A stretch of DNA of 64,000 nucleotides from Skermania piniformis. GTDB taxonomy: Bacteria; Actinomycetota; Actinomycetes; Mycobacteriales; Mycobacteriaceae. Location of the stretch: positions 2,914,001 to 2,978,000 of the forward strand of contig NZ_CP079105.1 of the NCBI RefSeq assembly GCF_019285775.1, read 5' to 3'. Both the position numbers and the translations under genes were made by a program. Of the stretch, positions 1-64,000 are shown one piece after another. Position 1 is the first letter of the stretch. Each line of letters begins with the position of its first letter. The notes beneath the pieces are model-generated. The model worked only from the letters and a program-made list of their open reading frames with translations. It did not search any database and had not been told where the DNA came from.

Positions 1-276
1 ATCCTGCCCGCGGGTTCGGCGACCCGGTGCGTGGTGCGGCACAGCTGGATGGCCCGATATCCGGCAACCGACGACGCGCAGCGCGCGATGTATGACGAGA
101 TCTTCGCGCAGGTACACGCCGCGGTGCGAGACGAGGACTTCGCGATGCTGCCACAGTGCGGACAGGGCGCCCGCCGCGGCCAGCACGACCACATGATCCT
201 CGGCCGCAACGAGATCGGCGTCCAGCATATGGTTCGGATAATGTCGGCAAGGCTCGGAATCGCGCCCGGGCTATGA
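1..276 (+). CDS. Ring-hydroxylating oxygenase alpha subunit, C-terminal end (partial)
   Basis: The frame is open from the first base and closes with TGA at 274-276, so only about the last 91 residues are visible. The tail pattern (TRCVVRHSW, then VRDEDFAMLPQCGQG, then ILGRNEIGVQHMV) resembles the C-terminus of aromatic ring-hydroxylating dioxygenase alpha subunits, where these segments follow the mononuclear iron site. The Rieske centre and iron ligands would lie left of the window, so the assignment rests on the tail alone. The stop overlaps the next start by 4 bases (ATGA), indicating translational coupling with the alcohol dehydrogenase. Such pairs can oxidise a ring or side chain and then dehydrogenate the alcohol; that role is inferred. 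Confidence 0.6.
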   Translation: MLPAGSATRCVVRHSWMARYPATDDAQRAMYDEIFAQVHAAVRDEDFAMLPQCGQGARRGQHDHMILGRNEIGVQHMVRIMSARLGIAPGL

Positions 277-1373
277 GCCGCGAGATCATCGCCGCGGTCG
301 CACGCGGCGCGGCTGAGCCGTTCACCATCGAGCGGCTCACCCTGGCCACGCCGCGTGCCGGCGAAGTGGTCGTCCGGCTGGTCGCCTCGGGGATCTGTCA
401 ATCCGACCTCACCGCAAAGCACAACTTCCCGGCCGAGCTCCCGATCGTGCTCGGTCACGAGACAGCTGGCGTCGTCGAGCAGCTCGGCAGCGAAGTCACC
501 GGCATCGAAGTCGGCGACCACGTTCTGGTGACCTACGCCAGCTGCGGCAACTGCCGGCGGTGCGACGCGGGCCTACCCGGCTATTGCGACCACTGGGTGC
601 GGCTCAATGGGGGCCGCTACGGAGCCAACTCGCCACTGACCACGACGGACGGACAGCCGGTGGTGGGCGGGTTCTTCGGGCAATCGAGCTTCGCGACCCA
701 TCTGGTTGCCAGCGCACGAAGTGTCGTAGTGGTGGACCAGGACCTCGATCTGACACTGATCGCCGCATTCGGCTGCGGAGTACAGACCGGCGCCGGCGCC
801 GTGGTCAACGTGCTCCAGCCGGAGTCGGACTCCGCCGTAGCGATCTTCGGGGTCGGTGGGGTGGGAATATCGGCGGTGATGGCGGCGCGAGCACTCGGCG
901 TCAGCACCGTGATCGCCGTCGATCTCTCCGCCGACCGGCTGCACGTCGCCGGTGAACTCGGCGCAACGACACTGATCGACGGCGCGGCCGATGATGTCGC
1001 GACGCAGATCCGCGCCGCGACCGGGGACGGTACGACGCATGCGCTGGATACCACCGGCATCGATACGGTCGTCGCGACCGCCATCGAATCGCTTGCCCCA
1101 CGAGGCACGTTGGCCGTCGTCGGCCTCGGCGAACCGGTCATCCCGATCGAAGTCGCCAAGCTGATTGGGCTCGGCAAGACGGTGCGTGGATCGATCGAGG
1201 GCGATGCCGATCCACACCGGTTCCTGCCCCAACTCATCGACTGGTACCGCACCGGCAAGCTGCCGATGGATCGGATCATCCGGCGGTATCCGCTCGAAGC
1301 GATCAATGCCGCGGTCGCTGACTGCGCTCGCGGCGAGGTGATCAAATCGGTTCTCACCTTCGCAGAGCTGTAG
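273..1373 (+). CDS. Zinc-dependent (aryl/benzyl-type) alcohol dehydrogenase
   Basis: A 366-residue medium-chain dehydrogenase. Catalytic zinc ligands are visible as Cys42 (GICQSD), His62-Glu63 (LGHETAG) and the later FGCGVQTG cysteine. The structural zinc site is Cys91, Cys94, Cys97 and Cys105. The NAD-binding turn is GVGGVG near residue 200. The FGCGVQTGAGAV segment is typical of the aryl-alcohol/XylB-like branch, which oxidises primary or benzylic alcohols to aldehydes. The ATG at 273 overlaps the upstream stop; longer in-frame extension to 156 is rejected because it runs through the upstream gene. An aldehyde dehydrogenase follows at 2022-3518 on the other strand. Substrate unknown. Confidence 0.85.
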   Translation: MSREIIAAVARGAAEPFTIERLTLATPRAGEVVVRLVASGICQSDLTAKHNFPAELPIVLGHETAGVVEQLGSEVTGIEVGDHVLVTYASCGNCRRCDAGLPGYCDHWVRLNGGRYGANSPLTTTDGQPVVGGFFGQSSFATHLVASARSVVVVDQDLDLTLIAAFGCGVQTGAGAVVNVLQPESDSAVAIFGVGGVGISAVMAARALGVSTVIAVDLSADRLHVAGELGATTLIDGAADDVATQIRAATGDGTTHALDTTGIDTVVATAIESLAPRGTLAVVGLGEPVIPIEVAKLIGLGKTVRGSIEGDADPHRFLPQLIDWYRTGKLPMDRIIRRYPLEAINAAVADCARGEVIKSVLTFAEL

Positions 1374-1398
1374 TCTCCCTTGATGAGACAAGCGACAA

Positions 1399-2049
1399 GT
1401 GCGTAGTCACGGCTGGTCCGGCCATACCCCGTCGTCGGATGAGGAGGCGATCGAGCGAATCCTCGATGCGGCCGAGCAACTCCTCGACGAGTCCGGTGCC
1501 GCGATGCGGATCGCCGACGTGGCCCGGGCTGTCGGGGTCACCCGCCAGACGGTCTACCGCTACTTTCCCAGCACCGAGTCGCTGCGTATGGCCACTGTGT
1601 TGCGTTCCGCCGATGGCTTTCTCGATCAGATGGCGAACCGATTGGCCGGCGAAACGAACCCGGTTGCGGCACTCACCGGCGGACTCGCCTTCACTATCGA
1701 GACCCTCGGCGCAGACAACCAACTCGAGCTGCTGCTGCGGGGGCATTCCGCCGACGCGCACTCGCTGTCGCTCACCTCCGACACCGCGCTCAGCTTCGCC
1801 CGGGCCATGCTGCACCGTGTCGGTGTGGACTGGGCCCGATATGGTTTCGACGACGCCGCGCTCGACGAGTTGGCCGAGTTCAGCCTCCGAATTCTGCACT
1901 CGTTCATCACCGATCCTGGCGAGCCGGCACGGCGTGGCGCGGAGCTACGACGATTCCTCACCCGCTGGGTCGGGCCGGCGATCACCTACCCGGTCATGGC
2001 CGACGCGCTGAGCTCGCTGAGTCAGGACACAGTCGCGGACTCGGCCTGA
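1399..2049 (+). CDS. TetR/AcrR family transcriptional regulator
   Basis: A 216-residue protein with an N-terminal TetR helix-turn-helix (residues about 20-65; IADVARAVGVTRQTVYRYFPS) and a divergent alpha-helical ligand domain. The start is a GTG 25 bases after the alcohol dehydrogenase stop, so it may be co-transcribed and respond to that pathway's substrate. Its last 28 bases overlap the 3' end of the convergent aldehyde dehydrogenase gene, so both genes share coding DNA on opposite strands. Ligand and operator are unknown. Confidence 0.85.
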   Translation: MRSHGWSGHTPSSDEEAIERILDAAEQLLDESGAAMRIADVARAVGVTRQTVYRYFPSTESLRMATVLRSADGFLDQMANRLAGETNPVAALTGGLAFTIETLGADNQLELLLRGHSADAHSLSLTSDTALSFARAMLHRVGVDWARYGFDDAALDELAEFSLRILHSFITDPGEPARRGAELRRFLTRWVGPAITYPVMADALSSLSQDTVADSA

Positions 2050-3518
2050 TCCGACTCGACGCCGAACGGCAGCATCACGCTCTTCGACTGGCAGTAGGCG
2101 TCGATTCCCTCGTACCCGTTCTCCCGTCCGATCCCGGAGTTCTTGTATCCGCCGAACGGCGCCGCGGGATCGAAGGCGTACATGTTGATCGCGAGCGTCC
2201 CCGTCCGGACCCGGGCCGCTACAGCCATCGCCCGGTCGTTGTCGGTGGTCCAGACGCTGCCACCCAGGCCGTAGCCGGAGTCGTTGGCGATCCGGACAGC
2301 GTCGTCGTCGTTGGCATGACCGATGTCGTCATAGCCGATGACGCAGAGCACCGGACCGAAGATCTCCTCCTGAGCAATGGTCATCGCGTTGTCGACGTCG
2401 GCGAAGATCGTCGGTTCGACGAAGTAGCCATGCGCCAGGCCGGCAGGTCGGCCACCACCGCAGACCAACCGCGCTCCCTCGGCGATCCCCGTCGCGATGT
2501 AGCGCTCCACCCGGTCACGCTGGGCGGCCGAGATCAGCGGTCCGATCACGGTCGCCGGATCGTCCGGCACACCGACCGGCAACCCGGCGACGTAATCGGC
2601 AAGCCGCGAGACGATTTCGTCGTAGCGCGATCGAGGCGCCAGGATTCGAGTCTGCCCGACACACGCCTGGCCAGCGTTCATCAGGCCGGAGAACGCCAGC
2701 ATCGGCAGGACCGCGGCCAGGTCGACATCGTCCAGCAGAATCGCCGCCGACTTGCCGCCGAGTTCGAGCGTGCATGGCTTGATCCGGTCCGCGGCCAGCC
2801 GGCCGATCTCGCGGCCCACCGCCGTGCTGCCGGTGAAGCTGAACTTGTCCACCCGAAGGTCGGCGGTCAGCGCCCGGCCGGTCTCGGCGCCACCCGGCAC
2901 CACCGACAGCACCCCTTCCGGCAGACCGACATCGACAAACACCTGAGCCAATGCCTGTGCGGTCAAGGGTGTTTCAGCGGCCGGCTTGAGCACCGTGGTG
3001 CAGCCGGCGAGCAGCGCCGGCGCCAGCTTGTTCACCGCGGCGAAGAGCGGAATGTTCCACGGGACGATCGCGGCGACCACACCGATCGGCTCCCGGGTGA
3101 CCAGGACCCGGCCGTAGATCCCATCCCGGACCTCACGCCAGCCGAAGGTCTCGCCGGCGCCGGCGAAGAATCGCACGGCCGCGACCGCGCTGCCGAACTG
3201 CAACAGGTCGACGATTGCCGGCGGCTGACCGGTCTCCAGCGTGAGCAGGTGCTGGAACAGCTCGCTCCGCTCTTCGAGCAGCTGCCGGACCCGGTCCAGC
3301 AACGCCGCCCGCTCCGCCACCGGGACCGCTGGCCACGGGCCCTCGTCGAAAGCCGTCCGCGCCGCGGCGACCGCAGCCGCCACGTCGGCCGGGCCAGCGA
3401 GTGGAACGCTCCCCACCCGCGCTTCGGTCGCCGGCGAATGAACCTCGATCCGCTGCTGCGACGACGGTTCGACCCACCTCCCGCCGATGAACAGCGTGTC
3501 GTGATCGACGGTGATCAT
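2022..3518 (-). CDS. Aldehyde dehydrogenase (NAD(P)+), ALDH superfamily
   Basis: A 498-residue ALDH oxidising an aldehyde to a carboxylate. Visible motifs are the cofactor loop FTGSTAVG, the general-base region LELGGKS and the nucleophile in NAGQACVGQTR. Length is normal. The ATG at 3518 (MITVDHDTLFIGG) is preferred over an in-frame start at 3572, which would lie inside the upstream gene; it leaves 7 bases to the upstream stop. It forms one operon with the reductase at 3526 and the Rieske oxygenase at 4608. Probable role: oxidation of an aldehyde intermediate in the same catabolic route. Confidence 0.9.
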   Translation of the reverse strand: MITVDHDTLFIGGRWVEPSSQQRIEVHSPATEARVGSVPLAGPADVAAAVAAARTAFDEGPWPAVPVAERAALLDRVRQLLEERSELFQHLLTLETGQPPAIVDLLQFGSAVAAVRFFAGAGETFGWREVRDGIYGRVLVTREPIGVVAAIVPWNIPLFAAVNKLAPALLAGCTTVLKPAAETPLTAQALAQVFVDVGLPEGVLSVVPGGAETGRALTADLRVDKFSFTGSTAVGREIGRLAADRIKPCTLELGGKSAAILLDDVDLAAVLPMLAFSGLMNAGQACVGQTRILAPRSRYDEIVSRLADYVAGLPVGVPDDPATVIGPLISAAQRDRVERYIATGIAEGARLVCGGGRPAGLAHGYFVEPTIFADVDNAMTIAQEEIFGPVLCVIGYDDIGHANDDDAVRIANDSGYGLGGSVWTTDNDRAMAVAARVRTGTLAINMYAFDPAAPFGGYKNSGIGRENGYEGIDAYCQSKSVMLPFGVESDQAESATVS

Positions 3519-3525
3519 CGCGCGG

Positions 3526-4611
3526 TCAACGCTTGAACCGGCCGGCGAACGCCCGCAACGGCAGGTCCGCACTGGTCACGATGCCCGGCGGCGCCGCGAC
3601 CACCGCGCGAATCGAGTTCAGGGCCGGAAGTCCGGTGACGGTCATCCCGATCGACGCGAAGTTGGCCGGATCGGACAGGTCGAATCCCTTGCGCGGGAAG
3701 ATCATGTGCTTGCTGTAGATATTCGGGTCACCGGTGATCTGGGTGATGTAGCAGCCCTGGATCTTCCACGCCGGGTCGGTGTGTGGCGTCATCTGCCACT
3801 CCAGATGCGATTCCACTCTGGGCACGCCGTCGATCATGCCCTGGTACTTGATGTAGCTGCCGCCCAACGATCCCTTCGGCAACCGATACCAGCCCAGGTC
3901 GACATCCTCGGTGCAGGCGCCCAACTCGTAGTCGAAGCGCACGTCGTCGAGTTCCAGACCGAACGCGTCAGCCATCAGGTACACCGAGTCGGCGAAGACC
4001 GCGGTGAACTTGTAGAGCGAGTCCGGAATGCTTGGATCGTCGACGGGCAGGCCGTATCCGACGGCGCGCCAGGTGTCGACCGAATGGTGGCAGGAGACAT
4101 CGACCGACTCGGTCACCGTGACGTTCTCGATGTCGGCCACATCGGCGGAATGCACGATCCCGAGAATCTGGCAGAGCCCCGGGTTCATTCCGGTGCCGTA
4201 GAAGCTCGCCTGCCCCCGCTCGCATGCCGCGGCGATCACCTCGCTGACCTTGCGGCCGGACGGATGCGGGTGGTTGGTGTCGCGGTGGTAGCCGGTGATC
4301 CAATCCGCGGTGGTCACCACGTTGATCCCGGCTTCGAGCACCTGCTCGTAGAGCTGCTCGTCCGGAAACACCCCGTGGAAGGTGAGCACGTCGGGCCGGG
4401 CGTCGATGATCTCCTGGACCGTGCCGGTCGCGGTCACCCCGACCGGGCCGATCCCGACGATGTCGCCGGCGTCCCGACCCACCTTGTCCGGGGTGTAGCA
4501 GTGCAGCCCGGCCAGCTCCAGATCCGGATGATCGCGGATCCGCCCGATCATCTCGGTGCCGAGGTTGCCGGTGGCGACTTGGAAGACCCGGATCTTGTCG
4601 GACGTGCTCAT
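3526..4611 (-). CDS. DapB-like NAD(P)-dependent oxidoreductase (diaminopentanoate dehydrogenase-like)
   Basis: A 361-residue protein with an N-terminal Rossmann fold (VFQVATGNLGTEMIGRI) and the long C-terminal alpha/beta domain of the dihydrodipicolinate reductase/2,4-diaminopentanoate dehydrogenase superfamily. Actinobacterial catabolic clusters often carry this family without a known reaction. It is not a lysine-pathway DapB: the context is a Rieske oxygenase and an aldehyde dehydrogenase, and it is about 100 residues longer than DapB. ATG 4611 overlaps the Rieske stop by 4 bases (ATGA), which fixes the start. Function inferred only as reduction or oxidation of a pathway intermediate. Confidence 0.75.
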   Translation of the reverse strand: MSTSDKIRVFQVATGNLGTEMIGRIRDHPDLELAGLHCYTPDKVGRDAGDIVGIGPVGVTATGTVQEIIDARPDVLTFHGVFPDEQLYEQVLEAGINVVTTADWITGYHRDTNHPHPSGRKVSEVIAAACERGQASFYGTGMNPGLCQILGIVHSADVADIENVTVTESVDVSCHHSVDTWRAVGYGLPVDDPSIPDSLYKFTAVFADSVYLMADAFGLELDDVRFDYELGACTEDVDLGWYRLPKGSLGGSYIKYQGMIDGVPRVESHLEWQMTPHTDPAWKIQGCYITQITGDPNIYSKHMIFPRKGFDLSDPANFASIGMTVTGLPALNSIRAVVAAPPGIVTSADLPLRAFAGRFKR

Positions 4612-5603
4612 GATGTCGTGCCTTTCGCCGGATAGAACTGGGTTGCCCATTCGCGCAGCGCCCGAAATCCCTGGTATTCCTTGCGGGACAACGCGGGTGG
4701 GTCCGAGTAGCGCTGATGCGACCAGATGTGGACATCCGCCTCGAACTGCTCGATGACGAAGTCGGCCATCGTCTTGCCGTATCGGGAGATCTCCGGGCGA
4801 TCGTCACCGGGTTTGCGCCCGATCCAAACGGTGAACCGAACGTCACAGGTGCGGTCGTCGACCGGGGTGACCGCAGGCATCGTCCGGTTGTCCACCATTC
4901 CCCAGCTCCGAGTGATCGAGCAGCCCAGGCCAGCGTTGATCGACTCGACGCCGCTGCTCACGTCGTCCTCGGCCACGCCGGCATCGAAGGCGATGGTGAA
5001 ATCGACATACGACACCGGACCGGAGAAGTCGTGCCGGGTGAATTCGGGAACGAACGGGGTGTTGTGCACGAACTTGAAGTGCGCGAAATCGACCCCGTTC
5101 TCCATTACGTACTGCGGATGCAGCTCCAGCCCAGCTCGATACAGCGTCGCGACCGGCACGGGCGGGTAGTAGTCGGCGGCGGTCCGACTGTCCCCGAAGG
5201 CGGTGAACATGTCCGGCACCTCGAAATAGGGCGGCCGATCTGCCAGATCGAACCAGATCCACACCGCCTCGTTCCGCTCGACCACCGGATAGCTGCGAAT
5301 CCGTCGGCCCCGGTTGGGATGGTCCTCGTACGGGATGCAGACGTTGCGCCCCTGCGCGTTCCACTCCCAGCCATGGAATGGGCAGACCAGGTTCTCCCCC
5401 ACCACCCGTCCGCCGTAACCGAGGTGGGCGCCCAGATGTTCGCAGTAGGCGTCGAACACGCTGACCCGGCCGGCGGCCGATCGCCAGGCGACCATCTCCC
5501 GACCGAAATATGTCATTCGGTGTACCGCGCCGATCTGGATCTCGACCCCCCACGCCACCTGGAACCAGCCGGTCGGCTCCATGGACAGCGGCGGTTTGGC
5601 CAT
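4608..5603 (-). CDS. Rieske non-heme iron oxygenase, KshA-like oxygenase component
   Basis: A 331-residue protein with a Rieske [2Fe-2S] domain (Cys54-x-His56 ... Cys74-x2-His77) and a catalytic domain whose N169/D172/H175/H180 pattern matches the mononuclear iron motif of 3-ketosteroid-9-alpha-hydroxylase-type oxygenases. This family hydroxylates steroids and other alicyclic rings using electrons from a separate reductase; no reductase or ferredoxin gene is nearby. First gene of the operon with the DapB-like and ALDH genes. A second, diverged copy of the family is at 19000-19989. The KshA-like label is a family call; the substrate need not be a steroid. Confidence 0.85.
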   Translation of the reverse strand: MAKPPLSMEPTGWFQVAWGVEIQIGAVHRMTYFGREMVAWRSAAGRVSVFDAYCEHLGAHLGYGGRVVGENLVCPFHGWEWNAQGRNVCIPYEDHPNRGRRIRSYPVVERNEAVWIWFDLADRPPYFEVPDMFTAFGDSRTAADYYPPVPVATLYRAGLELHPQYVMENGVDFAHFKFVHNTPFVPEFTRHDFSGPVSYVDFTIAFDAGVAEDDVSSGVESINAGLGCSITRSWGMVDNRTMPAVTPVDDRTCDVRFTVWIGRKPGDDRPEISRYGKTMADFVIEQFEADVHIWSHQRYSDPPALSRKEYQGFRALREWATQFYPAKGTTS

Positions 5604-5645
5604 GGCCCCAGGGTAGAAGGCGGCTCGGACGAATACAAGAGGGTT

Positions 5646-5654
5646 GTTTGAAAC
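5646..5654. promoter_or_regulatory. Small palindrome in divergent gap (possible TetR operator)
   Basis: The 87-base gap between the Rieske oxygenase start and the divergent TetR gene contains GTTTGAAAC, a perfect inverted repeat with one central base, flanked by a GGTT/AACC pair. Its position between a catabolic operon and its neighbouring regulator is where a TetR operator is expected. Nine bases of symmetry is weak evidence alone. Confidence 0.3.
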
Positions 5655-5690
5655 CTGAGTCGGCCGAGGTCAGCGCCGTAGAATCGAGTC

Positions 5691-6308
5691 GTGACCATTG
5701 GGGAAGGCGACGGACGACGGGCAAACAAGCGTGGCCGTGCTTCGCGGGAGAGCATGCTTGAAGCCGCCATCGCATCGCTGTCCACCGGCGATCCGGCGGC
5801 GGTCTCCGGCAATCGCATCGCGCGCGACATCGGCGCGACCTGGGGCGTGGTCAAGTACCAGTTCGGCGACATCGACGGGTTGTGGGCGGCGGTGCTGCGG
5901 TACACCGCCGACAAGCGCGGCGACCTGCCGGCCGGGATCACGCCGGACGGCACCCTCGCCGAGCGGGTGACCGCACTGATCCAAACGATGGCGGTGGGCC
6001 TACGCCGGCCCGAATCATTGGCGATCGAGACGCTGCGCTCCGCACTCCCCCGTGAGCACGCCGAACTAGAACGAGACTACCCCCAGACCGCAGCCGAACT
6101 CGCCTCCTGGAAGCCGAACTGGGACCGCGCCTGCGAGCGGTTGTTCGCCGACCTGGATCTCGATCCGGACAAGGTGCGCAAGGTTGCCGCGCTGGTTCCG
6201 GCGGCGATGCGCGGCATAACCTCCGAGCGCACTCTGGGCACCTACGGCAATCTCGACGACGCGCTCGACGCCCTGATCGGTGGGATCGTCGCCTACCTGG
6301 CGAGCTGA
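5691..6308 (+). CDS. TetR family transcriptional regulator
   Basis: A 205-residue protein. The N-terminal helix-turn-helix region (ASRESMLEAAI ... GNRIARDIGATWGVVKYQFGD) is TetR-like, although the recognition helix is less canonical than in the other regulators here. The GTG at 5691 is 87 bases from the divergent Rieske operon, making that operon the likely target. It converges on the SDR gene at 6330 with a 21-base gap. Confidence 0.8.
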   Translation: MTIGEGDGRRANKRGRASRESMLEAAIASLSTGDPAAVSGNRIARDIGATWGVVKYQFGDIDGLWAAVLRYTADKRGDLPAGITPDGTLAERVTALIQTMAVGLRRPESLAIETLRSALPREHAELERDYPQTAAELASWKPNWDRACERLFADLDLDPDKVRKVAALVPAAMRGITSERTLGTYGNLDDALDALIGGIVAYLAS

Positions 6309-6329
6309 CCAGCCTGGGGTTCCGCGAAT

Positions 6330-7100
6330 CTACCGGGGCTGGAAGCGCTGCCCGCCGTCGATCCGAATCACCTCGCCGTTGATATACGGGTTTTCCAGTA
6401 GATGCTGGACCAACATCGCGTACTCGTCCGGCGTGCCGAGCCGCTTCGGGAACGGCACCGTCGAAGCGAACTTGGCCAACCGCTCCTCACCCAAGAAGTC
6501 CATGATCGGAGTGTGCATCGTGCCAGGCGCGATGCTGTTCACCCGAATCCCGACCGAACTCAGATCGCGGGCGGCGGTCAGAGTCAACCCGATCACGCCG
6601 CCTTTTGCCGCCGAGTAGGCCGCCTGGCCGATCTGCCCTTCGTACCCGGCGATACTGGAGGTCATCACCACCGCGCCGCGCTCGCCGTTACCGTCCGGCT
6701 CCAGCTGCGCGATCCGGGCAGCCACCAACCGCAACACATTGAACGTGCCGCTGAGGTAGAGCGCGATGGTGTCGGTGAAACCTTTCTGAGTGTGCGGCGA
6801 ACCGTCCCGGTTCACCACCTTCTCCAACACCCCGAAGCCGCCGTGCGATACCACCGCGTAACGCAGCGTGCCCAATTCGTCGGCTGCGGCGACTGCGGCC
6901 GCGACGCTCGACTCGTCGAGGACATCGGTACGCACGTAGACCGCCTTGTTGCCGAGTTCGTCGGCCAGCGCGCCGGCCTTCTCGTCGGCCACGTCCGCGA
7001 TCACCACCGCCGCGCCAGCACCGTGCAGCCGACGGACCGTCGCCGCACCCAGGCCCCCGGCGCCGCCGGTCACCAGCACCACATCACCTTCGAACGCCAT
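6330..7100 (-). CDS. Short-chain dehydrogenase, 3-hydroxyacyl-CoA dehydrogenase type 2-like
   Basis: A 256-residue classical SDR with the nucleotide loop TGGAGGLG near residue 12, the YSAAKGG catalytic Tyr/Lys pair and an ending in DGGQRFQPR. It is closest in pattern to HSD10-type 3-hydroxyacyl-CoA dehydrogenases, which oxidise the beta-hydroxyl of an acyl-CoA, and it follows a thiolase gene in the same direction, fitting the last two steps of a beta-oxidation round. A palindrome lies 23 bases upstream of the start, between the thiolase stop and this gene. Confidence 0.85.
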   Translation of the reverse strand: MAFEGDVVLVTGGAGGLGAATVRRLHGAGAAVVIADVADEKAGALADELGNKAVYVRTDVLDESSVAAAVAAADELGTLRYAVVSHGGFGVLEKVVNRDGSPHTQKGFTDTIALYLSGTFNVLRLVAARIAQLEPDGNGERGAVVMTSSIAGYEGQIGQAAYSAAKGGVIGLTLTAARDLSSVGIRVNSIAPGTMHTPIMDFLGEERLAKFASTVPFPKRLGTPDEYAMLVQHLLENPYINGEVIRIDGGQRFQPR

Positions 7101-7122
7101 CGTTTCCTTGATTCCGTTTGGA

Positions 7123-7136
7123 TGAAATATGTTTCA
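7123..7136. promoter_or_regulatory. 14-bp inverted repeat upstream of SDR, KstR-box-like
   Basis: TGAAATATGTTTCA lies between the thiolase stop and the SDR start on the minus strand. Its five-base arms pair perfectly. Compared with the published KstR consensus (TnnAACnnGTTnnA) it differs at one conserved position (AAT for AAC). This may be a binding site for a KstR-like or local TetR regulator; chance similarity is possible. Confidence 0.35.
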
Positions 7137-7149
7137 GATTCCTCAGCCG

Positions 7150-8325
7150 TCACACCTCGATGACCAAGGCCCCGCCCTGACCACCGCCGGCGCACATCGC
7201 GGCCACGCCGATTCCGCCACCCCGCCGCCGCAGCTCATAGATCAGCGTGGTCACCATCCGAGCGCCGGTTGCCGCGATCGGATGGCCCAGGCTGCAGCCA
7301 CTGCCGGAGAAGTTCACCAACTCCTCATCCAGGCCATGCGCCCGACTGGCCGCGATCGGCACCGCCGCGAACGCCTCGTTGATCTCCCACAACGCCACGT
7401 CGGCGGCCGCAAGCCCGGCCCGGTCCAACACCTTGCCGATTGCCGTACCGGCGGCCATCCCCGTCTCGACTGGGTCCACCCCGACATGCGCCCACGCGCG
7501 CACGGTGGCCAAGACGTCGAGCTCGGCGGACTCGGCGTAGTCCCGAGCGGCGAGCGCGACCGCGGCGCCGGCATCGTTGATTCCGCTGCTGTTGCCGGCC
7601 GTGATCGAAAAGCCGTCGATCTCCGGATGCAATACCGGCAGTTGCGCCAGCCGCTCGACGCTGGTGTCCCGCCGCGGGTGCTCGTCGACGACGAAGTCGA
7701 ACGCCGTACCGTCCGGGCGCTCCACCCGCAGCGGCACGATCTCGTCGACGAACTTGCCGGCATCGATTGCCGCGACAGCCCGGTGATGTGAGCGCGCCGC
7801 CCAGGCGTCCATCTCGGCGCGCTCGATTCCGGCCAGCCGGGCGGTATTCCAGCCGACCGTGACCGCCATATCCAGCATCGGCGCATCCGGCGTCTCCAGA
7901 TGGGTCGGCGGCAGCCACCCCTGCTGCACTTGGCCACCCGAACCCGGAATCCGCCAGTGGCTCACCGGATTCGTGGATAGCGCCTGGACGCCGCCGGCCA
8001 CGATCACCCGTTCCATCCCGACCCCGATATGCGCGGCGCCGTTCGCGATCGCGGTCAAACTGCCCGCGCAGTGCCGATTCACCGACTGCCCCGGCGCCGA
8101 GGTCATGTCGGTCGCAGCGGCGGCATACCGGGCGATGTCGCCCCCGCCGTAATGCGCCTCGGCCAGGATTACGTCGTCCACCGCGTCCGGCGCCAAGCCC
8201 GCGCGGCGTACCACCTCGGGCAACACCGTCACCGCGAACGCCTCGGCCGGCACGTCGGAAAGCGCGCCCTTGAACGATCGGCCGATCGCGGTCCGCACCG
8301 CGCCGACGATGACGGTTTCGGCCAT
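7150..8325 (-). CDS. Acetyl-CoA acetyltransferase-type thiolase
   Basis: A 391-residue thiolase that cleaves a 3-ketoacyl-CoA. Visible catalytic parts are the nucleophile Cys in NRHCAGS, NEAFA, the histidine motif CSLGHPIAATG and the C-terminal CAGGGQGG cysteine. The start at 8325 follows a GGAGTGG ribosome site; an in-frame extension to 8448 runs through the regulatory gap. Transcribed toward the SDR at 6330 and divergent from the TetR gene at 8507. Probably the terminal thiolytic step of a side-chain or ring-fragment degradation. Confidence 0.9.
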   Translation of the reverse strand: MAETVIVGAVRTAIGRSFKGALSDVPAEAFAVTVLPEVVRRAGLAPDAVDDVILAEAHYGGGDIARYAAAATDMTSAPGQSVNRHCAGSLTAIANGAAHIGVGMERVIVAGGVQALSTNPVSHWRIPGSGGQVQQGWLPPTHLETPDAPMLDMAVTVGWNTARLAGIERAEMDAWAARSHHRAVAAIDAGKFVDEIVPLRVERPDGTAFDFVVDEHPRRDTSVERLAQLPVLHPEIDGFSITAGNSSGINDAGAAVALAARDYAESAELDVLATVRAWAHVGVDPVETGMAAGTAIGKVLDRAGLAAADVALWEINEAFAAVPIAASRAHGLDEELVNFSGSGCSLGHPIAATGARMVTTLIYELRRRGGGIGVAAMCAGGGQGGALVIEV

Positions 8326-8506
8326 CTCTGCCACTCCTACGGTCGACCTCGCGGCGCGATCCCGCCGCCGAGAACAACAGTATCGTTTCTGCAATAGTAA
8401 TGCATACGGTAAATCTACCCAGAATTCGTTGACGACTGTCACTGGCATCTGTCAGTATCAGTTCTACTGGCTGCTACCAGCAGAAATAGGACTCGAAGGG
8501 CTTGTG
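8326..8506. promoter_or_regulatory. Divergent regulatory gap with several inverted and direct repeats
   Basis: This 181-base gap separates the thiolase from the TetR gene. It is visibly AT-richer than its surroundings. It holds CTGCTACCAGCAG (8471-8483, five-base arms), two CTGTCA direct repeats near 8436 and 8450, and TTACCGTAT on the minus strand (8404-8412), a 9-mer also present upstream of the CoA transferase at 17712. A TTGACG box at 8429 could be a -35 element for the TetR side. The exact operator and promoters are not resolved. Confidence 0.45.
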
Positions 8507-9115
8507 ATGAGCGATCTCGGTGCGGCACCGAAGGGTCGCGAGGCGCGGCGCAGAGAGACCCACCGGCGAGTCCTCGACGCGGCCACCGAGGAGTACCGCG
8601 CTCGCGGCATGGCCGACGCCGACCTGGGCGCGATCATCGCTGCCGCCGGCGTGGCGCGAGGCACCTTCTACTTCCACTTCCCGACCAAGGAGCACGTGCT
8701 GCTCGAGATCGAGGCCCGCGAGGAGAAGCTGATCGCCGAGGAACTGACTCGGTTTCTCGCCGAACCGCACGACCTACGCGACTCGCTCGCCGAGACGATC
8801 CGATCGATCGCCGCCATGGAAACCCGACTCGGCCGGCATCTGTTCAAAGACCTTCTTTCGGTGCACTTCTCGCCGACCCGACCGCTGACCGACGAGTGGC
8901 GTGCGCATCCGGTGATCGGCCTGGTCGCCGGGATGATCCGGGACGCGAACCGATCCGGCGAGGCGGAGACGATGATCGACCCATATCACAGCGCGGTGTT
9001 CTTCCTGTTCGGCCTCTACGGCCTGCTGGCGATCACCACCGGCGCCGCGGTACTGCGCGACACGGTGATCCGGGACTACCTGGACAGCACGCTACGCAGC
9101 CTGCAACCACGATGA
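8507..9115 (+). CDS. TetR/AcrR family transcriptional regulator
   Basis: A 202-residue regulator with a clear TetR helix-turn-helix (LGAIIAAAGVARGTFYFHFPTKEHVLLEIE, about residues 30-60). ATG 8507 is preferred; a GTG directly before it is in frame. It sits 30 bases upstream of the membrane-complex operon that begins at 9146 and is divergent from the thiolase, so it could control either or both. Ligand unknown. Confidence 0.85.
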   Translation: MSDLGAAPKGREARRRETHRRVLDAATEEYRARGMADADLGAIIAAAGVARGTFYFHFPTKEHVLLEIEAREEKLIAEELTRFLAEPHDLRDSLAETIRSIAAMETRLGRHLFKDLLSVHFSPTRPLTDEWRAHPVIGLVAGMIRDANRSGEAETMIDPYHSAVFFLFGLYGLLAITTGAAVLRDTVIRDYLDSTLRSLQPR

Positions 9116-9145
9116 CGACAAATCGGAAATACGAAGGAGAGCACC

Positions 9146-9244
9146 ATGTGGCAGGAGATCGTCCGTCTCGCGTTCGCCTGGGGAGTAATTCTTGCGGTAG
9201 TCGCGTTCTGGTACTGGATCATATCCAATATCGGCACATTCTGA
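9146..9244 (+). CDS. 32-residue single-helix membrane peptide
   Basis: ATG at 9146 follows AAGGAG by six bases, a strong ribosome site. The predicted peptide has a short polar start (MWQEIVR), one hydrophobic helix (about residues 8-28) rich in Trp and Val, and the tail SNIGTF. Its stop shares one base with the VWA gene's start (TGATG), so the pair is translationally coupled. Tiny one-helix subunits of this kind are known from respiratory oxidases and other membrane enzymes. No family recognised. A second, unrelated 39-residue membrane peptide sits in the same operon. Confidence 0.65.
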   Translation: MWQEIVRLAFAWGVILAVVAFWYWIISNIGTF

Positions 9245-10776
9245 TGACCAGCGGCGACAGCAACGACGCCATGTCGGTCGAACGCAGTTACGGGGTAACA
9301 GCGGTCGCGTTCTCCGGGCAACGACGCACCGGCGCCCGACTGATCACCGGTCCACGCCGAGAGTTCGGCCTGAGCCGGGCTCGTCGGGTCGTCGACGTGC
9401 CGTACCCGGTACTGGGTACGGACTGGCGCCGATCAACGGTGACCTGCGGCATCGCCTTGCAATGTGCGCCATCAAAGGACCTGATCGGCGAACACGACCT
9501 GCATGAGCTGGCGCCGAGGCAACTCGCCGCACTCTCGCTGGTCGAGGGCGGCGTCGCAGCCGGCTGGATCGCCGACCGACTGCCTGGCCTGCTGCCGGAG
9601 ATCACCCGCCTCGTCCCCCACCTGGAGATCGCCGACCAGGATCTTACCGGAGCTGAGATCATATCCCGAGCAATCGATCTCGCTCGGTCCAAAACTCCAC
9701 TAACCGGGCATCCGGTGCTCGGCGCACTCCCTCTGCGGGCACCGGCCCGGCGCCCGCTCGCTGCGGCGATCCACCGCACCTACAGCCGAATGCCCTGGAC
9801 ATCGGCTCGCTCGGACGCCAAACGAGCGATGTCGGTACCGGTCGGCGGTGATGGCGGGGTGCGCAACGCCAACCTTCCGCTGCCGAGCCGGCCGGAGAAC
9901 GACGAGCCCGAGATCCGCGCCGACCGGCGCGCCGGGATTCCTTACCCCGAGTGGAACATGTGGACCAAGGCGTTCCTCCCCAACCATGTCGCGGTACTCG
10001 AACGACGGCTCACCACGCAGAGTGGTCCGCTCGGTACAGTGCCACCTGAGATCGGCACCTGGTTCGCCCGAAACACCCACCGCGCGATGCGCAGCGGGCT
10101 TGAGGACGGCTCGGACGTCGACGTGGACCGCTATGTCGCGCACTACCTCGACACCATGACCGGCGAAGCCGGGCCACCACGGATATTCCGCGAGCTCCTT
10201 CCGGTCGCCCGGGACGTCGCCACCGCGGTCCTCCTGGACGGAAGTTCATCGCTCGGCGCACACCAAGGCCGGGCCTTCCAGATCGAGCTGGCCTGCGCCG
10301 GCGCGCTGTCTCGTGCCATGACGCTGACCGGCGAGCACCATGGCATCTTCGTCTTCTCCGGCAATACCCGACACCGGGTCGACGTCGCGTGCCTCAAGGA
10401 TTTCGCCGACCGCCGATTCGTCGATCCTGGTCACCAGGGCCTGCGCGCCGGCGGCTACACCCGGCTCGGCGCGCCGATCCGGCACCTGACCCGACGGCTG
10501 CTCGATCAGCCGGCCGAACGGCGGTTGCTGATCGTGATCGGCGACGGCCTGGTCTCCGACGAGGGCTACGAGGGCCGCTACGCGTGGGCGGACGTAGCGC
10601 ACGCGCTCGAGGAGGCTGAAGAGGCCGGCGTCTGCCTGTACTACATCGGGATCGGGCCCGTCCGGGTCGATCCACTGCCGGAGATCTTCGGCGACCGTCG
10701 ATCCCGCCGACTCCGCCGAGTCGACCAGCTAGCCGAAGTGCTGGCACTGATCCATCGAGAGCTGGTGGCCCGATGA
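9244..10776 (+). CDS. VWA-domain protein, NorD/CbbO type
   Basis: A 510-residue protein with an unassigned N-terminal region and a C-terminal von Willebrand A domain (about residues 320-500). The MIDAS metal site is visible as DGSSS, the threonine in GGYTRLG and GDGLVSDEGYEGRYA. The last segment closely follows NorD/CbbO proteins, which partner a NorQ/CbbQ AAA+ ATPase in maturing or remodelling an enzyme (nitric oxide reductase, Rubisco). The cognate ATPase gene overlaps its end by 4 bases. Neither NorB nor Rubisco is here, so the client is likely the membrane proteins downstream. Start ATG 9244 is fixed by coupling to the 32-residue peptide. Confidence 0.85.
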   Translation: MTSGDSNDAMSVERSYGVTAVAFSGQRRTGARLITGPRREFGLSRARRVVDVPYPVLGTDWRRSTVTCGIALQCAPSKDLIGEHDLHELAPRQLAALSLVEGGVAAGWIADRLPGLLPEITRLVPHLEIADQDLTGAEIISRAIDLARSKTPLTGHPVLGALPLRAPARRPLAAAIHRTYSRMPWTSARSDAKRAMSVPVGGDGGVRNANLPLPSRPENDEPEIRADRRAGIPYPEWNMWTKAFLPNHVAVLERRLTTQSGPLGTVPPEIGTWFARNTHRAMRSGLEDGSDVDVDRYVAHYLDTMTGEAGPPRIFRELLPVARDVATAVLLDGSSSLGAHQGRAFQIELACAGALSRAMTLTGEHHGIFVFSGNTRHRVDVACLKDFADRRFVDPGHQGLRAGGYTRLGAPIRHLTRRLLDQPAERRLLIVIGDGLVSDEGYEGRYAWADVAHALEEAEEAGVCLYYIGIGPVRVDPLPEIFGDRRSRRLRRVDQLAEVLALIHRELVAR

Positions 10777-11603
10777 CCTCGGTAACGAATGACGCCTACC
10801 TCGCCGCCGGCGCCGAGGTCGAGCTCTTCGAATGGGCCTACGCCCAACGCATGCCGATTATCCTCACCGGACCGACCGGCTGCGGCAAGACCCGATTCGT
10901 CGAGCACATGGGTCGGCGGCTCGGCCGCGACGTGGTCACGATCAGCTGCCACGACGACCTGACCAGCGCCGATCTCGTCGGCCGGTTCATGGTCACCGGC
11001 GGGGACGTGGTGTGGACCGACGGCCCGCTCACCAGCGCGGTGAAATCCGGAGCCATCTGCTACCTCGACGAGGTCGTCGAAGCTCGGCACGATTCGCTGG
11101 CGGTGTTGCACTCGCTCACCGATCACCGGCGTACCCTGTTCCTCGATCGAGCCGGCGAGACCGTGCACGCACCAACGACATTCATGCTGGCTTGCTCCTA
11201 CAACCCGGCATACCGAAGCTCCCTGAAGGAGCTCAAACCGTCGTTCCGGCAACGCTTCGTGACCGTCCCGATGGACTACCTGCCCGCCGATCGGGAAGCC
11301 GCCGTGGTGGTGGCCGAGTCCGGCGTCGACATCGCAGTTGCCCAGCGACTGGTGGCCTGTGCCAGAACCATCCGCGACGCCGACGACGTCTTCCATTTCG
11401 AGCCGCCGTCCACCCGGGTACTGGTCGCCGCCGCGCGGTTGATCGCCGCCGGTGCCACCGAACTGGTCGCGGTGCACGCCTGCGTACTGGCGCCGCTGAG
11501 CGGCGACGGCGCGATACACGATGGGCTGCGCGAGATCGCGGCTGCCCACTTTGAACCCACCTCGGATTCCCCGAGCCCACGGAGCAAGGCGGTCCGACCA
11601 TGA
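10773..11603 (+). CDS. AAA+ ATPase of the NorQ/CbbQ (MoxR) type
   Basis: A 276-residue MoxR-clade ATPase with Walker A GPTGCGKT near residue 32, Walker B AICYLDEV near residue 90, and the family's later signatures SYNPAY and LKPSFRQRFV. It would use ATP hydrolysis, together with the VWA protein, to remodel a client enzyme or insert a cofactor. ATGA overlaps on both sides tie it to the VWA gene and to the first five-helix membrane protein. In this family the client is usually encoded next to the chaperone pair. Confidence 0.9.
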   Translation: MTSVTNDAYLAAGAEVELFEWAYAQRMPIILTGPTGCGKTRFVEHMGRRLGRDVVTISCHDDLTSADLVGRFMVTGGDVVWTDGPLTSAVKSGAICYLDEVVEARHDSLAVLHSLTDHRRTLFLDRAGETVHAPTTFMLACSYNPAYRSSLKELKPSFRQRFVTVPMDYLPADREAAVVVAESGVDIAVAQRLVACARTIRDADDVFHFEPPSTRVLVAAARLIAAGATELVAVHACVLAPLSGDGAIHDGLREIAAAHFEPTSDSPSPRSKAVRP

Positions 11604-12292
11604 CCCGCACTCCGGCCTCGGGCCCGACCAGCTACGACCAGCACGAAGCAGACAGCCGTTCCGCGCAGGGCCGCGCGGACCGCTGGATGATCGCCGGGAC
11701 CGGGTTTATGGGCACCTACGTGCTCGGTCTGATCGGACTGCCGCTCTTCCTGCGCGGCGTCTGCCTACAACGCAAGGCACAACAGTCCGGCTATTCGGTC
11801 CGGCCGCTGATGGTCACCCTGATCGGTTATCTGGTCATTCTGGACGCGTTTCTGAACACGGTCGGCTGGGCGCTGGATCTGCTCGCCAGCCATTCGTTGT
11901 TGAACCGGGTCTTCTTCACCACCTGGGGAAACTACGCCGACAACGGGTACTTCTGGCACTACAACGAGCTCTGGATCGGCGGCTCGTCCGCACCCGGCGA
12001 GAAGGGTTGGGAGATCGCCTGCATCTTCGTGGTCTTCCCGATGCGGATCGCCGCCGCCATCGGGTTCCTGCAGATGAAACGATGGGGCCACCAATGGCTC
12101 ACCGTCACCTGCTGGTTCGGCGTGGTCATCTGGGTCGGCTACATCGCCAACATGACGATGTACGCCGACATCCGGTTTACCGGCACGCTCCTGCCGGTCT
12201 TCGGCTGGTGGCTGTACGACATCTTCTACATCACGCCGTTCTTGGCGATCCCCTACCTACACACGGTCAACCGCGAAATCTTCGCGGACTGA
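11600..12292 (+). CDS. Five-helix membrane protein, paralogue A (unknown function)
   Basis: A 230-residue integral membrane protein. A hydrophilic N-terminus of about 28 residues is followed by helices near residues 29-50, 66-90, 130-152, 163-185 and 195-218. A polar loop between helices 2 and 3 is rich in aromatic, acidic and histidine residues ([14 protein letters not shown], then EKGWE); other His residues lie in KRWGHQW and YLHTVNRE. These could bind a metal or substrate, but no family was recognised, and no PmoA, PmoC or oxidase signature was found. Coupled to the ATPase by ATGA. A near copy follows at 12464-13180. Confidence 0.75.
   Translation: MTRTPASGPTSYDQHEADSRSAQGRADRWMIAGTGFMGTYVLGLIGLPLFLRGVCLQRKAQQSGYSVRPLMVTLIGYLVILDAFLNTVGWALDLLASHSLLNRVFFTTWGNYADNGYFWHYNELWIGGSSAPGEKGWEIACIFVVFPMRIAAAIGFLQMKRWGHQWLTVTCWFGVVIWVGYIANMTMYADIRFTGTLLPVFGWWLYDIFYITPFLAIPYLHTVNREIFAD
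11881..12292 (+). repeat. Tandem duplicated segment, copy 1
   Basis: These 412 bases covering the 3' part of membrane paralogue A match 12769-13180 with about 22 mismatches counted by eye (roughly 95% identity) and no gaps; the offset is 888 bases. Upstream of this segment the genes diverge sharply, so the two genes have a conserved 3' half and a diverged 5' half. Confidence 0.85.
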
Positions 12293-12333
12293 TCATCGCT
12301 TCGCCCAGTTGCCCAGGTCCCCCGAGGAGAGCC

Positions 12334-12453
12334 ATGAACGAACAGGACCGCCGGCGCAAACGCGCCCTCATCGTCTTCCAGATAGCCATGTACGGATTCC
12401 TGCTGACGATGTTCCTGATCCAGGTCAACATGCTGATGCACCGAGACTGGTAG
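12334..12453 (+). CDS. 39-residue single-helix membrane peptide
   Basis: ATG 12334 follows GAGGAG. The peptide begins with a very basic stretch (MNEQDRRRKR), then one hydrophobic helix (about residues 12-33) and the tail MHRDW. The positive N-terminus predicts it stays in the cytoplasm. It lies between the two five-helix paralogues, 41 bases after one and 10 bases before the other. It is not similar to the 32-residue peptide at 9146. Probably a small structural subunit of the same membrane complex; this is inference from context. Confidence 0.65.
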   Translation: MNEQDRRRKRALIVFQIAMYGFLLTMFLIQVNMLMHRDW

Positions 12454-12463
12454 GTGAGCGACG

Positions 12464-13180
12464 ATGAACTTCCCGTTTCGGTCCACCTCGGACACCGCCG
12501 GATCGGCGGTCCGATCCGGCGCCGACCAACACGACCAGGCCAGCCGCGACGCGCAGCGTACCGCCGACCGATGGCTGATCAGTGGTACCGCTCTGATGGG
12601 CACGCTGGTGATCGGGTTCGTCGGCTTGCCGATGTTCCTGCGTGGTCTGTATCTGCAGCGTCGGGCGCAGCGGCAGGGTCTTTCAGTGCGCCCCATCATG
12701 GTCACGCTGATCGGCTATCTGGTCATCCTCGACGCGTTCCTGAACAGCATCGGCTGGGTCCTGGACCTGCTCGCCAGCCATTCGTTGTTGAACCGGGTGT
12801 TCTTCACCACGTGGGGAAACATGGTCGACAACGGATACTTCTGGCACTACAACGAACTGTGGATCGGCGGCTCGTCCGCACCCGGCGAGAAGGGTTGGGA
12901 GATCGCCTGCATCTTCGTGGTCTTCCCGATGCGGATCGCCGCCGCGATCGGATTCCTGCAGATGAAACGATGGGGCCACCAATGGCTCACCGTCACCTGC
13001 TGGTTCGGCGTGGTCATCTGGGTCGGCTACATCGCCAACATGACGATGTACGCCGACATCCGGTTCGACGCCACAGTGCTCCCGGTCTTCGGCTGGTGGC
13101 TGTACGACATCTTCTACATCACGCCGTTCTTGGCGATCCCCTACCTGCACACGGTCAATCGCGAGATCTTCGCGGACTGA
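12464..13180 (+). CDS. Five-helix membrane protein, paralogue B (unknown function)
   Basis: A 238-residue paralogue of the protein at 11600-12292 with the same helix plan. From about helix 2's end onward the two proteins are almost identical, including the [20 protein letters not shown] loop, KRWGHQW and the C-terminus NREIFAD. The N-terminal 60 residues differ clearly ([16 protein letters not shown] against MTRTPASGPTSYDQ). Two retained copies in one operon suggest a heteromeric complex rather than spare copies; alternatively a recent duplication still being homogenised. No recognised family. Confidence 0.75.
12769..13180 (+). repeat. Tandem duplicated segment, copy 2
   Basis: Copy 2 of the 412-base segment described for 11881-12292. 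The match ends exactly at the two stop codons. Differences cluster around the codons after TTWGN and in the last periplasmic or cytoplasmic loop ([10 protein letters not shown] against IRFTGTLLPV). Confidence 0.85.
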
Positions 13181-13206
13181 GCAGCACGCTCCAGGAGCAC
13201 ACCATC

Positions 13207-13632
13207 ATGAGCACATCCCCGCCCCGCCCCACCGCCGACAGCGGTGAGGAACTGCCGCTCGGCACCACCAGCCACTTCGCCCGGATGCACAGCTGGCTCA
13301 AACGCGGCATCCTGGTCTGTCTGGTCGTCCTCGTCGTCGAAGGATCGTTCACCGTTCCCGCGCTGGCGATCTGGTACGGCTTTCCCACACTGTCGCTCAC
13401 CGAGATCTGCGACGAGCTGATGAAGGTGCGCTGGTCGGACGAGACCGCCGAATGCGAGTACCCCTACCCATTACACGGCCCGCCGTTCGGCGGCCGGCCC
13501 GAGGGCGCCGGCCGAACCACCGCCCAGGACGAGTGGGGGGTCCAGCCCGAGCCGGAGTATCCGCGCATCGGCTTCCGGCAACTCGTCCGGAACAAGGAGG
13601 AACGCGAGGCCCGCCAGTCGGGCGGACGGTGA
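13207..13632 (+). CDS. 141-residue single-helix membrane protein (unknown function)
   Basis: The protein has a 32-residue polar N-terminus, one membrane helix (about residues 33-57) and a soluble tail with two cysteines (EICDEL and TAECEYPYP), followed by a proline/glycine-rich stretch and a charged end. It is the last gene of the membrane operon, 26 bases after paralogue B. A basic residue pair before the helix (WLKRG) suggests the N-terminus is cytoplasmic and the tail outside. No family recognised; probably an accessory or anchoring subunit. Confidence 0.65.
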
Positions 13633-13639
13633 CGAAGGG

Positions 13640-13670
13640 CGGATTCTGCTCGTTCAGCGGGCAGAATCCG
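13640..13670. terminator. Hairpin between convergent genes
   Basis: CGGATTCTGC and GCAGAATCCG form a perfect ten-base stem around an 11-base loop. It starts 8 bases after the stop of the membrane operon and covers the last codons of the convergent phosphotransferase gene. There is no T-run, as is common in actinobacteria. A bidirectional terminator is the likely role. Confidence 0.6.
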
Positions 13671-14817
13671 GCCCGATCAGCTCGGCCAGGACAGCGAAAC
13701 TGTCGTACGCGGTAACCGCCGCGACGGCGCGCTCGACACCTACCTGGGAGACCGCGAACGGCTGCATCCGATCCCCGGCCGCCGCCGTGCACACAAAGGC
13801 CAACAGCGGCTCGGTGAGCGCGGCGACGTACAAGGTCCACAATCGGTCACCGGCGACCGCGATGCCCGCCCGCTCCAGCCGTGCGGCGTAGCGCCGGACC
13901 AGGTCCCGCTCGATCCGGCGGAGCAGGCCGGGTTCCACCGACGCGGTCGCGAAGTAGGCGACATCGCGGATACCCACACCGGCGGACGCGACCTGCCAGT
14001 CCAGAAATCCCGGCACGCCGGCCTCGACGAACAGATTGCCCAGATGGGGGTCACCGTGGGTCAGGGTCTGCGGCTGCGCCGCCCAGAACCGGTCGATATC
14101 GGCGCTGCGTTCGAAGAACATCCGGCACGCCCGCTTCGTCTCCGGTGGGACCAGGTCGGCGATGGGCCCGGTGAGCCGACCCAACAGATACCGCCGGATC
14201 AGGTCGCCTACCGCGATCTCGGCCGCCGAGCGGGCGGCCAGGGGGCGCAGGTCGCCGACGAATCGATCGGTGGCCCAGAACCGCGCGTGCAGGTCGGCAA
14301 GCGCGTCGACGACAGCCTCGGCTTCGGCTCGGGTCACCGTGTCCACACAGGTCCGGAACTCGGCTCGGCCGGAGAGATCTTCGAGGATCAGCAGCGAACG
14401 CTTGCGGACCGGATCATGTCGCGCCGCGTAGCATCGCGGCACCCGCACCGGCGCGGCGGCGCCGAGCGCACGGTAGACGAGGACCTCTCGGGCACCCAGG
14501 CGGAAGAGATTCAGCAACACCTGTTGTCCGAAGTCGTGCGGCGGCAACTTCACGAACAACGACTTCGGCAGGTCTGCATCGGAGTCCACGGCGATCCGCG
14601 CACGCGCGGCGGTACCGGAGTCGGCATCGAGGATCCGCAGCGACCGGATCGCCTTCGGCGACAACCCGAGCACGTCGGCCAGCCGGGTCGGGGTCAGTCG
14701 ATCGATCCGCAACGGGATCGACGCGCGGCCGCCGACCGCCCGATCGGCCACGACGCGCGCCGATTCGACTGCGGCGAAGCCGAGGGCACGGACTGTGGAC
14801 GATGCCGGCGGGCTCAC
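13654..14817 (-). CDS. Phosphotransferase family protein (APH/choline-kinase fold)
   Basis: A 387-residue kinase-fold protein. The catalytic loop LTHGDPHLGNLF and metal site FLDWQ mark the aminoglycoside phosphotransferase/ecdysteroid-kinase-like superfamily. Mycobacterial relatives are common in lipid and steroid catabolic clusters with unknown substrates; drug resistance is not implied. It is the distal gene of an operon with P450 (14814; 4-base overlap) and aldehyde dehydrogenase (16121). It may phosphorylate a hydroxylated intermediate, which is inference. Confidence 0.8.
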   Translation of the reverse strand: MSPPASSTVRALGFAAVESARVVADRAVGGRASIPLRIDRLTPTRLADVLGLSPKAIRSLRILDADSGTAARARIAVDSDADLPKSLFVKLPPHDFGQQVLLNLFRLGAREVLVYRALGAAAPVRVPRCYAARHDPVRKRSLLILEDLSGRAEFRTCVDTVTRAEAEAVVDALADLHARFWATDRFVGDLRPLAARSAAEIAVGDLIRRYLLGRLTGPIADLVPPETKRACRMFFERSADIDRFWAAQPQTLTHGDPHLGNLFVEAGVPGFLDWQVASAGVGIRDVAYFATASVEPGLLRRIERDLVRRYAARLERAGIAVAGDRLWTLYVAALTEPLLAFVCTAAAGDRMQPFAVSQVGVERAVAAVTAYDSFAVLAELIGPDSAR

Positions 14818-16070
14818 CCGGGATATCCGGGACGCGGTCGCATCGAGTACCGGACCGGCAGATGTTTGAGCCCGCCGACGAAGGTCGTCGCGATGTATTC
14901 CGCCGAACCGGTCGCCTCGATGGCGTCCAGGCGAGGCAACAACTCGCGAAAGAAGCTGCTCACCTCCAGTCGGGCCAACGCCGCGCCGAGGCAGAAGTGA
15001 ACGCCGAAGCCGAAGGCCAGGTGCTTGTTCGGACTGCGCCCGACATCGAACCGGAACGGGTCGACGAAGATCTCTTCGTCCCGGTTCGCCGACGGGTAGG
15101 ACAACAGCAACGATTCGCCGGCCGCCACCGGCACCCCACGAACGGTGGTATCCACTATGGCGGTGCGCATGAAGGCCTTGACCGGGGTAACCCAGCGAAT
15201 CATCTCCTCGGTCGCCGACGGCAGCAGACCGGGATCGTCGCGGAGCCGCTCGCGCTGGTCCGGATGCTGGAGCAGAGCGTGGAGACCTCCGGCGATCGTC
15301 GCGCTGGTGGTGTCGTGGCCGGCAGTGGCGATGATCGCGTAGTAGGACGCCGTTTCCACATCCGAGAGCGGTTCACCGTCGATTCGGGCATTGGCGATGG
15401 CCGAAGCCAGGTCGCCGGTGGGGTGTTCTCGCCGGGCTCGGGTGAGGGCGTTGAAGTACTCGAACATATCGAGCAGGGCCGCGGTCTGATCTTCCAACGC
15501 CTCGCCCCGTTGCAGCTCGGCGTCGTCGCCACCGAACAACTCCTGAGTCAGCGTCAGCATCCGCGGGAAGTCCGACTCCGGCAACCCGAGAAGCGAAAGA
15601 ATTACGTAGAGCGGGTAATTGACCGCTACCTCGCGAACGAAGTCACACTCCGGGCCGGCGGCGGCCATCGTATCGACGAATCGGTGCGCGAGCTCGTCGA
15701 TCCGTGCCCGCATCGCCCGCATCTCCTTGGGCCCGAACCAGTCGGCGGCGATCGCTCGCACGACGCGATGCTGCGGGTCATCCATGTGGATCAGCGTCCG
15801 GATGATGCCCGCCTCGCTGAGCTGGTCGGCCGCCTCGGTGAACAGCACCGGCCGTGGCCAATTGGTAAACGTCATGTTGGCCCGTTCGATCGCCATCACG
15901 TCCTGGTGCCGTGATATCACCCAGAACGGCCGGTAGTCGGGCACGTCGACCCAGGACACCGGCGCCTCGGCGCGGAGCCGGGCGAGCCCGGCATGCAGCG
16001 CCGACTCGTCGGTGTAGGTCGCCGGATCGGCGAGCGCCCGGGCCGCGTGGTGCGCAGTTCGAGTCGTCAT
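14814..16070 (-). CDS. Cytochrome P450 monooxygenase
   Basis: A 418-residue class I bacterial P450. Visible are the I-helix oxygen-activation motif ATAGHDTTSA, the ExxR region (EEMIRW), and the heme loop FGFGVHFCLGAALAR with the proximal cysteine. Overall pattern (FTNWPRP, GFGVHFCLGA) resembles the mycobacterial CYP125/142-like sterol or lipid hydroxylases, though this is not decisive. It needs a ferredoxin and reductase not encoded in the window. The ATG at 16070 has a GGAGGAGA ribosome site. Co-transcribed with the phosphotransferase and the ALDH. Confidence 0.9.
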   Translation of the reverse strand: MTTRTAHHAARALADPATYTDESALHAGLARLRAEAPVSWVDVPDYRPFWVISRHQDVMAIERANMTFTNWPRPVLFTEAADQLSEAGIIRTLIHMDDPQHRVVRAIAADWFGPKEMRAMRARIDELAHRFVDTMAAAGPECDFVREVAVNYPLYVILSLLGLPESDFPRMLTLTQELFGGDDAELQRGEALEDQTAALLDMFEYFNALTRARREHPTGDLASAIANARIDGEPLSDVETASYYAIIATAGHDTTSATIAGGLHALLQHPDQRERLRDDPGLLPSATEEMIRWVTPVKAFMRTAIVDTTVRGVPVAAGESLLLSYPSANRDEEIFVDPFRFDVGRSPNKHLAFGFGVHFCLGAALARLEVSSFFRELLPRLDAIEATGSAEYIATTFVGGLKHLPVRYSMRPRPGYPG

Positions 16071-16120
16071 CGACGTCTCCTCCGTCGTTCGTCACCGCAG
16101 TTGTTCGTCACCGCAGTCGT

Positions 16121-17659
16121 TCATTCCCGCGGTGTGCGGTAACCGATCGTCGTGGTTTCCAAATACTGTTGGAAGCCTTCGAGTCCGCCCTGCCGACCAT
16201 GACCGCTCTGTTTCACCCCGCCGAACGGAGCGTCGGCGCCGTAGTACATTCCGCCGTTGACCCCGATCGCCCCCGTCCGCACCCGTCGGGCGACCGCCAT
16301 CGCCCGGTCCGGGTCGCCGGCCAGGACCGCCCCAGCCAGGCCGTACCTGCTGTCGTTGGCCAACCGCACCGCGTCGTCGTCGCCGTCGTGCGGCAATACC
16401 ACCACGACCGGACCGAAGATCTCCTCCTGCGTTATCGGCAGCGAGCTGTCTGCGCAGGCGAATACGGTCGGCTGGACGAAGAATCCGTCTCGCAGGTGTG
16501 GGGCGAGTCCGGACACCGTCCCGCCCCCCGTGATCAATCGTGCACCGTCGCGGACTCCCTGCGCGCAGGCATCGAGCACCCGCCGTCGTTGCGCGGCGCT
16601 GACCAGCGGCCCGACCAGGGTGTCCGAGTGCGCCGGATCCCCTACCGGAACGGCGGCGTACGCGGCGCCGACCTGATCGACGACCTCGTCGAAGATTTTT
16701 CGCGGCACCAGCATCCGACTCGTCGCCGCGCAGGCCTGGCCGGCATGCACGCAAACCCCCACCGCGCTCTGGATTACGGCGGCGGGCCGGGCGTCATCGA
16801 GAACGATGAGCGCCGACTTGCCGCCGAGCTCCAGAAAGGTGCGTTTCATCGTGTCCGCTGCCGTGCGCATCAGAGCTCGGCCGACCGCCGTCGATCCGGT
16901 GAACGAGATCAGGTCCACCCGCGGATCGGTGGCCAGCAGGTTGGCCACCGCATTCGAGGAGGTGGGCACCACATTGACCACGCCGGCCGGAAAGTCGGTG
17001 TGCTCGGCTACCAACCGGCCCAGCCGGGTAGCGTTCCACGGGGTGTGCGGGTCCGGCTTGAGCACCACCGTATTCCCGGCCGCGAGTGCCGGACCCAACT
17101 TGTTCAGCATCACCTCGACCGGGAAGTTGCTCGGGCAGATCGCAGCGACGACGCCGACCGGCGATTGCACCACCGTGCGAACATTGCGCGGACCGAAGAG
17201 GCCGGCTCCGGTGAGCAGCCGCTCCCACTCGAACTCCTCGATCAGCCGAGCCGGATACCGCAACGCCTCCGCCAGTGGCCAGGCCAGCTGCGCATTCCCC
17301 AGGGTAAGTATCGGGCAGCCCGCTTCGGCGACCAATTCCTCGCCCAGGTCGGCTTGTTCACGCTCCAACGCCAGCTGCAGTTGATCCAGACAACGCCGCC
17401 GCAACGGTCGGTTCACCGCCCAGTCGGTGTGGTCGAAGGCGTGCCGCGCCGCCGCGATCGCCTGCTCCATATCGCCGGCCGCCGCATCCGCCGTGCTGCC
17501 GAGCAACTGTCCGGTCGCCGGCGCGACATTGGCGAACTCGGCACCGTGGGCCGCGTCGCGCAGTCGGCCACCGATCAACATCCGGTGCTCACGCCGCCTC
17601 GCCGCCCGCTCGACAACCGCGCAGACGGGCGCATCTCCGGCTCCGAGGACATCGCTCAC
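16121..17659 (-). CDS. Aldehyde dehydrogenase, ALDH superfamily
   Basis: A 512-residue ALDH with the cofactor loop FTGSTAVG, general base LELGGKS and the nucleophile in HAGQACAATSR. The GTG at 17659 is chosen because GAGGAG lies just upstream; a longer frame to 18136 would cross the divergent promoter and the CoA transferase gene. An internal ATG (MLIGGRL) is an alternative. Heads the ALDH-P450-phosphotransferase operon, divergent from the CoA transferase at 17757. Likely oxidises an aldehyde produced by P450 or alcohol oxidation. Confidence 0.88.
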   Translation of the reverse strand: MSDVLGAGDAPVCAVVERAARRREHRMLIGGRLRDAAHGAEFANVAPATGQLLGSTADAAAGDMEQAIAAARHAFDHTDWAVNRPLRRRCLDQLQLALEREQADLGEELVAEAGCPILTLGNAQLAWPLAEALRYPARLIEEFEWERLLTGAGLFGPRNVRTVVQSPVGVVAAICPSNFPVEVMLNKLGPALAAGNTVVLKPDPHTPWNATRLGRLVAEHTDFPAGVVNVVPTSSNAVANLLATDPRVDLISFTGSTAVGRALMRTAADTMKRTFLELGGKSALIVLDDARPAAVIQSAVGVCVHAGQACAATSRMLVPRKIFDEVVDQVGAAYAAVPVGDPAHSDTLVGPLVSAAQRRRVLDACAQGVRDGARLITGGGTVSGLAPHLRDGFFVQPTVFACADSSLPITQEEIFGPVVVVLPHDGDDDAVRLANDSRYGLAGAVLAGDPDRAMAVARRVRTGAIGVNGGMYYGADAPFGGVKQSGHGRQGGLEGFQQYLETTTIGYRTPRE

Positions 17660-17710
17660 CGGTTCTCCTCGACAGGCACGACAGCCGCTGTAGGGCTTCC
17701 AACTGTAACT

Positions 17711-17723
17711 CTTACCGTATAGT
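17711..17723. promoter_or_regulatory. Divergent promoter/operator with CTTACCGTA half-site
   Basis: In the 97-base gap between the ALDH and CoA transferase genes, CTTACCGTATAG runs directly into TATAGT (17718-17723), a good -10-like hexamer for the CoA transferase. The 9-mer CTTACCGTA also occurs (minus strand) in the perfect palindrome at 47929-47943, and TTACCGTAT recurs at 8404. The overlap with a -10 would suit repression. Confidence 0.4.
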
Positions 17724-17756
17724 ACTTTGCAATGCCTGCCGAAGTAAGGAGCGACG

Positions 17757-18977
17757 ATGTCGGGTCTGCTCGACGGGGTCACGGTGGTGGAGCTGGCCTC
17801 ATGGACGTATGTCCCCAGTGCCGGTGCGGCACTGTCCGACTGGGGCGCCGACGTGATCAAGGTCGAGGATGTCCGGGGCGGCGACCCGTGCCGCAACCTG
17901 ATCGTCGGCGGGCTCGATCCGGCCGATTCCCGGGTCCACGCGAGCGTGCTGATGGAGATCGGCAACCACGGCAAACGCAGCATCGGGGTGGACATCAAGT
18001 CGGCGATGGGTCGCACGATCCTGGGCGAGCTGCTCGGCCGGGCCGATGTGTTCCTGACCAATTGGCTGCCGGGACCGTTGGCGCGCGCCGGCCTGACCGT
18101 GCCACAGATCCGGGAGTTCAACCCGGACGTGATCATTGCGCGCGGCAGTGGCCAGGGTAGCCGCGGCCCGGAGAAGGACCGGGGTGGTTTCGACGCCGCG
18201 AGTTATCTGGCCCGAGCCGGGGTTGCACACGCGCTCACGGTCGCTGATCAGGAGTTCCCGGTGACCCAGACCCCGGCGTTCGGCGACCTCCAGGGCGGCA
18301 TCACCCTGGCCGGCGGGATCGCCGCGGCACTGTTCCACCGCGAACGCACCGGACATGCCCCGATCGTGGACAGTTCGCTGCTGGCCCAGGGAATGTGGGC
18401 GGTGGCGCCGGATATCGCGGCTGCCGACTACTTCGGCATCGACCGGATTCCGGTCGGGCCCGCCGGCACCGCGCCGAACCCGGCGGTGAACCGATACCGC
18501 ACCCGGGACGGACGCTGGGTCCAGCTGGTGCTGCTCCAGGCGGACCGCTTCTGGCGCGGCTTCTGCGAGCGGATCGGCCGGCCGGACCTCGGCGTGGACG
18601 AGCGATTCACGCCGCTGGCCAACCTCGTCGTCAACCAGGAGGCGGCGACCGCGGAACTGCGGCACACCTTCGCCGAGCACGATCTGTCGCACTGGCAGCA
18701 GGCGCTGGCGAACGAGCCCGGCGTCTGGGCCACCATCGCGACCCCCCGCGAAGTGCTCGACGATCCGCAGGCCCAGGCCAACGGCTACTTCCTGACCGTT
18801 ACCGACGACGCCGGTCAGCAGTACCGCACGGTGAGCGCGCCGGTGCAGTTCGACGAGACCCCGCCGCCACCGACCCGAGCCCCGGAGTACGGCGAGCACA
18901 CCGAAGAGATCCTGCTCGAGCTCGGGATGGATTGGGATCAGATCATCGCAGCCAAGGACGCCGGCGCCGTCCTCTGA
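17757..18977 (+). CDS. CaiB/BaiF (family III) CoA-transferase
   Basis: A 406-residue family III CoA-transferase moving CoA between carboxylic acids through an aspartyl-CoA intermediate. Visible are the N-terminal Rossmann half (DWGADVIKVE), the likely catalytic Asp146 in RGGFDAASY and the conserved GGI segment. CaiB/BaiF members act on carnitine, bile acids, aromatic succinates and similar acids, so this would be an ATP-free way to activate the pathway acid alongside the AMP-forming ligases. The start has an AAGGAG site. Single-gene unit; converges on the Rieske gene at 19000. Confidence 0.88.
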   Translation: MSGLLDGVTVVELASWTYVPSAGAALSDWGADVIKVEDVRGGDPCRNLIVGGLDPADSRVHASVLMEIGNHGKRSIGVDIKSAMGRTILGELLGRADVFLTNWLPGPLARAGLTVPQIREFNPDVIIARGSGQGSRGPEKDRGGFDAASYLARAGVAHALTVADQEFPVTQTPAFGDLQGGITLAGGIAAALFHRERTGHAPIVDSSLLAQGMWAVAPDIAAADYFGIDRIPVGPAGTAPNPAVNRYRTRDGRWVQLVLLQADRFWRGFCERIGRPDLGVDERFTPLANLVVNQEAATAELRHTFAEHDLSHWQQALANEPGVWATIATPREVLDDPQAQANGYFLTVTDDAGQQYRTVSAPVQFDETPPPPTRAPEYGEHTEEILLELGMDWDQIIAAKDAGAVL

Positions 18978-18999
18978 CCGCGGCAACTCCGGTGACGGC

Positions 19000-19989
19000 T
19001 CAGGCTGGTATGTCGTAGAACTGGGTGGCCCACTTCCGCAACGACAGGTAGGGCTTGGCGTCCTGCGCGGACAGCGCCGGATGTTCGACGTAGCGCTGGT
19101 AGCGCCAAATGCTCAGGTCGTCCCAAACGGTGATCAGGTACTGCTTCTCGACCCGCTGCCGAACCTCCGGCGGGGGCACGTCGGAGTCGTCGCCGGGCAG
19201 TTTGGGCCACCAGATGGAATAGAACAGGTCCGAGCTCTCGTCGTCGACCGGGGTGCAGGCGAAGATCAGCCGATGCCGGGCCGAGCCCTCGAACGCACTG
19301 ATCGAACCCCCCAAGCCGAACATCTGCGCGTGAATCCGCAGCGCCATCGCGTCCGGGTCGTCGCTGCGCACGTCCGGCCAGCCGGTCAAGAAGTTCCAGG
19401 TGTGTTCGGCAACATGCCAATCGAGCATCCGTGGCGTCACGGTGGCTCGATGCACGTACCGGAAATGTGCGCTGTCCGGACCGTTCTCCAGGACCACCTG
19501 CGGATGTACCGGTTCCCGCTCGGCCTTCCGGGAGAACTCCGGGTACGGCCGATAGAACGCGGTCGGATCGGTTTGCAGGTCCGGGAACAGGCCGAGGATG
19601 TCGGGCATCGACCAGCTCGGCGGTCTACCGTCGGGCTGGTGCCACAGGAACACGCAGCCGTTCTGCTCCTGCACCGGATAGGAGCGCAGCGTGAGCACCT
19701 TGTTCACCCGATTCTCACCGGGAATGTGCTTGTTTCGGCCATCCGGCCCCCAGCGCCAACCGTGGAACGGGCATTCGACGCAATCACCGACGACCTTGCC
19801 ACCGTGGCCGATATGCGCGCCCAGATGCCGACAATGCCCGGTGAGCACATGCACGGCGCCGTCCGCGCCGCGGTAGGCCACGAGGTCCTCGCCGAAGTAG
19901 TGCAGCGGACGGACCTCGCCGGGCGGGAACTCGGCCGACCAACCGATCATGAACCAACCGGTGACCTTCCAGGTGAAGGGAACCTTCAT
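19000..19989 (-). CDS. Rieske non-heme iron oxygenase, KshA-like (second copy)
   Basis: A 329-residue oxygenase with Rieske ligands Cys53-x-His55 and Cys73-x2-His76 and the catalytic-iron pattern NGPDSAHFRYVH. It belongs to the same family as 4608-5603 but is strongly diverged outside the motifs, so probably has another substrate or position specificity. First gene of a run on the minus strand, 36 bases after the LLM gene's stop (20026). No reductase component is nearby. Confidence 0.85.
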   Translation of the reverse strand: MKVPFTWKVTGWFMIGWSAEFPPGEVRPLHYFGEDLVAYRGADGAVHVLTGHCRHLGAHIGHGGKVVGDCVECPFHGWRWGPDGRNKHIPGENRVNKVLTLRSYPVQEQNGCVFLWHQPDGRPPSWSMPDILGLFPDLQTDPTAFYRPYPEFSRKAEREPVHPQVVLENGPDSAHFRYVHRATVTPRMLDWHVAEHTWNFLTGWPDVRSDDPDAMALRIHAQMFGLGGSISAFEGSARHRLIFACTPVDDESSDLFYSIWWPKLPGDDSDVPPPEVRQRVEKQYLITVWDDLSIWRYQRYVEHPALSAQDAKPYLSLRKWATQFYDIPA

Positions 19990-20025
19990 CGGATCCTCCC
20001 GATGTCGTGGACCGATCCGGCCCGC

Positions 20026-20931
20026 CTACAGAAATGCTTCGCCGAACCGATCGAGGAACGCCGCCGTCGCAGCCGGATTCGCCGCATCGGCATGGATCAA
20101 AGCCGTGGTCGCGCCCCGGTTTGCCAAGTCCGCCAGGATAGCTCGGGCAGTGCGTACGCTGCCGGTGTCGGCAAAGGCGAAGTGCGGACAGACCACCTGG
20201 ATCTCGACCGCGCTCGGATCCCGTCCGGCCGCTTCGAGCCGGGTACGCAACCGATCGACCGCAGCGCCGAACTGCTCGGCCGACTCCAGTGCCGCGGTAC
20301 GCATCGTCGCCGCCAGCCGGGTGTCGGCGATGATCGGCATCCAGCCGGCGCCGTACTCGGTCACCCGGCGGATCGCCGCCGCGCCGTTACCACCGATCCA
20401 GATCGGTGGATGCGGCTGCTGCACCGGTCGGCGGAGCCACACTCGACCCGGAGCGGCGAAACCCACGCCGGACACCGGTGCCGCCGGTTCGATCCAGATC
20501 GCCTGCAACGCTGCCAACGCCTCGTCGAACAGCGCGGCCCGGCGCTCGTGATCGACCCCGAGCGCGGCGAATTCGGATCGTAGGTAACCGGCGCCGACCC
20601 CGGCGATCAGCCGACCACCGGACACGATGTCGATGGTGCCCAGCGCCTTCGCCGACAGATACGGGTTGCGGAACGGCAGCACGTAGAGGTTGGTCAGCAA
20701 GCGCAGCCGGGTGGTCACCCCGGCAACGAAGCCGAGCACGGCGATCGGGTCCAATGTCTCGTGTCCGCCGGCCCGCCGCCATTTCACCGAAGGCGCCGGA
20801 TGCTCGCTCAATGCGATTGCCGCGCAGCCGATCTCCTCGGCGCGGCACGATACCTCCCGGATCACCTCGGGACGCAGGAAATCGTCCGACGCAGCCGACT
20901 GCTCGCTCGGATACTCGAGAACGTATCGCAC
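20026..20931 (-). CDS. LLM-class (luciferase-like) F420-dependent oxidoreductase
   Basis: A 301-residue TIM-barrel protein of the luciferase-like monooxygenase family. The segments LSEHP, LRLLTNLYVLPFRNP and GVGAGYLRSEF are typical of the actinobacterial TIGR-type subgroup that uses coenzyme F420. Such enzymes reduce or oxidise ketones, enones or alcohols in catabolic clusters. It lies 13 bases downstream of the acyl-CoA dehydrogenase gene at 20945, in the same operon. Flavin use instead of F420 cannot be excluded from sequence. Confidence 0.82.
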   Translation of the reverse strand: MRYVLEYPSEQSAASDDFLRPEVIREVSCRAEEIGCAAIALSEHPAPSVKWRRAGGHETLDPIAVLGFVAGVTTRLRLLTNLYVLPFRNPYLSAKALGTIDIVSGGRLIAGVGAGYLRSEFAALGVDHERRAALFDEALAALQAIWIEPAAPVSGVGFAAPGRVWLRRPVQQPHPPIWIGGNGAAAIRRVTEYGAGWMPIIADTRLAATMRTAALESAEQFGAAVDRLRTRLEAAGRDPSAVEIQVVCPHFAFADTGSVRTARAILADLANRGATTALIHADAANPAATAAFLDRFGEAFL

Positions 20932-20944
20932 GACCGGGCCCCGG

Positions 20945-22123
20945 TCAGCCGGCCGCCGCCCCGACCTTCGGCTTCGAGCGCCCGTACGCGGGTCGGCCGA
21001 GGCCGAGCACGTGCTGGGCGATCATGTTCCGGAACACCTCCAGCGTGCCGCCGTAGATGCCGCACAGTGGCGCCCATCGATACAGATAGCCGGCATCGGC
21101 GGGACCGTCCGGGCCGGACGGCAGTGCGGCAGTCGGGCCGAGCACATCCATCAGGTCGGGGGCGATGTCTCGCATCGTCTGGGCCAGCGCTACCCGGCCG
21201 AACATGTGCGGGGCGCTCAACGCCGCCTCCACCTTGGCGACACTGCGGCCGAGCCGATAGGCCGCCGAACGATCCTCGGCTATCCGCCCGGCGGCGAGAC
21301 CGCTCACCCGGTCGACCACCGTGGCCATGGTCAGCCCCTGGTGGGTCAGGATCGACACGTCCTGCAGACCGTCGGCTGCGGCACCGACGACACCGTGTTC
21401 CTCGTTCAGCGGGCCCAGTAGCACACTCCAGCCCTGGTTCACCTCGCCCAGCCGATAGCGGTCGGGAACTCGAACGTCGCTGTAGTACACGATGTTCGTC
21501 CGGTCGCCGTCCACCGTGCGCAATCCCTGGATCTCGACTCCCGGCGTATCCAGCGGTACCAGGAACATGGTCAGGCTCTTGTGTTTCGGCGCCTCCGGAT
21601 CGGTATTGGTGATCAGGAAGACATACCGGCAGTTGTGCGCACCGGTGGTGAACATCTTGGCGCCGTTGATCACCCACTCGTCACCGGCGCGGACCGCCCG
21701 GGTCCGGCAGGTCGCGACGTCGGAGCCACCGTCGGGCTCGGTATAGCCCAAACACAGCCGGACCGAACCATCGAGGACTCCGGGCAGTACCTCCTCCTGC
21801 AGTTCCCTCGAGCCGTGGTTGCGGACCGACGGCACCACGATCGCCGTTGTCCCCCAGGTCACCCAGGGCACCTCGGCCCGCCGCTTGGACAGATCCCACA
21901 ACCGTCGCCGCAACCGATCCAGCTCCGGACCGCCGGGCATGCCGAGCTCGGCGGCCAACCAACCCGCCGCGGCCATCGCCTGATGCAGGCCCTCGTCGAA
22001 GTTGTCCCCGGTCTCGCGATCCCGACGACGCACCTCGTCGGTCACGTGCTCGGCCAGGAACGCATCGACCTCGTCGCGGAACTCGGCATCCGACTCGGAC
22101 AGTTCCACCCGCTCGAAGTTCAT
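20945..22123 (-). CDS. Acyl-CoA dehydrogenase, larger subunit of a probable heteromer
   Basis: A 392-residue ACAD that introduces a double bond next to a CoA thioester. It carries the FAD/substrate segments LGYTEPDGGSDVA and VINGAKMFTTGAH and the C-terminal GGTLEVFRNMIAQ region. ATG 22123 follows AGGAGGAG; a TTG six bases upstream is rejected because it is too close to that site. Its partner gene ends 12 bases upstream at 22136. In mycobacterial steroid catabolism such adjacent long/short FadE pairs form alpha2beta2 enzymes; the same arrangement is inferred here. Confidence 0.88.
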   Translation of the reverse strand: MNFERVELSESDAEFRDEVDAFLAEHVTDEVRRRDRETGDNFDEGLHQAMAAAGWLAAELGMPGGPELDRLRRRLWDLSKRRAEVPWVTWGTTAIVVPSVRNHGSRELQEEVLPGVLDGSVRLCLGYTEPDGGSDVATCRTRAVRAGDEWVINGAKMFTTGAHNCRYVFLITNTDPEAPKHKSLTMFLVPLDTPGVEIQGLRTVDGDRTNIVYYSDVRVPDRYRLGEVNQGWSVLLGPLNEEHGVVGAAADGLQDVSILTHQGLTMATVVDRVSGLAAGRIAEDRSAAYRLGRSVAKVEAALSAPHMFGRVALAQTMRDIAPDLMDVLGPTAALPSGPDGPADAGYLYRWAPLCGIYGGTLEVFRNMIAQHVLGLGRPAYGRSKPKVGAAAG

Positions 22124-22135
22124 CGTCAACTCCTC

Positions 22136-23182
22136 CTAGGCCCGACAGTTCGCGGCTTCGCGCCCGGTCACGATCTCGACGGCGTGCAGAGCGGGATCGC
22201 CGCCGGCCAGCGACCAGCCGCGAGCCCGAACCAGGTAGGCCGATGCCGCCGACTCGGCGGCTACCCCCAGCCCGCCCTGCACCTGGACCGCCATGGTCGC
22301 CGCTGCCGGCGCTTCCCCGGTGAGGTAGACGAACGCCGCCGCGGGCAGTTCCGGTTGGTAGTCCGGCTCGTACTCGAGGAACCAGGCCGCCCGGCGGGTC
22401 AGGTTGCGCGCGGCATTCACCACGATCGCGATGTTCGCCAGTGGGTGCGAGATCGCCTGCAACGATCCGATCGGGATGCCGAGCGTGTACCGGGTGGTGG
22501 CGAACTCTGCAGCGATGCGGAGGGTTTCGTCGAGCAGTCCGACCAGAGCAGCAGCACTGAGAACCCGCCACTCGTCCAGCGCCCGGCGATACGCCGCCGT
22601 CGCGTCCGGCCCGCTTGCCAGCACCGTGCTCGCGTCCGCGCGTGCCGGATCGATCCAGGCCATCGGCAACATGCCGATGTTGTCCACCCGGGCCGGCCGG
22701 GTGTCGAAGCTCAGTCGGAGCACGTCGGACCCCGTCGGCACGATGATCTCGTCGGCCGCCGCACCAGCCGATACCAGCCGCGGACCCGGGCGGGGCGCCG
22801 GATTCGGATCGACCGCCACGATGCGCCGCCCGCGTACGACGTCGGTCTCCACCGAGGCGCTGCCGAGCCGCGCCAGCAGGCGCGCCGCGACGACGTGCTC
22901 GATCCACGGCACCGGAGCCAGCACCCGGCCCAACTCTTCGGCGACCAGAGACAGTTCGACCAGCCCGGCGCCGTCACCGCCGGCCGATTCGGGCAACGCC
23001 ATGTCGACCGCACCGGTATCGCACAGTCGCTCCCACAGGTTCTTGTCGAAACCGGTGCTCTCCGCCGCGCGTACCGACTCGAGTGGGCAACGGCTGCGGC
23101 AGAACTTGGCGTACCCGGCCTGCAGTTCGGCCTGATCGGCGGACAGGCTGTAGTCCTGCCGGCGCAGTTCGTAACGGTCCAT
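22136..23182 (-). CDS. Acyl-CoA dehydrogenase-like, smaller subunit of a probable heteromer
   Basis: A 348-residue ACAD-fold protein that is shorter than normal. The N-terminal helical domain (LPESAGGDGAGLVELSLVAEELGR) is clear. The middle flavin-binding beta domain is reduced, and the usual catalytic C-terminal segment (GGT-x-E-xx-RN) is missing; it ends in QVQGGLGVAAESAASAYLVRAR. This matches the non-catalytic partner subunits of heterotetrameric FadE enzymes. ATG 23182 is preceded by GGAGAG. Directly upstream of the larger subunit and downstream of an amidohydrolase. Confidence 0.82.
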   Translation of the reverse strand: MDRYELRRQDYSLSADQAELQAGYAKFCRSRCPLESVRAAESTGFDKNLWERLCDTGAVDMALPESAGGDGAGLVELSLVAEELGRVLAPVPWIEHVVAARLLARLGSASVETDVVRGRRIVAVDPNPAPRPGPRLVSAGAAADEIIVPTGSDVLRLSFDTRPARVDNIGMLPMAWIDPARADASTVLASGPDATAAYRRALDEWRVLSAAALVGLLDETLRIAAEFATTRYTLGIPIGSLQAISHPLANIAIVVNAARNLTRRAAWFLEYEPDYQPELPAAAFVYLTGEAPAAATMAVQVQGGLGVAAESAASAYLVRARGWSLAGGDPALHAVEIVTGREAANCRA

Positions 23183-23201
23183 GGGGTGCTCTCCAGGCTG
23201 C

Positions 23202-24038
23202 TCAGGCGGGCGGGATTCGGTCGCCGAAGAAGAAGTCCCGTGCATTGGCATAGAGATACTTCTCGCGCACGTCGTCGGGCAGGTCCAACGCCAGCGCCTC
23301 GGGTACCACTCGGCGCATCGACAGCACCGGCCAGTCCGAGCCGAAGATCACCTTGTCCGAGCCGCGGCTGCGCATGTAGTGGATCAAACTGTCGGGCAGT
23401 CGCTTCGGCGACCACGCCGACGTCATCAGCCGCAGGTTGGCGTACTTGATCAGCAGCCGGATCGCTACGTCCCACCACGGATCGGCACCGTGGATCATGC
23501 ACAGCTTCAGTTCCGGGAAACGCACGCAGACCAGATCGAGGTGGATCGGGTGCTGTACCTCGCCGGGAATGGGCGGACCCGGAATCCCGGTGTTCATGCA
23601 CAGCGGCAGGCCCAGCTCGGCGCATTTGTAGTACAGCGGGTAATAGACCGCATCGCTGGGCGGATAACGGCCGTCGCCCCAGAAGCTGGCACCGACCGTG
23701 GTGTACACCACCGGCAGATCCGCGACCAGCGCAGTCAGCGTTCGCAGCGTCGCTACCGGCCGCAGCAGATCCACCCCGTTGACCGCGAGCGCGAATCGGT
23801 CCGGCCGGGCCGTGGTGAACTTCAACGCGGTGGCCGAGGGCCGGACCATGTTGTACATCAAGATCGCTCGCGCCACCCCCAGCTCGTCCATCTCGTCCAG
23901 CAGTTGCCCCAGGTCCGGCTGCGCGAACATCGATTTCGGACCCTTGAAGTAGTCGTCGCGCACCTTCAGCATCCAGTCCGGCTGCTGCTCGGTCTCGCCG
24001 AAGTGCACGTTGACCAAGCAATCGATCACCTTGGTCAC
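23202..24038 (-). CDS. Amidohydrolase family protein (ACMSD-like)
   Basis: A 278-residue amidohydrolase-2 (TIM barrel) protein. The N-terminal metal region is DCLVNVHFG, followed by MIHGADPWWD and IFGSDWPVLS, which carry likely metal ligands. This family includes decarboxylases (ACMSD, gamma-resorcylate) and C-C or C-N hydrolases. GTG 24038 overlaps the ligase stop by four bases (GTGA), fixing the start. It belongs to the 20026-26876 operon, together with a second amidohydrolase, a ligase and the ACAD pair. Reaction not predictable. Confidence 0.8.
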   Translation of the reverse strand: MTKVIDCLVNVHFGETEQQPDWMLKVRDDYFKGPKSMFAQPDLGQLLDEMDELGVARAILMYNMVRPSATALKFTTARPDRFALAVNGVDLLRPVATLRTLTALVADLPVVYTTVGASFWGDGRYPPSDAVYYPLYYKCAELGLPLCMNTGIPGPPIPGEVQHPIHLDLVCVRFPELKLCMIHGADPWWDVAIRLLIKYANLRLMTSAWSPKRLPDSLIHYMRSRGSDKVIFGSDWPVLSMRRVVPEALALDLPDDVREKYLYANARDFFFGDRIPPA

Positions 24039-25651
24039 GGCCGGGACTCCGTTCCTGCCGCGGCGGCCCGGGCGCGCGCCCACCGATAGTCGGGCTTGCC
24101 GTTACCCAGCCGACGAATCTCCGGGACCGCCAGAAAGTCTTTGGGCACCTTGTATCCGGCCAGCCGTTCCCGGCACCGCGACCGGAGCAGCTCCGCGGCG
24201 ATCGGCGCGCCGCAGATCAGCGCGACAACCTCGGTGCCCCAGCGCCGACTCGGTCGACCGACCACCAGGGCGTCGACGATCTCCGGGATCGCCCGCAGGA
24301 CTTCTTCGACCTCTTCGACGAACACCTTTTCGCCGCCGGTATTGATCACCAGCGCGTCCCGGCCGAACAGCCGGATGGTGCCGTCGGCCGCCAACTGCAC
24401 CCGGTCTCCGGGTACCGCGACTCGCTGCCCGTCGATCTCCGGGAAGGTACGCAGGGTCGCCTCGCGGTCGTCGAGATACCCCATCGGAACCCGGCCGATC
24501 CTTGCCGCCCAGCCGATCTCCTCGTCGCCCGGCTGCAGGAACCGGGTCCGGTCGGCGGAGATCGCGGCCCCACCCGGCATCGGCGCGAAGGTCTCGACCT
24601 CGGCTCCCCGAGTGCTGCGGCCGAACCCCATCCCACCGGTCTCCGACGATCCGTATCCCTCGATCAGCGTGACGTGCGGCAACAGTTCCAGCAGGGCTCG
24701 GCGATACACCGGATTGGTCGCCGCGCCGCCGGTCCCGATGCCGAACAATCCCGACAGGTCGTAGTGTCGCCGGCGTAGTTCGGCGACCAGCGGCCCGGCA
24801 TAAGCGTCACCGACGATGGTCATCAGCGCGACCCGTTCCTGCTCGGCGACGACCAGTGCGCGGCCGGCGTCGAAGCGCTCCCGGTCGTCGTAGAGCACGA
24901 TCGTCTGCCCCGCCAACAGACCCGCGCAAGCAGTGAACACGCCGGCGGCATGCGACAGCGGCGACACCGCGAACCACGACTGCCCGGTCAGCTGCGCGAA
25001 GTCGTGCAGCACCGACATCGATTCGTGGTCGGCACCGTTCATCGCCGAGACATAGAGATCGGCCTGCCGCCACAGCACGCCCTTCGGCCGGCCGGTCGTC
25101 CCCCCGGTGCACAACATCGCCAGATCGTCCGGCGAGGTCTCGATCACCCGGTCCGGGTCGCCGCATTCCAGCGCGTGCGCGAACGGCACCGCGTCGGGCA
25201 ACTCGGGTGCATCGCTGCCGTCGTCCAGCACGACCGACAGCAGCCCGGACCGGTCCGGCACCGCCTCGTTCAGCACCGGTCCGACACCGCGGTGGTATAC
25301 CACTGCGCTCGGCCGCAGGTAACCGACCAGATCGGCGATCTCGGGTGCGGTGTAGCTCGGGTTGACGTTGACCGGCACCGTGCGTGCCTTGAGGCAACCG
25401 AGCAGCACATCGAGATACAGATCGTTGCGCAACAGCAGCGCGACCCGATCCTGCCCACACTCCCACCGCTGCCGCTCGGCGTCGTCCCGGTTCACCCCGA
25501 GGCCGCGGTCGGCCAAGAAGTTCGCCCAGCGGCGGGTCCGCACTGCGGATTCGGCGAAGGTGCTGCGGCGGTCACCGCAGACGGTCATCACCCGATCCGG
25601 CACCGCGCTCGCTACCGCATCGAGCACTTGCCCGATGGCCCATTCGGTCAC
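24035..25651 (-). CDS. AMP-forming acyl-CoA synthetase (FadD-like)
   Basis: A 538-residue adenylate-forming ligase that activates a carboxylic acid to its CoA thioester. Visible are the P-loop TGGTTGRPKGVLWR, the motif GYGSSETGG, GDRVQLAADG and the C-terminal lysine in GNGKPDYRW. The TGGTTGxPKGVLWRQ wording is typical of steroid/cholesterol-type FadD enzymes such as FadD19/FadD17. GTG 25651 is 16 bases after the upstream stop but has only a weak ribosome site; other in-frame starts are possible. It is related to the ligase at 39504. Confidence 0.87.
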   Translation of the reverse strand: MTEWAIGQVLDAVASAVPDRVMTVCGDRRSTFAESAVRTRRWANFLADRGLGVNRDDAERQRWECGQDRVALLLRNDLYLDVLLGCLKARTVPVNVNPSYTAPEIADLVGYLRPSAVVYHRGVGPVLNEAVPDRSGLLSVVLDDGSDAPELPDAVPFAHALECGDPDRVIETSPDDLAMLCTGGTTGRPKGVLWRQADLYVSAMNGADHESMSVLHDFAQLTGQSWFAVSPLSHAAGVFTACAGLLAGQTIVLYDDRERFDAGRALVVAEQERVALMTIVGDAYAGPLVAELRRRHYDLSGLFGIGTGGAATNPVYRRALLELLPHVTLIEGYGSSETGGMGFGRSTRGAEVETFAPMPGGAAISADRTRFLQPGDEEIGWAARIGRVPMGYLDDREATLRTFPEIDGQRVAVPGDRVQLAADGTIRLFGRDALVINTGGEKVFVEEVEEVLRAIPEIVDALVVGRPSRRWGTEVVALICGAPIAAELLRSRCRERLAGYKVPKDFLAVPEIRRLGNGKPDYRWARARAAAAGTESRP

Positions 25652-25667
25652 CGCACCGACCGATTCG

Positions 25668-26876
25668 CTAGCGGCCGGCCGGTGCCGCGACCGGTACGCC
25701 GAGAAAGTCGAGCGCGTTGTCACGCATCATCTTCCGAACATCACCGGCATCGAAAGCGGCCAGCTCGGCGACGAAATCCAGTGGTTCAGCCAGCCCCTCG
25801 CCATGCGGCCAGTCCGAGCCGAACAGGATGCGCTCGACCCCGATCCGCTCGGCCAAGGCAGGTAGGTCGTCCTCGTAGTACGGCGCCACCCAGACGTGCT
25901 CGCGCAACGTCGCCACCGGATCGTTCGGGAACGATCGCGGAGACTGGTTGGCCAGCTTGGTCATCCGCTTCGACAATCGGTGTACGAAATCCGATCCGTT
26001 CTCGATACTGGCCACCCGCAGCCGCGGGTGCCGATCGAACACGCCGTGAACGATCAACGAGGCCATCGTGTCGTGGATCGCTCGGTCGTCCACCACGATC
26101 TTGTCCAGGGCGTCGCCCGGGCCGAACGGCTCGAACGTGTCCTTGCCGCCCCACATGGCCGCGAGCTGGAGATAGCCACTGTCACCGAGATGGAAGGCCA
26201 CCGGGATACCGGCCTCGGCAATCCGCGCCCACACCGGGTCGTGCACCGGGTCCCCCAGCGAGCGCGGCTTGCCGACACCGGGCACCGGAGCAGGCCGGAC
26301 ATGGACCAGCTTCGCGCCCCGCTCCAGCACGAAGTCCACCTCGGCGGCGGCCGCACCCGGATCGGCCAACGAGATCATCGGCGCCGACAGAATCCGATGA
26401 TCCGGGCGGTCGAAGCCCCAATCCTCGTCCAACCACCGGTTGAACGCGTGCAACGAGGCCATCGTCGCGGGGATGTCGTCGCGCAGCGCCGCTTCCACCC
26501 CACACCCGAAGGTGGGGAACATGAACACCGTCTCGATGCCCTGCTGCTCGACCACCGCCGCCCGAGCAGCCCGATCACGGTACTCGGGACGCAGTTCCAG
26601 CTGTTCCACCTGCATCAGTGATGCCGGATCCACTCCTTCCGGCACCTGCCCCCGAAACATCAGGTCCAGACATCCCGGAACGATGATCGGGTCGAAGGTG
26701 GGATTCGGAATGAACCGGCTCACCCGGTTCCCGATGATCGTCGTCGCGTGCTTGCCGGCCTGCACGATCTGCACGCCCCGGCGCTTGAACTCCCGCGGTA
26801 GATGCCGGGTGAACGCGTCGAGGGTCTCGTAATAGTGGTTGTCCGTGTCGATCGCCTGGTAGGCCAGCTCGGGCAT
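25668..26876 (-). CDS. Amidohydrolase family protein
   Basis: A 402-residue amidohydrolase-2 protein. It begins with AIDTDNHYYE, a D-x-D-x-H variant of the usual H-x-H metal motif, then VAFHLGD, IENGSDF and ILFGSDWPHGEG with likely metal ligands. Similar large amidohydrolases recur in mycobacterial catabolic clusters; none has a firm reaction. ATG 26876 follows AAAGGA. First gene of the 20026-26876 operon; the promoter and a 19-bp inverted repeat lie directly upstream. The closest relative in the window is 48399-49655. Confidence 0.82.
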   Translation of the reverse strand: MPELAYQAIDTDNHYYETLDAFTRHLPREFKRRGVQIVQAGKHATTIIGNRVSRFIPNPTFDPIIVPGCLDLMFRGQVPEGVDPASLMQVEQLELRPEYRDRAARAAVVEQQGIETVFMFPTFGCGVEAALRDDIPATMASLHAFNRWLDEDWGFDRPDHRILSAPMISLADPGAAAAEVDFVLERGAKLVHVRPAPVPGVGKPRSLGDPVHDPVWARIAEAGIPVAFHLGDSGYLQLAAMWGGKDTFEPFGPGDALDKIVVDDRAIHDTMASLIVHGVFDRHPRLRVASIENGSDFVHRLSKRMTKLANQSPRSFPNDPVATLREHVWVAPYYEDDLPALAERIGVERILFGSDWPHGEGLAEPLDFVAELAAFDAGDVRKMMRDNALDFLGVPVAAPAGR

Positions 26877-26922
26877 CGGCGGATCCTTTCGTCCCGGCAC
26901 GGGCCAGCTGCCGTAAACCGAA

Positions 26923-26964
26923 TAGATATATCTACTGTATACCTATCAGTATTGGTCGGCACAA
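26923..26964 (-). promoter_or_regulatory. Promoter with overlapping 19-bp operator (TACTG-N9-CAGTA)
   Basis: On the minus strand, TTGTGC (26964-26959) and TATACA (26941-26936) are separated by 17 bases, a plausible promoter for the amidohydrolase operon. TACTGTATACCTATCAGTA (26933-26951) overlaps the -10 and has five-base arms; a perfect 12-bp palindrome TAGATATATCTA (26923-26934) adjoins it. The 19-mer shares its first eight and last five bases with the site at 33891, suggesting one repressor. Confidence 0.55.
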
Positions 26965-27026
26965 GGCCCGGCGGCGGGGAAACGACCACCGCCGATGCCG
27001 GACGCGACGTCCGCGTCCGGCGTCGT

Positions 27027-27659
27027 TCAGTTGTCCCGCAACGGCCGGCCGTACCGGTCTTTCACGCTTCCGGTCAGCATCATGATCCCGTCGATCAAGG
27101 GCCAGATTCCGCCGATGCCGCAGGTGAGCCAGGTCACCACGAGCTGCGCGATCGCCATGCCGGGCTGGTTCAGGTAGAACCGACCGGCACCGACGAAGCC
27201 GAGCAGGATCCCGAGCAAACCCGCGACCAGCTTCTGTTTGTCCGAGTACGGCACGCCGGTCAGCGGGTCGCGGCCATACGGCGCTTCGGGATCGTTCGGG
27301 TTGTATCCGGGCGGCGCACCGTAGCCGTAGTCCGGCTGCACCGGATAGCCGGGCGGGGCGGGATATCCGGGTTGCGGATATCCCGGCTGCGGCGGATAAC
27401 CGGGCTGCGGCGGGTAGCCCGGTTGCGGCGGATAGCCCTGGTCCGTCGGATAGCCGGGCGGCGGGCCGTAGGGCGGCGGCGGCTCGACGTCGTGACCGTA
27501 CGGCTGGGCCGGACTGTACGGCTGCGTCGGCTGGTAAGGCTGCGTCGGCTGGTAAGGCTGGGCCGGGTCGTACGGCTGGGTCGGTTCGGAATCGGCACCG
27601 GCCTTGCGGAGATTCGGAGTGGCGTCGTTGCCCGGCTCGTACTGCTGGGGATCCGTCAT
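27027..27659 (-). CDS. TM2-domain membrane protein with Pro/Tyr-rich N-terminus
   Basis: A 210-residue protein. Residues 1-140 are low-complexity, dominated by QPYxPT and GYPPQP repeats. Residues about 141-197 form a TM2 domain: two helices joined by a short turn (GFVGAGRFYLN, then GIGGIWPLIDGIMML). TM2 proteins with such tails are frequent in actinobacteria, with no settled function. It is a single-gene unit unrelated to the surrounding catabolic genes. Confidence 0.85.
   Translation of the reverse strand: MTDPQQYEPGNDATPNLRKAGADSEPTQPYDPAQPYQPTQPYQPTQPYSPAQPYGHDVEPPPPYGPPPGYPTDQGYPPQPGYPPQPGYPPQPGYPQPGYPAPPGYPVQPDYGYGAPPGYNPNDPEAPYGRDPLTGVPYSDKQKLVAGLLGILLGFVGAGRFYLNQPGMAIAQLVVTWLTCGIGGIWPLIDGIMMLTGSVKDRYGRPLRDN
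27366..27437 (-). repeat. Tandem GYPPQP-coding repeat
   Basis: About four in-frame units of 15-18 bases encode GYPPQP, GYPPQP, GYPPQP and GYPQP in the TM2 protein. A second coding repeat (QPYxPT) lies near 27495-27585. These are low-complexity protein repeats prone to slippage, not a mobile or CRISPR structure. Confidence 0.7.
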
Positions 27660-27740
27660 CGGTGAACTCCTCGCGTCGGCTTTGCGAACCTCGGATCGAG
27701 GGTAATTCCGCGCCCCGACACCGCGATGACCGACCAGGCT

Positions 27741-27758
27741 CGGCGGGGTATGCCGCCG
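27741..27758 (-). terminator. Hairpin after the carboxyltransferase gene
   Basis: CGGCGG and CCGCCG form a six-base stem with a six-base loop, 10 bases past the carboxyltransferase stop on the minus strand. No T-run follows, so termination is plausible but unproven. Confidence 0.4.
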
Positions 27759-27768
27759 GGTGATCCGG

Positions 27769-29262
27769 CTACGGCAGAATCGCCGTACGCAGGACCGGCT
27801 CAGGCGCCGCCTGGCGCGTGAAGATGCCGCGGCGCAACGCGATCAACAGCGCATCTCGGGTCTCGTCGGGCTGGATCAGCTCGTCGAAACCCATGTGCTC
27901 GGCCGAGTGATAGGACGCCAACAGCTCGAACTCGCGAAGTTTCGCCGCGACATCCTCCGTGGCACCGGACGCCAGTCCCAACGCCGCCGCGCTCATCGCA
28001 CCCATGGTGGCGCCCGGCCAGGCGTAGGCCGCAGCCTGGTTGTCGAAGCCGATGAGCGACATCACCATCGAGCCGAACCCATAGGCCTTACGCAGCGTGA
28101 CGTGCAGTTTGAGGGTGGTAGCCGTGGTCTGCGCGACGAACATCCGGGCGCCGGCCCGCAGCACCCCGGCCCGCTCCGACTCTCGTCCGGGCAACATGCC
28201 GGGGTTGTCGGCGAGGAACACCAGCGGCAGGTGGAACGAATCGGCCACCGAGATGAAGTGCGCGGCCTTCGCGGCCGCCGCAGCGTCGATCGAGCCGGCC
28301 CACACATCGGGCTGATTGGCAACGACAGCGACCGGATGGCCACCCAGATGGGCGAGCGCGCAGACGATCGCATCGCCGTAGCCCGGCTGCACCTCGAACC
28401 AGTCCGGCGTGTCCAGAACCACGTCGAGCACCTGCCGCATGTCGTAGCTCGCCCGGTTGTCCCGCGAGACGATGTCCAACAGCTCCGGCGTCGCCCTGGG
28501 TTCGGTCGTCTCGTCGGACAGCAACGCCGGCGGGTACGACCAGGCGCTGGACGGAAAGTAGCCGAGATAACGCCGGATATCGTCGAGTGCGTCCTCGTCG
28601 GTGTCGGCCAGGTTGTGGATCAGCCCACTCGGGATGGCGACGTCCGGACCGCCCAGGTCCTCCTTGCTGATCCGCTCGCCGGTCGACTCGTGCACCACCG
28701 GCGGGCCCGCGGTGAAGATCGCGCCCTGCCGGCTCATGATCGAGAAGTCCGAGACCGGCGCGACCAACGCCCCGTGTCCGGCCGAGGCGCCGAGCACTCC
28801 GGTCACCACCGGAACCCGACCCGAACACCGGGCCTGGGCGAGCAGATCGGTCGGGGTCCGGCCGTAATGTGCACCGGTCGGCCGGAATCCGGCACCTTCC
28901 AACAGCATCACCAACGGTATCTTGTGGCGCACCGCCAACTCGGCCAGCCGATACCGCTTGGCATTGCCCCCGGGCGCGATCGACCCGGCCAACGTGGTGA
29001 AGTCCTCGGCACCCACCATCACCGGAACCCCGTCGATCAACCCGGAACCCGCGACGACCGCGTCGGCCGCCACCTCGCCGCCGACCAGGGTGCCGAACTC
29101 CTGGAACGAACCGGGATCGAGCAGGTACTCGATTCGAGCACGGGCATCCAGCTTTCCTTTGCTCCGATGCCGGGCGACTCGCTCCGGGCCGCCCATCGCG
29201 GCCGACCGGTCCCGTCGGAACTCGAGATCCGCCAGCGTCTCCTTCCAGCTGTCCGCGTTCAC
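27769..29262 (-). CDS. Acyl-CoA carboxylase carboxyltransferase (beta) subunit
   Basis: A 497-residue carboxyltransferase of the AccD/PccB/MccB family, which moves CO2 from biotin to an acyl-CoA. The N- and C-terminal crotonase-like halves are present (EGAGFRPTGAHYG; LVFLADNPGMLPG; AAAYAWPGATMGAM). No biotin carboxylase/carrier subunit is encoded nearby, so it must use one from elsewhere or have another role. GTG 29262 is preferred; it overlaps a short upstream frame by four bases. The TTG-initiated extension to 29358 would consist of promoter-like sequence. Divergent from the P450 at 29424. Confidence 0.82.
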   Translation of the reverse strand: MNADSWKETLADLEFRRDRSAAMGGPERVARHRSKGKLDARARIEYLLDPGSFQEFGTLVGGEVAADAVVAGSGLIDGVPVMVGAEDFTTLAGSIAPGGNAKRYRLAELAVRHKIPLVMLLEGAGFRPTGAHYGRTPTDLLAQARCSGRVPVVTGVLGASAGHGALVAPVSDFSIMSRQGAIFTAGPPVVHESTGERISKEDLGGPDVAIPSGLIHNLADTDEDALDDIRRYLGYFPSSAWSYPPALLSDETTEPRATPELLDIVSRDNRASYDMRQVLDVVLDTPDWFEVQPGYGDAIVCALAHLGGHPVAVVANQPDVWAGSIDAAAAAKAAHFISVADSFHLPLVFLADNPGMLPGRESERAGVLRAGARMFVAQTTATTLKLHVTLRKAYGFGSMVMSLIGFDNQAAAYAWPGATMGAMSAAALGLASGATEDVAAKLREFELLASYHSAEHMGFDELIQPDETRDALLIALRRGIFTRQAAPEPVLRTAILP

Positions 29263-29294
29263 GGCGCGTCCATGTTGCTGGCACTGCTGTCCAT
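29259..29294 (-). CDS. Possible 11-codon leader peptide coupled to the carboxyltransferase
   Basis: ATG 29294, preceded by GGAG at about ten bases, opens a frame for MDSSASNMDAP that ends in a TGA overlapping the carboxyltransferase GTG (GTGA). Such coupling is common between real genes, and the GTG itself lacks a good ribosome site. It might deliver ribosomes to that start. Very short, so chance is possible. Confidence 0.3.
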   Translation of the reverse strand: MDSSASNMDAP

Positions 29295-29361
29295 GGCACC
29301 TGCTCCGGTCCGGCCTCGAGGCCTCGTTGTCTCGACTGTCGAGGTCACTTATAGTCAACCT

Positions 29362-29380
29362 TACTGTCAGCTATTCCGTA
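29362..29380. promoter_or_regulatory. Degenerate 19-bp operator in divergent gap
   Basis: TACTGTCAGCTATTCCGTA sits between the carboxyltransferase and P450 genes. It fits TACTG-N9-CAGTA with one arm mismatch, and extends by one pair (TTAC ... GTAA). The same spacing occurs at 26933 and 33891. TTGACT and TATAAG boxes lie just to its left on the minus strand. Confidence 0.4.
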
Positions 29381-29423
29381 AGAGTATCGAGAGCGGGCTC
29401 ATCCGCCGCCGAAGAGGTGAACT

Positions 29424-30635
29424 GTGGACACCCCCGTACGGGACGACCCGACCACCACCGAGCCGACCTTGGACCCCCGCGACCCGTATCCGTACTTCGC
29501 GGCGCGGCGGCGGCTGGGCGGTGTCGTCCCGGGCACGGTGATGGACTATTCCCGCACACCCGAGCAGTTCCGGCCGCGGCAGTCCTGGTCGGCGTTGTCC
29601 TACGCGGCGGTGAACAGTGCGTTGCGCGACGACCGCACCTACAGCTCCCGGCTGTACGACTCGACCATCGGAGTATTCATCGGCCCGACGATTCTGGCGA
29701 TGCACGGCGACGTGCACAAAGCCCACCGGAATCTGGTCGCCGCGGCGTTCCGGCCACAGTCGCTGCACGCCTGGGAACCCGAGATCGTCCGGCCGATCTG
29801 CGACCAACTGATCGACGAGTTCGCCGATCGCGACCGCGCGGATCTGGTGCGCGAGTTCACCTTCGAGTTCCCGACCCGGGTGATCGCCCGGCTGCTCGGC
29901 CTGCCCGAGGACGATCTGCCGTTCTTCCGCAAACACGCGGTCGAGATCATCAACTACACCGCCGACGTCCAGCGCGCATTCACGGCGTCGACCGCCCTGC
30001 AGGAGTATTTCCAAGCTCAGATCGACCGGCGACGGGCAACGCCGACGTCGGACATCATCGGCGACCTGGTAGCCGCCGAGATCGACGGGGAGAAGCTGAC
30101 CGACGAAGCGATCTACTCCTTCCTGCGGCTGCTGCTGCCGGCGGGTTTGGAGACCACCTACCGATCCTCGGGGAACCTGCTGTACCTGTTGCTCACCCAC
30201 CCGGACCAGTTCGCCGCGGTCCGGCGCAACCGAGAGCTGATCAGCGCGGCGATCGAGGAGGGCCTACGGTACGAGACGCCGCTCACCCTGGTGCAGCGCA
30301 CGGTGACCGCCGACACCGAACTCGACGGTGTCCGACTGCCCCGCGGCGCCGTTCTCGATATCTGCCTCGGCGCAGCGAATCGAGACGAGCAGCGATGGGA
30401 ACGCCCCGGCGAGTTCGACATCTTCCGCAAGCGCATCCCCCATCTGAGCTTCACCGCCGGCGTACACACGTGCCTCGGCCTGCATCTGGCCCGGATGGAG
30501 ACCCGGGTCGCGCTGGAGCGGCTGTTGGATCGAGTGCACGGCATCACGCTCACCACCGACGGCGATCCGCACATCGCCGGTCAGCCGTTTCGCTCCCCCA
30601 ACCGCCTTCCGATCACCTTCGAGTCGGTCGGATGA
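29424..30635 (+). CDS. Cytochrome P450 monooxygenase
   Basis: A 403-residue P450. The I-helix motif is LPAGLETTY, the ExxR is in EEGLRYETP, and the heme loop is FTAGVHTCLGLHLAR with its proximal cysteine. The loop has Thr-Ala in place of the usual Gly-x, and the I-helix carries Glu-Thr-Thr instead of Asp/Glu-Thr; both are within known variation. GTG 29424 has GAAGAGG upstream. It is the first gene of an operon with a crotonase (4-base overlap) and a TetR regulator. Unrelated in detail to the P450 at 14814. No redox partner is encoded here. Confidence 0.88.
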   Translation: MDTPVRDDPTTTEPTLDPRDPYPYFAARRRLGGVVPGTVMDYSRTPEQFRPRQSWSALSYAAVNSALRDDRTYSSRLYDSTIGVFIGPTILAMHGDVHKAHRNLVAAAFRPQSLHAWEPEIVRPICDQLIDEFADRDRADLVREFTFEFPTRVIARLLGLPEDDLPFFRKHAVEIINYTADVQRAFTASTALQEYFQAQIDRRRATPTSDIIGDLVAAEIDGEKLTDEAIYSFLRLLLPAGLETTYRSSGNLLYLLLTHPDQFAAVRRNRELISAAIEEGLRYETPLTLVQRTVTADTELDGVRLPRGAVLDICLGAANRDEQRWERPGEFDIFRKRIPHLSFTAGVHTCLGLHLARMETRVALERLLDRVHGITLTTDGDPHIAGQPFRSPNRLPITFESVG

Positions 30636-31477
30636 GTGACCCCGAAACCGGCGCCGAACGGGTCCTGCTCGTCGAGTACGCACACGGCGTGTGCACGCTC
30701 ACGCTCAACCGCCCGCAACGAAGGAACGCACTGGATCGCGCCCTCTGGGCCGCGCTCGGTCGGGAACTGGACCGGATCGCCACCGGCGCCGCCCGGGCGG
30801 TGGTGCTCACCGGCGCCGGCGGCGCCTTCTCCGCCGGCGCGGACCTGTCCGGCGCGGCCGAGGTCACCGAGTTCACCGATCCGGCCGCGGAGATGACGTC
30901 GATCAACGCGGTCGTCCGGCTGCTCTTCGAGCTGCCGGTGCCGACGGTCGCCAAGGTACGTGGACCGGCCTACGGCGCGGGCTGGAATCTGGCGCTCGGT
31001 TGCGATTTCGTCGTCGCGACACCCGATGCTCGCTTCTGTCAGGTTTTCACCCGACGCGCGCTGTCTCCGGATTGCGGCGGCTCCTGGATCCTGCCGCGGC
31101 TGATCGGCCTGCATCAGGCCAAACGCCTCACCATGCTGGCCGACGCGATCGACGCCGCCGAAGCGCACGCGCTCGGACTGCTCACCTGGGTTCGCTCCGA
31201 GTCCGAAATCGACGGCTTCGTCGCCGATCTCGCGCACCGTCTGGCCGCCGGGTCACCGACCGCACTGGCGCAGACCAAGGCATTGCTGATCGCCGGCGCC
31301 GAGCGCACTCTCGACGAGGCACTCGCCGCCGAAAGTCGAGCGCAGGCAAGCAACCTGGCCGGTCCCGATGTTCTGGAAGCATTCGCTGCGTTTCTGGCGA
31401 AGCGGGAACCGAGCTTCACCGGTGCACCGCTACCCGGACCGGCGCCGGATCCGGCGGGATCTTCCGGGCACCGATAA
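30632..31477 (+). CDS. Enoyl-CoA hydratase/isomerase family protein
   Basis: A 281-residue crotonase. The oxyanion-hole segments are AFSAGADLSG and PAYGAGWNLALGC. In the catalytic region the first acidic residue seems absent (FCQVFTRRAL) while an Asp is kept in LSPDCGGSW, a pattern more like isomerases or lyases than classical hydratases. ATG 30632 overlaps the P450 stop (ATGA). Closest local relative is 33954-34763, which shares the SPDxGxxWLLPRLIG pattern. It probably acts on an unusual enoyl-CoA. Confidence 0.82.
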   Translation: MSDPETGAERVLLVEYAHGVCTLTLNRPQRRNALDRALWAALGRELDRIATGAARAVVLTGAGGAFSAGADLSGAAEVTEFTDPAAEMTSINAVVRLLFELPVPTVAKVRGPAYGAGWNLALGCDFVVATPDARFCQVFTRRALSPDCGGSWILPRLIGLHQAKRLTMLADAIDAAEAHALGLLTWVRSESEIDGFVADLAHRLAAGSPTALAQTKALLIAGAERTLDEALAAESRAQASNLAGPDVLEAFAAFLAKREPSFTGAPLPGPAPDPAGSSGHR

Positions 31478-31521
31478 GGTATTGGGCACATACCGACGCA
31501 GAGGAAGTGAGCCGGACAACG

Positions 31522-32226
31522 ATGCCGAAACGCGCAGCGCCCGCTAAGCGACAACGTCGCGAGCGCGGATCGCTCAACCCCGAAGACATCATCCAGGGTG
31601 CGTTCGAGCTCGCCGAAGTGGTTTCCATCGACGGCTTGAGCATGCCGATGCTGGGTCGCCACCTCGATGTCGGTGTCACCAGTATCTACTGGTACTTCCG
31701 CAAGAAGGACGATCTGCTCAACGCGATGACCGACCGCGCCTTGAGCCGATACGCCTTCGCTGCACCCTTCGTCGAGGCCGATCATTGGCGGGAGACGCTC
31801 CGCAACCACGCGCGCACCATGCGGGAGACCTTCCTCGGCAATCCCATCCTGGCCGACCTGATCCTGATCCGCTCGGCATTGAGCCGGGACGCCGCGCGGC
31901 AGGGTGCCCAGGGCATCGAACGCGCGATTGCCACCCTGGTCAAGGCCGGTTTCACGGTCGACGCCGCGTTCGACCTCTACTCCGCGATCAACCTGCATGT
32001 ACGCGGCTCGGTGGTCTTGCAGCGGCTCTACGACAAGAACAAGGAGATCGAGGCAGGGGCATCGGCCTACTACGACGACATCACCATCGAACCGGAGACC
32101 ACTCCGTTGCTCGCCGAAGCCATGGCAAAGGGCCGCCGCAGCGGCGCACCGGACGATCACAACTTCGAGTACGGCTTGGATTGCATTCTCGATCATGCCG
32201 GCCGCTTGCTGGACCCCGGTAACTGA
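31522..32226 (+). CDS. TetR family transcriptional regulator
   Basis: A 234-residue regulator with a basic N-terminus and a TetR helix-turn-helix ending in VGVTSIYWYFRKKDDLLNAM. The C-terminal domain resembles the TetR_C group of mycobacterial Rv-type regulators. ATG 31522 has GAGGAA at a good distance; a GTG at 31507 is too close to it. Third gene of the P450-crotonase operon, so it is a candidate for the repressor that binds the 19-bp inverted repeats at 26933, 29362 and 33891. Confidence 0.85.
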   Translation: MPKRAAPAKRQRRERGSLNPEDIIQGAFELAEVVSIDGLSMPMLGRHLDVGVTSIYWYFRKKDDLLNAMTDRALSRYAFAAPFVEADHWRETLRNHARTMRETFLGNPILADLILIRSALSRDAARQGAQGIERAIATLVKAGFTVDAAFDLYSAINLHVRGSVVLQRLYDKNKEIEAGASAYYDDITIEPETTPLLAEAMAKGRRSGAPDDHNFEYGLDCILDHAGRLLDPGN

Positions 32227-32253
32227 CCGCCACTCTTCTTCCTGCGCCGTCGA

Positions 32254-33129
32254 TCACGGCTCCGGAACGTGAAAGTGTTCGTCGCGCAAGCGAAATGCCT
32301 CCTTGGTCCCGTGCTGTGCCCGGGCCTTCACGAAATTGAACTCGTCGGCGCCGAACTGCAGATTCGTGCCGAACGCGTGGAACAGGTAGCTCGCCACCTC
32401 TTCCCCCTGATACGCCTGGCTCTGCTCGACCAGACGGAACGCTTCCTTGGCGATCACCACACCGTCGGCCGGCATCCGCGCCGCCTTCTCCGCCCAGTAA
32501 CGCGCCCGTGCGGTGACCTGATCCGGCGCGCAGGTCTCGGTGAACACCCCGAGGTGCGATAGCGACCCGGCCTCGACGATGTCCCCGGTGAGTAGCAGCC
32601 GCCGCGCCAACACCGGGCCGAGGCGATGGAAGAACATGTGCAAGCTCCCCAGCGCCGGCCCGAGGAATCGGGTGGCGGGCATACCGATCCGCGTGTCTGC
32701 GGCCACGACGGCCAGATCGGCCATCAACGCCAGCTCGAATCCGCCGCCGAGCGCAAACCCACCGACCTCGGCCACGGTCACCTTCGGGTAACCGAGAAAC
32801 TCGTGATAGAAATCGAACGTCTTGCGGTCGACCGTGAGGCGTCGCCGTTGGCTCGGCCGACGCCCTTGCGCAGCATCTTCTTTCCCGTACCAGCCGTACG
32901 CGTTGTTCATGTCGGCACCGGTGCTGAACACGCCGCCCGCCCCGCGTAGCAGAACCACCGTGACCTCGTCGTCGTCGGCAGCCGCGGCCAGAAACCCGGC
33001 CATCCCGTCCCGCATCGCGGCATCGTAGGAGTTGCGCCGCTCCGGATGGTTCAGCGTCAGGGTGGCGATCCGGCCGTCGGGGCCGACCTCGTACTGCACT
33101 CGGCCGTCGGCGGCAGTCGAAACACTCAT
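32254..33129 (-). CDS. Enoyl-CoA hydratase/isomerase family protein
   Basis: A 291-residue crotonase. The first oxyanion segment is VFSTGADMNNAYG and the second FALGGGFELALMADLAV. The usual catalytic acids are not seen in RIGMPATRFLGPALGSLHMFF, so hydratase activity is doubtful. ATG 33129 has GAGG about ten bases upstream; the in-frame extension to 33573 lies over the thioesterase gene. Operon with the thioesterase-like gene at 33180. It converges on the TetR gene at 31522 with a 27-base gap. Confidence 0.82.
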   Translation of the reverse strand: MSVSTAADGRVQYEVGPDGRIATLTLNHPERRNSYDAAMRDGMAGFLAAAADDDEVTVVLLRGAGGVFSTGADMNNAYGWYGKEDAAQGRRPSQRRRLTVDRKTFDFYHEFLGYPKVTVAEVGGFALGGGFELALMADLAVVAADTRIGMPATRFLGPALGSLHMFFHRLGPVLARRLLLTGDIVEAGSLSHLGVFTETCAPDQVTARARYWAEKAARMPADGVVIAKEAFRLVEQSQAYQGEEVASYLFHAFGTNLQFGADEFNFVKARAQHGTKEAFRLRDEHFHVPEP

Positions 33130-33179
33130 CGCGGCAACCTCATTCTCTGCTCTGGGACGACTGCGCTCAGGTAGGACAA

Positions 33180-33833
33180 CTACGCTCGATCGCGGACCCG
33201 GCGTCGGCCGTACCGCGCGCCGCGTAGTCGATCCGGCGACGCCGCAACCGTCTCGATCCGTGCCTCGCACAGCAGCTCGGTATCGTGCCGAAGCACGGCA
33301 ACCGATTCGATCCCCGATCCCGTGTCGGTGCGCTCGATCGTGAAGCTCAGCTCGGCCAGGATCGGCGTCGGCCGGCGGTAGGTGACGGTCAGCGACCGTG
33401 TTTTCCCGGTGCGGCCGACCGCGCAATTGTGCTGCTGCACCACACAATCGAAAAAGACACCGAGGAATCCACCGTGCACCAGACCGGGCGGCCCCTCGTA
33501 GGCGATCGGGAAGACCACCCTCCCCGCAGCTACCGCCGGATCGGTGGTTTCGAACCCGTACTCGGGGAAACACGGGTTATAGCTACCGATGTCGAACGCG
33601 TGGTCGAGATAGACCCGGCGGTCGCCGTCGTCGAGTTCCGCACCGACCCGCGGGGCGAAGTTCCGCGCCGCGGTAGCCGTGAGCTCGCGCTCCCAGTTGC
33701 CGAGCCGGTCGAGCATCTCGGCCACCACTCGCTGCGGATGTTCCTGCGCCAGCAACAGGCCGGTGAGTCGGCGCAGCAACCCGGCCGCAGCGACCGTCTG
33801 GTCGAGCGGACGCTCACCGAACCGGATCTCCAT
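33180..33833 (-). CDS. PaaI-like hotdog-fold thioesterase
   Basis: A 217-residue protein with an N-terminal alpha-helical extension and a C-terminal hotdog domain (about residues 100-205). The PaaI-type active-site segment is GLVHGGFLGVFFDCVV, followed by TVTYRRPTPI. These enzymes hydrolyse acyl-CoA thioesters to release trapped CoA. First gene of a two-gene operon with the crotonase at 32254; the divergent operon starting at 33954 shares its 120-base control gap, which contains a clear inverted repeat. Confidence 0.8.
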   Translation of the reverse strand: MEIRFGERPLDQTVAAAGLLRRLTGLLLAQEHPQRVVAEMLDRLGNWERELTATAARNFAPRVGAELDDGDRRVYLDHAFDIGSYNPCFPEYGFETTDPAVAAGRVVFPIAYEGPPGLVHGGFLGVFFDCVVQQHNCAVGRTGKTRSLTVTYRRPTPILAELSFTIERTDTGSGIESVAVLRHDTELLCEARIETVAASPDRLRGARYGRRRVRDRA

Positions 33834-33890
33834 CGGACCTCATTCCGTGTCGCACCCCGATCACCTTGGCAGAAGCACAACGGTACTGTC

Positions 33891-33909
33891 TACTGTATCT
33901 ATCACAGTA
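33891..33909. promoter_or_regulatory. 19-bp operator between thioesterase and crotonase operons
   Basis: TACTGTATCTATCACAGTA has six-base perfect arms (TACTGT/ACAGTA) and is flanked by a further C/G pair (33890/33910). It is the best copy of the TACTG-N9-CAGTA motif. A partial direct repeat (TACTGTC) precedes it at 33884. It sits in the middle of a divergent control region, so one bound protein could regulate both operons. Confidence 0.6.
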
Positions 33910-33953
33910 GTGATCGGTGACACCACGATCCGCCCGGCACAGTTGGAGGGCCG

Positions 33954-34763
33954 ATGACCACGTCGGACGACGGAACCGGCATCGTGCGAACCGAGCAGAA
34001 CGGCGGCGTGCTGCGGATCGTCCTGGACCGACCGGCTCGGCGTAACGCACTGACCCCGACAATGGTCGAGACCGTGATCGCCGCGCTCACCGCCGCGGCC
34101 ACCGACGACCGATTGCGCGCGATCCACCTCGCCGGGCACGGCGCGCATTTCTGCGCCGGCATCGACTGGGTGGCCGGCACCGACGATGGCGCAAAACCAC
34201 GCACCGGCCACCTGCTTCGCCGTGTTCCGCACGGCGCACACCGACTCGTCGAACTCGTGCACACCACCCACCTGCCGGTGGTGTGCACGGTGCGCGGCTG
34301 GGCGGCAGGCCTGGGCTGCAACCTCGCGCTCGCCGCCGACTTCACGCTGGCCACGCCGACCGCGACGTTCTGGGAGCCGTTCCTGGACCGCGGCTTCAGC
34401 CCCGACTCGGGGGCCACCTGGTTGCTGCCCCGGCTGATCGGCCTGGCCCGGGCGCGCCGGATGCTGCTGCTCGGCGAACGGGTCGGCGGCGACACCGCCG
34501 TCGACTGGGGCCTGATCCACGAGTGCGCCGCCGACGACGACCTGGACGCCGCGGTCGACGCACTGCTCGACCGACTCACGATCGCACCGACGGTGGCATT
34601 CGGCCTGGCCAAACAGACGCTGGCGCAGAACCTGCACGCCACCCTGCCGCAAGCGTTGACCAGCGAGCTACAGGCGCTCGAACTGGCATGCCGCACCAGT
34701 GATTTTCGTGAAGGTTCAGCCGCCTTTCGGGAACACCGCCGGCCCGACTTCCAGGGTCGCTGA
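33954..34763 (+). CDS. Enoyl-CoA hydratase/isomerase family protein
   Basis: A 269-residue crotonase with segments HFCAGIDWVAG and GWAAGLGCNLALAAD and the catalytic-region pattern FWEPFLDRGFSPDSGATWLLPRLIG, which keeps an acidic residue in the SPDSG position. First gene of a five-gene plus-strand operon (three crotonases and two AMP ligases; 33954-39449). Three consecutive crotonases suggest successive or alternative hydration, isomerisation or C-C cleavage steps. Confidence 0.83.
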   Translation: MTTSDDGTGIVRTEQNGGVLRIVLDRPARRNALTPTMVETVIAALTAAATDDRLRAIHLAGHGAHFCAGIDWVAGTDDGAKPRTGHLLRRVPHGAHRLVELVHTTHLPVVCTVRGWAAGLGCNLALAADFTLATPTATFWEPFLDRGFSPDSGATWLLPRLIGLARARRMLLLGERVGGDTAVDWGLIHECAADDDLDAAVDALLDRLTIAPTVAFGLAKQTLAQNLHATLPQALTSELQALELACRTSDFREGSAAFREHRRPDFQGR

Positions 34764-34785
34764 CCGGTCGACGAGGGGAAATCTC

Positions 34786-35589
34786 ATGCCGTACGACACC
34801 ATCGGTTACGAGGTCGCCGGGCATACCGCCACGGTCACGCTGAACCGTCCCGAAGCGCTCAACGCACTGAGCCCGCACATGATCACCGAACTCCGGGCCG
34901 CCTACGCCGAAGCCGAAGCCGACGAACAGGTCTGGATTCTGATCGTCACCGGAACCGGGCGGGCATTCTGCACCGGCGCCGACGTCAAGGAAATTCCCGG
35001 CGACGGCAAGGTGATCTACGACCGGCCCTACCTGTCGACCTACGAGCAGTGGGAGGCCCCGCAGGAAGGCACACCCCCGTTCCGCACCATGGCCAAGCCG
35101 ATCCTGGCCGCGATCAACGGAATCTGTTGCGGCGCCGGACTGGACTGGGTGACCACCGCCGACATCGTGATCGCCTCGGACCGAGCCACCTTCTTCGATC
35201 CACATGTGAGCATCGGCCTGGTCGCCGGCCGAGAGGTGGTGCGGCTGGCCCGGGTGCTACCCCGCTCGGTCGCACTACGGATGGCGATCATGGGAAAACA
35301 CGAACGGATGAGCGCCGGCCGAGCCTACGAACTCGGCATGATCACCGAGGTCGTCGAGCACGATCGGCTGGTAGCGCGGGCGCACGAGATCGCCGCTGTG
35401 GTGAACTCGAACGCCCCACTCGCCGTGCGTGGTACCCGGCTGGCGATCCAGAAGGGACTGGACCTGCCGCTGCACGAAGCCGAGTTGTTGGCCGAATCGT
35501 TCCGGGAACGGGTAACCCGCACCGAAGACGCGGCGGAAGGCCCGCGCGCCTTCGTCGCGAAGCGCACTCCGGAATGGCAGTGCCGATGA
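34786..35589 (+). CDS. Enoyl-CoA hydratase/isomerase family protein
   Basis: A 267-residue crotonase with AFCTGADVKEI and GICCGAGLDWVTTAD as oxyanion segments. The catalytic-acid region reads FFDPHVSIGLVAGREVVRLA, with a Glu displaced from the canonical place. ATG 34786 follows GAGGGG; an upstream in-frame start at 34699 would overlap the previous gene. The next gene is its paralogue: the two share FFDxHVSxGLV and the GTGxRAFC-type core. Coupled to it by ATGA. Confidence 0.82.
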   Translation: MPYDTIGYEVAGHTATVTLNRPEALNALSPHMITELRAAYAEAEADEQVWILIVTGTGRAFCTGADVKEIPGDGKVIYDRPYLSTYEQWEAPQEGTPPFRTMAKPILAAINGICCGAGLDWVTTADIVIASDRATFFDPHVSIGLVAGREVVRLARVLPRSVALRMAIMGKHERMSAGRAYELGMITEVVEHDRLVARAHEIAAVVNSNAPLAVRGTRLAIQKGLDLPLHEAELLAESFRERVTRTEDAAEGPRAFVAKRTPEWQCR

Positions 35590-36392
35590 ATACGGACCAA
35601 CCGACGAGCGCCGACTTCCAGACCATCCGGCTCGACCTGGATGCGGGAGACCGGGTCGCCACCCTGACCCTGGACCGGCCCGAGCGGCTCAACGCGTTCG
35701 ACCGGCAGATGTGTACGGAGGTCGCACAGGCGTGGCAGCTGCTGCGCACCGACGACCGGGTCAACGCGGTGGTGCTACGCGCGGCGGGCGAGCGGGCGTT
35801 CTGCGCCGGCCTGGACCTCACGAGTTCCTACGGCCAGCCGAACAGCGTCTGGCACCACGAGGATCCGGGCGAGCTGCTCGGGCCGAAATGGCAGAAGATG
35901 TGGAAGCCGGTGGTGTGTGCGGTGCACGGCATCTGTACCGCCGGGGCGTTCTATTTCGTCAACGAGTCCGACGTTGTGATCTGCGCCGACGACGCCACCT
36001 TTTTCGATTCGCACGTGTCGGTCGGATTGGTGTCGGCGCTGGAACCGGTCGGGTTGATGCGCCGGATCGGGTTGGGCGAGACGCTACGGATGGCGTTGCT
36101 GGGCAACGACGAACGGATCGGCGCGGGGACCGCACTCCGGATCGGACTGGTCACCGAGGTCGTCGCACGCGAGTCCCTGTGGTCCCGGGCGCACGAGATC
36201 GCCGCCACCATCGCAACCAAACCGGCGGCCGCCACCCAAGGCACCGTCAAAGCGATCTGGGAGTCGCTGGACAAGCCGTACCGCGTCGCCCTCGACCAGG
36301 GACTCATCTACACCCGACTGGGAAATCCGCTCGGTACGGCCGAGCTGGCCGCCGCCGGCGGGCCCCGCCGGGCCGAACGGCGGATTCGGTGA
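35586..36392 (+). CDS. Enoyl-CoA hydratase/isomerase family protein
   Basis: A 268-residue crotonase, paralogue of the preceding gene, with AFCAGLDLTSSYG and GICTAGAFYFVNESD segments; the usual second GG is TAGA here. The catalytic region FFDSHVSVGLVSALEPVGLM has only a displaced Glu. ATG 35586 overlaps the previous stop. Paired, diverged crotonases in one operon may form a heteromer or act on stereoisomers; both ideas are inference. Confidence 0.82.
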   Translation: MNTDQPTSADFQTIRLDLDAGDRVATLTLDRPERLNAFDRQMCTEVAQAWQLLRTDDRVNAVVLRAAGERAFCAGLDLTSSYGQPNSVWHHEDPGELLGPKWQKMWKPVVCAVHGICTAGAFYFVNESDVVICADDATFFDSHVSVGLVSALEPVGLMRRIGLGETLRMALLGNDERIGAGTALRIGLVTEVVARESLWSRAHEIAATIATKPAAATQGTVKAIWESLDKPYRVALDQGLIYTRLGNPLGTAELAAAGGPRRAERRIR

Positions 36393-37870
36393 TGATACCG
36401 CATCCGCTGACCCGGCGGCTCGGCGAAGTGCTCACCCTGGCGCCGGACTCACCCGCGATCGAGTTCGACGGCCGCTGGCACACCTGGGGCGAGCTGGCCG
36501 GCCCGGCGGCCCGGATCGCCGTCGCGACTCGAGCGCACGTCGAGAACGGCCGGGCCGACGTGGGGATCCTGTTACGCAACGCACCCGCGCACGTGACGGC
36601 CCTGCTCGGTGTGCTGCTCGCCGGCGCGACGGTGGTCGCGGTGAATCCCGGTCGCGGCCGCGACCGGACGCGCACCGAGCTGGCCGAGCTGGCCCTGCCG
36701 TTGGTGCTCGGCCTGCCCGGCGACCTGAGCGAACTGGTGCCGGCCGGTATGGCGACGGCGTCGCCGGCCGGTTTGTTCACCGGCCCGGCACCGGACTTGG
36801 TCGATACCGAACCGCTGGGTTGCCCGGTGGCGGTACGCATGTTGACCAGTGGCACCACCGGACCGCCCAAGCGAATCGACCTCAGCTACGACGCCCTCGC
36901 ACACAGCGTCATCGGACCGGCGTTCCGGACGGCTCCGGCGGTCGAGACTCCCCGGACGGGGGTGGCGGTGGTGCATTCACCGCTGGTCCATATCGCGGGG
37001 GTCTACCGGGTGTTGCAGTGCGTGACCCAAGCACGTCCGTTCGTTCTGCTGCCCCGCTTCGACCTGCCGTCCTGGGCGCGTGCGGTTCGTCGCTATCGAC
37101 CCAGGGCGGTATCGCTGGTCCCAGCCGCGCTGCGCACGGTGCTGCATTCGGACCTCACCCAGGACGATCTCGCAAGCGTGCAGGTGATCACCTCCGGCAC
37201 CGCGCCGCTGGCTGCCGCCGACGCCGACGCATTCGAAGCCAAGTTCGGCATCCCGGTGCTCACCTCGTACGCCGCCACCGAGTTCGCCGGCGGCGTCGCC
37301 GGCTGGACCTTGGCAGAGCATCGGGAGTACTGGTCGAGCAAGCGCGGGAGCGTGGGGCGGGCCCAGGGCGGTTCCCGGCTGCGGGTAGTTGCCGACGACG
37401 GCACCGAACTGCCGCCGAACACGACCGGGCTGCTGGAGGTCGTTCCCGGTCAGCTCGGCCCGGGAGCCGACTGGATCCGAACCACCGATCTGGCCCGGCT
37501 CGACCCGGACGGCTTCCTCTGGATCGTGGGCCGCGCCGATCAGGCGATCATCCGGGGCGGCTTCAAGATCATTCCAGACGATGTCCAGTGCGCGCTGGAA
37601 AGCCACCCCGCCGTGCGCGGCGCGGCAGTGGTGGCCAGACCCGACGAGCGGCTCGGCGCCACTCCGGTCGCCTTGGTCGAGCTGCGTGCCGCTGCCGACC
37701 CGATGGAACTCACCGGCTACCTGCGCGATCGCTTGGCCGGCTACGAGGTGCCCACCGAGATCGTCGTGGTCTCGACGCTGCCCCGCACCCCGTCCGGCAA
37801 AGCCGACCTGAGCGCGGTACGCCGATACTTCGTCGAATCGACCGGCGACCGGACCGACCGTGCCGGCTGA
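36392..37870 (+). CDS. AMP-forming acyl-CoA synthetase family protein
   Basis: A 492-residue adenylate-forming enzyme. The P-loop is LTSGTTGPPKRIDLS, with Arg-Ile in place of the common Gly-Val. The motif SYAATEFAGGVAGW and the C-terminal TPSGKADL lysine are present. It is short and divergent from the other ligases here. ATG 36392 shares one base with the previous stop; a GTG directly before it is also possible. Overlaps the next ligase gene by 11 bases. Two adjacent ligases of different type may activate two different acids. Confidence 0.83.
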   Translation: MIPHPLTRRLGEVLTLAPDSPAIEFDGRWHTWGELAGPAARIAVATRAHVENGRADVGILLRNAPAHVTALLGVLLAGATVVAVNPGRGRDRTRTELAELALPLVLGLPGDLSELVPAGMATASPAGLFTGPAPDLVDTEPLGCPVAVRMLTSGTTGPPKRIDLSYDALAHSVIGPAFRTAPAVETPRTGVAVVHSPLVHIAGVYRVLQCVTQARPFVLLPRFDLPSWARAVRRYRPRAVSLVPAALRTVLHSDLTQDDLASVQVITSGTAPLAAADADAFEAKFGIPVLTSYAATEFAGGVAGWTLAEHREYWSSKRGSVGRAQGGSRLRVVADDGTELPPNTTGLLEVVPGQLGPGADWIRTTDLARLDPDGFLWIVGRADQAIIRGGFKIIPDDVQCALESHPAVRGAAVVARPDERLGATPVALVELRAAADPMELTGYLRDRLAGYEVPTEIVVVSTLPRTPSGKADLSAVRRYFVESTGDRTDRAG

Positions 37871-39449
37871 ACCGAGCACGATCAGCTCCCTGCTCACCGC
37901 AGCCGCACGGACCAATCCGGACCGCCCGGCCGTCGTCGACCCGGAAAGCCGTTGCACGTATGCCGAACTCGATGCGGGCAGCCGGGAACTGGCCGCCGGA
38001 CTGGTTGCCGCCGGAATCAGCACCGGCACTCGGGTCGGCCTGCTCGCGCCGAACGGCACCGCGTGGGTACGGACCGCGCTCGCAGTCACCCGGATCGGCG
38101 CGGTGCTGGTTCCACTGTCCACCTTGCTGACGCCGCCGGAGCTGCTCGCGCAGTTGCAGGTGGCGTCGGTGCAGGTGCTGATCGCTGCCGACGAGTTCCG
38201 CGGGCGTCGCTATCTGGCCGGCCTGCGCGCCGCACTCGACACCGAACTGGTTGCACCGCTGTTACGCCCGGTGGTCCCAGCACTGCGTGCGGTGTACTCG
38301 GCCACGTCGGGCAGCGGGCTGCGCGGCGACGCCGCGGCCGGCGCGGTCGCCGATGCCCTGGCCGGTGCGGTGACCCCGGGCGACCCCCTGGTGATCCTGT
38401 TCACCTCGGGTAGCCGCGGTGCCCCGAAAGGGGTGATCCACAGCCATGGTGGCGCGCTGGGTGCGGTCCGCGCCGGCCTGACCGACCGATGCATCGACGG
38501 CGACACCCGGCTGTACCTGCCGATGCCGTTCTTCTGGGTCGGCGGGTTCGGCAGTGGGGTGCTCACCGCGCTGGCGGCCGGCGCGACGCTGGTCACCGAG
38601 GCGATCCCGGGCACGCGGGAGACGCTGCGCCTGTTGGAACGGGAACGGGTGACCCTGTTCCGGGGCTGGCCCGAGCAGGGCCAAGCGCTGGCCCGAGCAG
38701 CCGCCGCAGACGGTGCCGACCTGTCGGCGCTGCGGCCGGGAAGCTTGCCCGCATTGCTGCCGCCCGAACAACAACCGGCACCGGGCACCCGGGCGAACCT
38801 GTTCGGCTCGACCGAATCGTTCGGCCCCTACTGCGGCTACCCCGCCGACACCGACCTCCCCGACCCGGCGCGGGGCAGCTGCGGGCGCCCGTTCGCCGGC
38901 ACCGAGGTCCGCGTCGTCGACCCGGAAACCGGAGAATCATTGCTGAGCAATATGATCGGTGAAATCTGGCTCCGCGGTCCGCACCTCCTGCTCGGCATCT
39001 GCGGACGCAGCCGAGCGGAGGTTTTCACCGCCGACGGCTGGTACCGCACCGGCGACCTGGGCCGCCTCGACGCCAGCGGATTCCTCTTCCACCACGGTCG
39101 CTCCGACGACATGGTCAAGGTGCGCGGCGCCACCGTCTACCCGAGCGAGGTCGAGCGGGCATTGCGGAGCCTGCCGCAGGTGGACGGCGCGTACGTCACC
39201 GATCTACCCGGACCGCGGATCGCCGCCGCAGTGGTGTGCCAGGCCGGCACAACCGTGAGATCGCTGCGCGCCCAGGTTCGAACCGTGCTCAGCGCGTTCA
39301 AGGTGCCGACCGTCTGGCTGCTGCTCGACACCGACGACGCGGTGCCTCGCGGCGGCACCGGCAAGGTCGATCTGCCGGCACTCCGCGCCCTGCTCACCGC
39401 CCGGGAATCCGTCTCGAGCTCCACCGAACGAACCGGACGCACCCGATGA
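37860..39449 (+). CDS. AMP-forming acyl-CoA synthetase family protein
   Basis: A 529-residue adenylate-forming ligase. The P-loop is FTSGSRGAPKGVIHSHGG (Arg where Thr is usual), then FGSTESFGPYCGYP, the hinge TGDLGRLDASG and the C-terminal GTGKVDLP lysine. The N-terminal fold resembles the 2,3-dihydroxybenzoate-AMP/cyclohexanecarboxylate ligase group. GTG 37860 lies within the previous gene's end. Last gene of the 33954-39449 operon; converges on the ligase at 39504. Confidence 0.85.
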   Translation: MPAEPSTISSLLTAAARTNPDRPAVVDPESRCTYAELDAGSRELAAGLVAAGISTGTRVGLLAPNGTAWVRTALAVTRIGAVLVPLSTLLTPPELLAQLQVASVQVLIAADEFRGRRYLAGLRAALDTELVAPLLRPVVPALRAVYSATSGSGLRGDAAAGAVADALAGAVTPGDPLVILFTSGSRGAPKGVIHSHGGALGAVRAGLTDRCIDGDTRLYLPMPFFWVGGFGSGVLTALAAGATLVTEAIPGTRETLRLLERERVTLFRGWPEQGQALARAAAADGADLSALRPGSLPALLPPEQQPAPGTRANLFGSTESFGPYCGYPADTDLPDPARGSCGRPFAGTEVRVVDPETGESLLSNMIGEIWLRGPHLLLGICGRSRAEVFTADGWYRTGDLGRLDASGFLFHHGRSDDMVKVRGATVYPSEVERALRSLPQVDGAYVTDLPGPRIAAAVVCQAGTTVRSLRAQVRTVLSAFKVPTVWLLLDTDDAVPRGGTGKVDLPALRALLTARESVSSSTERTGRTR

Positions 39450-39503
39450 CCGAACGGCGACCACGATGGGCCGAGAAGGCGTGTGGACCGCCGAAGTGGC
39501 TTT

Positions 39504-41186
39504 TCACTCCGACCGGGTCGACTCTGCCTGCTCCCGAGCCCACCGATAGTCCGGCTTCCCCGCCGGGCTGCGGGTGAGCGCGGTTCGAAACACAACCGCT
39601 TTGGGCAGTTTGTAGCGCGCCAGGCCGCTCGCGGCATGGGTTATCAGTTCCGCCGCGGACGCGTCGACGCCCGGTGCGAGCGCGACCACGGCGACCACTT
39701 CCTGGCCCCAGCGCTCGCTGGGCCGACCGACCACGATCACGTCGGCGACCGCTGGGTGCCCCGCCATGGCCATCTCGACTTCCTCGGCGAACACCTTCTC
39801 CCCACCGGTGTTGATCGTGACCGAGTCCCGGCCGAGCAACGCGATACCGCCCTCGGCGAGGTGCCGGGCCCGGTCCCCCGGCAACGAGTACCGCACACCG
39901 TCGACCACCGGGAAGGTCGCCGCCGACTTGGCCGCATCGCCCTTGTATCCGAGCGGGCCGTGCCCGCGTTGCGCCAGCCAGCCGATCCCGGCGTGTCCGG
40001 GTTCGAGCACCGCGCTACGGTCCTCGGCGAGCACCCGGGTCTGCAGGCCGGCGGTGAACGTTCCGCTGCCGACCGCACCGGCTGCGGACACGTGCATCAT
40101 CTGCGCGCCGCTCTCCGACGACCCGACCCCGTCGAGCACCACCAGACCCGGTTTGGCCGCGATCAGCCGCTCCTTCACCACCGGGCTCAGCACCGCGCCC
40201 CCGTTGGCGACGGCGAACAGCCCCGACAGATCCGCGTCGCTCGCCTCGATCGCCGCGAGCACGGGGCGGGCCATGGCGTCGCCGACCACGGTGATCACCG
40301 ACACCCGCTCCTGTTCGGCGACCCGGACCACCTCGGGCGCATCGATCCGATCCACCGTCGGCGGGAACACCACGGTCTGGCCGGAACTCAGCGCGGTCAG
40401 CGCCGCCCACTGCGCCGCACCGTGGATCAGCGGCGGCAGAATCATGATCCGCACCCCGGGATTGGCCGCGACCCGCGCGGCGATCACCTCGTACGATTCG
40501 ACCACCGCGCCGGTGGTCATGTCCCGACCGCCGCACGCCGCGACGAACAGATCGTGTTGCCGCCACAGCACGCCCTTGGGCATGCCGGTGGTCCCGCCGG
40601 TGTACAACACATACAGATCGTCCGGCGCCGGCTCGGTCGCCAGCGCTTCCGGATCTGCTTCGGCCAGAACGGTTTCGTAGTCCACCGCACCGTCGAGTAA
40701 GGCATTGCCGGAACCGTCGGCAATCTGCACGAGCACCCGCAGCGTCGGCAGGTCCGGCAACACCTGCGCCAGTCGCGGCGCGAACGCGGCGTGATAAATC
40801 AACCCGGTCGCACCGGAATCGGACAGCAGATACCGTAGTTCGTCGCCGACGTAGCGAAAGTTGACGTTGAACGGCGCGACCCGCGCCCGCAGCGAGCCGA
40901 CGATGCTCTCCACGAACTCCGGACCGTTGTAGGCATAGATGCCGACGAGGTCCTGGCCCACCTCGTGAGACTGCAGGTCGGCCCGCTCGGTGTGGCACCC
41001 CAGCCCCTGCGCCTGCAGAAACGCGGCGAGCCGCCGGGAGCGCTCGGCGATCTGTGCGTAGGTGTAGCGGCGCTCCCCGTGCACGATCAGTTCCCGATCC
41101 GGAATCTGTGCTGCTACCAGATCAGCGGTGTGCACGAGCGTGAATTCCCGGGTTGCCGGAATGGAGCCGGTCACGATGACCTCCAT
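39504..41186 (-). CDS. AMP-forming acyl-CoA synthetase (FadD19-like)
   Basis: A 560-residue ligase with TGGTTGMPKGVLWRQHDLF, GVGSSESGAQM, GDRARHLAEGG, INTGGEKVF and the C-terminal SPAGKPDYRWAR lysine motif. The same wording occurs in the ligase at 24035 and in the steroid side-chain ligases of mycobacteria, so it likely activates a steroid-like, branched or cyclic acid. ATG 41186 is the first start. The beta-hydroxyacid dehydrogenase gene lies 15 bases upstream, in one operon. Confidence 0.87.
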   Translation of the reverse strand: MEVIVTGSIPATREFTLVHTADLVAAQIPDRELIVHGERRYTYAQIAERSRRLAAFLQAQGLGCHTERADLQSHEVGQDLVGIYAYNGPEFVESIVGSLRARVAPFNVNFRYVGDELRYLLSDSGATGLIYHAAFAPRLAQVLPDLPTLRVLVQIADGSGNALLDGAVDYETVLAEADPEALATEPAPDDLYVLYTGGTTGMPKGVLWRQHDLFVAACGGRDMTTGAVVESYEVIAARVAANPGVRIMILPPLIHGAAQWAALTALSSGQTVVFPPTVDRIDAPEVVRVAEQERVSVITVVGDAMARPVLAAIEASDADLSGLFAVANGGAVLSPVVKERLIAAKPGLVVLDGVGSSESGAQMMHVSAAGAVGSGTFTAGLQTRVLAEDRSAVLEPGHAGIGWLAQRGHGPLGYKGDAAKSAATFPVVDGVRYSLPGDRARHLAEGGIALLGRDSVTINTGGEKVFAEEVEMAMAGHPAVADVIVVGRPSERWGQEVVAVVALAPGVDASAAELITHAASGLARYKLPKAVVFRTALTRSPAGKPDYRWAREQAESTRSE

Positions 41187-41201
41187 GGCGAGAAGTGTTG
41201 T

Positions 41202-42011
41202 TCAGCGCAGCTCGAGCGGGCCGGCATCGATGGCGTGCAGTAGCACGCCCAGATCGATCCCGAGGTCGGTGGCCGCCGACAAGCACGCCGCGACATCCTT
41301 GCGGAGAAACGGTCCGGCGTTGGTGGTGAACGAGGCGATGCCACCGGCGCGGTGAATCACGCCGAGCGCGTAGCTGTTGCCGCTGCAGCGCGACAATGCT
41401 TCGAGCAGCTGCGGACCCGACGTCCCGAGCTCTTCACCCACCGTCAGCGCCGCCGCGAGCAGCTGCGCATTCGCCGCGAAGACCATGTTGTTCACCAGCT
41501 TGACCGCGAGCGCCGTACCCAGCGGCCCGGTCTCGATCAGCGGATCGGCGTAGGCGGCGAGCACCGGCGCCACCCGGTATACCGCATCCGCCGGCCCACC
41601 GAGCAACACCGTGAGCCGACCGGCCGCGATATCGTGTGCTCCGCCACTGACCGGGCCGTCCAACAAGATGCCGCGAGCAGTGGATTCAGCTGCCAGCCGG
41701 GTCACGGTCGCGACCGTGCCGGTCGTGTGCGATACCACCGGCGTACCCGGACGCACGGCGGCCAGCACCCCGTCCGGGCCGCCGAGCACCTCGAGCAACT
41801 GATCGTCGGAATACAGGCAGGTGATCGTGACATCCGCGGAGTCGGCCACCTCGGCCGGCGATCCGGCTACCTCGGCACCCCAGGATCGGACCTCTTCCCG
41901 AATCTCGTCCCGGCGAGCGCACACGTGCACGGCATAGCCGGCATCGAGCAGTCGGCGAACCATCGGACGCCCCATTCGGCCGGCGCCGACGAATCCCACC
42001 ACCAGCGACAT
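41202..42011 (-). CDS. NAD(P)-dependent beta-hydroxyacid dehydrogenase (HIBADH family)
   Basis: A 269-residue protein of the 3-hydroxyisobutyrate dehydrogenase family. It has a Rossmann start GFVGAGRMGRPM, the substrate loop DGPVSGGAHDIAAG and the catalytic lysine in AVKLVNNMVFAAN. It would oxidise a beta-hydroxy acid to a semialdehyde or the reverse; the exact substrate is open. ATG 42011 follows GAAGGAG. Shares an operon with the ligase at 39504 and is divergent from the mycofactocin-type SDR. Confidence 0.85.
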   Translation of the reverse strand: MSLVVGFVGAGRMGRPMVRRLLDAGYAVHVCARRDEIREEVRSWGAEVAGSPAEVADSADVTITCLYSDDQLLEVLGGPDGVLAAVRPGTPVVSHTTGTVATVTRLAAESTARGILLDGPVSGGAHDIAAGRLTVLLGGPADAVYRVAPVLAAYADPLIETGPLGTALAVKLVNNMVFAANAQLLAAALTVGEELGTSGPQLLEALSRCSGNSYALGVIHRAGGIASFTTNAGPFLRKDVAACLSAATDLGIDLGVLLHAIDAGPLELR

Positions 42012-42090
42012 CTGCGCTCCTTCGCCGCGCCGATCCACCGGCCTGCCACCCAGAACGGCGGTACCCGACGCCGAACGGCCTCGCCCATAC

Positions 42091-42112
42091 TACTGTTGTA
42101 CTTACTATAAGT
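42091..42112. promoter_or_regulatory. Inverted repeat in divergent gap
   Basis: ACTTACTATAAGT (42100-42112) is a perfect 13-bp palindrome with a three-base centre, preceded by TACTG at 42091. It lies in an AT-rich island 31-52 bases upstream of the SDR and about 80 bases from the dehydrogenase. It may be a TetR-type operator, possibly a diverged form of the TACTG motif. Confidence 0.4.
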
Positions 42113-42142
42113 GCATAACCGATCGCGGACACAAGGAGTGCG

Positions 42143-42964
42143 ATGACCGGCGAACTCGACGGCAAGGTCGTCTTCATCACCGGCGCCGCCCGCGGGCAGG
42201 GTCGCGCGCACGCTGTGCGGCTGGCCACCGAAGGCGCCGACATCATCGCCGTCGACATCGCCGGCCCCCTGCCACCGAGCGTGCCCTACGACTCGGCGAC
42301 CCCGGACGACCTGGCCGAAACGATCCGCCTGGTCGAGGCAACCGGACAACGCATCCGCGCCGAGCAGGTGGACGTGCGAGATCTGGCGAACCTGACCGCA
42401 ACCGTGGACCGGGGTGTCGCCGAGTTCGGCCGACTCGACGCGATCGTGGCCAACGCCGGGATCAGCGCCCCGCAAACCTGGGACGAGATCACCCCGGACT
42501 CCTTCCGCGACATCATGGACATCAACGTGACCGGCGTCTGGAACACCGTGATCGCCGGCGCCCGGCACATCATCGCCGGCGGAAACGGCGGGTCGATCGT
42601 GCTGATCAGCTCCGCGGCCGGGCTCAAGATGCAACCGTTCATGGTGCACTACACCGCGAGCAAGCACGCGGTGACCGGGATGGCCCGCGGCCTCGCCGCC
42701 GAACTCGGCAAACACCGCATCCGGGTGAACAGCCTGCACCCCGGCGCGGTCAACACCCCGATGGGAACCGGCGACATGCTAGCCGCACTCGGCCGTACGC
42801 TCGAGACCAACCCCCCACTGGCCCATATGATCACCCCGTTCCTACCGGACTGGGTCGCGGAACCCGAAGATGTCGCGGACGCGGTGTACTGGCTGGTGTC
42901 CGGCGGGTCCCGACTGGTCACCGCTGCTGCCATCGCTGTCGACCTCGGCTCCACCCAGTACTGA
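42143..42964 (+). CDS. Mycofactocin-coupled SDR family oxidoreductase
   Basis: A 273-residue SDR. The start GKVVFITGAARGQGRAHAVRLATEGADIIAVDI and the insertion after it (PSVPYDSATPDDLAETIRLVEATG) are the hallmark of mycofactocin-associated SDRs, which hold NAD tightly and pass electrons to the peptide cofactor mycofactocin. Catalytic Tyr/Lys are in VHYTASKHAV. It would oxidise an alcohol. The mft biosynthesis genes are not in the window and must lie elsewhere. First gene of a plus-strand operon (42143-46265). Confidence 0.9.
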   Translation: MTGELDGKVVFITGAARGQGRAHAVRLATEGADIIAVDIAGPLPPSVPYDSATPDDLAETIRLVEATGQRIRAEQVDVRDLANLTATVDRGVAEFGRLDAIVANAGISAPQTWDEITPDSFRDIMDINVTGVWNTVIAGARHIIAGGNGGSIVLISSAAGLKMQPFMVHYTASKHAVTGMARGLAAELGKHRIRVNSLHPGAVNTPMGTGDMLAALGRTLETNPPLAHMITPFLPDWVAEPEDVADAVYWLVSGGSRLVTAAAIAVDLGSTQY

Positions 42965-42998
42965 TCCGTCCACTGGAAGTGACCTACGGGAGGTTCGG

Positions 42999-44219
42999 GT
43001 GAGCACGCGTGAGGTGGTCATCTGCGCACCGGTCCGGACACCGGTGGGCCGCTACGGCGGCATGCTCGCGGCGTTGACCGCGGCCGAGCTCGGCGCCGTC
43101 GCGCTGCAGGGGTTGTTGTACCGCACCGGGATCGAGCCGGCACTGATCGAGGACGTCATCCTCGGCAACTGCTACCCGAGCAGCGAGGCCCCCGCGTTGG
43201 GCCGGGTGGTCGCCCTCGACGCGGGCCTGCCGGTGACCACCGCGGGGATGCAGGTGGATCGGCGCTGCGGGTCCGGTCTCCAGTCGGTGATCCAGGCGGT
43301 ATTGCAGGTCGGCAGCGGTGCCAACGAGATTCTGGTGGCCGGTGGGGTCGAGAGCATGAGCAACGTGGTGTTCTACTCCACCGACATCCGCTGGGGCGGC
43401 GCTCGGACCGGTGTCCGGATGCACGACGGACTGGTACGCGGCCGGGAGACCGCCGGCGGGAAGCATCATCCGGTGCCCGGTGGAATGGTGGAGACTGCGG
43501 AGAATCTGCGCCGCAGCCATGGCATCACCCGTGCCGCCCAGGACCGGCTGGCACTGCGTTCCCACCGCAACGCGGTCGCCGCGATCGACAGCGGCGCCGC
43601 GGCCGAGCAGATCGTGCCCACCCCGGTGCCCGGTCGCCGGAATACGACGATCGTGTGCGATACCGACGAGCATCCCCGCGCCGACACCACGCTGGAAGCG
43701 CTCGCCGCACTGGTTCCACTGCGAGCCGCGGTCGACCCCGAATCAACGGTAACGGCTGGCAATTCGAGCGGAATGAACGATGCGGCGGCAATGTGCCTGG
43801 TGACGACCCGCGAACGGGCCGAGCAACTCGGTGTCCCACCGTCGGTGCGATTGGTCTCCTGGGCGGTGGCCGGCGTACCACCCGAGCTGATGGGTATCGG
43901 TCCGGTACCGGCGACCACCGCCGCGCTCGACCGCGCCGGGCTTACCCTCGCCGATATGGACTTGATCGAGGTGAACGAGGCATTCGCGGCCCAAGCGCTC
44001 GCGGTGCTGCAGGAGTGGGGGTTCGGCGACGACGACCTGGAGCGGGTCAACGTGCACGGCTCCGGGATCTCGCTCGGCCATCCGGTGGGCGCGACCGGAA
44101 CCCGGATGCTGGCCACCCTGGCGCGCGAGTTGCATCGTCGCGAACAACGGTACGGGCTCGAAACCATCTGCCTCGGTGGCGGGCAGGGCCTGTCCGCGGT
44201 CTTCGAGCGAGTGGCCTGA
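42999..44219 (+). CDS. Acetyl-CoA acetyltransferase-type thiolase
   Basis: A 406-residue thiolase with the nucleophile in DRRCGSGLQS, NEAFAAQAL, the histidine in SGISLGHPVGATG and the C-terminal CLGGGQG cysteine: a complete degradative-thiolase set. GTG 42999 follows GGGAGG. Lies between the mycofactocin-type SDR and an acyl-CoA dehydrogenase, so these genes look like one beta-oxidation module. Different from the thiolase at 7150, whose nucleophile segment is NRHCAGS. Confidence 0.9.
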   Translation: MSTREVVICAPVRTPVGRYGGMLAALTAAELGAVALQGLLYRTGIEPALIEDVILGNCYPSSEAPALGRVVALDAGLPVTTAGMQVDRRCGSGLQSVIQAVLQVGSGANEILVAGGVESMSNVVFYSTDIRWGGARTGVRMHDGLVRGRETAGGKHHPVPGGMVETAENLRRSHGITRAAQDRLALRSHRNAVAAIDSGAAAEQIVPTPVPGRRNTTIVCDTDEHPRADTTLEALAALVPLRAAVDPESTVTAGNSSGMNDAAAMCLVTTRERAEQLGVPPSVRLVSWAVAGVPPELMGIGPVPATTAALDRAGLTLADMDLIEVNEAFAAQALAVLQEWGFGDDDLERVNVHGSGISLGHPVGATGTRMLATLARELHRREQRYGLETICLGGGQGLSAVFERVA

Positions 44220-44245
44220 GTCGAACCACCGGAACGGACAATCTC

Positions 44246-45436
44246 GTGAAACTCGCCCAGACGCACGGCCTCAGCGACATCCAGAACGACATACTCGCGA
44301 CCGTCCGCACATTCGTGGACAAGGAGATCATCCCGGTCGCGCAGGAACTCGAACACACCGACACCTACCCCCAGGCGATCGTGGATCGGATGGCCGACTT
44401 GGGACTGTTCGGCCTGATGATCGACGAGGAGTACGGCGGCCTCGGCGAATCGCTGCTCACCTACGCACTGTGTGTCGAGGAACTCGCGCGGGGCTGGATG
44501 AGCGTGTCCGGAGTACTCAACACCCACTTCATCGTCGCGTATCTGCTGCAACAGCACGGAACGCCGGCACAGCGGCAGCGCCACCTACCGCGCATGGCAA
44601 CCGGCGAGGTCCGCGGCGCGTTCTCCATGTCCGAACCGGAGCTCGGCTCCGACGTCGCCGCGATCCGCACCAAGGCGGTGCGCGCCGACGGCACCGGCTA
44701 CACGATCGACGGCCGGAAGATGTGGCTCACCAACGGCTCTACCGCGAACCTGGTAGCAGTGTTGGTGCGCACCGACGAGGGCCGGGAGCGCCCGCACGAC
44801 AACTTGACCGCGTTCCTGATCGAGAAGCCCACCGGATTCGGGGAGGTTGCGCCCGGACTCACCGTTCCGGGCCGAATCCACAAGATGGGGTATCGCGGCA
44901 TCGACACCACCGAGCTGCTGTTCGACGGGTACCGGTCCGACGCCGACAGCGTTCTCGGAAATGCACCCGGTCAAGGGTTCCGACAGATGATGGACGGGAT
45001 CGAGGTCGGCCGGGTGAACGTCGCTGCCCGGGCCTGCGGCATCGCGATCCGTGCGTTCGAGCTCGGTGCCCGTTATGCGCAGCAGCGGAGTGCATTCGGC
45101 CGGCCGATCGTGGGACACCAGGCGATCGAGTTCTCCCTTGCCGAGATGGCCACCAAGGTCGAGGCCGCGCATCTGATGATGGTGAACGCCGCCCGGCTCA
45201 AGGATTCCGGCGAGCGCAGTGACGTCGCTGCGGGCATGGCCAAGTATCTGGCCAGCGAGTTCTGCAACGAGGTCACCCAGGCAAGCTTCCGGATCCACGG
45301 CGGCTACGGCTACTCGACCGAGTACGAGATCGAACGGCTGATGCGCGAGGCGCCGTTTCTGCTGATCGGCGAGGGCACCAGCGAGATCCAGAAACGGATC
45401 GTCGCCCGAGGCGTGCTGGCCGATTATCGGTTGTGA
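44246..45436 (+). CDS. Acyl-CoA dehydrogenase
   Basis: A 396-residue, full-length ACAD. It has AFSMSEPELGSDVA and MWLTNGSTANL segments, and the C-terminal LLIGEGTSEIQKRIVAR region with the canonical catalytic glutamate, so unlike the pair at 20945/22136 it should work as a homotetramer. GTG 44246 (VKLAQTHGLSD) is chosen; it is 26 bases after the thiolase stop and has a moderate ribosome site. Part of the 42143-46265 operon. Confidence 0.88.
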   Translation: MKLAQTHGLSDIQNDILATVRTFVDKEIIPVAQELEHTDTYPQAIVDRMADLGLFGLMIDEEYGGLGESLLTYALCVEELARGWMSVSGVLNTHFIVAYLLQQHGTPAQRQRHLPRMATGEVRGAFSMSEPELGSDVAAIRTKAVRADGTGYTIDGRKMWLTNGSTANLVAVLVRTDEGRERPHDNLTAFLIEKPTGFGEVAPGLTVPGRIHKMGYRGIDTTELLFDGYRSDADSVLGNAPGQGFRQMMDGIEVGRVNVAARACGIAIRAFELGARYAQQRSAFGRPIVGHQAIEFSLAEMATKVEAAHLMMVNAARLKDSGERSDVAAGMAKYLASEFCNEVTQASFRIHGGYGYSTEYEIERLMREAPFLLIGEGTSEIQKRIVARGVLADYRL

Positions 45437-45467
45437 TGCACCGATACGCGATGGACCGGGCCGACTG

Positions 45468-46265
45468 ATGGAGCTGGGATTCGACGGCGCGACCGCGGTG
45501 GTGGTCGGCGGCAGCAAAGGCATGGGCCTGGCCACGGCGCGCTGCCTGGCGGCGGACGGCGCGCGGGTCGCGGTGATCGGACGTACCACGGCAGACGTAA
45601 CCCGCGCGGCACGGGAACTCGCCGATGCCGGCAGCCCGGACACGCTGGCCCTGACCGCCGACGCCTGCGACGCGGACGCGGTGCGGAACGCGTTCGCCGA
45701 AGTCGGCGCGCGCTGGGACGGTGCACTGAATGTGTTGGTGAACGTCGTCGGACCGTACGGCCAGGGCAGCTTCGAGACCGTCACCGACGCGGACTGGCGT
45801 GCAGCGGTGGATCAGGGCGCGCTGTCGCTGGTGCATTGCGTGCAATCCGCACTGCCCTTGCTGCGCCGTGCTCAATGGGCCCGGATCGTGAACTTCTCCG
45901 CGCATTCGACGCAACGCCAGAGTGTGCACCTGGTCGCCTACACCGCGGCCAAGGCGATGGTCACCAGCATCTCGAAGAATCTCTCCCTGCTGCTGGCACC
46001 GGAGGAGATCCCGGTCAATGTGATCTCACCGGGCACCGTCGTCACCCCGGGACTGCAGGACTGGGCCCGCTCGCACGGGATCGACAGCGACGACCCGTAC
46101 CGACTGATGGCCGCAATCGGCGAACACTTCGGCCACCCGGCACAGATGCCCCGGGCCGGACTGCCCGAGGAGGTCGGCGCGGTGGCCGCATTCCTGGCCT
46201 CGCGCCGCAACTCCTACATGACCGGCGCCAACATCAACGTCGATGGTGGGTCGGACTTCATCTGA
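45468..46265 (+). CDS. Short-chain dehydrogenase/reductase
   Basis: A 265-residue classical SDR with the loop GGSKGMGLA, catalytic Tyr/Lys in AYTAAKAMV and the ending DGGSDFI. It may act as a 3-hydroxyacyl-CoA or ring-hydroxyl dehydrogenase in the same module as the thiolase and ACAD. It converges on the Ltp-type thiolase at 46305; the 39-base gap contains the GC palindrome CGCGCCGGCGCG, a weak terminator candidate. Confidence 0.85.
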   Translation: MELGFDGATAVVVGGSKGMGLATARCLAADGARVAVIGRTTADVTRAARELADAGSPDTLALTADACDADAVRNAFAEVGARWDGALNVLVNVVGPYGQGSFETVTDADWRAAVDQGALSLVHCVQSALPLLRRAQWARIVNFSAHSTQRQSVHLVAYTAAKAMVTSISKNLSLLLAPEEIPVNVISPGTVVTPGLQDWARSHGIDSDDPYRLMAAIGEHFGHPAQMPRAGLPEEVGAVAAFLASRRNSYMTGANINVDGGSDFI

Positions 46266-46304
46266 TCGGCCGACCGGTTCGAACGCGGCAGCGCGCCGGC
46301 GCGG

Positions 46305-47450
46305 TCAGGTGGTGACCACGGTCGCCCCCGCCGTCCCCGGTGCCCCGTAGAGCAGGGCGAACCCGGCGTTCGGCGAGCCGGCTACCTGGCGCTCACCTGC
46401 TGTGCCGCGCAACTGCAGCACCAATTCGTGCACCTGCCGGAGTCCGGATGCGCCGATCGGTTCGCCGTTGGCGATCAACCCACCATCGGTATTCACCGGT
46501 AGCGATCCGGAGATCTCGGTGGCGCCCTCGGCGATCAACTTCTCCTGTTCCCCGTGTGCACACAACCCGGTTTCGGCCATATGGATCACCTCTGCGCCCG
46601 CGTCGGTGTCCTGCAGCTGCGCCACATCGATGTCCTGCGGCGACACCCCGGCCGACTCGAAGGCGGCCCGGGCCGCGAAAACCGACGGCGCCGGAGCTTC
46701 CTGCACCGGACCATAGGTGGTATTCACCTCGTAGGCACCGTAGGTGCGGGTCCGGATCTCCACCGCGCGCAGGTAGATCGGCTTGCTGGTGTAGCGATGG
46801 GCGATGTCGGCGCGGCACATCACCGCTGCGGCCGCACCCTCGTCCGGGGCACAGAACATGTAGTGGGTGAGCGGGTAGTTCAGCATCGGCGAGGCCAGAA
46901 TCTCTTCTTCCGAAATCGGCTTGCGGCGGAACGCGTTCGGGTTGAGCACCCCGTTGCGATAGTTCTTCGCCGCCACCCGGGCCAGGGTGCGCGCGGAGAT
47001 GCCGTGATCGTGCAGATAGCGGTTGGCCTTCATGCCGAAGAACTTCGTGGTCAGATATTGACCGTTCTCGCCGTACCAGCGAGGCATCCCGACCAAGCTC
47101 GGATCCACGGTGAACGCACCCCGTGGATGCTTGTCCAGGCCGATCGCGATGCCGATGTCGTACTTGCCCAATCGGATCGCGTCGGCACACGCCTCGGTCA
47201 CGCCGGCCGAGGTGGCGCAGGCGTTGAACACGTTGGTGAACGGCAGCCCGGTGAGCCCCATCTGACCCACGATCGCGTCCGGGTTGGCGATCTCCCAACT
47301 GCCCCCCACCGCGAATTGCATGTCCCGCCATTCCAACCCGGCATCGGCCAAAGCGGCCCGGATCGCGTCGGTGCCCATCTGCATCGCCGTCTTGTCGAAC
47401 CGGCCGAACGGATGCAAGCCGACCCCGATGATCGCTACGTCGTCGGCCAT
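46305..47450 (-). CDS. Thiolase-fold lipid-transfer-type protein (Ltp/SCP-x-like)
   Basis: A 381-residue thiolase-fold enzyme of the non-decarboxylating Ltp type. The nucleophile region is FNACATSAGVTEAC; the C-terminal half lacks the classical CxGGGxG cysteine motif. In steroid catabolism, Ltp2 and related proteins work with a DUF35 partner as retro-aldolases that split a beta-hydroxyacyl-CoA. Here a stand-alone DUF35 gene ends two bases upstream, supporting such a complex. Retro-aldolase rather than thiolysis is an inference from this pairing. Confidence 0.82.
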   Translation of the reverse strand: MADDVAIIGVGLHPFGRFDKTAMQMGTDAIRAALADAGLEWRDMQFAVGGSWEIANPDAIVGQMGLTGLPFTNVFNACATSAGVTEACADAIRLGKYDIGIAIGLDKHPRGAFTVDPSLVGMPRWYGENGQYLTTKFFGMKANRYLHDHGISARTLARVAAKNYRNGVLNPNAFRRKPISEEEILASPMLNYPLTHYMFCAPDEGAAAAVMCRADIAHRYTSKPIYLRAVEIRTRTYGAYEVNTTYGPVQEAPAPSVFAARAAFESAGVSPQDIDVAQLQDTDAGAEVIHMAETGLCAHGEQEKLIAEGATEISGSLPVNTDGGLIANGEPIGASGLRQVHELVLQLRGTAGERQVAGSPNAGFALLYGAPGTAGATVVTT

Positions 47451-47452
47451 TT

Positions 47453-47884
47453 CTACTCCTGGTCGCCGGCGGGTCGGAACGCGAAGGTCAGCACGTCGTC
47501 GCCGGCCGCATCGACGCCGAGCGGGATGGTGGTCAGGACCATCGGCATCCCGAATTCCAATTTGGCCGGATCGTTCTCGGTGAGCCGTCCCTCGACCCGG
47601 ACGACGTCGCCGAGCTGAACCAGACCCACCCCGAACGGGGTGAACGTCTGCGCCGTCCCGCCGCCGAGATACGGCGGCCCGGGCAGGAATCCCTGTGTGG
47701 TCCAGGTGATCAGCGTTCCGTCGGGCGGCAGGGTGAGCTGCTCGACGGACGGTCGACTGCACCGTGGACACAGCGCCTGCACCGGGAACACGGCAGCCCC
47801 GCAGTCGGCGCAGGCGCCGCCGACGAGCCGGAACTCCTCGGCCGGCCAGTTCGAGATGTCCGGAGCGATCATTCGTCGGGTCAC
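47453..47884 (-). CDS. DUF35 OB-fold protein with N-terminal zinc ribbon
   Basis: A 143-residue protein. An N-terminal helix (ISNWPAEEFR) leads to a rubredoxin-like zinc ribbon, CADC ... CPRC (about residues 25-42), and then an OB-fold. DUF35 proteins bind and support Ltp-type thiolase-fold enzymes. In the cholesterol pathway the DUF35 part is fused to a MaoC hydratase (ChsH2); here it stands alone. GTG 47884 has GGGAGG upstream; ATG 47872 is an alternative. Shares a 104-base divergent gap with the split-barrel gene at 47989. Confidence 0.85.
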   Translation of the reverse strand: MTRRMIAPDISNWPAEEFRLVGGACADCGAAVFPVQALCPRCSRPSVEQLTLPPDGTLITWTTQGFLPGPPYLGGGTAQTFTPFGVGLVQLGDVVRVEGRLTENDPAKLEFGMPMVLTTIPLGVDAAGDDVLTFAFRPAGDQE

Positions 47885-47899
47885 AGCTCGATGCCTCCC

Positions 47900-47954
47900 T
47901 TACCGACCTACTGCTTCCCGGCTACAATACCTTACGGTAAGGTCAACGGTAAAT
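47900..47954. promoter_or_regulatory. Divergent promoter with perfect 15-bp palindrome
   Basis: On the plus strand TTACCG (47900-47905) and TACAAT (47923-47928) are 17 bases apart, a good promoter for the gene at 47989. Immediately after it is ACCTTACGGTAAGGT (47929-47943), a perfect palindrome with seven-base arms, and a second half-site ACGGTAAAT (47946-47954) that also occurs at 8406. An operator over the start of transcription implies repression. Confidence 0.6.
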
Positions 47955-47988
47955 GGTTCTACGGCACCGTTCAGCACGAGGCGGAGGC

Positions 47989-48381
47989 ATGGACACGAGA
48001 ATTCCTGCGGGGCTCGCCGACCTGCTAGACCGACCGATCGTCGGGGTGTTGGCAACCGTGACACCGGATGGCTCGCCCCGCCAATCGCCGATGCGGTTCA
48101 CCTGGGACGGCTGCCATCTCCGGATGAGTTACACGATCCCGCGCCGCAAGTTCACCAGCCTACAAGCGAACCCGAACTACTCGTTCCTGCTCACCGATCC
48201 GGACGCGCCCGACCGATGCCTGGAGACCCGCGGCTGGCTGGTCACCGTCCAAGGCGACGCGGACGGCACGTTCTATGCCGCACTGGGCGCGCATTACGGC
48301 GACGATCCCGGCGAGCCACCGGACGACGTGAACGACCGAGTGGTGCTGATTCTCGACGCGACCAGCTTCATCGCGATGTGA
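47989..48381 (+). CDS. F420/FMN split-barrel oxidoreductase (PPOX class)
   Basis: A 130-residue protein with the split beta-barrel pattern GVLATVTPDGSPRQSPMRFTWDG, then RKFTSLQANPNYSFLLTDP and GWLVTVQGDADG. This class binds F420 or flavin and reduces or binds small substrates. ATG 47989 follows GGAGGC. It begins an operon of split-barrel, two amidohydrolases and another split-barrel protein (47989-51520). Cofactor choice cannot be told by eye. Confidence 0.82.
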   Translation: MDTRIPAGLADLLDRPIVGVLATVTPDGSPRQSPMRFTWDGCHLRMSYTIPRRKFTSLQANPNYSFLLTDPDAPDRCLETRGWLVTVQGDADGTFYAALGAHYGDDPGEPPDDVNDRVVLILDATSFIAM

Positions 48382-48398
48382 CCGCCAGGAGTATCGAC

Positions 48399-49655
48399 AT
48401 GACCGAACCGGCCGAAGCCACACCGCGTTCCGATGTGCCGGTGTTCGACGCCGACTCACATATGTACGAAACGGCCGGCGCACTGACCGACCATCTGCCC
48501 GACCGATATCGGCGCGCCGTGCAATACGTGCAGATCGGCCGGCATACCCGAGTCGCGATCAACGGCCGGATCACCGACTTCATCCCGAATCCCACGTTCG
48601 AGCGGGTCGCCGCGCCGGGTGCACACGAGAAGTTCTTCGCCGGCGCGAACACCGAGGGCCTGACCCTGCGGGAGATGCAGGGGCCGGCGATCGCGGCACC
48701 GGCGGCGACCCGCAACCCGGCGGACCGGATCGCCGAACTGGATCGGCAAGGTGTCCGGGAGACGCTGAACTACCCGACGCTGGCGAGCTTGGTGGAGCAT
48801 TCCGCGGCCGACGATCCACAGCTGACCCTGGCCATCGTGCACGCGATCAACGAATGGATGCTCGAGCACTGGACCTACGCCTATCAGGATCGGATCTACA
48901 GCACCCCGATCCTGAACTGCGCCGAAGTGGACGGCGCGCGGCGCGAGCTGGAGTACATCCTGGCCAACGGCGCGAAGGTGGCATTGATCAAGCCGGCGCC
49001 GGTCAAGGGCATCCACGGCTGGCGGTCGCCGGCGCTGCCGGAATTCGATCCGTTCTGGCGGGACGTAGCGGCAGCCGGCCTACCGATCGTGCTGCACGCC
49101 AGCCAGCCGCCGCTCGACGACTACATCAATCGGTGGGAGCCGCCGGCCACCTCGAACTTCATGGCGATGAGCGCATTCCGCTGGCTGGCCTTGGGGCACC
49201 GGGAGATTTCCGACATGATCGGCAGCCTGATCTGTCACGGCACCCTGACCCGGTTTCCCGCGCTGCGAATCGCCAGCGTGGAGAACGGCAGTTCGTGGAT
49301 CGGGCCGCTCTTCCACGATCTGGCGAGCCTGACCCACAAGATGCCGCAGAACTTCCCCGAAGACCCGCTGGAGGTGTTCCGGCGCAACATCTGGGTCAGC
49401 CCGTTCTGGGAAGGATCGGTCGCCGATGTCGTGGCGACGGTGGGCTGGGATCGGGTGATGTTCGGTTCGGACTACCCGCATCCGGAAGGGCTGCCCGAAC
49501 CGAAGAGCTACTGGAAGTACGCCGAGCACATGGATGCTCGACGAGTCTGGGATTTCATGGGCGACAATGCTCGTCGCTTCATGGGCTTGTCGATCGCCAA
49601 CCCCGACCCGGCGGCACAGCAGCCGCCGGCCGCACTGCAGCCGACCGCGCCGTAG
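48399..49655 (+). CDS. Amidohydrolase family protein
   Basis: A 418-residue amidohydrolase-2 protein. It begins VFDADSHMYET (variant of the H-x-H metal motif), with IVLHAS, VENGSSW and MFGSDYPHPEG downstream. The layout and the FIPNPTF segment match 25668-26876, so the two are paralogues. ATG 48399 has AGGAG. It ends in an Ala/Pro-rich tail (PAAQQPPAALQ), 12 bases before the next amidohydrolase. Likely C-C or amide/lactone hydrolysis, or decarboxylation, of a pathway intermediate. Confidence 0.83.
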   Translation: MTEPAEATPRSDVPVFDADSHMYETAGALTDHLPDRYRRAVQYVQIGRHTRVAINGRITDFIPNPTFERVAAPGAHEKFFAGANTEGLTLREMQGPAIAAPAATRNPADRIAELDRQGVRETLNYPTLASLVEHSAADDPQLTLAIVHAINEWMLEHWTYAYQDRIYSTPILNCAEVDGARRELEYILANGAKVALIKPAPVKGIHGWRSPALPEFDPFWRDVAAAGLPIVLHASQPPLDDYINRWEPPATSNFMAMSAFRWLALGHREISDMIGSLICHGTLTRFPALRIASVENGSSWIGPLFHDLASLTHKMPQNFPEDPLEVFRRNIWVSPFWEGSVADVVATVGWDRVMFGSDYPHPEGLPEPKSYWKYAEHMDARRVWDFMGDNARRFMGLSIANPDPAAQQPPAALQPTAP

Positions 49656-49667
49656 AGGAGCTTTCTC

Positions 49668-50969
49668 GTGGACAAGAACGACATGATTCTGGTCAGCGTC
49701 GACGACCACATCATCGAACCGCCGGACATGTTCGCCAACCGGCTACCGGCCCGCTACGCCGACGAGGCGCCGCGGTTGGTGCATATGGACAACGGAGCCG
49801 ACATGTGGAAGTTCCGCGACCGGGTGATCCCGAACGTCGCCCTCAACGCGGTGGCCGGCCGGCCGAAGGAGGAATACGGACTGGACCCGGAGGGGCTCGA
49901 CGAGATCCGGCCGGGCTGCTACGACGTCCATGAGCGGGTCAAGGACATGAACGCCGGCGGGGTGCTGGCACAGATGAACTTTCCGTCCTTCCCCGGTTTC
50001 GCCGCCCGACTGTTCGCCACCGAAGATTCGGATTTTTCCCTCGCGCTGGTCCAGGCGTACAACGACTGGCATATCGAGGAATGGTGCGGCGCGTATCCAG
50101 GCCGGTTCATCCCGATGGCACTGCCGGTGATCTGGGATGCCGAGCTGTGCGCCCAGGAGGTGCGCCGGGTGTCGAAGAAGGGGGTGCACGCGCTCACCTT
50201 CACCGAGAACCCCGCCGCATTGGGGTACCCCAGCTTTCACGACGACTACTGGAATCCGTTGTGGGAGGCTCTGGTCGAGACGAATACCGTGTTGAACGTG
50301 CACATCGGCTCGTCCGGCAAGCTGTCGATCCCGGCGACCGATTCACCGCCGGACGTGATGATCACCCTGCAGCCGATGAACATCGTCTCCGCCGCCGCAG
50401 ACCTGTTGTGGTCGAACCCGATCAAGCGGTACGCGGATCTGAAGATCGGCTTGTCCGAGGGCGGCACGGGCTGGATCCCGTACTTTCTGCAGCGGGCGGA
50501 TCGGACCTTCGACATGCATGCCACCTGGACCCTGCAGGACTTCGGCGGCAAACTGCCCAGCGAGGTGTTCCGGGAACACTTCCTGACCTGCTTCATCAGC
50601 GATCCGATCGGGGTGCGGTTACGCAACGAGATCGGCATCGACAACATCGCCTGGGAGATGGATTACCCGCACAGCGACTCGATGTGGCCCGGGGCGCCGG
50701 AAGAGTTGTCCGCGGTCTTCACGGCCGAGCACGTGCCCGACGACGAGATCGACAAGATGACGTATCGCAATGCCCTGGAGTGGTACTCGTTCGACCCGTT
50801 CCGGCATATCCCCCGCGACGCGGCAACCGTCGGCGCGCTGCGGGCCGCGTCGGCCGACCACGATGTCAGCATCAAGGCGCGCAGCCATCAGCAACGCGCT
50901 GCCGCCGACAAGCTGGCGGCGTTCAAGTCGCAGATCGAAGCCGCCACCGCGCACACTGCTACTCGGTAG
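49668..50969 (+). CDS. Amidohydrolase family protein
   Basis: A 433-residue amidohydrolase-2 protein of a different subgroup from its neighbour: it begins VSVDDHIIEPPDMF and continues with LNVHIGSSG, LSEGGTGWIPYFLQRAD and WEMDYPHSDSMWP. Proteins with this pattern are frequent in mycobacterial steroid- and aromatic-degrading clusters. GTG 49668 follows GAGGAG. Its own C-terminus is a long charged helix (HQQRAADKLAAFKSQIE type). Co-transcribed with 48399 and 51023. Confidence 0.84.
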   Translation: MDKNDMILVSVDDHIIEPPDMFANRLPARYADEAPRLVHMDNGADMWKFRDRVIPNVALNAVAGRPKEEYGLDPEGLDEIRPGCYDVHERVKDMNAGGVLAQMNFPSFPGFAARLFATEDSDFSLALVQAYNDWHIEEWCGAYPGRFIPMALPVIWDAELCAQEVRRVSKKGVHALTFTENPAALGYPSFHDDYWNPLWEALVETNTVLNVHIGSSGKLSIPATDSPPDVMITLQPMNIVSAAADLLWSNPIKRYADLKIGLSEGGTGWIPYFLQRADRTFDMHATWTLQDFGGKLPSEVFREHFLTCFISDPIGVRLRNEIGIDNIAWEMDYPHSDSMWPGAPEELSAVFTAEHVPDDEIDKMTYRNALEWYSFDPFRHIPRDAATVGALRAASADHDVSIKARSHQQRAAADKLAAFKSQIEAATAHTATR

Positions 50970-51022
50970 CGCTGTTGCTGCCGCGCGCATTCCGGTTTGT
51001 CGCGCGTGGTAAGACGATCTTC

Positions 51023-51520
51023 ATGCAACCGAACGAGATCCGCGAGATTCTCGACCGACCGATCAGCCAGGACCTACTGCATCGTGACCTGGCTCGACTG
51101 GCCTACGTCGCGACCGACGGTACCCCGCGGGCGATCCCGATCGCGTTCACCTGGAACGGCGAGCAGATCGTACTGTGCACTACCACGAACGCTCCGAAAC
51201 TGCCCGCACTGCGCCGGAACCCGATGGTCGCCCTGACCATCGACACCGAGGTGCACCCACCCAAGATCCTGCTGATCCGCGGTCGGGTCGAGCTGGATGT
51301 CGTCGACGGCATCCCGGACGAGTATCTGCAGATGAACGGCACCTACCAGATGACCCCGGAGCAGCGGGTCGAGTGGGAGGCCGAGGTCCGCTCGCTCTAC
51401 GACAGCATGGTACGCATCGTCGTCACCCCGACCTGGGCAAAGCTGATCGACTTCGAAACCACCCTGCCCTCCGCGGTCGAGGAACTGATCCGCCGGCGCG
51501 CCGAACGCGAGCACACCTGA
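51023..51520 (+). CDS. F420/FMN split-barrel oxidoreductase (PPOX class)
   Basis: A 165-residue split-barrel protein with LARLAYVATDGTPRAIPIAFTWNGEQ, followed by LRRNPMVALTIDT and LLIRGRVEL, a classical pyridoxamine-oxidase-like F420/FMN binding pattern. Longer than the protein at 47989 because of an extra C-terminal helical part (ELIRRRAERE). Fourth gene of the split-barrel/amidohydrolase group; it lies 53 bases after the amidohydrolase and may have its own start signal. Confidence 0.8.
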   Translation: MQPNEIREILDRPISQDLLHRDLARLAYVATDGTPRAIPIAFTWNGEQIVLCTTTNAPKLPALRRNPMVALTIDTEVHPPKILLIRGRVELDVVDGIPDEYLQMNGTYQMTPEQRVEWEAEVRSLYDSMVRIVVTPTWAKLIDFETTLPSAVEELIRRRAEREHT

Positions 51521-51527
51521 GATCGGC

Positions 51528-52340
51528 TCACCGCGCGGCTGCGGCCGCGTTCTCGACGACGGCGGCGACCTGCTCCGGCTCGGATACCAACGACGCGTGC
51601 GAGGCGGGCAGTTCGCTGGTCACGGCGCCGATCCGGCCGGCCATGAACCGCTGCGCGGCCGGCGGAATCACCCGATCGTCCGCGGACACGACGTACCAGC
51701 TCGGGACGTGCCGCCATGCTGCCGGGCCGCTCGGTTCCAGATTTGCCGCCACCGCGATCGAACGCTGGCGCGCCGCCATCGTCGCCGCGGTGGCGGGCGA
51801 GACGTCTTGGGCGAACACCTGCTGGAAGTACTCCGGGGCAACGAAACCGTCCACGTTCCGCCCGCCGATCCCGGACGGGTCGTCGACCACCCCGAGCTGC
51901 AAGACCGGTGGAAGCAGCCGACTGCCGGGGAAGCGGATCGGATCGAGCAGCAACTGGGCCGGCTCACCTTCGGTGGGCGCGAACCCTGCGACGTAGACCA
52001 GCGCACGCACGTCCGGGTCGTCCACATTGGTGATCACCGCACCGCCGTAGGAATGTCCCACCAACACGATCGGCCCGTCGATGCCGGCGATCGCACGCTC
52101 GACCGACGCCGCATCGAATGCCGGACCACGTAACGGATTCGGCGGCACCACCACGGTGTAGCCGTCGGCTCGCAACCGGCTCGCTACCCCGTCCCAGCTG
52201 GACGGGTCGGCGAACGCGCCGTGCACGAGCACGATCGTCGGCGCCGCCGGCGCAGCTGCTGCGTTACCCGCTCCGGTCAGGACGGCTGCCGCGACTGCGG
52301 CGATCGCCGCGAAGGTGCCGGTGAACCGGGATCGGTACAT
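51528..52340 (-). CDS. Secreted alpha/beta hydrolase
   Basis: A 270-residue protein with a signal peptide (residues 1 to about 33: basic start, hydrophobic core, then AAAAPAAP cleavage region). The mature part is an alpha/beta hydrolase: oxyanion loop VLVHGAF, nucleophile in GHSYGG, acid in SADDRVIP and histidine in PASHASL. Related proteins include haloperoxidase/esterase-like EstC enzymes. ATG 52340 follows CAGGAG. Single gene, convergent with the split-barrel gene at 51023. Confidence 0.85.
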   Translation of the reverse strand: MYRSRFTGTFAAIAAVAAAVLTGAGNAAAAPAAPTIVLVHGAFADPSSWDGVASRLRADGYTVVVPPNPLRGPAFDAASVERAIAGIDGPIVLVGHSYGGAVITNVDDPDVRALVYVAGFAPTEGEPAQLLLDPIRFPGSRLLPPVLQLGVVDDPSGIGGRNVDGFVAPEYFQQVFAQDVSPATAATMAARQRSIAVAANLEPSGPAAWRHVPSWYVVSADDRVIPPAAQRFMAGRIGAVTSELPASHASLVSEPEQVAAVVENAAAAAR

Positions 52341-52362
52341 GAAAACTCCTGGTAGTGGGACA

Positions 52363-52389
52363 TCCGACGCCTGGCATCGGCGTGTCGGA
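52363..52389 (-). terminator. Hairpin after the peptide transporter gene
   Basis: TCCGACGCC pairs with GGC, a two-base bulge and GTCGGA, giving nine paired bases around a seven-base loop. It lies 20 bases past the transporter stop (minus strand) and just upstream of the hydrolase start. No T-run. Confidence 0.35.
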
Positions 52390-52408
52390 ACCGCCACCGT
52401 ATCGCGTG

Positions 52409-53893
52409 CTACTCGGTGTCCTTCATCTTTCCGCGAATCCACGGGGTCAAGGCCGTGAGCGCGACCGCGAAGCCGAGGGTCATGACTCCGTTGACGAGGT
52501 AGTAGGTCGAATTCCCCAGGCTGCCCATGGCGCTGATCAGCTGTGCGGCAATCGCCTGGCCGGCGGCGCTGGCGAGGTACCACAGGGCCAGCGACTGGCT
52601 CATGAAGGCCACCGGCGCAAGCCGGGTTGTCGCGGAAAGCCCCACTGGGGAAAGGCACAACTCACCGATCGTCAGGATGACGAAGGCGGTGATCAGGACG
52701 GTTACCGGCGCAGTGTTGTCGGTGAAGGTGGCGAACGCCCAGGACATGAACAGCGCACTCAGCCCGGCCATCGTCACACCGATGGCGAATTTTGCTGCCG
52801 TGGAGGGGAACCTGCCGGCCCTGCGGGTCCAGATCCAACCGAAAACCGGGGCGAGAAGAATGATGGTCAGCGGTCCGACCGATTGGAACCACTCCGGATC
52901 CACATCGATACCGCCGACCGAGGTGACGGTGTTCTGCTGGGCGAACAACGCCATCTTGCCGGCCGCTTGCTCGGCGATCATCCAGAACAACATCGCGCCG
53001 ATCCACAACGGCAGGTACGCCGCCAGGTGCGTCCGCTCCCTGCTCGTCACCTTCGGGCTCCGGAACATCACCGCGAAGTAGACGACGGGCGCCCCGAGCG
53101 AGAGGATCGTGATGGCATCGATGACCTGGAGCAAGAACGTGTCCCGCCACAGTCCGGTGATCATGATGAGCACGGCGAGGGCGACGACTGCGCCGATCCC
53201 GAACAGCGGCAGCCGGGCCCGATCTCTGCTGGAGAGCGGGTTGGGCACGTCGTCGCCGGCGCCGCGGAGATGCTTGCGGCCGGTGAAGTAGAAGACCAGG
53301 GCTATCGCCATCCCGACCGCCGCGGCGCTGAACCCCGCGTGGTACCCCCACCTGTCCCGCAACCATCCGACGACGAACGGCGACACCAACGCGCCGACGT
53401 TGACCGCCATGTAGAAGATGGAGAACCCGGCATCCCGACGACGGTCGTGCGTCGCATACAACTCACCGACCATCGACGACACATTTGGTTTCAACAGCCC
53501 GGTTCCGATGGCCACCAGCACGATGCCCGACCACGCAGCAGCCTCCGGGGGCAACGCCAGCAAGACGTGCCCGGCCATGATCACCATGCCGCCGTAGAGC
53601 ACCGAGCGCCGCGCGCCGATCACTCGGTCGGCGGCGAACCCACCGAGGATCGAGAGTAGGTACACCATCGACCCGTAGATGGAGACGACGGCCGTGCCGT
53701 TGCTCTCGGTCAGGCCGAGGCCGCCGTTCTCGGCGGTGTCGATGAGGAAGTACAACAGGATGGCGCGCATCCCGTAGTAGCTGAAACGCTCCCACAGCTC
53801 GACGAAGAAGAGGGTGGACAGCCCGCGCGGCTGGCCGAAGAACGCCCGATCGTGCAGTGCATCTTCGTCGGTCAAATGGCTCGTGCTCGACAT
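52409..53893 (-). CDS. POT/PTR-family proton-dependent oligopeptide transporter
   Basis: A 494-residue membrane protein with about 12-14 helices. The POT signature ELWERFSYYGMRAILLYF is near residue 32 (the ExxERF proton-coupling motif), with GGFAADRVIGARRS and the second PTR2-type segment GFSIFYMAVNVGAL. It imports di- and tripeptides with protons. ATG 53893 follows GGGGGAAG; an in-frame extension to 54181 has no support. It belongs to neither the catabolic nor the polysaccharide cluster. Confidence 0.9.
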   Translation of the reverse strand: MSSTSHLTDEDALHDRAFFGQPRGLSTLFFVELWERFSYYGMRAILLYFLIDTAENGGLGLTESNGTAVVSIYGSMVYLLSILGGFAADRVIGARRSVLYGGMVIMAGHVLLALPPEAAAWSGIVLVAIGTGLLKPNVSSMVGELYATHDRRRDAGFSIFYMAVNVGALVSPFVVGWLRDRWGYHAGFSAAAVGMAIALVFYFTGRKHLRGAGDDVPNPLSSRDRARLPLFGIGAVVALAVLIMITGLWRDTFLLQVIDAITILSLGAPVVYFAVMFRSPKVTSRERTHLAAYLPLWIGAMLFWMIAEQAAGKMALFAQQNTVTSVGGIDVDPEWFQSVGPLTIILLAPVFGWIWTRRAGRFPSTAAKFAIGVTMAGLSALFMSWAFATFTDNTAPVTVLITAFVILTIGELCLSPVGLSATTRLAPVAFMSQSLALWYLASAAGQAIAAQLISAMGSLGNSTYYLVNGVMTLGFAVALTALTPWIRGKMKDTE

Positions 53894-54204
53894 GTCTTCC
53901 CCCGCATATGGCTTGACGACGGCCGTTCGCCCTCTCCATAGTGGCACCTTCGTCGACGTAGCACAGCTCTCTTGCGCGTTCCCGCGGGCCGCACGACCGC
54001 GAACGGGCTCTGACGGCGGCATCGCGCGAGTAGGCCGCACCACCAGAGCCCGTTCGACCACCGCTGGGGGCGATGCCGCGCAGTCGGTCGGTCGGTCGAC
54101 AGCCCGATCGCGTTGTGCGCAGGGCGAGTACGAAGCACGGGGAGAACCGGTTGGACCAGAAAACGGGGCCCCCACGGTCACAGCGCCGGGTACAATCGCC
54201 GGTC
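53894..54204. other. 311-base intergenic region
   Basis: Divergent gap between the peptide transporter and the first gene of the polysaccharide locus. No convincing coding frame or RNA gene was seen. TACAAT at 54191-54196 on the plus strand could be a -10 element; a transcript from it would begin about at the ATG 54205, allowing a leaderless message. No clear -35 was seen. Confidence 0.5.
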
Positions 54205-55068
54205 ATGCGGCTCGGCTCACGTTCACTCGGTCCGCGGCGGGTTATGAACCTGCCGCTACGAATAGCAACAGACTCACGTCCGGTTACCAATCGCCTCGAA
54301 TGGGTACGTCAGGGTGAACTCGACGGCCTGCTTCGTTTCGGCGACACGCGGGTGCACGTGTGCCTGCCGGATGCGATGGCGGCCACGCCCACCTCACCCA
54401 ACGATTTCCTCCTGCTCAAGGTGCCGGACATGATCGACGCGATGGCCGGCATCGTCGAGGACATTCATCCGAAATTCGTTCTCGAACTGGGAATTTTCAA
54501 GGGCGGATCGGTCGTATTATACAACGAAATATGCCGTCCTCGAAAGTTGGTGGCGATCGACATTCTGCCCGATCGCCTGCCAGATCTCGACGAATACCTC
54601 GAACGCACCGGATCGGCAAATACGGTATCGCTCAATTTCGGTGTCGACCAGTCCGATCGAGACCGACTCGCCGCACTGTATGACAAAGAATTCGGACGTC
54701 ATCGCATCGACCTCGTTGTCGATGACGCTTCGCATTTCTTCTTCGAGACGCGCGAGTCGTTTCGCGAATTTTTTCCTCGGCTGCGGCCAGGCGGGGTCTA
54801 CGTGATCGAGGACTGGGGATGGAGCCACTGGAGCGGCGATACGTGGCAGGCCGCTGAACGCGGTGACTACTTTTACGGTCGAGAATCGATGACAAACCTC
54901 GTCATGGAGCTCGTCGTCCTGTCTGCAAGCAGGCCCAACCTGGTCCAGTCCGTGTCCGTGACTTCTTCGGCGGTCTACGTCACTCGTGGATCGGAAGATA
55001 TCGAGCCCGGCTTCGACTTGAGCGCCCACTGCTTGAACAGGGGTGAGCCGCTGCCCCACTTCTCCTGA
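54205..55068 (+). CDS. Class I SAM methyltransferase, cephalosporin-hydroxylase (CmcI)-like
   Basis: A 287-residue Rossmann protein. The SAM-binding region is FVLELGIFKGGSVVLYNE, followed by LVAIDI and the acidic DLVVDDASHFF, as in CmcI-like and TylF-like methyltransferases. The C-terminal sequence has GGVYVIEDWGWSHW. ATG 54205 would suit a leaderless transcript from TACAAT at 54191; ATG 54244 is the alternative (274 residues). First gene of the surface-polysaccharide locus, so a sugar methyltransferase is likely. Codon use is visibly AT-richer than in the catabolic genes. Confidence 0.75.
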   Translation: MRLGSRSLGPRRVMNLPLRIATDSRPVTNRLEWVRQGELDGLLRFGDTRVHVCLPDAMAATPTSPNDFLLLKVPDMIDAMAGIVEDIHPKFVLELGIFKGGSVVLYNEICRPRKLVAIDILPDRLPDLDEYLERTGSANTVSLNFGVDQSDRDRLAALYDKEFGRHRIDLVVDDASHFFFETRESFREFFPRLRPGGVYVIEDWGWSHWSGDTWQAAERGDYFYGRESMTNLVMELVVLSASRPNLVQSVSVTSSAVYVTRGSEDIEPGFDLSAHCLNRGEPLPHFS

Positions 55069-55128
55069 CCGTTCGTTGGTCGAGTCGTTGGTCGAGCAGC
55101 GTCGGATTCGATTTCCAGAGGGGGGCTC

Positions 55129-55941
55129 GTGCAGGGCTTGACCTCTGCCGGCAGACGCAACCTGCTGATTTTGCGCGAAGTCGTCGCAACGGATTTCAAG
55201 ATTCGGTTCCAGGGTTCCGTGCTCGGCTACGGCTGGTCGCTCCTGAAACCACTCATGCTGTTTGCCATACTGTATGTGGTGTTCGCGCGGTTCCTCAGGT
55301 TCGGCGCCGATGTGCCACACTTTCCAACATACCTCTTGTTGGGGATCGTCTTGTGGACGTTCTTCACCGAGGCTGCCGCACAAGGCTTGCAGTCGATCGT
55401 CGGGCGTCGCGACCTGATCCGCAAGGTAAGTTTTCCGAAGTATATACTCGTCATTGCCGCGACCATCACGGCGCTGATCAATCTCGGCCTGAATCTGATC
55501 GTAGTTTTTATCTTCGCCGTCATCGACGGGGTCGAATTCAGCGGTTGGATCATACTCCTGCCGCTCAACATCCTCGAGCTCTACTGCTTTGCTCTCGCAA
55601 TCTCGCTCCTCCTCGGCGCGGTGTATGTGAAATACCGTGATCTCGCGCACCTCTGGGAGGTGTTCGTGCAGGCCGCCTTCTACGCCACTCCGATTCTCTA
55701 CCCGATCAGCATGGTCCGCGCCGAGTCCGAGACCGCCGCAAAGGTATTGCTCCTCAGTCCGATGGCGCAGATAATCCAGGACGCTCGGCACAATATGATA
55801 TCGGACCAAGTTACGACGACCGCAAGTATCACCGGATCTGCCGCGCAGCTCGCCATTCCGTATCTTGTTCTTGCGGCGGTTGGAGCGTTCTCCGTTCGCT
55901 ACTACCGTTCGCATCAGAAATATTTCGCGGAGGATGCATAG
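55129..55941 (+). CDS. ABC-2 polysaccharide exporter, permease subunit (Wzm type)
   Basis: A 270-residue permease with about six helices and the ABC-2 wording FKIRFQGSVLGYGWSLLKPL, FPKYILVIAATI and FYATPILYPISMV. It exports lipid-linked polysaccharide across the membrane with the ATPase encoded 3 bases downstream. GTG 55129 follows GAGGGGGG. In mycobacteria a related pair exports galactan precursors, but the ATPase here is of the longer Wzt type, suggesting another glycan. Confidence 0.9.
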   Translation: MQGLTSAGRRNLLILREVVATDFKIRFQGSVLGYGWSLLKPLMLFAILYVVFARFLRFGADVPHFPTYLLLGIVLWTFFTEAAAQGLQSIVGRRDLIRKVSFPKYILVIAATITALINLGLNLIVVFIFAVIDGVEFSGWIILLPLNILELYCFALAISLLLGAVYVKYRDLAHLWEVFVQAAFYATPILYPISMVRAESETAAKVLLLSPMAQIIQDARHNMISDQVTTTASITGSAAQLAIPYLVLAAVGAFSVRYYRSHQKYFAEDA

Positions 55942-55944
55942 GTC

Positions 55945-57279
55945 GTGCACACCTCGGACAGTGCAATACCACCATCAGACACGGTGATATCACTACGGGA
56001 CGTTCACAAGCGGTTTCGGCTGCCGCACGAACGCCATTCCGGCATCAAGCAGGCCGCACTGACCTTCTTCCAGAAGCAGCGAACGTACGAGACGCAGAAG
56101 GTGCTCGACGGCGTTTCGATCGAGGTCCGCAAGGGTGAGTTCCTCGGGCTGGTCGGCCGGAACGGAAGCGGCAAGAGCACGCTGATGAAGCTGATAGCCG
56201 GAATCTACGTCCCCGATTCCGGGTCGGTCCAGGTCCGCGGCACCTTGTCGGCCTTCATCGAACTCGGCGTGGGCTTCAATCCCGAGTTGACCGGACGAGA
56301 GAACACCTTCCTGAACGGAGCCCTGCTCGGCTTCGATCGGCGGCAGATGGCGGCAATGTACGACGACATCGTCGACTTCGCCGAACTCGGAAAATTCATG
56401 GATCAGAAGCTCAAGAACTACTCCAGTGGCATGCACGTCCGACTCGCATTCTCGATCGCGATACGGGCACAAAGCGACGTGTTGCTGCTCGACGAAGTCC
56501 TCGCCGTCGGCGACGCGGCGTTCCAGGAGAAGTGCTTCGACTACTTTCGTGAAATAAAAAGTGCCGGGCGGACGATCGTCTTCGTGAGCCACGACGTGAA
56601 CGCCCTGCTCGAGTATTGCGACAACGGCGTGCTGATCGAGGGCGGGCAGGTGCGCCGCGTCGGGCCTATTCGTGAAGTGGTCGACGATTACCTGAACTTG
56701 CTCCATATGGAGGCGACTCCCGATCTCCGCGCAGAGGTGACGTCGGGGTTCGAGCCCACGGACGAATCCGACGAGATCGAAGAACTGCCACATGCCATCG
56801 AGCCGGCCGTTCGGAGCGAGGCGTTACCAGGTACGGCAGATCGTGATACGCGCGTGATGGCGGTCGTGTCCACGACTGTGATCGATCTGGTATCCGGGTC
56901 GTTGCGGGACACCTTTACCGACGATGACCGGGAACTCGGTATCCGGGTGGTCTTCGAGTCCCGAGCGACGACCGTCAGCCCGGTCTACGGGGTGATGGTG
57001 TTCAGCTCGACCGGCGAGCGAATTTTTGCCTCGAATACCCGGATGTCCGGAGTTGCTACCGATGACTTAGCGGCCGGACGGCGGGTCTGCGCAACCTGGC
57101 ATATCCCCAATGTGCTCAATTCGGGCGTCTTCTCGGTCACGTCCATAGTGGCCGACAACGAAGCGGACTGCATACTCGACCGACACGATAATGCCGCGTC
57201 GTTTACGATCCGCAAGCAAACCGACAGCTTCGGCTTGCTCAACTTTCGCCACGCTATCGATCTCGACCGGCTGCAATAA
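55945..57279 (+). CDS. ABC polysaccharide exporter, ATPase subunit with Wzt C-terminal domain
   Basis: A 444-residue protein. Residues about 15-260 are an ABC ATPase: Walker A GRNGSGKS (71-78), signature YSSGMHVRL, Walker B VLLLDEVLAVGD and a switch His in FVSHD. Residues about 300-440 form a beta-rich Wzt-like cargo domain, which in O-antigen exporters recognises the terminal modified sugar. This predicts an export-dependent chain cap such as a methyl group, fitting the methyltransferase genes on both sides. GTG 55945; operon with Wzm. Confidence 0.9.
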   Translation: MHTSDSAIPPSDTVISLRDVHKRFRLPHERHSGIKQAALTFFQKQRTYETQKVLDGVSIEVRKGEFLGLVGRNGSGKSTLMKLIAGIYVPDSGSVQVRGTLSAFIELGVGFNPELTGRENTFLNGALLGFDRRQMAAMYDDIVDFAELGKFMDQKLKNYSSGMHVRLAFSIAIRAQSDVLLLDEVLAVGDAAFQEKCFDYFREIKSAGRTIVFVSHDVNALLEYCDNGVLIEGGQVRRVGPIREVVDDYLNLLHMEATPDLRAEVTSGFEPTDESDEIEELPHAIEPAVRSEALPGTADRDTRVMAVVSTTVIDLVSGSLRDTFTDDDRELGIRVVFESRATTVSPVYGVMVFSSTGERIFASNTRMSGVATDDLAAGRRVCATWHIPNVLNSGVFSVTSIVADNEADCILDRHDNAASFTIRKQTDSFGLLNFRHAIDLDRLQ

Positions 57280-57293
57280 GCGCTTCGTCGGCG

Positions 57294-58472
57294 ATGAATC
57301 GAAACAGCTATACTCGCATTGTGGTAGCTGCGACTGTACCTGTGAAGAATCAATCCGAACTGCGCGAGCGGTATATCGAGCTCCTGAAGAGAACATTGAC
57401 GATGATCCTGTGGGATGCTGCCGACGGGCGTCTGCACGACCCGTCGGGGGCGCAACGTCCCGAACTGCGGATCGAGGGACGGGACTGGCCTGCGCTATCC
57501 CACACGATGATCGGCCTGAAGCGGATGGACAATCTGCAGTACTGCGTGGAAGACGTACTGGCCAACGGTGTGCCGGGAGACTTTATCGAGACGGGGGTAT
57601 GGCGGGGCGGCGCATGCGTGTTCATGCGCGGCATCCTCGAAGCATACGGCGTTACCGATCGCACTGTGTGGGTGGCAGATTCATTCGAGGGCTTGCCGGC
57701 GCCCGATCCTGCAAAATATCCGGCGGACGACGGCGACATTCTGCACACCTACGATGCATTAGCCGTCACGATGGAGACCGTCAAGGAAACGTTCCGCCGG
57801 TACAACTTGTTGGACACGCAGGTGAAAATGCTCCCCGGCTGGTTCAAGGACACACTGCCGAGTGCTCCGATCGAGAAACTGGCAATTGTACGTCTGGACG
57901 GCGACATGTACGAGTCGACGATGAATGGTCTGCAGCATCTGTACCCGAAGTTGTCGGTCGGCGGATACCTGATCGTCGACGATTACGCGCTACCGGCATG
58001 CCGCCAAGCTGTGCACGACTATCGAGATCGATACGGAATTGTCGATCCGATCGAAGTCATCGATTTTTACGGTGCGTTCTGGAAGAAGGTCGACACAGTG
58101 CAGAACGACGATTCACGCCGCTATGCGGAGTTGTCCCAGAATTATGCCGTCCTGTACCAGGATCACGCGCGAGTCCTCGAGTGTCAGCAAGAAGCCGAAC
58201 GCGAGTTGGCCGACCTCCGCGGCCAACGCGATACCGCTGCAACCGAGTTGGCCGACCTCCGCGTCCGACATGACACCGCCGCAACCGAGTTGGCCGACCT
58301 CCGCGTCCGACACGACACCGCCGCAACCGAGTTGGCCGACCTCCGGAGGAGGTATGCCGAACATGCCGAAGAGCTGGAGCGCATTCGGTCCAGTCGAGCT
58401 CACAGTGGAGCTGCGGGCCTGAGCAGGGTCTACCAGGCGCTGACCCGAGCGGGCAGAAGCTCATCCCGATGA
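57294..58472 (+). CDS. TylF/MycF-family sugar O-methyltransferase with C-terminal coiled coil
   Basis: A 392-residue protein. Residues about 60-260 are a TylF-type catalytic domain: FIETGVWRGGACVFMRG, WVADSFEGLP, and metal-binding acids in RLDGDMYEST and LIVDDY. TylF enzymes methylate deoxysugar hydroxyls. Residues about 275-370 are a coiled coil with tandem ELADLRVRHDTAAT units. The coil could measure or anchor chain length, as in WbdD-type chain terminators that pair with Wzt cargo domains; this is inference. ATG 57294 has no clear ribosome site, so the start is uncertain. It lies 14 bases after the Wzt gene. Confidence 0.85.
   Translation: MNRNSYTRIVVAATVPVKNQSELRERYIELLKRTLTMILWDAADGRLHDPSGAQRPELRIEGRDWPALSHTMIGLKRMDNLQYCVEDVLANGVPGDFIETGVWRGGACVFMRGILEAYGVTDRTVWVADSFEGLPAPDPAKYPADDGDILHTYDALAVTMETVKETFRRYNLLDTQVKMLPGWFKDTLPSAPIEKLAIVRLDGDMYESTMNGLQHLYPKLSVGGYLIVDDYALPACRQAVHDYRDRYGIVDPIEVIDFYGAFWKKVDTVQNDDSRRYAELSQNYAVLYQDHARVLECQQEAERELADLRGQRDTAATELADLRVRHDTAATELADLRVRHDTAATELADLRRRYAEHAEELERIRSSRAHSGAAGLSRVYQALTRAGRSSSR
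58203..58346 (+). repeat. 42-bp tandem repeat coding for a coiled coil
   Basis: Three full units (58203-58244, 58245-58286, 58287-58328) and 18 bases of a fourth are nearly identical, each encoding ELADLRVRHDTAAT or a close variant (first unit GQR for VRH). Fourteen residues equal two heptads, so adding or losing a unit keeps the coiled-coil register. Confidence 0.9.
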
Positions 58473-58477
58473 GACCC

Positions 58478-58493
58478 GCCGGGCCCTCCCGGC
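58478..58493. terminator. Hairpin between convergent polysaccharide genes
   Basis: GCCGGG and CCCGGC form a perfect six-base stem with a four-base loop, filling most of the 21-base gap between the convergent methyltransferase and WbsX-like genes. No T-run. Likely bidirectional terminator. Confidence 0.5.
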
Positions 58494-59855
58494 TCAGGTC
58501 GTCGACGTCCCACTTCGAGCGGCTGCAAGTTCGGGACTCTGTGGTTGGCGAGCCAGTTGTGCGCGCAAGCGGTCGATCTCACGCACCAAGACCGCTGCTT
58601 CGCGCCGCAGCTGGTCGACCTCCAGTCGGCTCTCCCGGCGGGTGAACTCGAGCTGGCGCTCGAACGATGCCTCCAGCCGTGACAGCCTCCGTTGCAGCCG
58701 GGTCTGGACGTCGAGTGCGTCGGAATAGAGTTCGACGTACCGGTCGGGCACATCGCTCTTCTGCCCGTCGGCGCCGACCTCGGATGAGGTCAGCGATCGA
58801 CGCTCCGGCGCACCGGTATCGACACCCAGCGCTCGCGCCGTCGCCTCGAGATAGGCCCGGCCGAACCGGGCATCAGGCTCGAGGTGTGCGCCTTCCGCCC
58901 ACTCGTTCCATGCGTTGATGAGGATCAATCCGTCACCGACCGTGCGCTCACGCACTTTTTCCAGCCATTCACCGTACCGTTCCGGGGTGCTGGCATGAAT
59001 GACGGTGCTCTTGCCGTCGCCCCGGCGGGCGGTATTGTCCCAGCCGGGCAGCACACACTCGTACCGGCGCCAATCGGGGGGATCCAGCGCGAGATAAGCG
59101 TCCACGACGTCGTCGTAGTGGAATATCACGTTGTCGGGATGGGCGCCCGGTACGTGAATATGACGAACCAGATCGTGCGTTCCGTGCGGCAAGAACTGGG
59201 CGGAAGAATCGGCGCCGTAGTTCGTCGGCGGCTGATGGTCACCGTGCGTTTCGAACTTTATGATCTCGACGTCGCCGAGACCCTCCCGCGCCCACATATC
59301 GCGCCATCGACCGAGCGTTCCCGTTGGATCGGGAAGTGCCTGGATACGGTAGATGAACAGAACGGGCCGACCGCCGACGCGCAGGTACAGCGGGTGCTGC
59401 ATCGCCCGAAGCAGAAACTCTCCGTGCCGGATGTCGTCGTCGAGACTGTAGCTTTGCTTGAGCAGAACCTCGTGGTTCGAGGCGTCCCAGTGCTTGCTCC
59501 AGTTCTCGTTCGCCCACGCCAGACAGAACGGCATGGCCGGCGTGCCGGACTCCAGTATCTCGTCCATGACGCGACGGAACGGACGGTGGCCTTCGAACCA
59601 GTAGTGGTAGTAGCAAAAGGCGTCGATACCGTAGGTACGAGCGATGCGCGCCTGCTGGGCACGTACTTCCGGCACCCGCAGGTCGTAATAGCCGAGATCC
59701 TGCGGTAGCCGCGGCTGATAGTGCCCGGGGAACAACGGCTTTGCGTTGGCTACATTGTGCCATTCGGTGAAGCCCTCGCCGTACCATCCGTTGTTCTCCG
59801 GAATCGGATGGAATTGCGGCAGATAAAACGCGATCGTAGTGGGAACGGATGTCAC
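58494..59855 (-). CDS. GH99-like WbsX-family glycan protein with C-terminal coiled coil
   Basis: A 453-residue protein. Residues 1 to about 345 are a GH99-like/WbsX domain: FYLPQFHPIPENNGWYGEGFTEW, CYYHYWFEG, AWANENWSKHWD, and the end motif INAWNEWAEGAHLEPD. WbsX proteins are found in O-antigen and cell-surface glycan loci, with an unproven catalytic role (glycosyl transfer or hydrolysis). Residues about 375-440 form a charged coiled coil (LQRRLSRLEASFERQLEF). A related protein is at 60809. Its ATG overlap with the upstream methyltransferase is 4 bases. Confidence 0.85.
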   Translation of the reverse strand: MTSVPTTIAFYLPQFHPIPENNGWYGEGFTEWHNVANAKPLFPGHYQPRLPQDLGYYDLRVPEVRAQQARIARTYGIDAFCYYHYWFEGHRPFRRVMDEILESGTPAMPFCLAWANENWSKHWDASNHEVLLKQSYSLDDDIRHGEFLLRAMQHPLYLRVGGRPVLFIYRIQALPDPTGTLGRWRDMWAREGLGDVEIIKFETHGDHQPPTNYGADSSAQFLPHGTHDLVRHIHVPGAHPDNVIFHYDDVVDAYLALDPPDWRRYECVLPGWDNTARRGDGKSTVIHASTPERYGEWLEKVRERTVGDGLILINAWNEWAEGAHLEPDARFGRAYLEATARALGVDTGAPERRSLTSSEVGADGQKSDVPDRYVELYSDALDVQTRLQRRLSRLEASFERQLEFTRRESRLEVDQLRREAAVLVREIDRLRAQLARQPQSPELAAARSGTSTT

Positions 59856-60787
59856 TTGACGTAATCCCGTCGGACCTTGGCCGATATCGCCCGCACCGTC
59901 TGCCGGACTCCGTCTCGCTTCGCCATCGTGTACGCCTTGCGAATATGAGCGCCGATTTCGTCGACATCGACCCGAGACGACGACTCCAGGACGGCCCGGA
60001 CAGGACCGGGCTCGGCGGACAGAATCTCCCGCACGCGACTGGAGATAAGGATTCGTTCGTGATCGGCGCTCGCCGCCAGATACTTGGCTGCGAGCCGAGA
60101 TGTCTGCGCGATACCGTCGTCACGAACCGCCGTGAAGACGAACTGATAGGTTTCCGCTTCCGGATCCTTGAATATCTCGCTGATCAACGCCGTCGGTATC
60201 GTTCGGCGATCCACCTTTATCTCGGTTTCGAATGCCGGCATCCGCACTCGTTTCAGCTCCGTGATGAGCAGTCCCGATCTCCGGACCATCTGTTCGATCG
60301 TCTTCATCGTGAAGAATCGAATGTGGGTGCTGTCGAGCAGACCCCAGTCGTTGTAATCGAAACGGCCTTGCGCCAACGCCATCCGGATATCGGCGTGCGC
60401 GACATTCGGTAGCGATACGATAATTCGCCCGTTCGGCGCGAGTCGGCGCACCATGCGATCGAGAACCGACTGCGGATCGACCAGATGCTCCAGGACGTCG
60501 CCGGCCAAGATCACGTCATAGCTGTCATCGAGCTGGTCCAGCAGGGATGGATCGTTGAGATCCCCGACCACAACCGCTGCCGCGTGACCGTCCAGGTCGG
60601 CGGCCGCACTCGGATCGTGCTCGACGGCGGTGACATCACAGCCACGCGCTGCGAGAACACGTGTCACGTGACCGGATGCCGCGCCGAGCTCGAGCACCCG
60701 TTGATTCCACCCGACCATTTCGACCGCGAACGAATGCGCATTGTTCGGCGCATCTGGATCGACTACGGCGTCGTACTTGCTAGACAT
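59852..60787 (-). CDS. Class I SAM-dependent methyltransferase
   Basis: A 311-residue protein. Residues about 20-200 form a Methyltransf_11/23-type domain: VLELGAASGHVTRVLA (SAM motif I), VTAVEHDP, VILAGDVLEHL and GRIIVSLPNV. The C-terminal 100 residues have no recognised domain. It sits between two WbsX-like genes with a 4-base overlap on the downstream side and 21 bases on the upstream side, so it probably modifies the same glycan. Confidence 0.85.
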   Translation of the reverse strand: MSSKYDAVVDPDAPNNAHSFAVEMVGWNQRVLELGAASGHVTRVLAARGCDVTAVEHDPSAAADLDGHAAAVVVGDLNDPSLLDQLDDSYDVILAGDVLEHLVDPQSVLDRMVRRLAPNGRIIVSLPNVAHADIRMALAQGRFDYNDWGLLDSTHIRFFTMKTIEQMVRRSGLLITELKRVRMPAFETEIKVDRRTIPTALISEIFKDPEAETYQFVFTAVRDDGIAQTSRLAAKYLAASADHERILISSRVREILSAEPGPVRAVLESSSRVDVDEIGAHIRKAYTMAKRDGVRQTVRAISAKVRRDYVK

Positions 60788-60808
60788 AACTGATTCTCCG
60801 GTCGAAAT

Positions 60809-62776
60809 TCATCGATTGACCACATCGCGTACCGCCAATAGATACGCTCGCCCGAACCGCAGCGTCGGTTCGAGGACAGCGGACTCCGCCCATTCGTTCC
60901 AGGCGTTGACAAACACCACTCGCCGATCGGGTTCCCGGTCCTGCACCGCCTCGACTGCCGCCGCCAGCCACCGTCGGAAAGTGTACGGATTTGACCCGAA
61001 CCACAAGTCGGAACTCCATTGCCTGCGCGCGGTATTGTCGAACCCTACCATGACTCCCGGATAATGAGTGGCGTTCATTCGAACGAGCTTGCGTTCGCCG
61101 GCGGTGGCCATTGCCGCGTAGCTGAGCAAGTTCCCGGTGAATCTCCGGTCGACGCCGAGGCCGCCGCGAGGTTGCCACCGCCATTTGTGATTGTGGGGCG
61201 GGAACCCCAAAGTTCCGTCGAGACCGACGGAAGCCGGATCGCGATCGGAGCCGTCGAACGTGCGGTCGACGTCCACACCCAGAATGTGCAGCTCGCCCAC
61301 GCCGAGGGCGCGGGATCTTTCGCGCCAGCATTTTATGACCTGTTGGGGGTCCGGCAGGGCGGCAATACGGTAGACAGCGACCAGCGGCTTACCGTCGATA
61401 CGCATGTACCGCTCGTCTCGGAGAAACGGTGCTATGTCGTCCAGAAATTCTTCGGCCGGAACTTCGTCGTAGTCCTGACGAATGAGAATATCGTGCGCTC
61501 GGCCGTCCCACCGGCGCGTCCAGTTCTCATTGGCCCACATGACACAGAACGGCATATGGAGGTCACCGGCGAGGAGCATATCGATGGGCGTGTTCAGTAG
61601 CCGCTTTCCGGCGAACCAATAGTAGTAGTACATGAATGCGTGCACACCGTGCGCTTCGGCAAGCGTGGCCTGCCGGTCGCGGACGGCATCGAGGCGGAGA
61701 TCGTAGAATCCGAGGTCGGCGGGCAGTTTCGGCTGATCATGTCCGTTGTAAACCGGTTGCGCCGCCGCGACATTGGTCCATTCGGTGAATCCGGCACCCC
61801 ACCATCGGTCGTTTTCCTCGGTGGGATGGAACTGCGGTAGGTAGAACGGCACGACGCGAACCGCAGGGATCGGTACCGCGCCCCGACGGTAATCCGATGC
61901 GTCTGCTACCCCGGAGTCGGGAAGTTCGGCCACGGTCAGCAATCTGCACCCCGACTCGGTCGTCAGAAGTCCGATCACCCGATCCAGGGCGTGCGCGGTC
62001 GAATCTCGGTCACTCGCGAAATCGTGCGCCGACATCCCGAGTGCCCGCAGACCCTGCAGGAGAAACGCGCGGATCCAATAGGTTCCACCGACTGCGAAGG
62101 TGAGCCGCCGCTCGTCGAACTCCAGCTCGAGTCGGCGGGTCAGCTGTCGGGCGGTCTCGAGATGCGTCCCCCAGTCGTCTCCGATGCAACCCCGGGGCCC
62201 GATGACGCCGACCGATCGATCGTCCGCGAAGGCGGCAAGAATTCGGGCGGCGGTGTACGTGTCGGCTACTTCGCGCAACGAGTCCGCATTCGCCGGAGAC
62301 ACCTTGAGCACCGTGTCGTATCGATCGAGCAGGCCGGCGTTGATCACCTGCAGCATCGGCCAGATGTCGTGACCCCGGCAGTCGACGTCGAGTACCACTG
62401 CATCACAAAGACGTTCGATGCCGGTGCGGTCGATCTCCACGGGCAGCCCGGTGGCGTTGGTCACGATCAGATCGAACGCGACCGGTATCGACTCGATGCC
62501 GTGCAGCACCGGCTGCACCGCGTCTGCGGGTGCCAGATGGACGAGGACGCACAAGCGGACGGTCTCGGCGTCCGACAGCCGCGGTCGTGCGCGCCAGGAA
62601 GTCGGGAAGTCTGCCGCCGCACGTCCCGACCCACGGGCCACCCAGTCGTCGAAGGATGCCCGTGACCGGGTCCGGCTTCCCCCGAGATCGGAGGTGATCC
62701 GGCGCCGCAGAGATACCAGGGCCGCGCGACCGCGCGAAACGCGGCGTCCCACGACACCGTGTGCCGGTCGTCTCAT
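60809..62776 (-). CDS. RgpF-like plus GH99-like (WbsX) fusion protein
   Basis: A 655-residue protein. Residues about 65-285 resemble the rhamnan synthesis F (RgpF) domain: CRGHDIWPMLQVINAGLLDRYDTVLKV, then VGVIGPRG. Residues about 305-655 are a GH99-like WbsX domain (PFYLPQFHPTEENDRWWGAGFTEWTN; MWANENWTRRWDG; VNAWNEWAESAVLEP). The fusion is typical of large polysaccharide loci. ATG 62776 overlaps the upstream glycosyltransferase stop by 4 bases, which fixes the start; an in-frame extension to 62821 lies inside that gene. Confidence 0.85.
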   Translation of the reverse strand: MRRPAHGVVGRRVSRGRAALVSLRRRITSDLGGSRTRSRASFDDWVARGSGRAAADFPTSWRARPRLSDAETVRLCVLVHLAPADAVQPVLHGIESIPVAFDLIVTNATGLPVEIDRTGIERLCDAVVLDVDCRGHDIWPMLQVINAGLLDRYDTVLKVSPANADSLREVADTYTAARILAAFADDRSVGVIGPRGCIGDDWGTHLETARQLTRRLELEFDERRLTFAVGGTYWIRAFLLQGLRALGMSAHDFASDRDSTAHALDRVIGLLTTESGCRLLTVAELPDSGVADASDYRRGAVPIPAVRVVPFYLPQFHPTEENDRWWGAGFTEWTNVAAAQPVYNGHDQPKLPADLGFYDLRLDAVRDRQATLAEAHGVHAFMYYYYWFAGKRLLNTPIDMLLAGDLHMPFCVMWANENWTRRWDGRAHDILIRQDYDEVPAEEFLDDIAPFLRDERYMRIDGKPLVAVYRIAALPDPQQVIKCWRERSRALGVGELHILGVDVDRTFDGSDRDPASVGLDGTLGFPPHNHKWRWQPRGGLGVDRRFTGNLLSYAAMATAGERKLVRMNATHYPGVMVGFDNTARRQWSSDLWFGSNPYTFRRWLAAAVEAVQDREPDRRVVFVNAWNEWAESAVLEPTLRFGRAYLLAVRDVVNR

Positions 62777-64000
62777 CGAGCGGGCCGAGGCCGAAGATAC
62801 GCCGACAGGATCCGTGGCCACGACAGATTCAGCCGCACATCAGGATCCGGGGTCGCCGCGCGCAGCGTGACCGCCAGATCCCGCATCTTTCGCGCCGCCG
62901 CACGCGGTCGACGTACCCGGCCGAGGGTCCATCGGACTACTTTTCGCTCCGCCGAGTCGGCGATTCCCACCGCCTGCGCGGAATGCACCCGGTACCTGAT
63001 CACCGGGCGATCATCGAAGTCGGCCTCGTCACGTGCGACGCCGACGAGCGAAAACCACCGGTCGTGCAGCCACCCGGCCGGGACCGGCAAAGCCGTCCGG
63101 AGCAGCCTTCGGTCGAGCATCATCGTCGCGCCGGTGGCCATCGGTGAGCGGAGAATCGCACGCAACCGACTGTCCGGTCCCATGTCGGTCCACCCTGCCG
63201 GAACCGGGAACTCGTCACGGAGCGTGCGGCCGATCGTCAGTCCGTCGGGCCCGATGAGGGCTCCGTTCGCTGCCGTCAGGCGGGCGCCCGTTGCCCGGAG
63301 CCGCTCTCGCTGGTATTCGAGTCTGTCCGGCTCCCAGATGTCGTCCTGGTCCGATAGGGCAATGAATCGGTACCCTGCGGCCGCGACCATTCCTTGCACG
63401 TAATTGGTGGCGATTCTGGTGTACAGATCAGGCGATCGCGGTCGGCCGGCGGACAGAACCACCAGGGATGTTCGGCCGTCCCGAGCGATCAGCTTTTCGA
63501 CCAGCTCGACCGAGCCATCGGTCGAGCCGTCGTCGACAAGAAAAAATCTCGCCGGCGGCAGGGTCTGCCGGAGAATGGATCGGACCTGCTCCTCGAGGTA
63601 GCGAACGCCGTTGTGCACCACAAGCACCACCGCAACCTCGCCGACGGTGTCCGCCGCGCTGTCGTCGACGTACGCGCGCGCCGAACGCTCGGCTCGGAGC
63701 GCGCGCCCGGCGAAGTCCCGGCAGCCGAGCAGGATCGCTCGGAGATTGTCGGCCCGGTGATCCTCGATGGTCACCGAGATGACCGACGACACGAGGAATC
63801 GTCGTACTGCGGTCATCAACCATCGAGGTTCGTGCCCGCCGTGTCGCCGGAACATCTCGAGCCGATTCCTCGTCATCGTGTATCTGCGTGACGCCGAATG
63901 ACCCGTTACGGCGATGCGCCGGCCGAGCAGTTCGATCGAGTTTCCGCTGCCGACCGGATGGGTGATCTCCAGCGCGGTGTCCGCGTAGACGCGGAAACCG
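62773..64000 (-). CDS. Double GT2-family glycosyltransferase (5' end outside the window)
   Basis: The frame is open through 64000, so the ATG at 63876 is probably internal. Residues before it (GFRVYADTALEITHPVG, then GHSASRRYTMTRNRLEMFRRHG) look like the C-terminal part of a rhamnosyltransferase-type GT2 domain. A second complete GT2 domain follows: VVLVVHNGVRYLEEQVRSIL, LVDDGSTDGS and the metal-binding SDQDDIWEPDRL. It ends at 62773, overlapping the WbsX fusion gene. So this is a bifunctional transferase fused in tandem, likely adding two sugars to the same glycan. Only about 409 residues are visible. Confidence 0.82.
   Translation of the reverse strand, partial: GFRVYADTALEITHPVGSGNSIELLGRRIAVTGHSASRRYTMTRNRLEMFRRHGGHEPRWLMTAVRRFLVSSVISVTIEDHRADNLRAILLGCRDFAGRALRAERSARAYVDDSAADTVGEVAVVLVVHNGVRYLEEQVRSILRQTLPPARFFLVDDGSTDGSVELVEKLIARDGRTSLVVLSAGRPRSPDLYTRIATNYVQGMVAAAGYRFIALSDQDDIWEPDRLEYQRERLRATGARLTAANGALIGPDGLTIGRTLRDEFPVPAGWTDMGPDSRLRAILRSPMATGATMMLDRRLLRTALPVPAGWLHDRWFSLVGVARDEADFDDRPVIRYRVHSAQAVGIADSAERKVVRWTLGRVRRPRAAARKMRDLAVTLRAATPDPDVRLNLSWPRILSAYLRPRPAR

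Follow-up and report, generated by a model that had tools for sequence, protein, structure and literature searches.

A NorQ/NorD-type chaperone pair and its probable five-helix membrane client in a catabolic region of Skermania piniformis

NorQ/NorD-type pairs are known for enzymes, and to our knowledge few of their clients have been proven. CbbQ/CbbO, of the same chaperone families as the pair described here, act on a soluble client, RuBisCO, which is remodelled and not known to receive metal; the presence of a NorQ/NorD-type pair (NorQD) therefore need not mean metal. For nitric oxide reductase (NOR), insertion of the non-haem iron requires NorQD (accessible portion of PMC13036017), and in Paracoccus substitutions of NorD T534/D562 or of the NorQ Walker B residue leave 2-4% of the NOR activity (accessible portion of PMC9976466). 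The operon from Skermania piniformis analysed here resembles the NorCB system of Paracoccus denitrificans in that its chaperones belong to the same families and keep their MIDAS and Walker motifs intact, and in that a putative membrane client is encoded next door. In contrast to that system it is without NorB or NorC, the client (M) has five helices, and NorD comprises 510 aa as compared with 69 kDa in Paracoccus (PMC13036017, same portion).

The window, i.e. the whole stretch of 64,000 nucleotides that was analysed, carries seven genes on the + strand, joined by overlaps or short gaps and located where the initial annotation had placed them (frames, start and stop codons checked). They encode S1, a single-helix protein of 32 aa ending in NIGTF (9146..9244); the NorD/CbbO-like VWA protein of 510 aa (9244..10776), whose start overlaps the S1 stop; the NorQ/CbbQ-like AAA+ ATPase of 276 aa (10773..11603); M-A, a membrane protein of 230 aa (11600..12292); S2, a single-helix protein of 39 aa (12334..12453); M-B, a membrane protein of 238 aa that is 82% identical to M-A (12464..13180); and S3, a protein of 141 aa with one helix, in whose C-terminal domain two cysteines are conserved (13207..13632). 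The five-helix plan proposed for the membrane proteins was recovered in M-B, with hydrophobic segments centred near residues 51, 88, 156, 184 and 214. Upstream, at 8507..9115 (+ strand), lies a gene for a TetR-family regulator (PF00440, E 6e-12); its ORF is listed from a TTG at 8270, and the ATG at 8507 is the better fit to the family match. For M-A, M-B, S1, S2 and S3 no Pfam family scored over its cut-off and no NCBIfam family was listed.

Both chaperone assignments made in the initial annotation are borne out by Pfam. NorQ, which falls into the NorQ/CbbQ group of MoxR AAA+ ATPases, matches AAA_5 (118.3 bits, cut-off 22; E 3e-34) and CbbQ_C (74.7 bits, cut-off 20.6; E 7e-21), and both its Walker A (GPTGCGKT, residue 33) and its Walker B motif (ICYLDEV, residue 95) are intact. 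NorD matches VWA (PF00092; 26.3 bits, cut-off 23.8) and contains a complete MIDAS (DxSxS-T-D), of which D332, S334, S336, T406 and D434 are invariant in 8 aligned homologues. The MIDAS T-to-D spacing of 28 equals that of T534-D562 in Paracoccus NorD (PMC9976466, accessible portion).

That the membrane proteins are the client of this pair, as originally proposed, is very probable: among 301 genomes of the family, the 31 that carry M are also the 31 that carry cassette-type NorD, with neither gene found there without the other (at most nine and five candidates per genome were scored in the two scans, and hits are possibly undercounted). We regard it as highly likely that NorQ and NorD serve a presumed physical complex of M with S1, S2 and S3. 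The expectation that membrane genes and chaperone genes go together in other genomes held at the genome level, in all 31 carriers and also in 32 of 33 genomes reached through loci in which cassette-type NorD was sought. The latter set comprises 31 genomes with S1-S2-M-S3 without adjacent NorQD plus 2 Pseudomonadales, and is not fully independent (the coordinates of G829 and G747 are identical). The expectation did not hold for adjacency: in 32 of 80 loci S1-S2-M-S3 stands without adjoining NorQD, nearly all of these genomes carrying NorQD elsewhere. The one exception is Mycobacterium gordonae CTRI 14-8773, where M is present and no cassette-type NorD was found; no NorD was found either on a Mycobacterium branderi plasmid with a distant M, the search covering the plasmid alone. 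Mycobacteria, nocardiae and gordoniae are among the carriers of the complex, the gene order S1-NorD-NorQ-S2-M-S3 is maintained from Gordonia to Pseudomonadales, and M, NorD and NorQ are adjacent in a distant actinobacterium (G179).

Two related core subunits, initially taken as the subunit plan, are not the general rule, since a single M stands beside NorQD in 27 of 80 loci (within the stretch examined). M-A and M-B were accordingly rejected as a fixed hetero-pair; they represent a local, lineage-specific duplication with gene conversion.

The three small proteins, in turn, proved to be real. A tblastn search of 80 loci from other genomes detected each of S1, S2 and S3 in 79, which argues against chance ORFs. 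The length of S1 is 32 aa in 75 of 79 loci and that of S2 39 aa in 51 of 79. In same-length loci, third codon positions differ most from the window for S1 (0.51 vs 0.27/0.18) as well as for S2 (0.42 vs 0.27/0.16), although among the changed codons nonsynonymous ones outnumber synonymous ones in S1 (948 vs 576) and S2 (620 vs 478). At least 97% conserved are R7, W12, F21, Y23, W24, T31 and F32 of S1, ten positions of S2, and E45, C68 and C83 of S3. A sequence search of solved structures with S3 was empty or returned chance matches only.

Our preferred reading, to which we assign a probability of roughly one half, is that the operon encodes a membrane complex together with its own NorQ/NorD machine, and that this complex is a metal-dependent enzyme acting on a hydrophobic substrate. 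M, present in two copies in the window, would form one membrane complex with S1, S2 and S3. If the pair works here as it does on nitric oxide reductase, NorD, driven by NorQ, would open an intermediate in the assembly of M, and a metal ion, most likely iron, could then be inserted there. On this analogy, insertion of metal into the complex by NorQD is somewhat favoured. Once mature, the complex would act on a hydrophobic compound within a catabolic pathway. Its most likely role is that of an oxidoreductase, e.g. a hydroxylase, whose active site may consist of acidic and polar residues that are invariant and lie at one membrane face. Its class as an oxygenase or oxidase can be put forward only tentatively, and our analysis points to a role in degrading fatty or steroid-like compounds. 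The catabolic setting itself, as first described, is supported by neighbouring genes of Rieske KshA-type, P450, aldehyde dehydrogenase, thiolase, acyl-CoA dehydrogenase and CoA-ligase. The M complex may be a new enzyme for the attack on hydrophobic compounds.

Within 77 aligned rows of M, 33 columns are invariant, among them (M-B numbering) D35, D90, N94, D101, D122, N130, E142, K143, R157 and R200; 31 of 104 M proteins were left out of the model alignment as at least 97% identical or longer than 260 aa. Many of the invariant residues are charged and lie within or at the edge of the membrane, and the acidic ones probably cluster at one membrane face. There is no invariant histidine in the 77 rows, and M-B contains neither H-x3-H nor H-x2-H-H, the histidine boxes of AlkB and fatty acid desaturases. 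AMO/AmoC, the Pfam families of copper membrane monooxygenase (pMMO/AMO), are absent from the 11 Pfam families listed for the 77 rows at E <=10, no oxygenase or metalloenzyme family of Pfam or NCBIfam was matched, and no haem-copper oxidase match was seen in the 77 rows. In agreement with the initial annotation, the membrane pair has no clear homology to a known transporter or enzyme in Pfam, NCBIfam, solved structures or Foldseek. Membership of M in a known family was rejected, all searches being empty or at chance level save for a sub-threshold EXPERA match. Sequence searches of solved structures with M-A and the M profile were empty or returned chance matches, the G179 M gave one chance match (E 0.16), and Foldseek of the single-chain M-B model (pLDDT 74, pTM 0.70) on PDB found nothing below E 3.4.

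The fold of M, as modelled, leans weakly towards the EXPERA superfamily (EBP sterol isomerase, TMEM97, TM6SF2), and M may then be a bacterial EXPERA-like protein that works without metal on substrates resembling sterols or terpenes, as an isomerase, a hydratase or a binding protein. NorQ and NorD would in that case insert no metal; they would remodel M, in the way CbbQ/CbbO remodel RuBisCO, to assemble it or to release a trapped ligand. Like EBP, M has five helices, and among solved structures the M-B model aligns best with human EBP (Z 9.6; rmsd 4.0 over 146 residues). For helical proteins, however, Z values under about 13 are not informative; NACHO/TMEM35A (Z 8.7) counts as a tie with EBP under the rule of the tool, and unrelated helical proteins follow at 8.6 to 8.2. 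The G179 homologue matches PF05241 (EXPERA) with E 0.0013, yet its 19.5 bits remain below the Pfam cut-off of 25.7; the window's M-A and M-B show no PF05241 match at E <=1, just 3 of 77 rows show any EXPERA match at E <=10, and G179 was the only match among 9 rows scanned singly. The accessible portion of PMC4263179 gives EBP 80 and 108 as the superfamily-wide acidic positions, of which D90 and D122, invariant in 77/77 rows, are by our own reading plausible counterparts in M. The steroid-type genes nearby fit an EXPERA-like M as well, and the lack of an invariant histidine and of any metalloenzyme family match counts against a metal enzyme. Unlike EXPERA proteins, M is accompanied by small partner proteins and chaperones. 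All in all we hold a metal-independent EXPERA-like M to be unlikely.

Less likely still is that the complex moves a hydrophobic compound as a transporter or channel and needs NorQ/NorD for its assembly. A multi-helix protein with small single-helix partners in a catabolic operon with a TetR gene would suit such a role, but no transporter family scored over cut-off for M, pairs of this type are known for enzymes, and the many invariant charged residues in the membrane and at its edge also speak against it. That NorQ and NorD serve some other protein and only accompany the membrane genes could be argued from the 32 loci without adjoining NorQD. We consider this very improbable in view of NorD and NorQ sitting between S1 and S2 inside the cassette, of the overlapping genes in the window and of the perfect co-occurrence in 301 genomes. 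Outside the cassette, moreover, the genes that most often neighbour it fall into a TetR cluster (45 of 85 loci) and an amidohydrolase cluster (24), according to crude ORF calls that recovered NorQ itself in only 26.

Besides the proposed metal-dependent M complex, AveC_like proteins (PF17198) are a candidate second client family for NorQ/NorD. Like M they are multi-helix membrane proteins with a nearby NorD, and they differ in having no reliable sequence kinship to M. Of 52 divergent NorD matches in the 301 genomes, 50 have an AveC_like membrane protein within 6 kb (the 106 AveC_like matches include fragments), and in 12 of 22 stretches read the AveC_like gene has both NorQ and NorD nearby. 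Against the cassette NorD profile, the AveC-type NorD reaches 92-149 bits and the cassette type >500. In one genome (G722) a divergent NorD and NorQ adjoin RuBisCO, a known client and thus a positive control. Another divergent NorD (G380:C22) is without AveC_like within 6 kb; it is 64% identical to AveC-type NorD and adjoins just the last third of a NorQ, and is therefore perhaps a relic of an AveC-type cluster. The idea that M itself is a divergent AveC_like protein was also considered. None of the 77 M rows matched PF17198 at E <=10, and hhalign of M vs AveC_like was not significant (probabilities 4.7%, 0.3% and 11.5%; P 0.009, 0.22 and 0.003), with a suggestive profile layout in which the D..LN region is aligned. 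The AveC_like structure model had no useful structural neighbour (best Z 4.2). Nothing relevant was among the literature matches listed on NorQ/NorD with mycobacterial monooxygenases, AveC with NorQ/NorD or MoxR, or MoxR/VWA in catabolic clusters. In the accessible portion of PMC5819568 a spirocyclase AveC family protein serves as taxonomic marker only, with neither 'MoxR' nor 'VWA domain' occurring there, and 'nord' in that of PMC10973024 is an author's name. The M complex and AveC_like proteins are concrete candidate clients on which metal insertion can be tested against remodelling. A wider scenario, in which NorQ/NorD-type pairs are a general assembly machine for unrecognised actinobacterial catabolic membrane metalloenzymes with at least these two clients, M/S1/S2/S3 and AveC_like, and with M as a metalloenzyme on a scaffold like that of the sterol isomerase (EXPERA), seems doubtful to us.

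The regulator upstream of the cassette is also recurrent. In 40 of 79 loci S1 is preceded within 3 kb by a TetR gene of one cluster, which is on the same strand in 39 of them and within 75 bases in 29.

The operon at 9146-13632 comprises seven genes, as the initial annotation had recognized, all of them on the + strand. These encode S1 (32 aa), a NorD-like VWA protein (510 aa, Pfam VWA match) that retains a complete MIDAS, a NorQ-like ATPase (276 aa, AAA_5 and CbbQ_C matches), the membrane protein M-A (230 aa), S2 (39 aa), the second membrane protein M-B (238 aa, five hydrophobic segments) and S3 (141 aa). No above-cut-off match to Pfam or NCBIfam was obtained for M-A, M-B, S1, S2 or S3.

Our analysis strongly supports the initial proposal that NorQ and NorD serve the membrane complex as their client. 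Within Mycobacteriaceae (301 genomes), M, the five-helix membrane protein, was found in 31 genomes and cassette-type NorD (>500 bits against the cassette profile) likewise in 31; the two sets of carriers are identical, and no genome harbors only one of the two. A second set of 33 genomes was reached via loci (two from Pseudomonadales, the other 31 drawn from the 32 of S1-S2-M-S3 type) and overlaps with the first (G829 and G747 have identical coordinates). Here cassette-type NorD was identified in 32 of 33 genomes, in two of them twice. The exception, M. gordonae CTRI 14-8773 (G847), has one M, and the only NorD found is of a divergent kind. Such co-occurrence is the pattern expected for a chaperone and its client. 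The question of the initial annotation, whether both always occur together, can be affirmed for the 301-genome set, but not for G847, and NorQ/NorD do not adjoin M in 32 of 80 loci.

For these loci, bacterial genomes were scanned with M-B and the best 80 of 333 relatives were analyzed; S1, S2 and S3 are each present in 79 of the 80. Arrangements were counted on stretches of mostly ~20 kb, some shorter, in which genes farther out are invisible. S1-S2-M-S3 alone was seen in 32 loci and S1-NorD-NorQ-S2-M-S3 in 27 (in one of these the NorD match is split, and another is flanked by a second, divergent NorQ/NorD pair), while an additional M precedes the latter cassette in 14 (one of these also with a second NorQ/NorD pair) or lies in divergent orientation in three. 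M flanks S2 on both sides, like in the window, in two loci, both from Gordonia; one locus shows another gene order and one, on a contig of 6.6 kb (L064), M only. Since 32 of the 33 genomes, nearly all reached via S1-S2-M-S3 loci, have cassette-type NorD, one NorQ/NorD pair could serve extra copies of the membrane set in trans. Two of the 80 loci derive from Pseudomonadales MAGs. Among 396 genomes drawn from the phylum, M was present in nine, eight from the window's family and one from another class (G179), the only carrier among 149 genomes of that class. In G179 an M with 39% identity is followed by NorD and NorQ; the match of an S1-like ORF is weak (E 0.001), and an ORF resembling S3 was recognized by eye only. 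An 864-kb plasmid of Mycobacterium branderi carries a remote relative of M (34%; L110, 13609-14702) that is adjoined by two small hydrophobic ORFs, with no NorQ/NorD in its vicinity and no NorD anywhere on the plasmid.

The plan of two related core subunits, as initially suggested, holds for the window's lineage, but not in general. M-A and M-B fall into one supported tree group with Gordonia sequences (7 rows, support 99/97), and Nocardia loci of S1-NorD-NorQ-S2-M-S3 order carry a single M, which makes the double arrangement a lineage trait. Other loci, chiefly mycobacterial, have a second M copy that groups apart in the tree. When the last 220 codons of M-A and M-B (11600-13180) are compared at the DNA level, identity is 57-68% in the first 60 and 87-100% in the remainder, a step that indicates gene conversion between them.

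Most surprisingly, two membrane families with no apparent relationship are each accompanied by a NorQ/NorD pair of their own. A second NorQ/NorD pair adjoins the M cassette in M. asiaticum (L072), where its neighbor matches Pfam AveC_like (PF17198), and another lies at one end of the Pseudomonadales locus L083. The 301 genomes contain 52 NorD matches of the divergent kind (92-134 bits), and for 50 of these an AveC_like gene lies within 6 kb (e.g. L159, G000:C1:1863469-1866762). The converse fails, as divergent NorD is within 6 kb of only 55 of 106 AveC_like matches; of 22 AveC_like stretches examined, 12 showed NorQ as well as NorD. RuBisCO is a known client of a NorQ/NorD-type pair, and one divergent pair not associated with AveC_like provides a positive control for the survey: in L191 (G722:C504, 3488-8007) a RuBisCO large subunit is followed by NorQ (5000-5716) and NorD matches. 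In the other case, L190 (G380:C22:126000-144000, 7595-9573), an AveC-type NorD (64%) adjoins a NorQ of which just the final third is present; neither AveC_like nor M is encoded nearby, and the site is perhaps a relic. In the genome from which the window derives, the two systems coexist, with three NorQ-like matches: that of the cassette, one adjoining AveC_like and one weak. Profile comparison did not establish kinship between M and AveC_like, a structure model of AveC_like gave no useful structural match, and no literature link between AveC_like proteins and NorQ/NorD was found.

NorQ/NorD are described as required for non-haem iron insertion into nitric oxide reductase, with a proposed mechanism in which NorQ twists and stretches the NorD linker (PMC13036017); changes in the MIDAS or Walker B motif are reported to leave 2-4% of NOR activity (PMC9976466). 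By analogy, NorQ/NorD would most likely open M during assembly and admit a metal. Across 77 M rows, two distant ones included, 33 columns are invariant, among others D35, D90, N94, D101, D122, N130, E142, K143, R157 and R200; H106 and D198 are each conserved in 76 of 77. A likely site is suggested by D101, H106, D122, N130, E142, K143, D198 and R200, which in the five-helix reading, with helix limits taken from the M-B model, would be located within or next to two loops that share one face of the membrane. Conserved in S3 are E45 in a helix and C68 and C83 in the C-terminal part.

The main rival scenario casts M as EXPERA-like, either an isomerase or a binding protein, with remodelling but no metal involved. 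The M profile found no sequence match among solved structures, and the M-B model (pLDDT 74, pTM 0.70) no significant Foldseek match. A further structure comparison placed human EBP, the sterol isomerase of the EXPERA family, first (Z 9.6, rmsd 4.0, 146 residues), tied with NACHO/TMEM35A (Z 8.7), with unrelated helical proteins ranking close behind and such Z values being common among helical proteins. The G179 homologue matches EXPERA (PF05241) at E 0.0013, under the Pfam cut-off, and EXPERA has the best E-value of 11 weak families listed for the 77 M rows, with three rows matched. Acidic positions 80 and 108 of EBP are reported as conserved across the EXPERA superfamily (PMC4263179), and in our reading D90 and D122 of M could correspond to them. 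PF05241 has been reported from Mycobacterium, Mycolicibacterium, Microbacterium and Nocardia in a survey of actinobacterial genomes (PMC9903846). Our own search of 149 genomes gave two sub-threshold PF05241 matches, neither of them an M locus.

An oxidase or oxygenase, as the initial annotation proposed, is a possible reading; the mature complex might be a hydroxylase or other oxidoreductase, a guess from its setting and the chaperone type. The catabolic setting, already suggested by the initial annotation, is borne out. Two KshA-type Rieske oxygenases (hydroxylases) lie within 16 kb, at 4608-5603 and 19000-19989 (-), and the ~8 kb on either side of the operon hold these together with a P450, two aldehyde dehydrogenases, an SDR, a thiolase and an APH/ecdysteroid-kinase-like gene. 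The KshA-type pair, the P450 and the kinase-like gene possibly mark a steroid or terpenoid gene region. Over 85 clustered loci, recurrent neighbor families include amidohydrolase (24), AMP-binding ligase (22), SDR (21), acyl-CoA dehydrogenase (20) and enoyl-CoA hydratase (17). The setting is the breakdown of lipid- or steroid-like compounds and points to no single substrate. Elsewhere in the window, at 54001-62000, G+C falls to 0.59-0.63 compared with 0.65-0.72 upstream, possibly reflecting acquired DNA.
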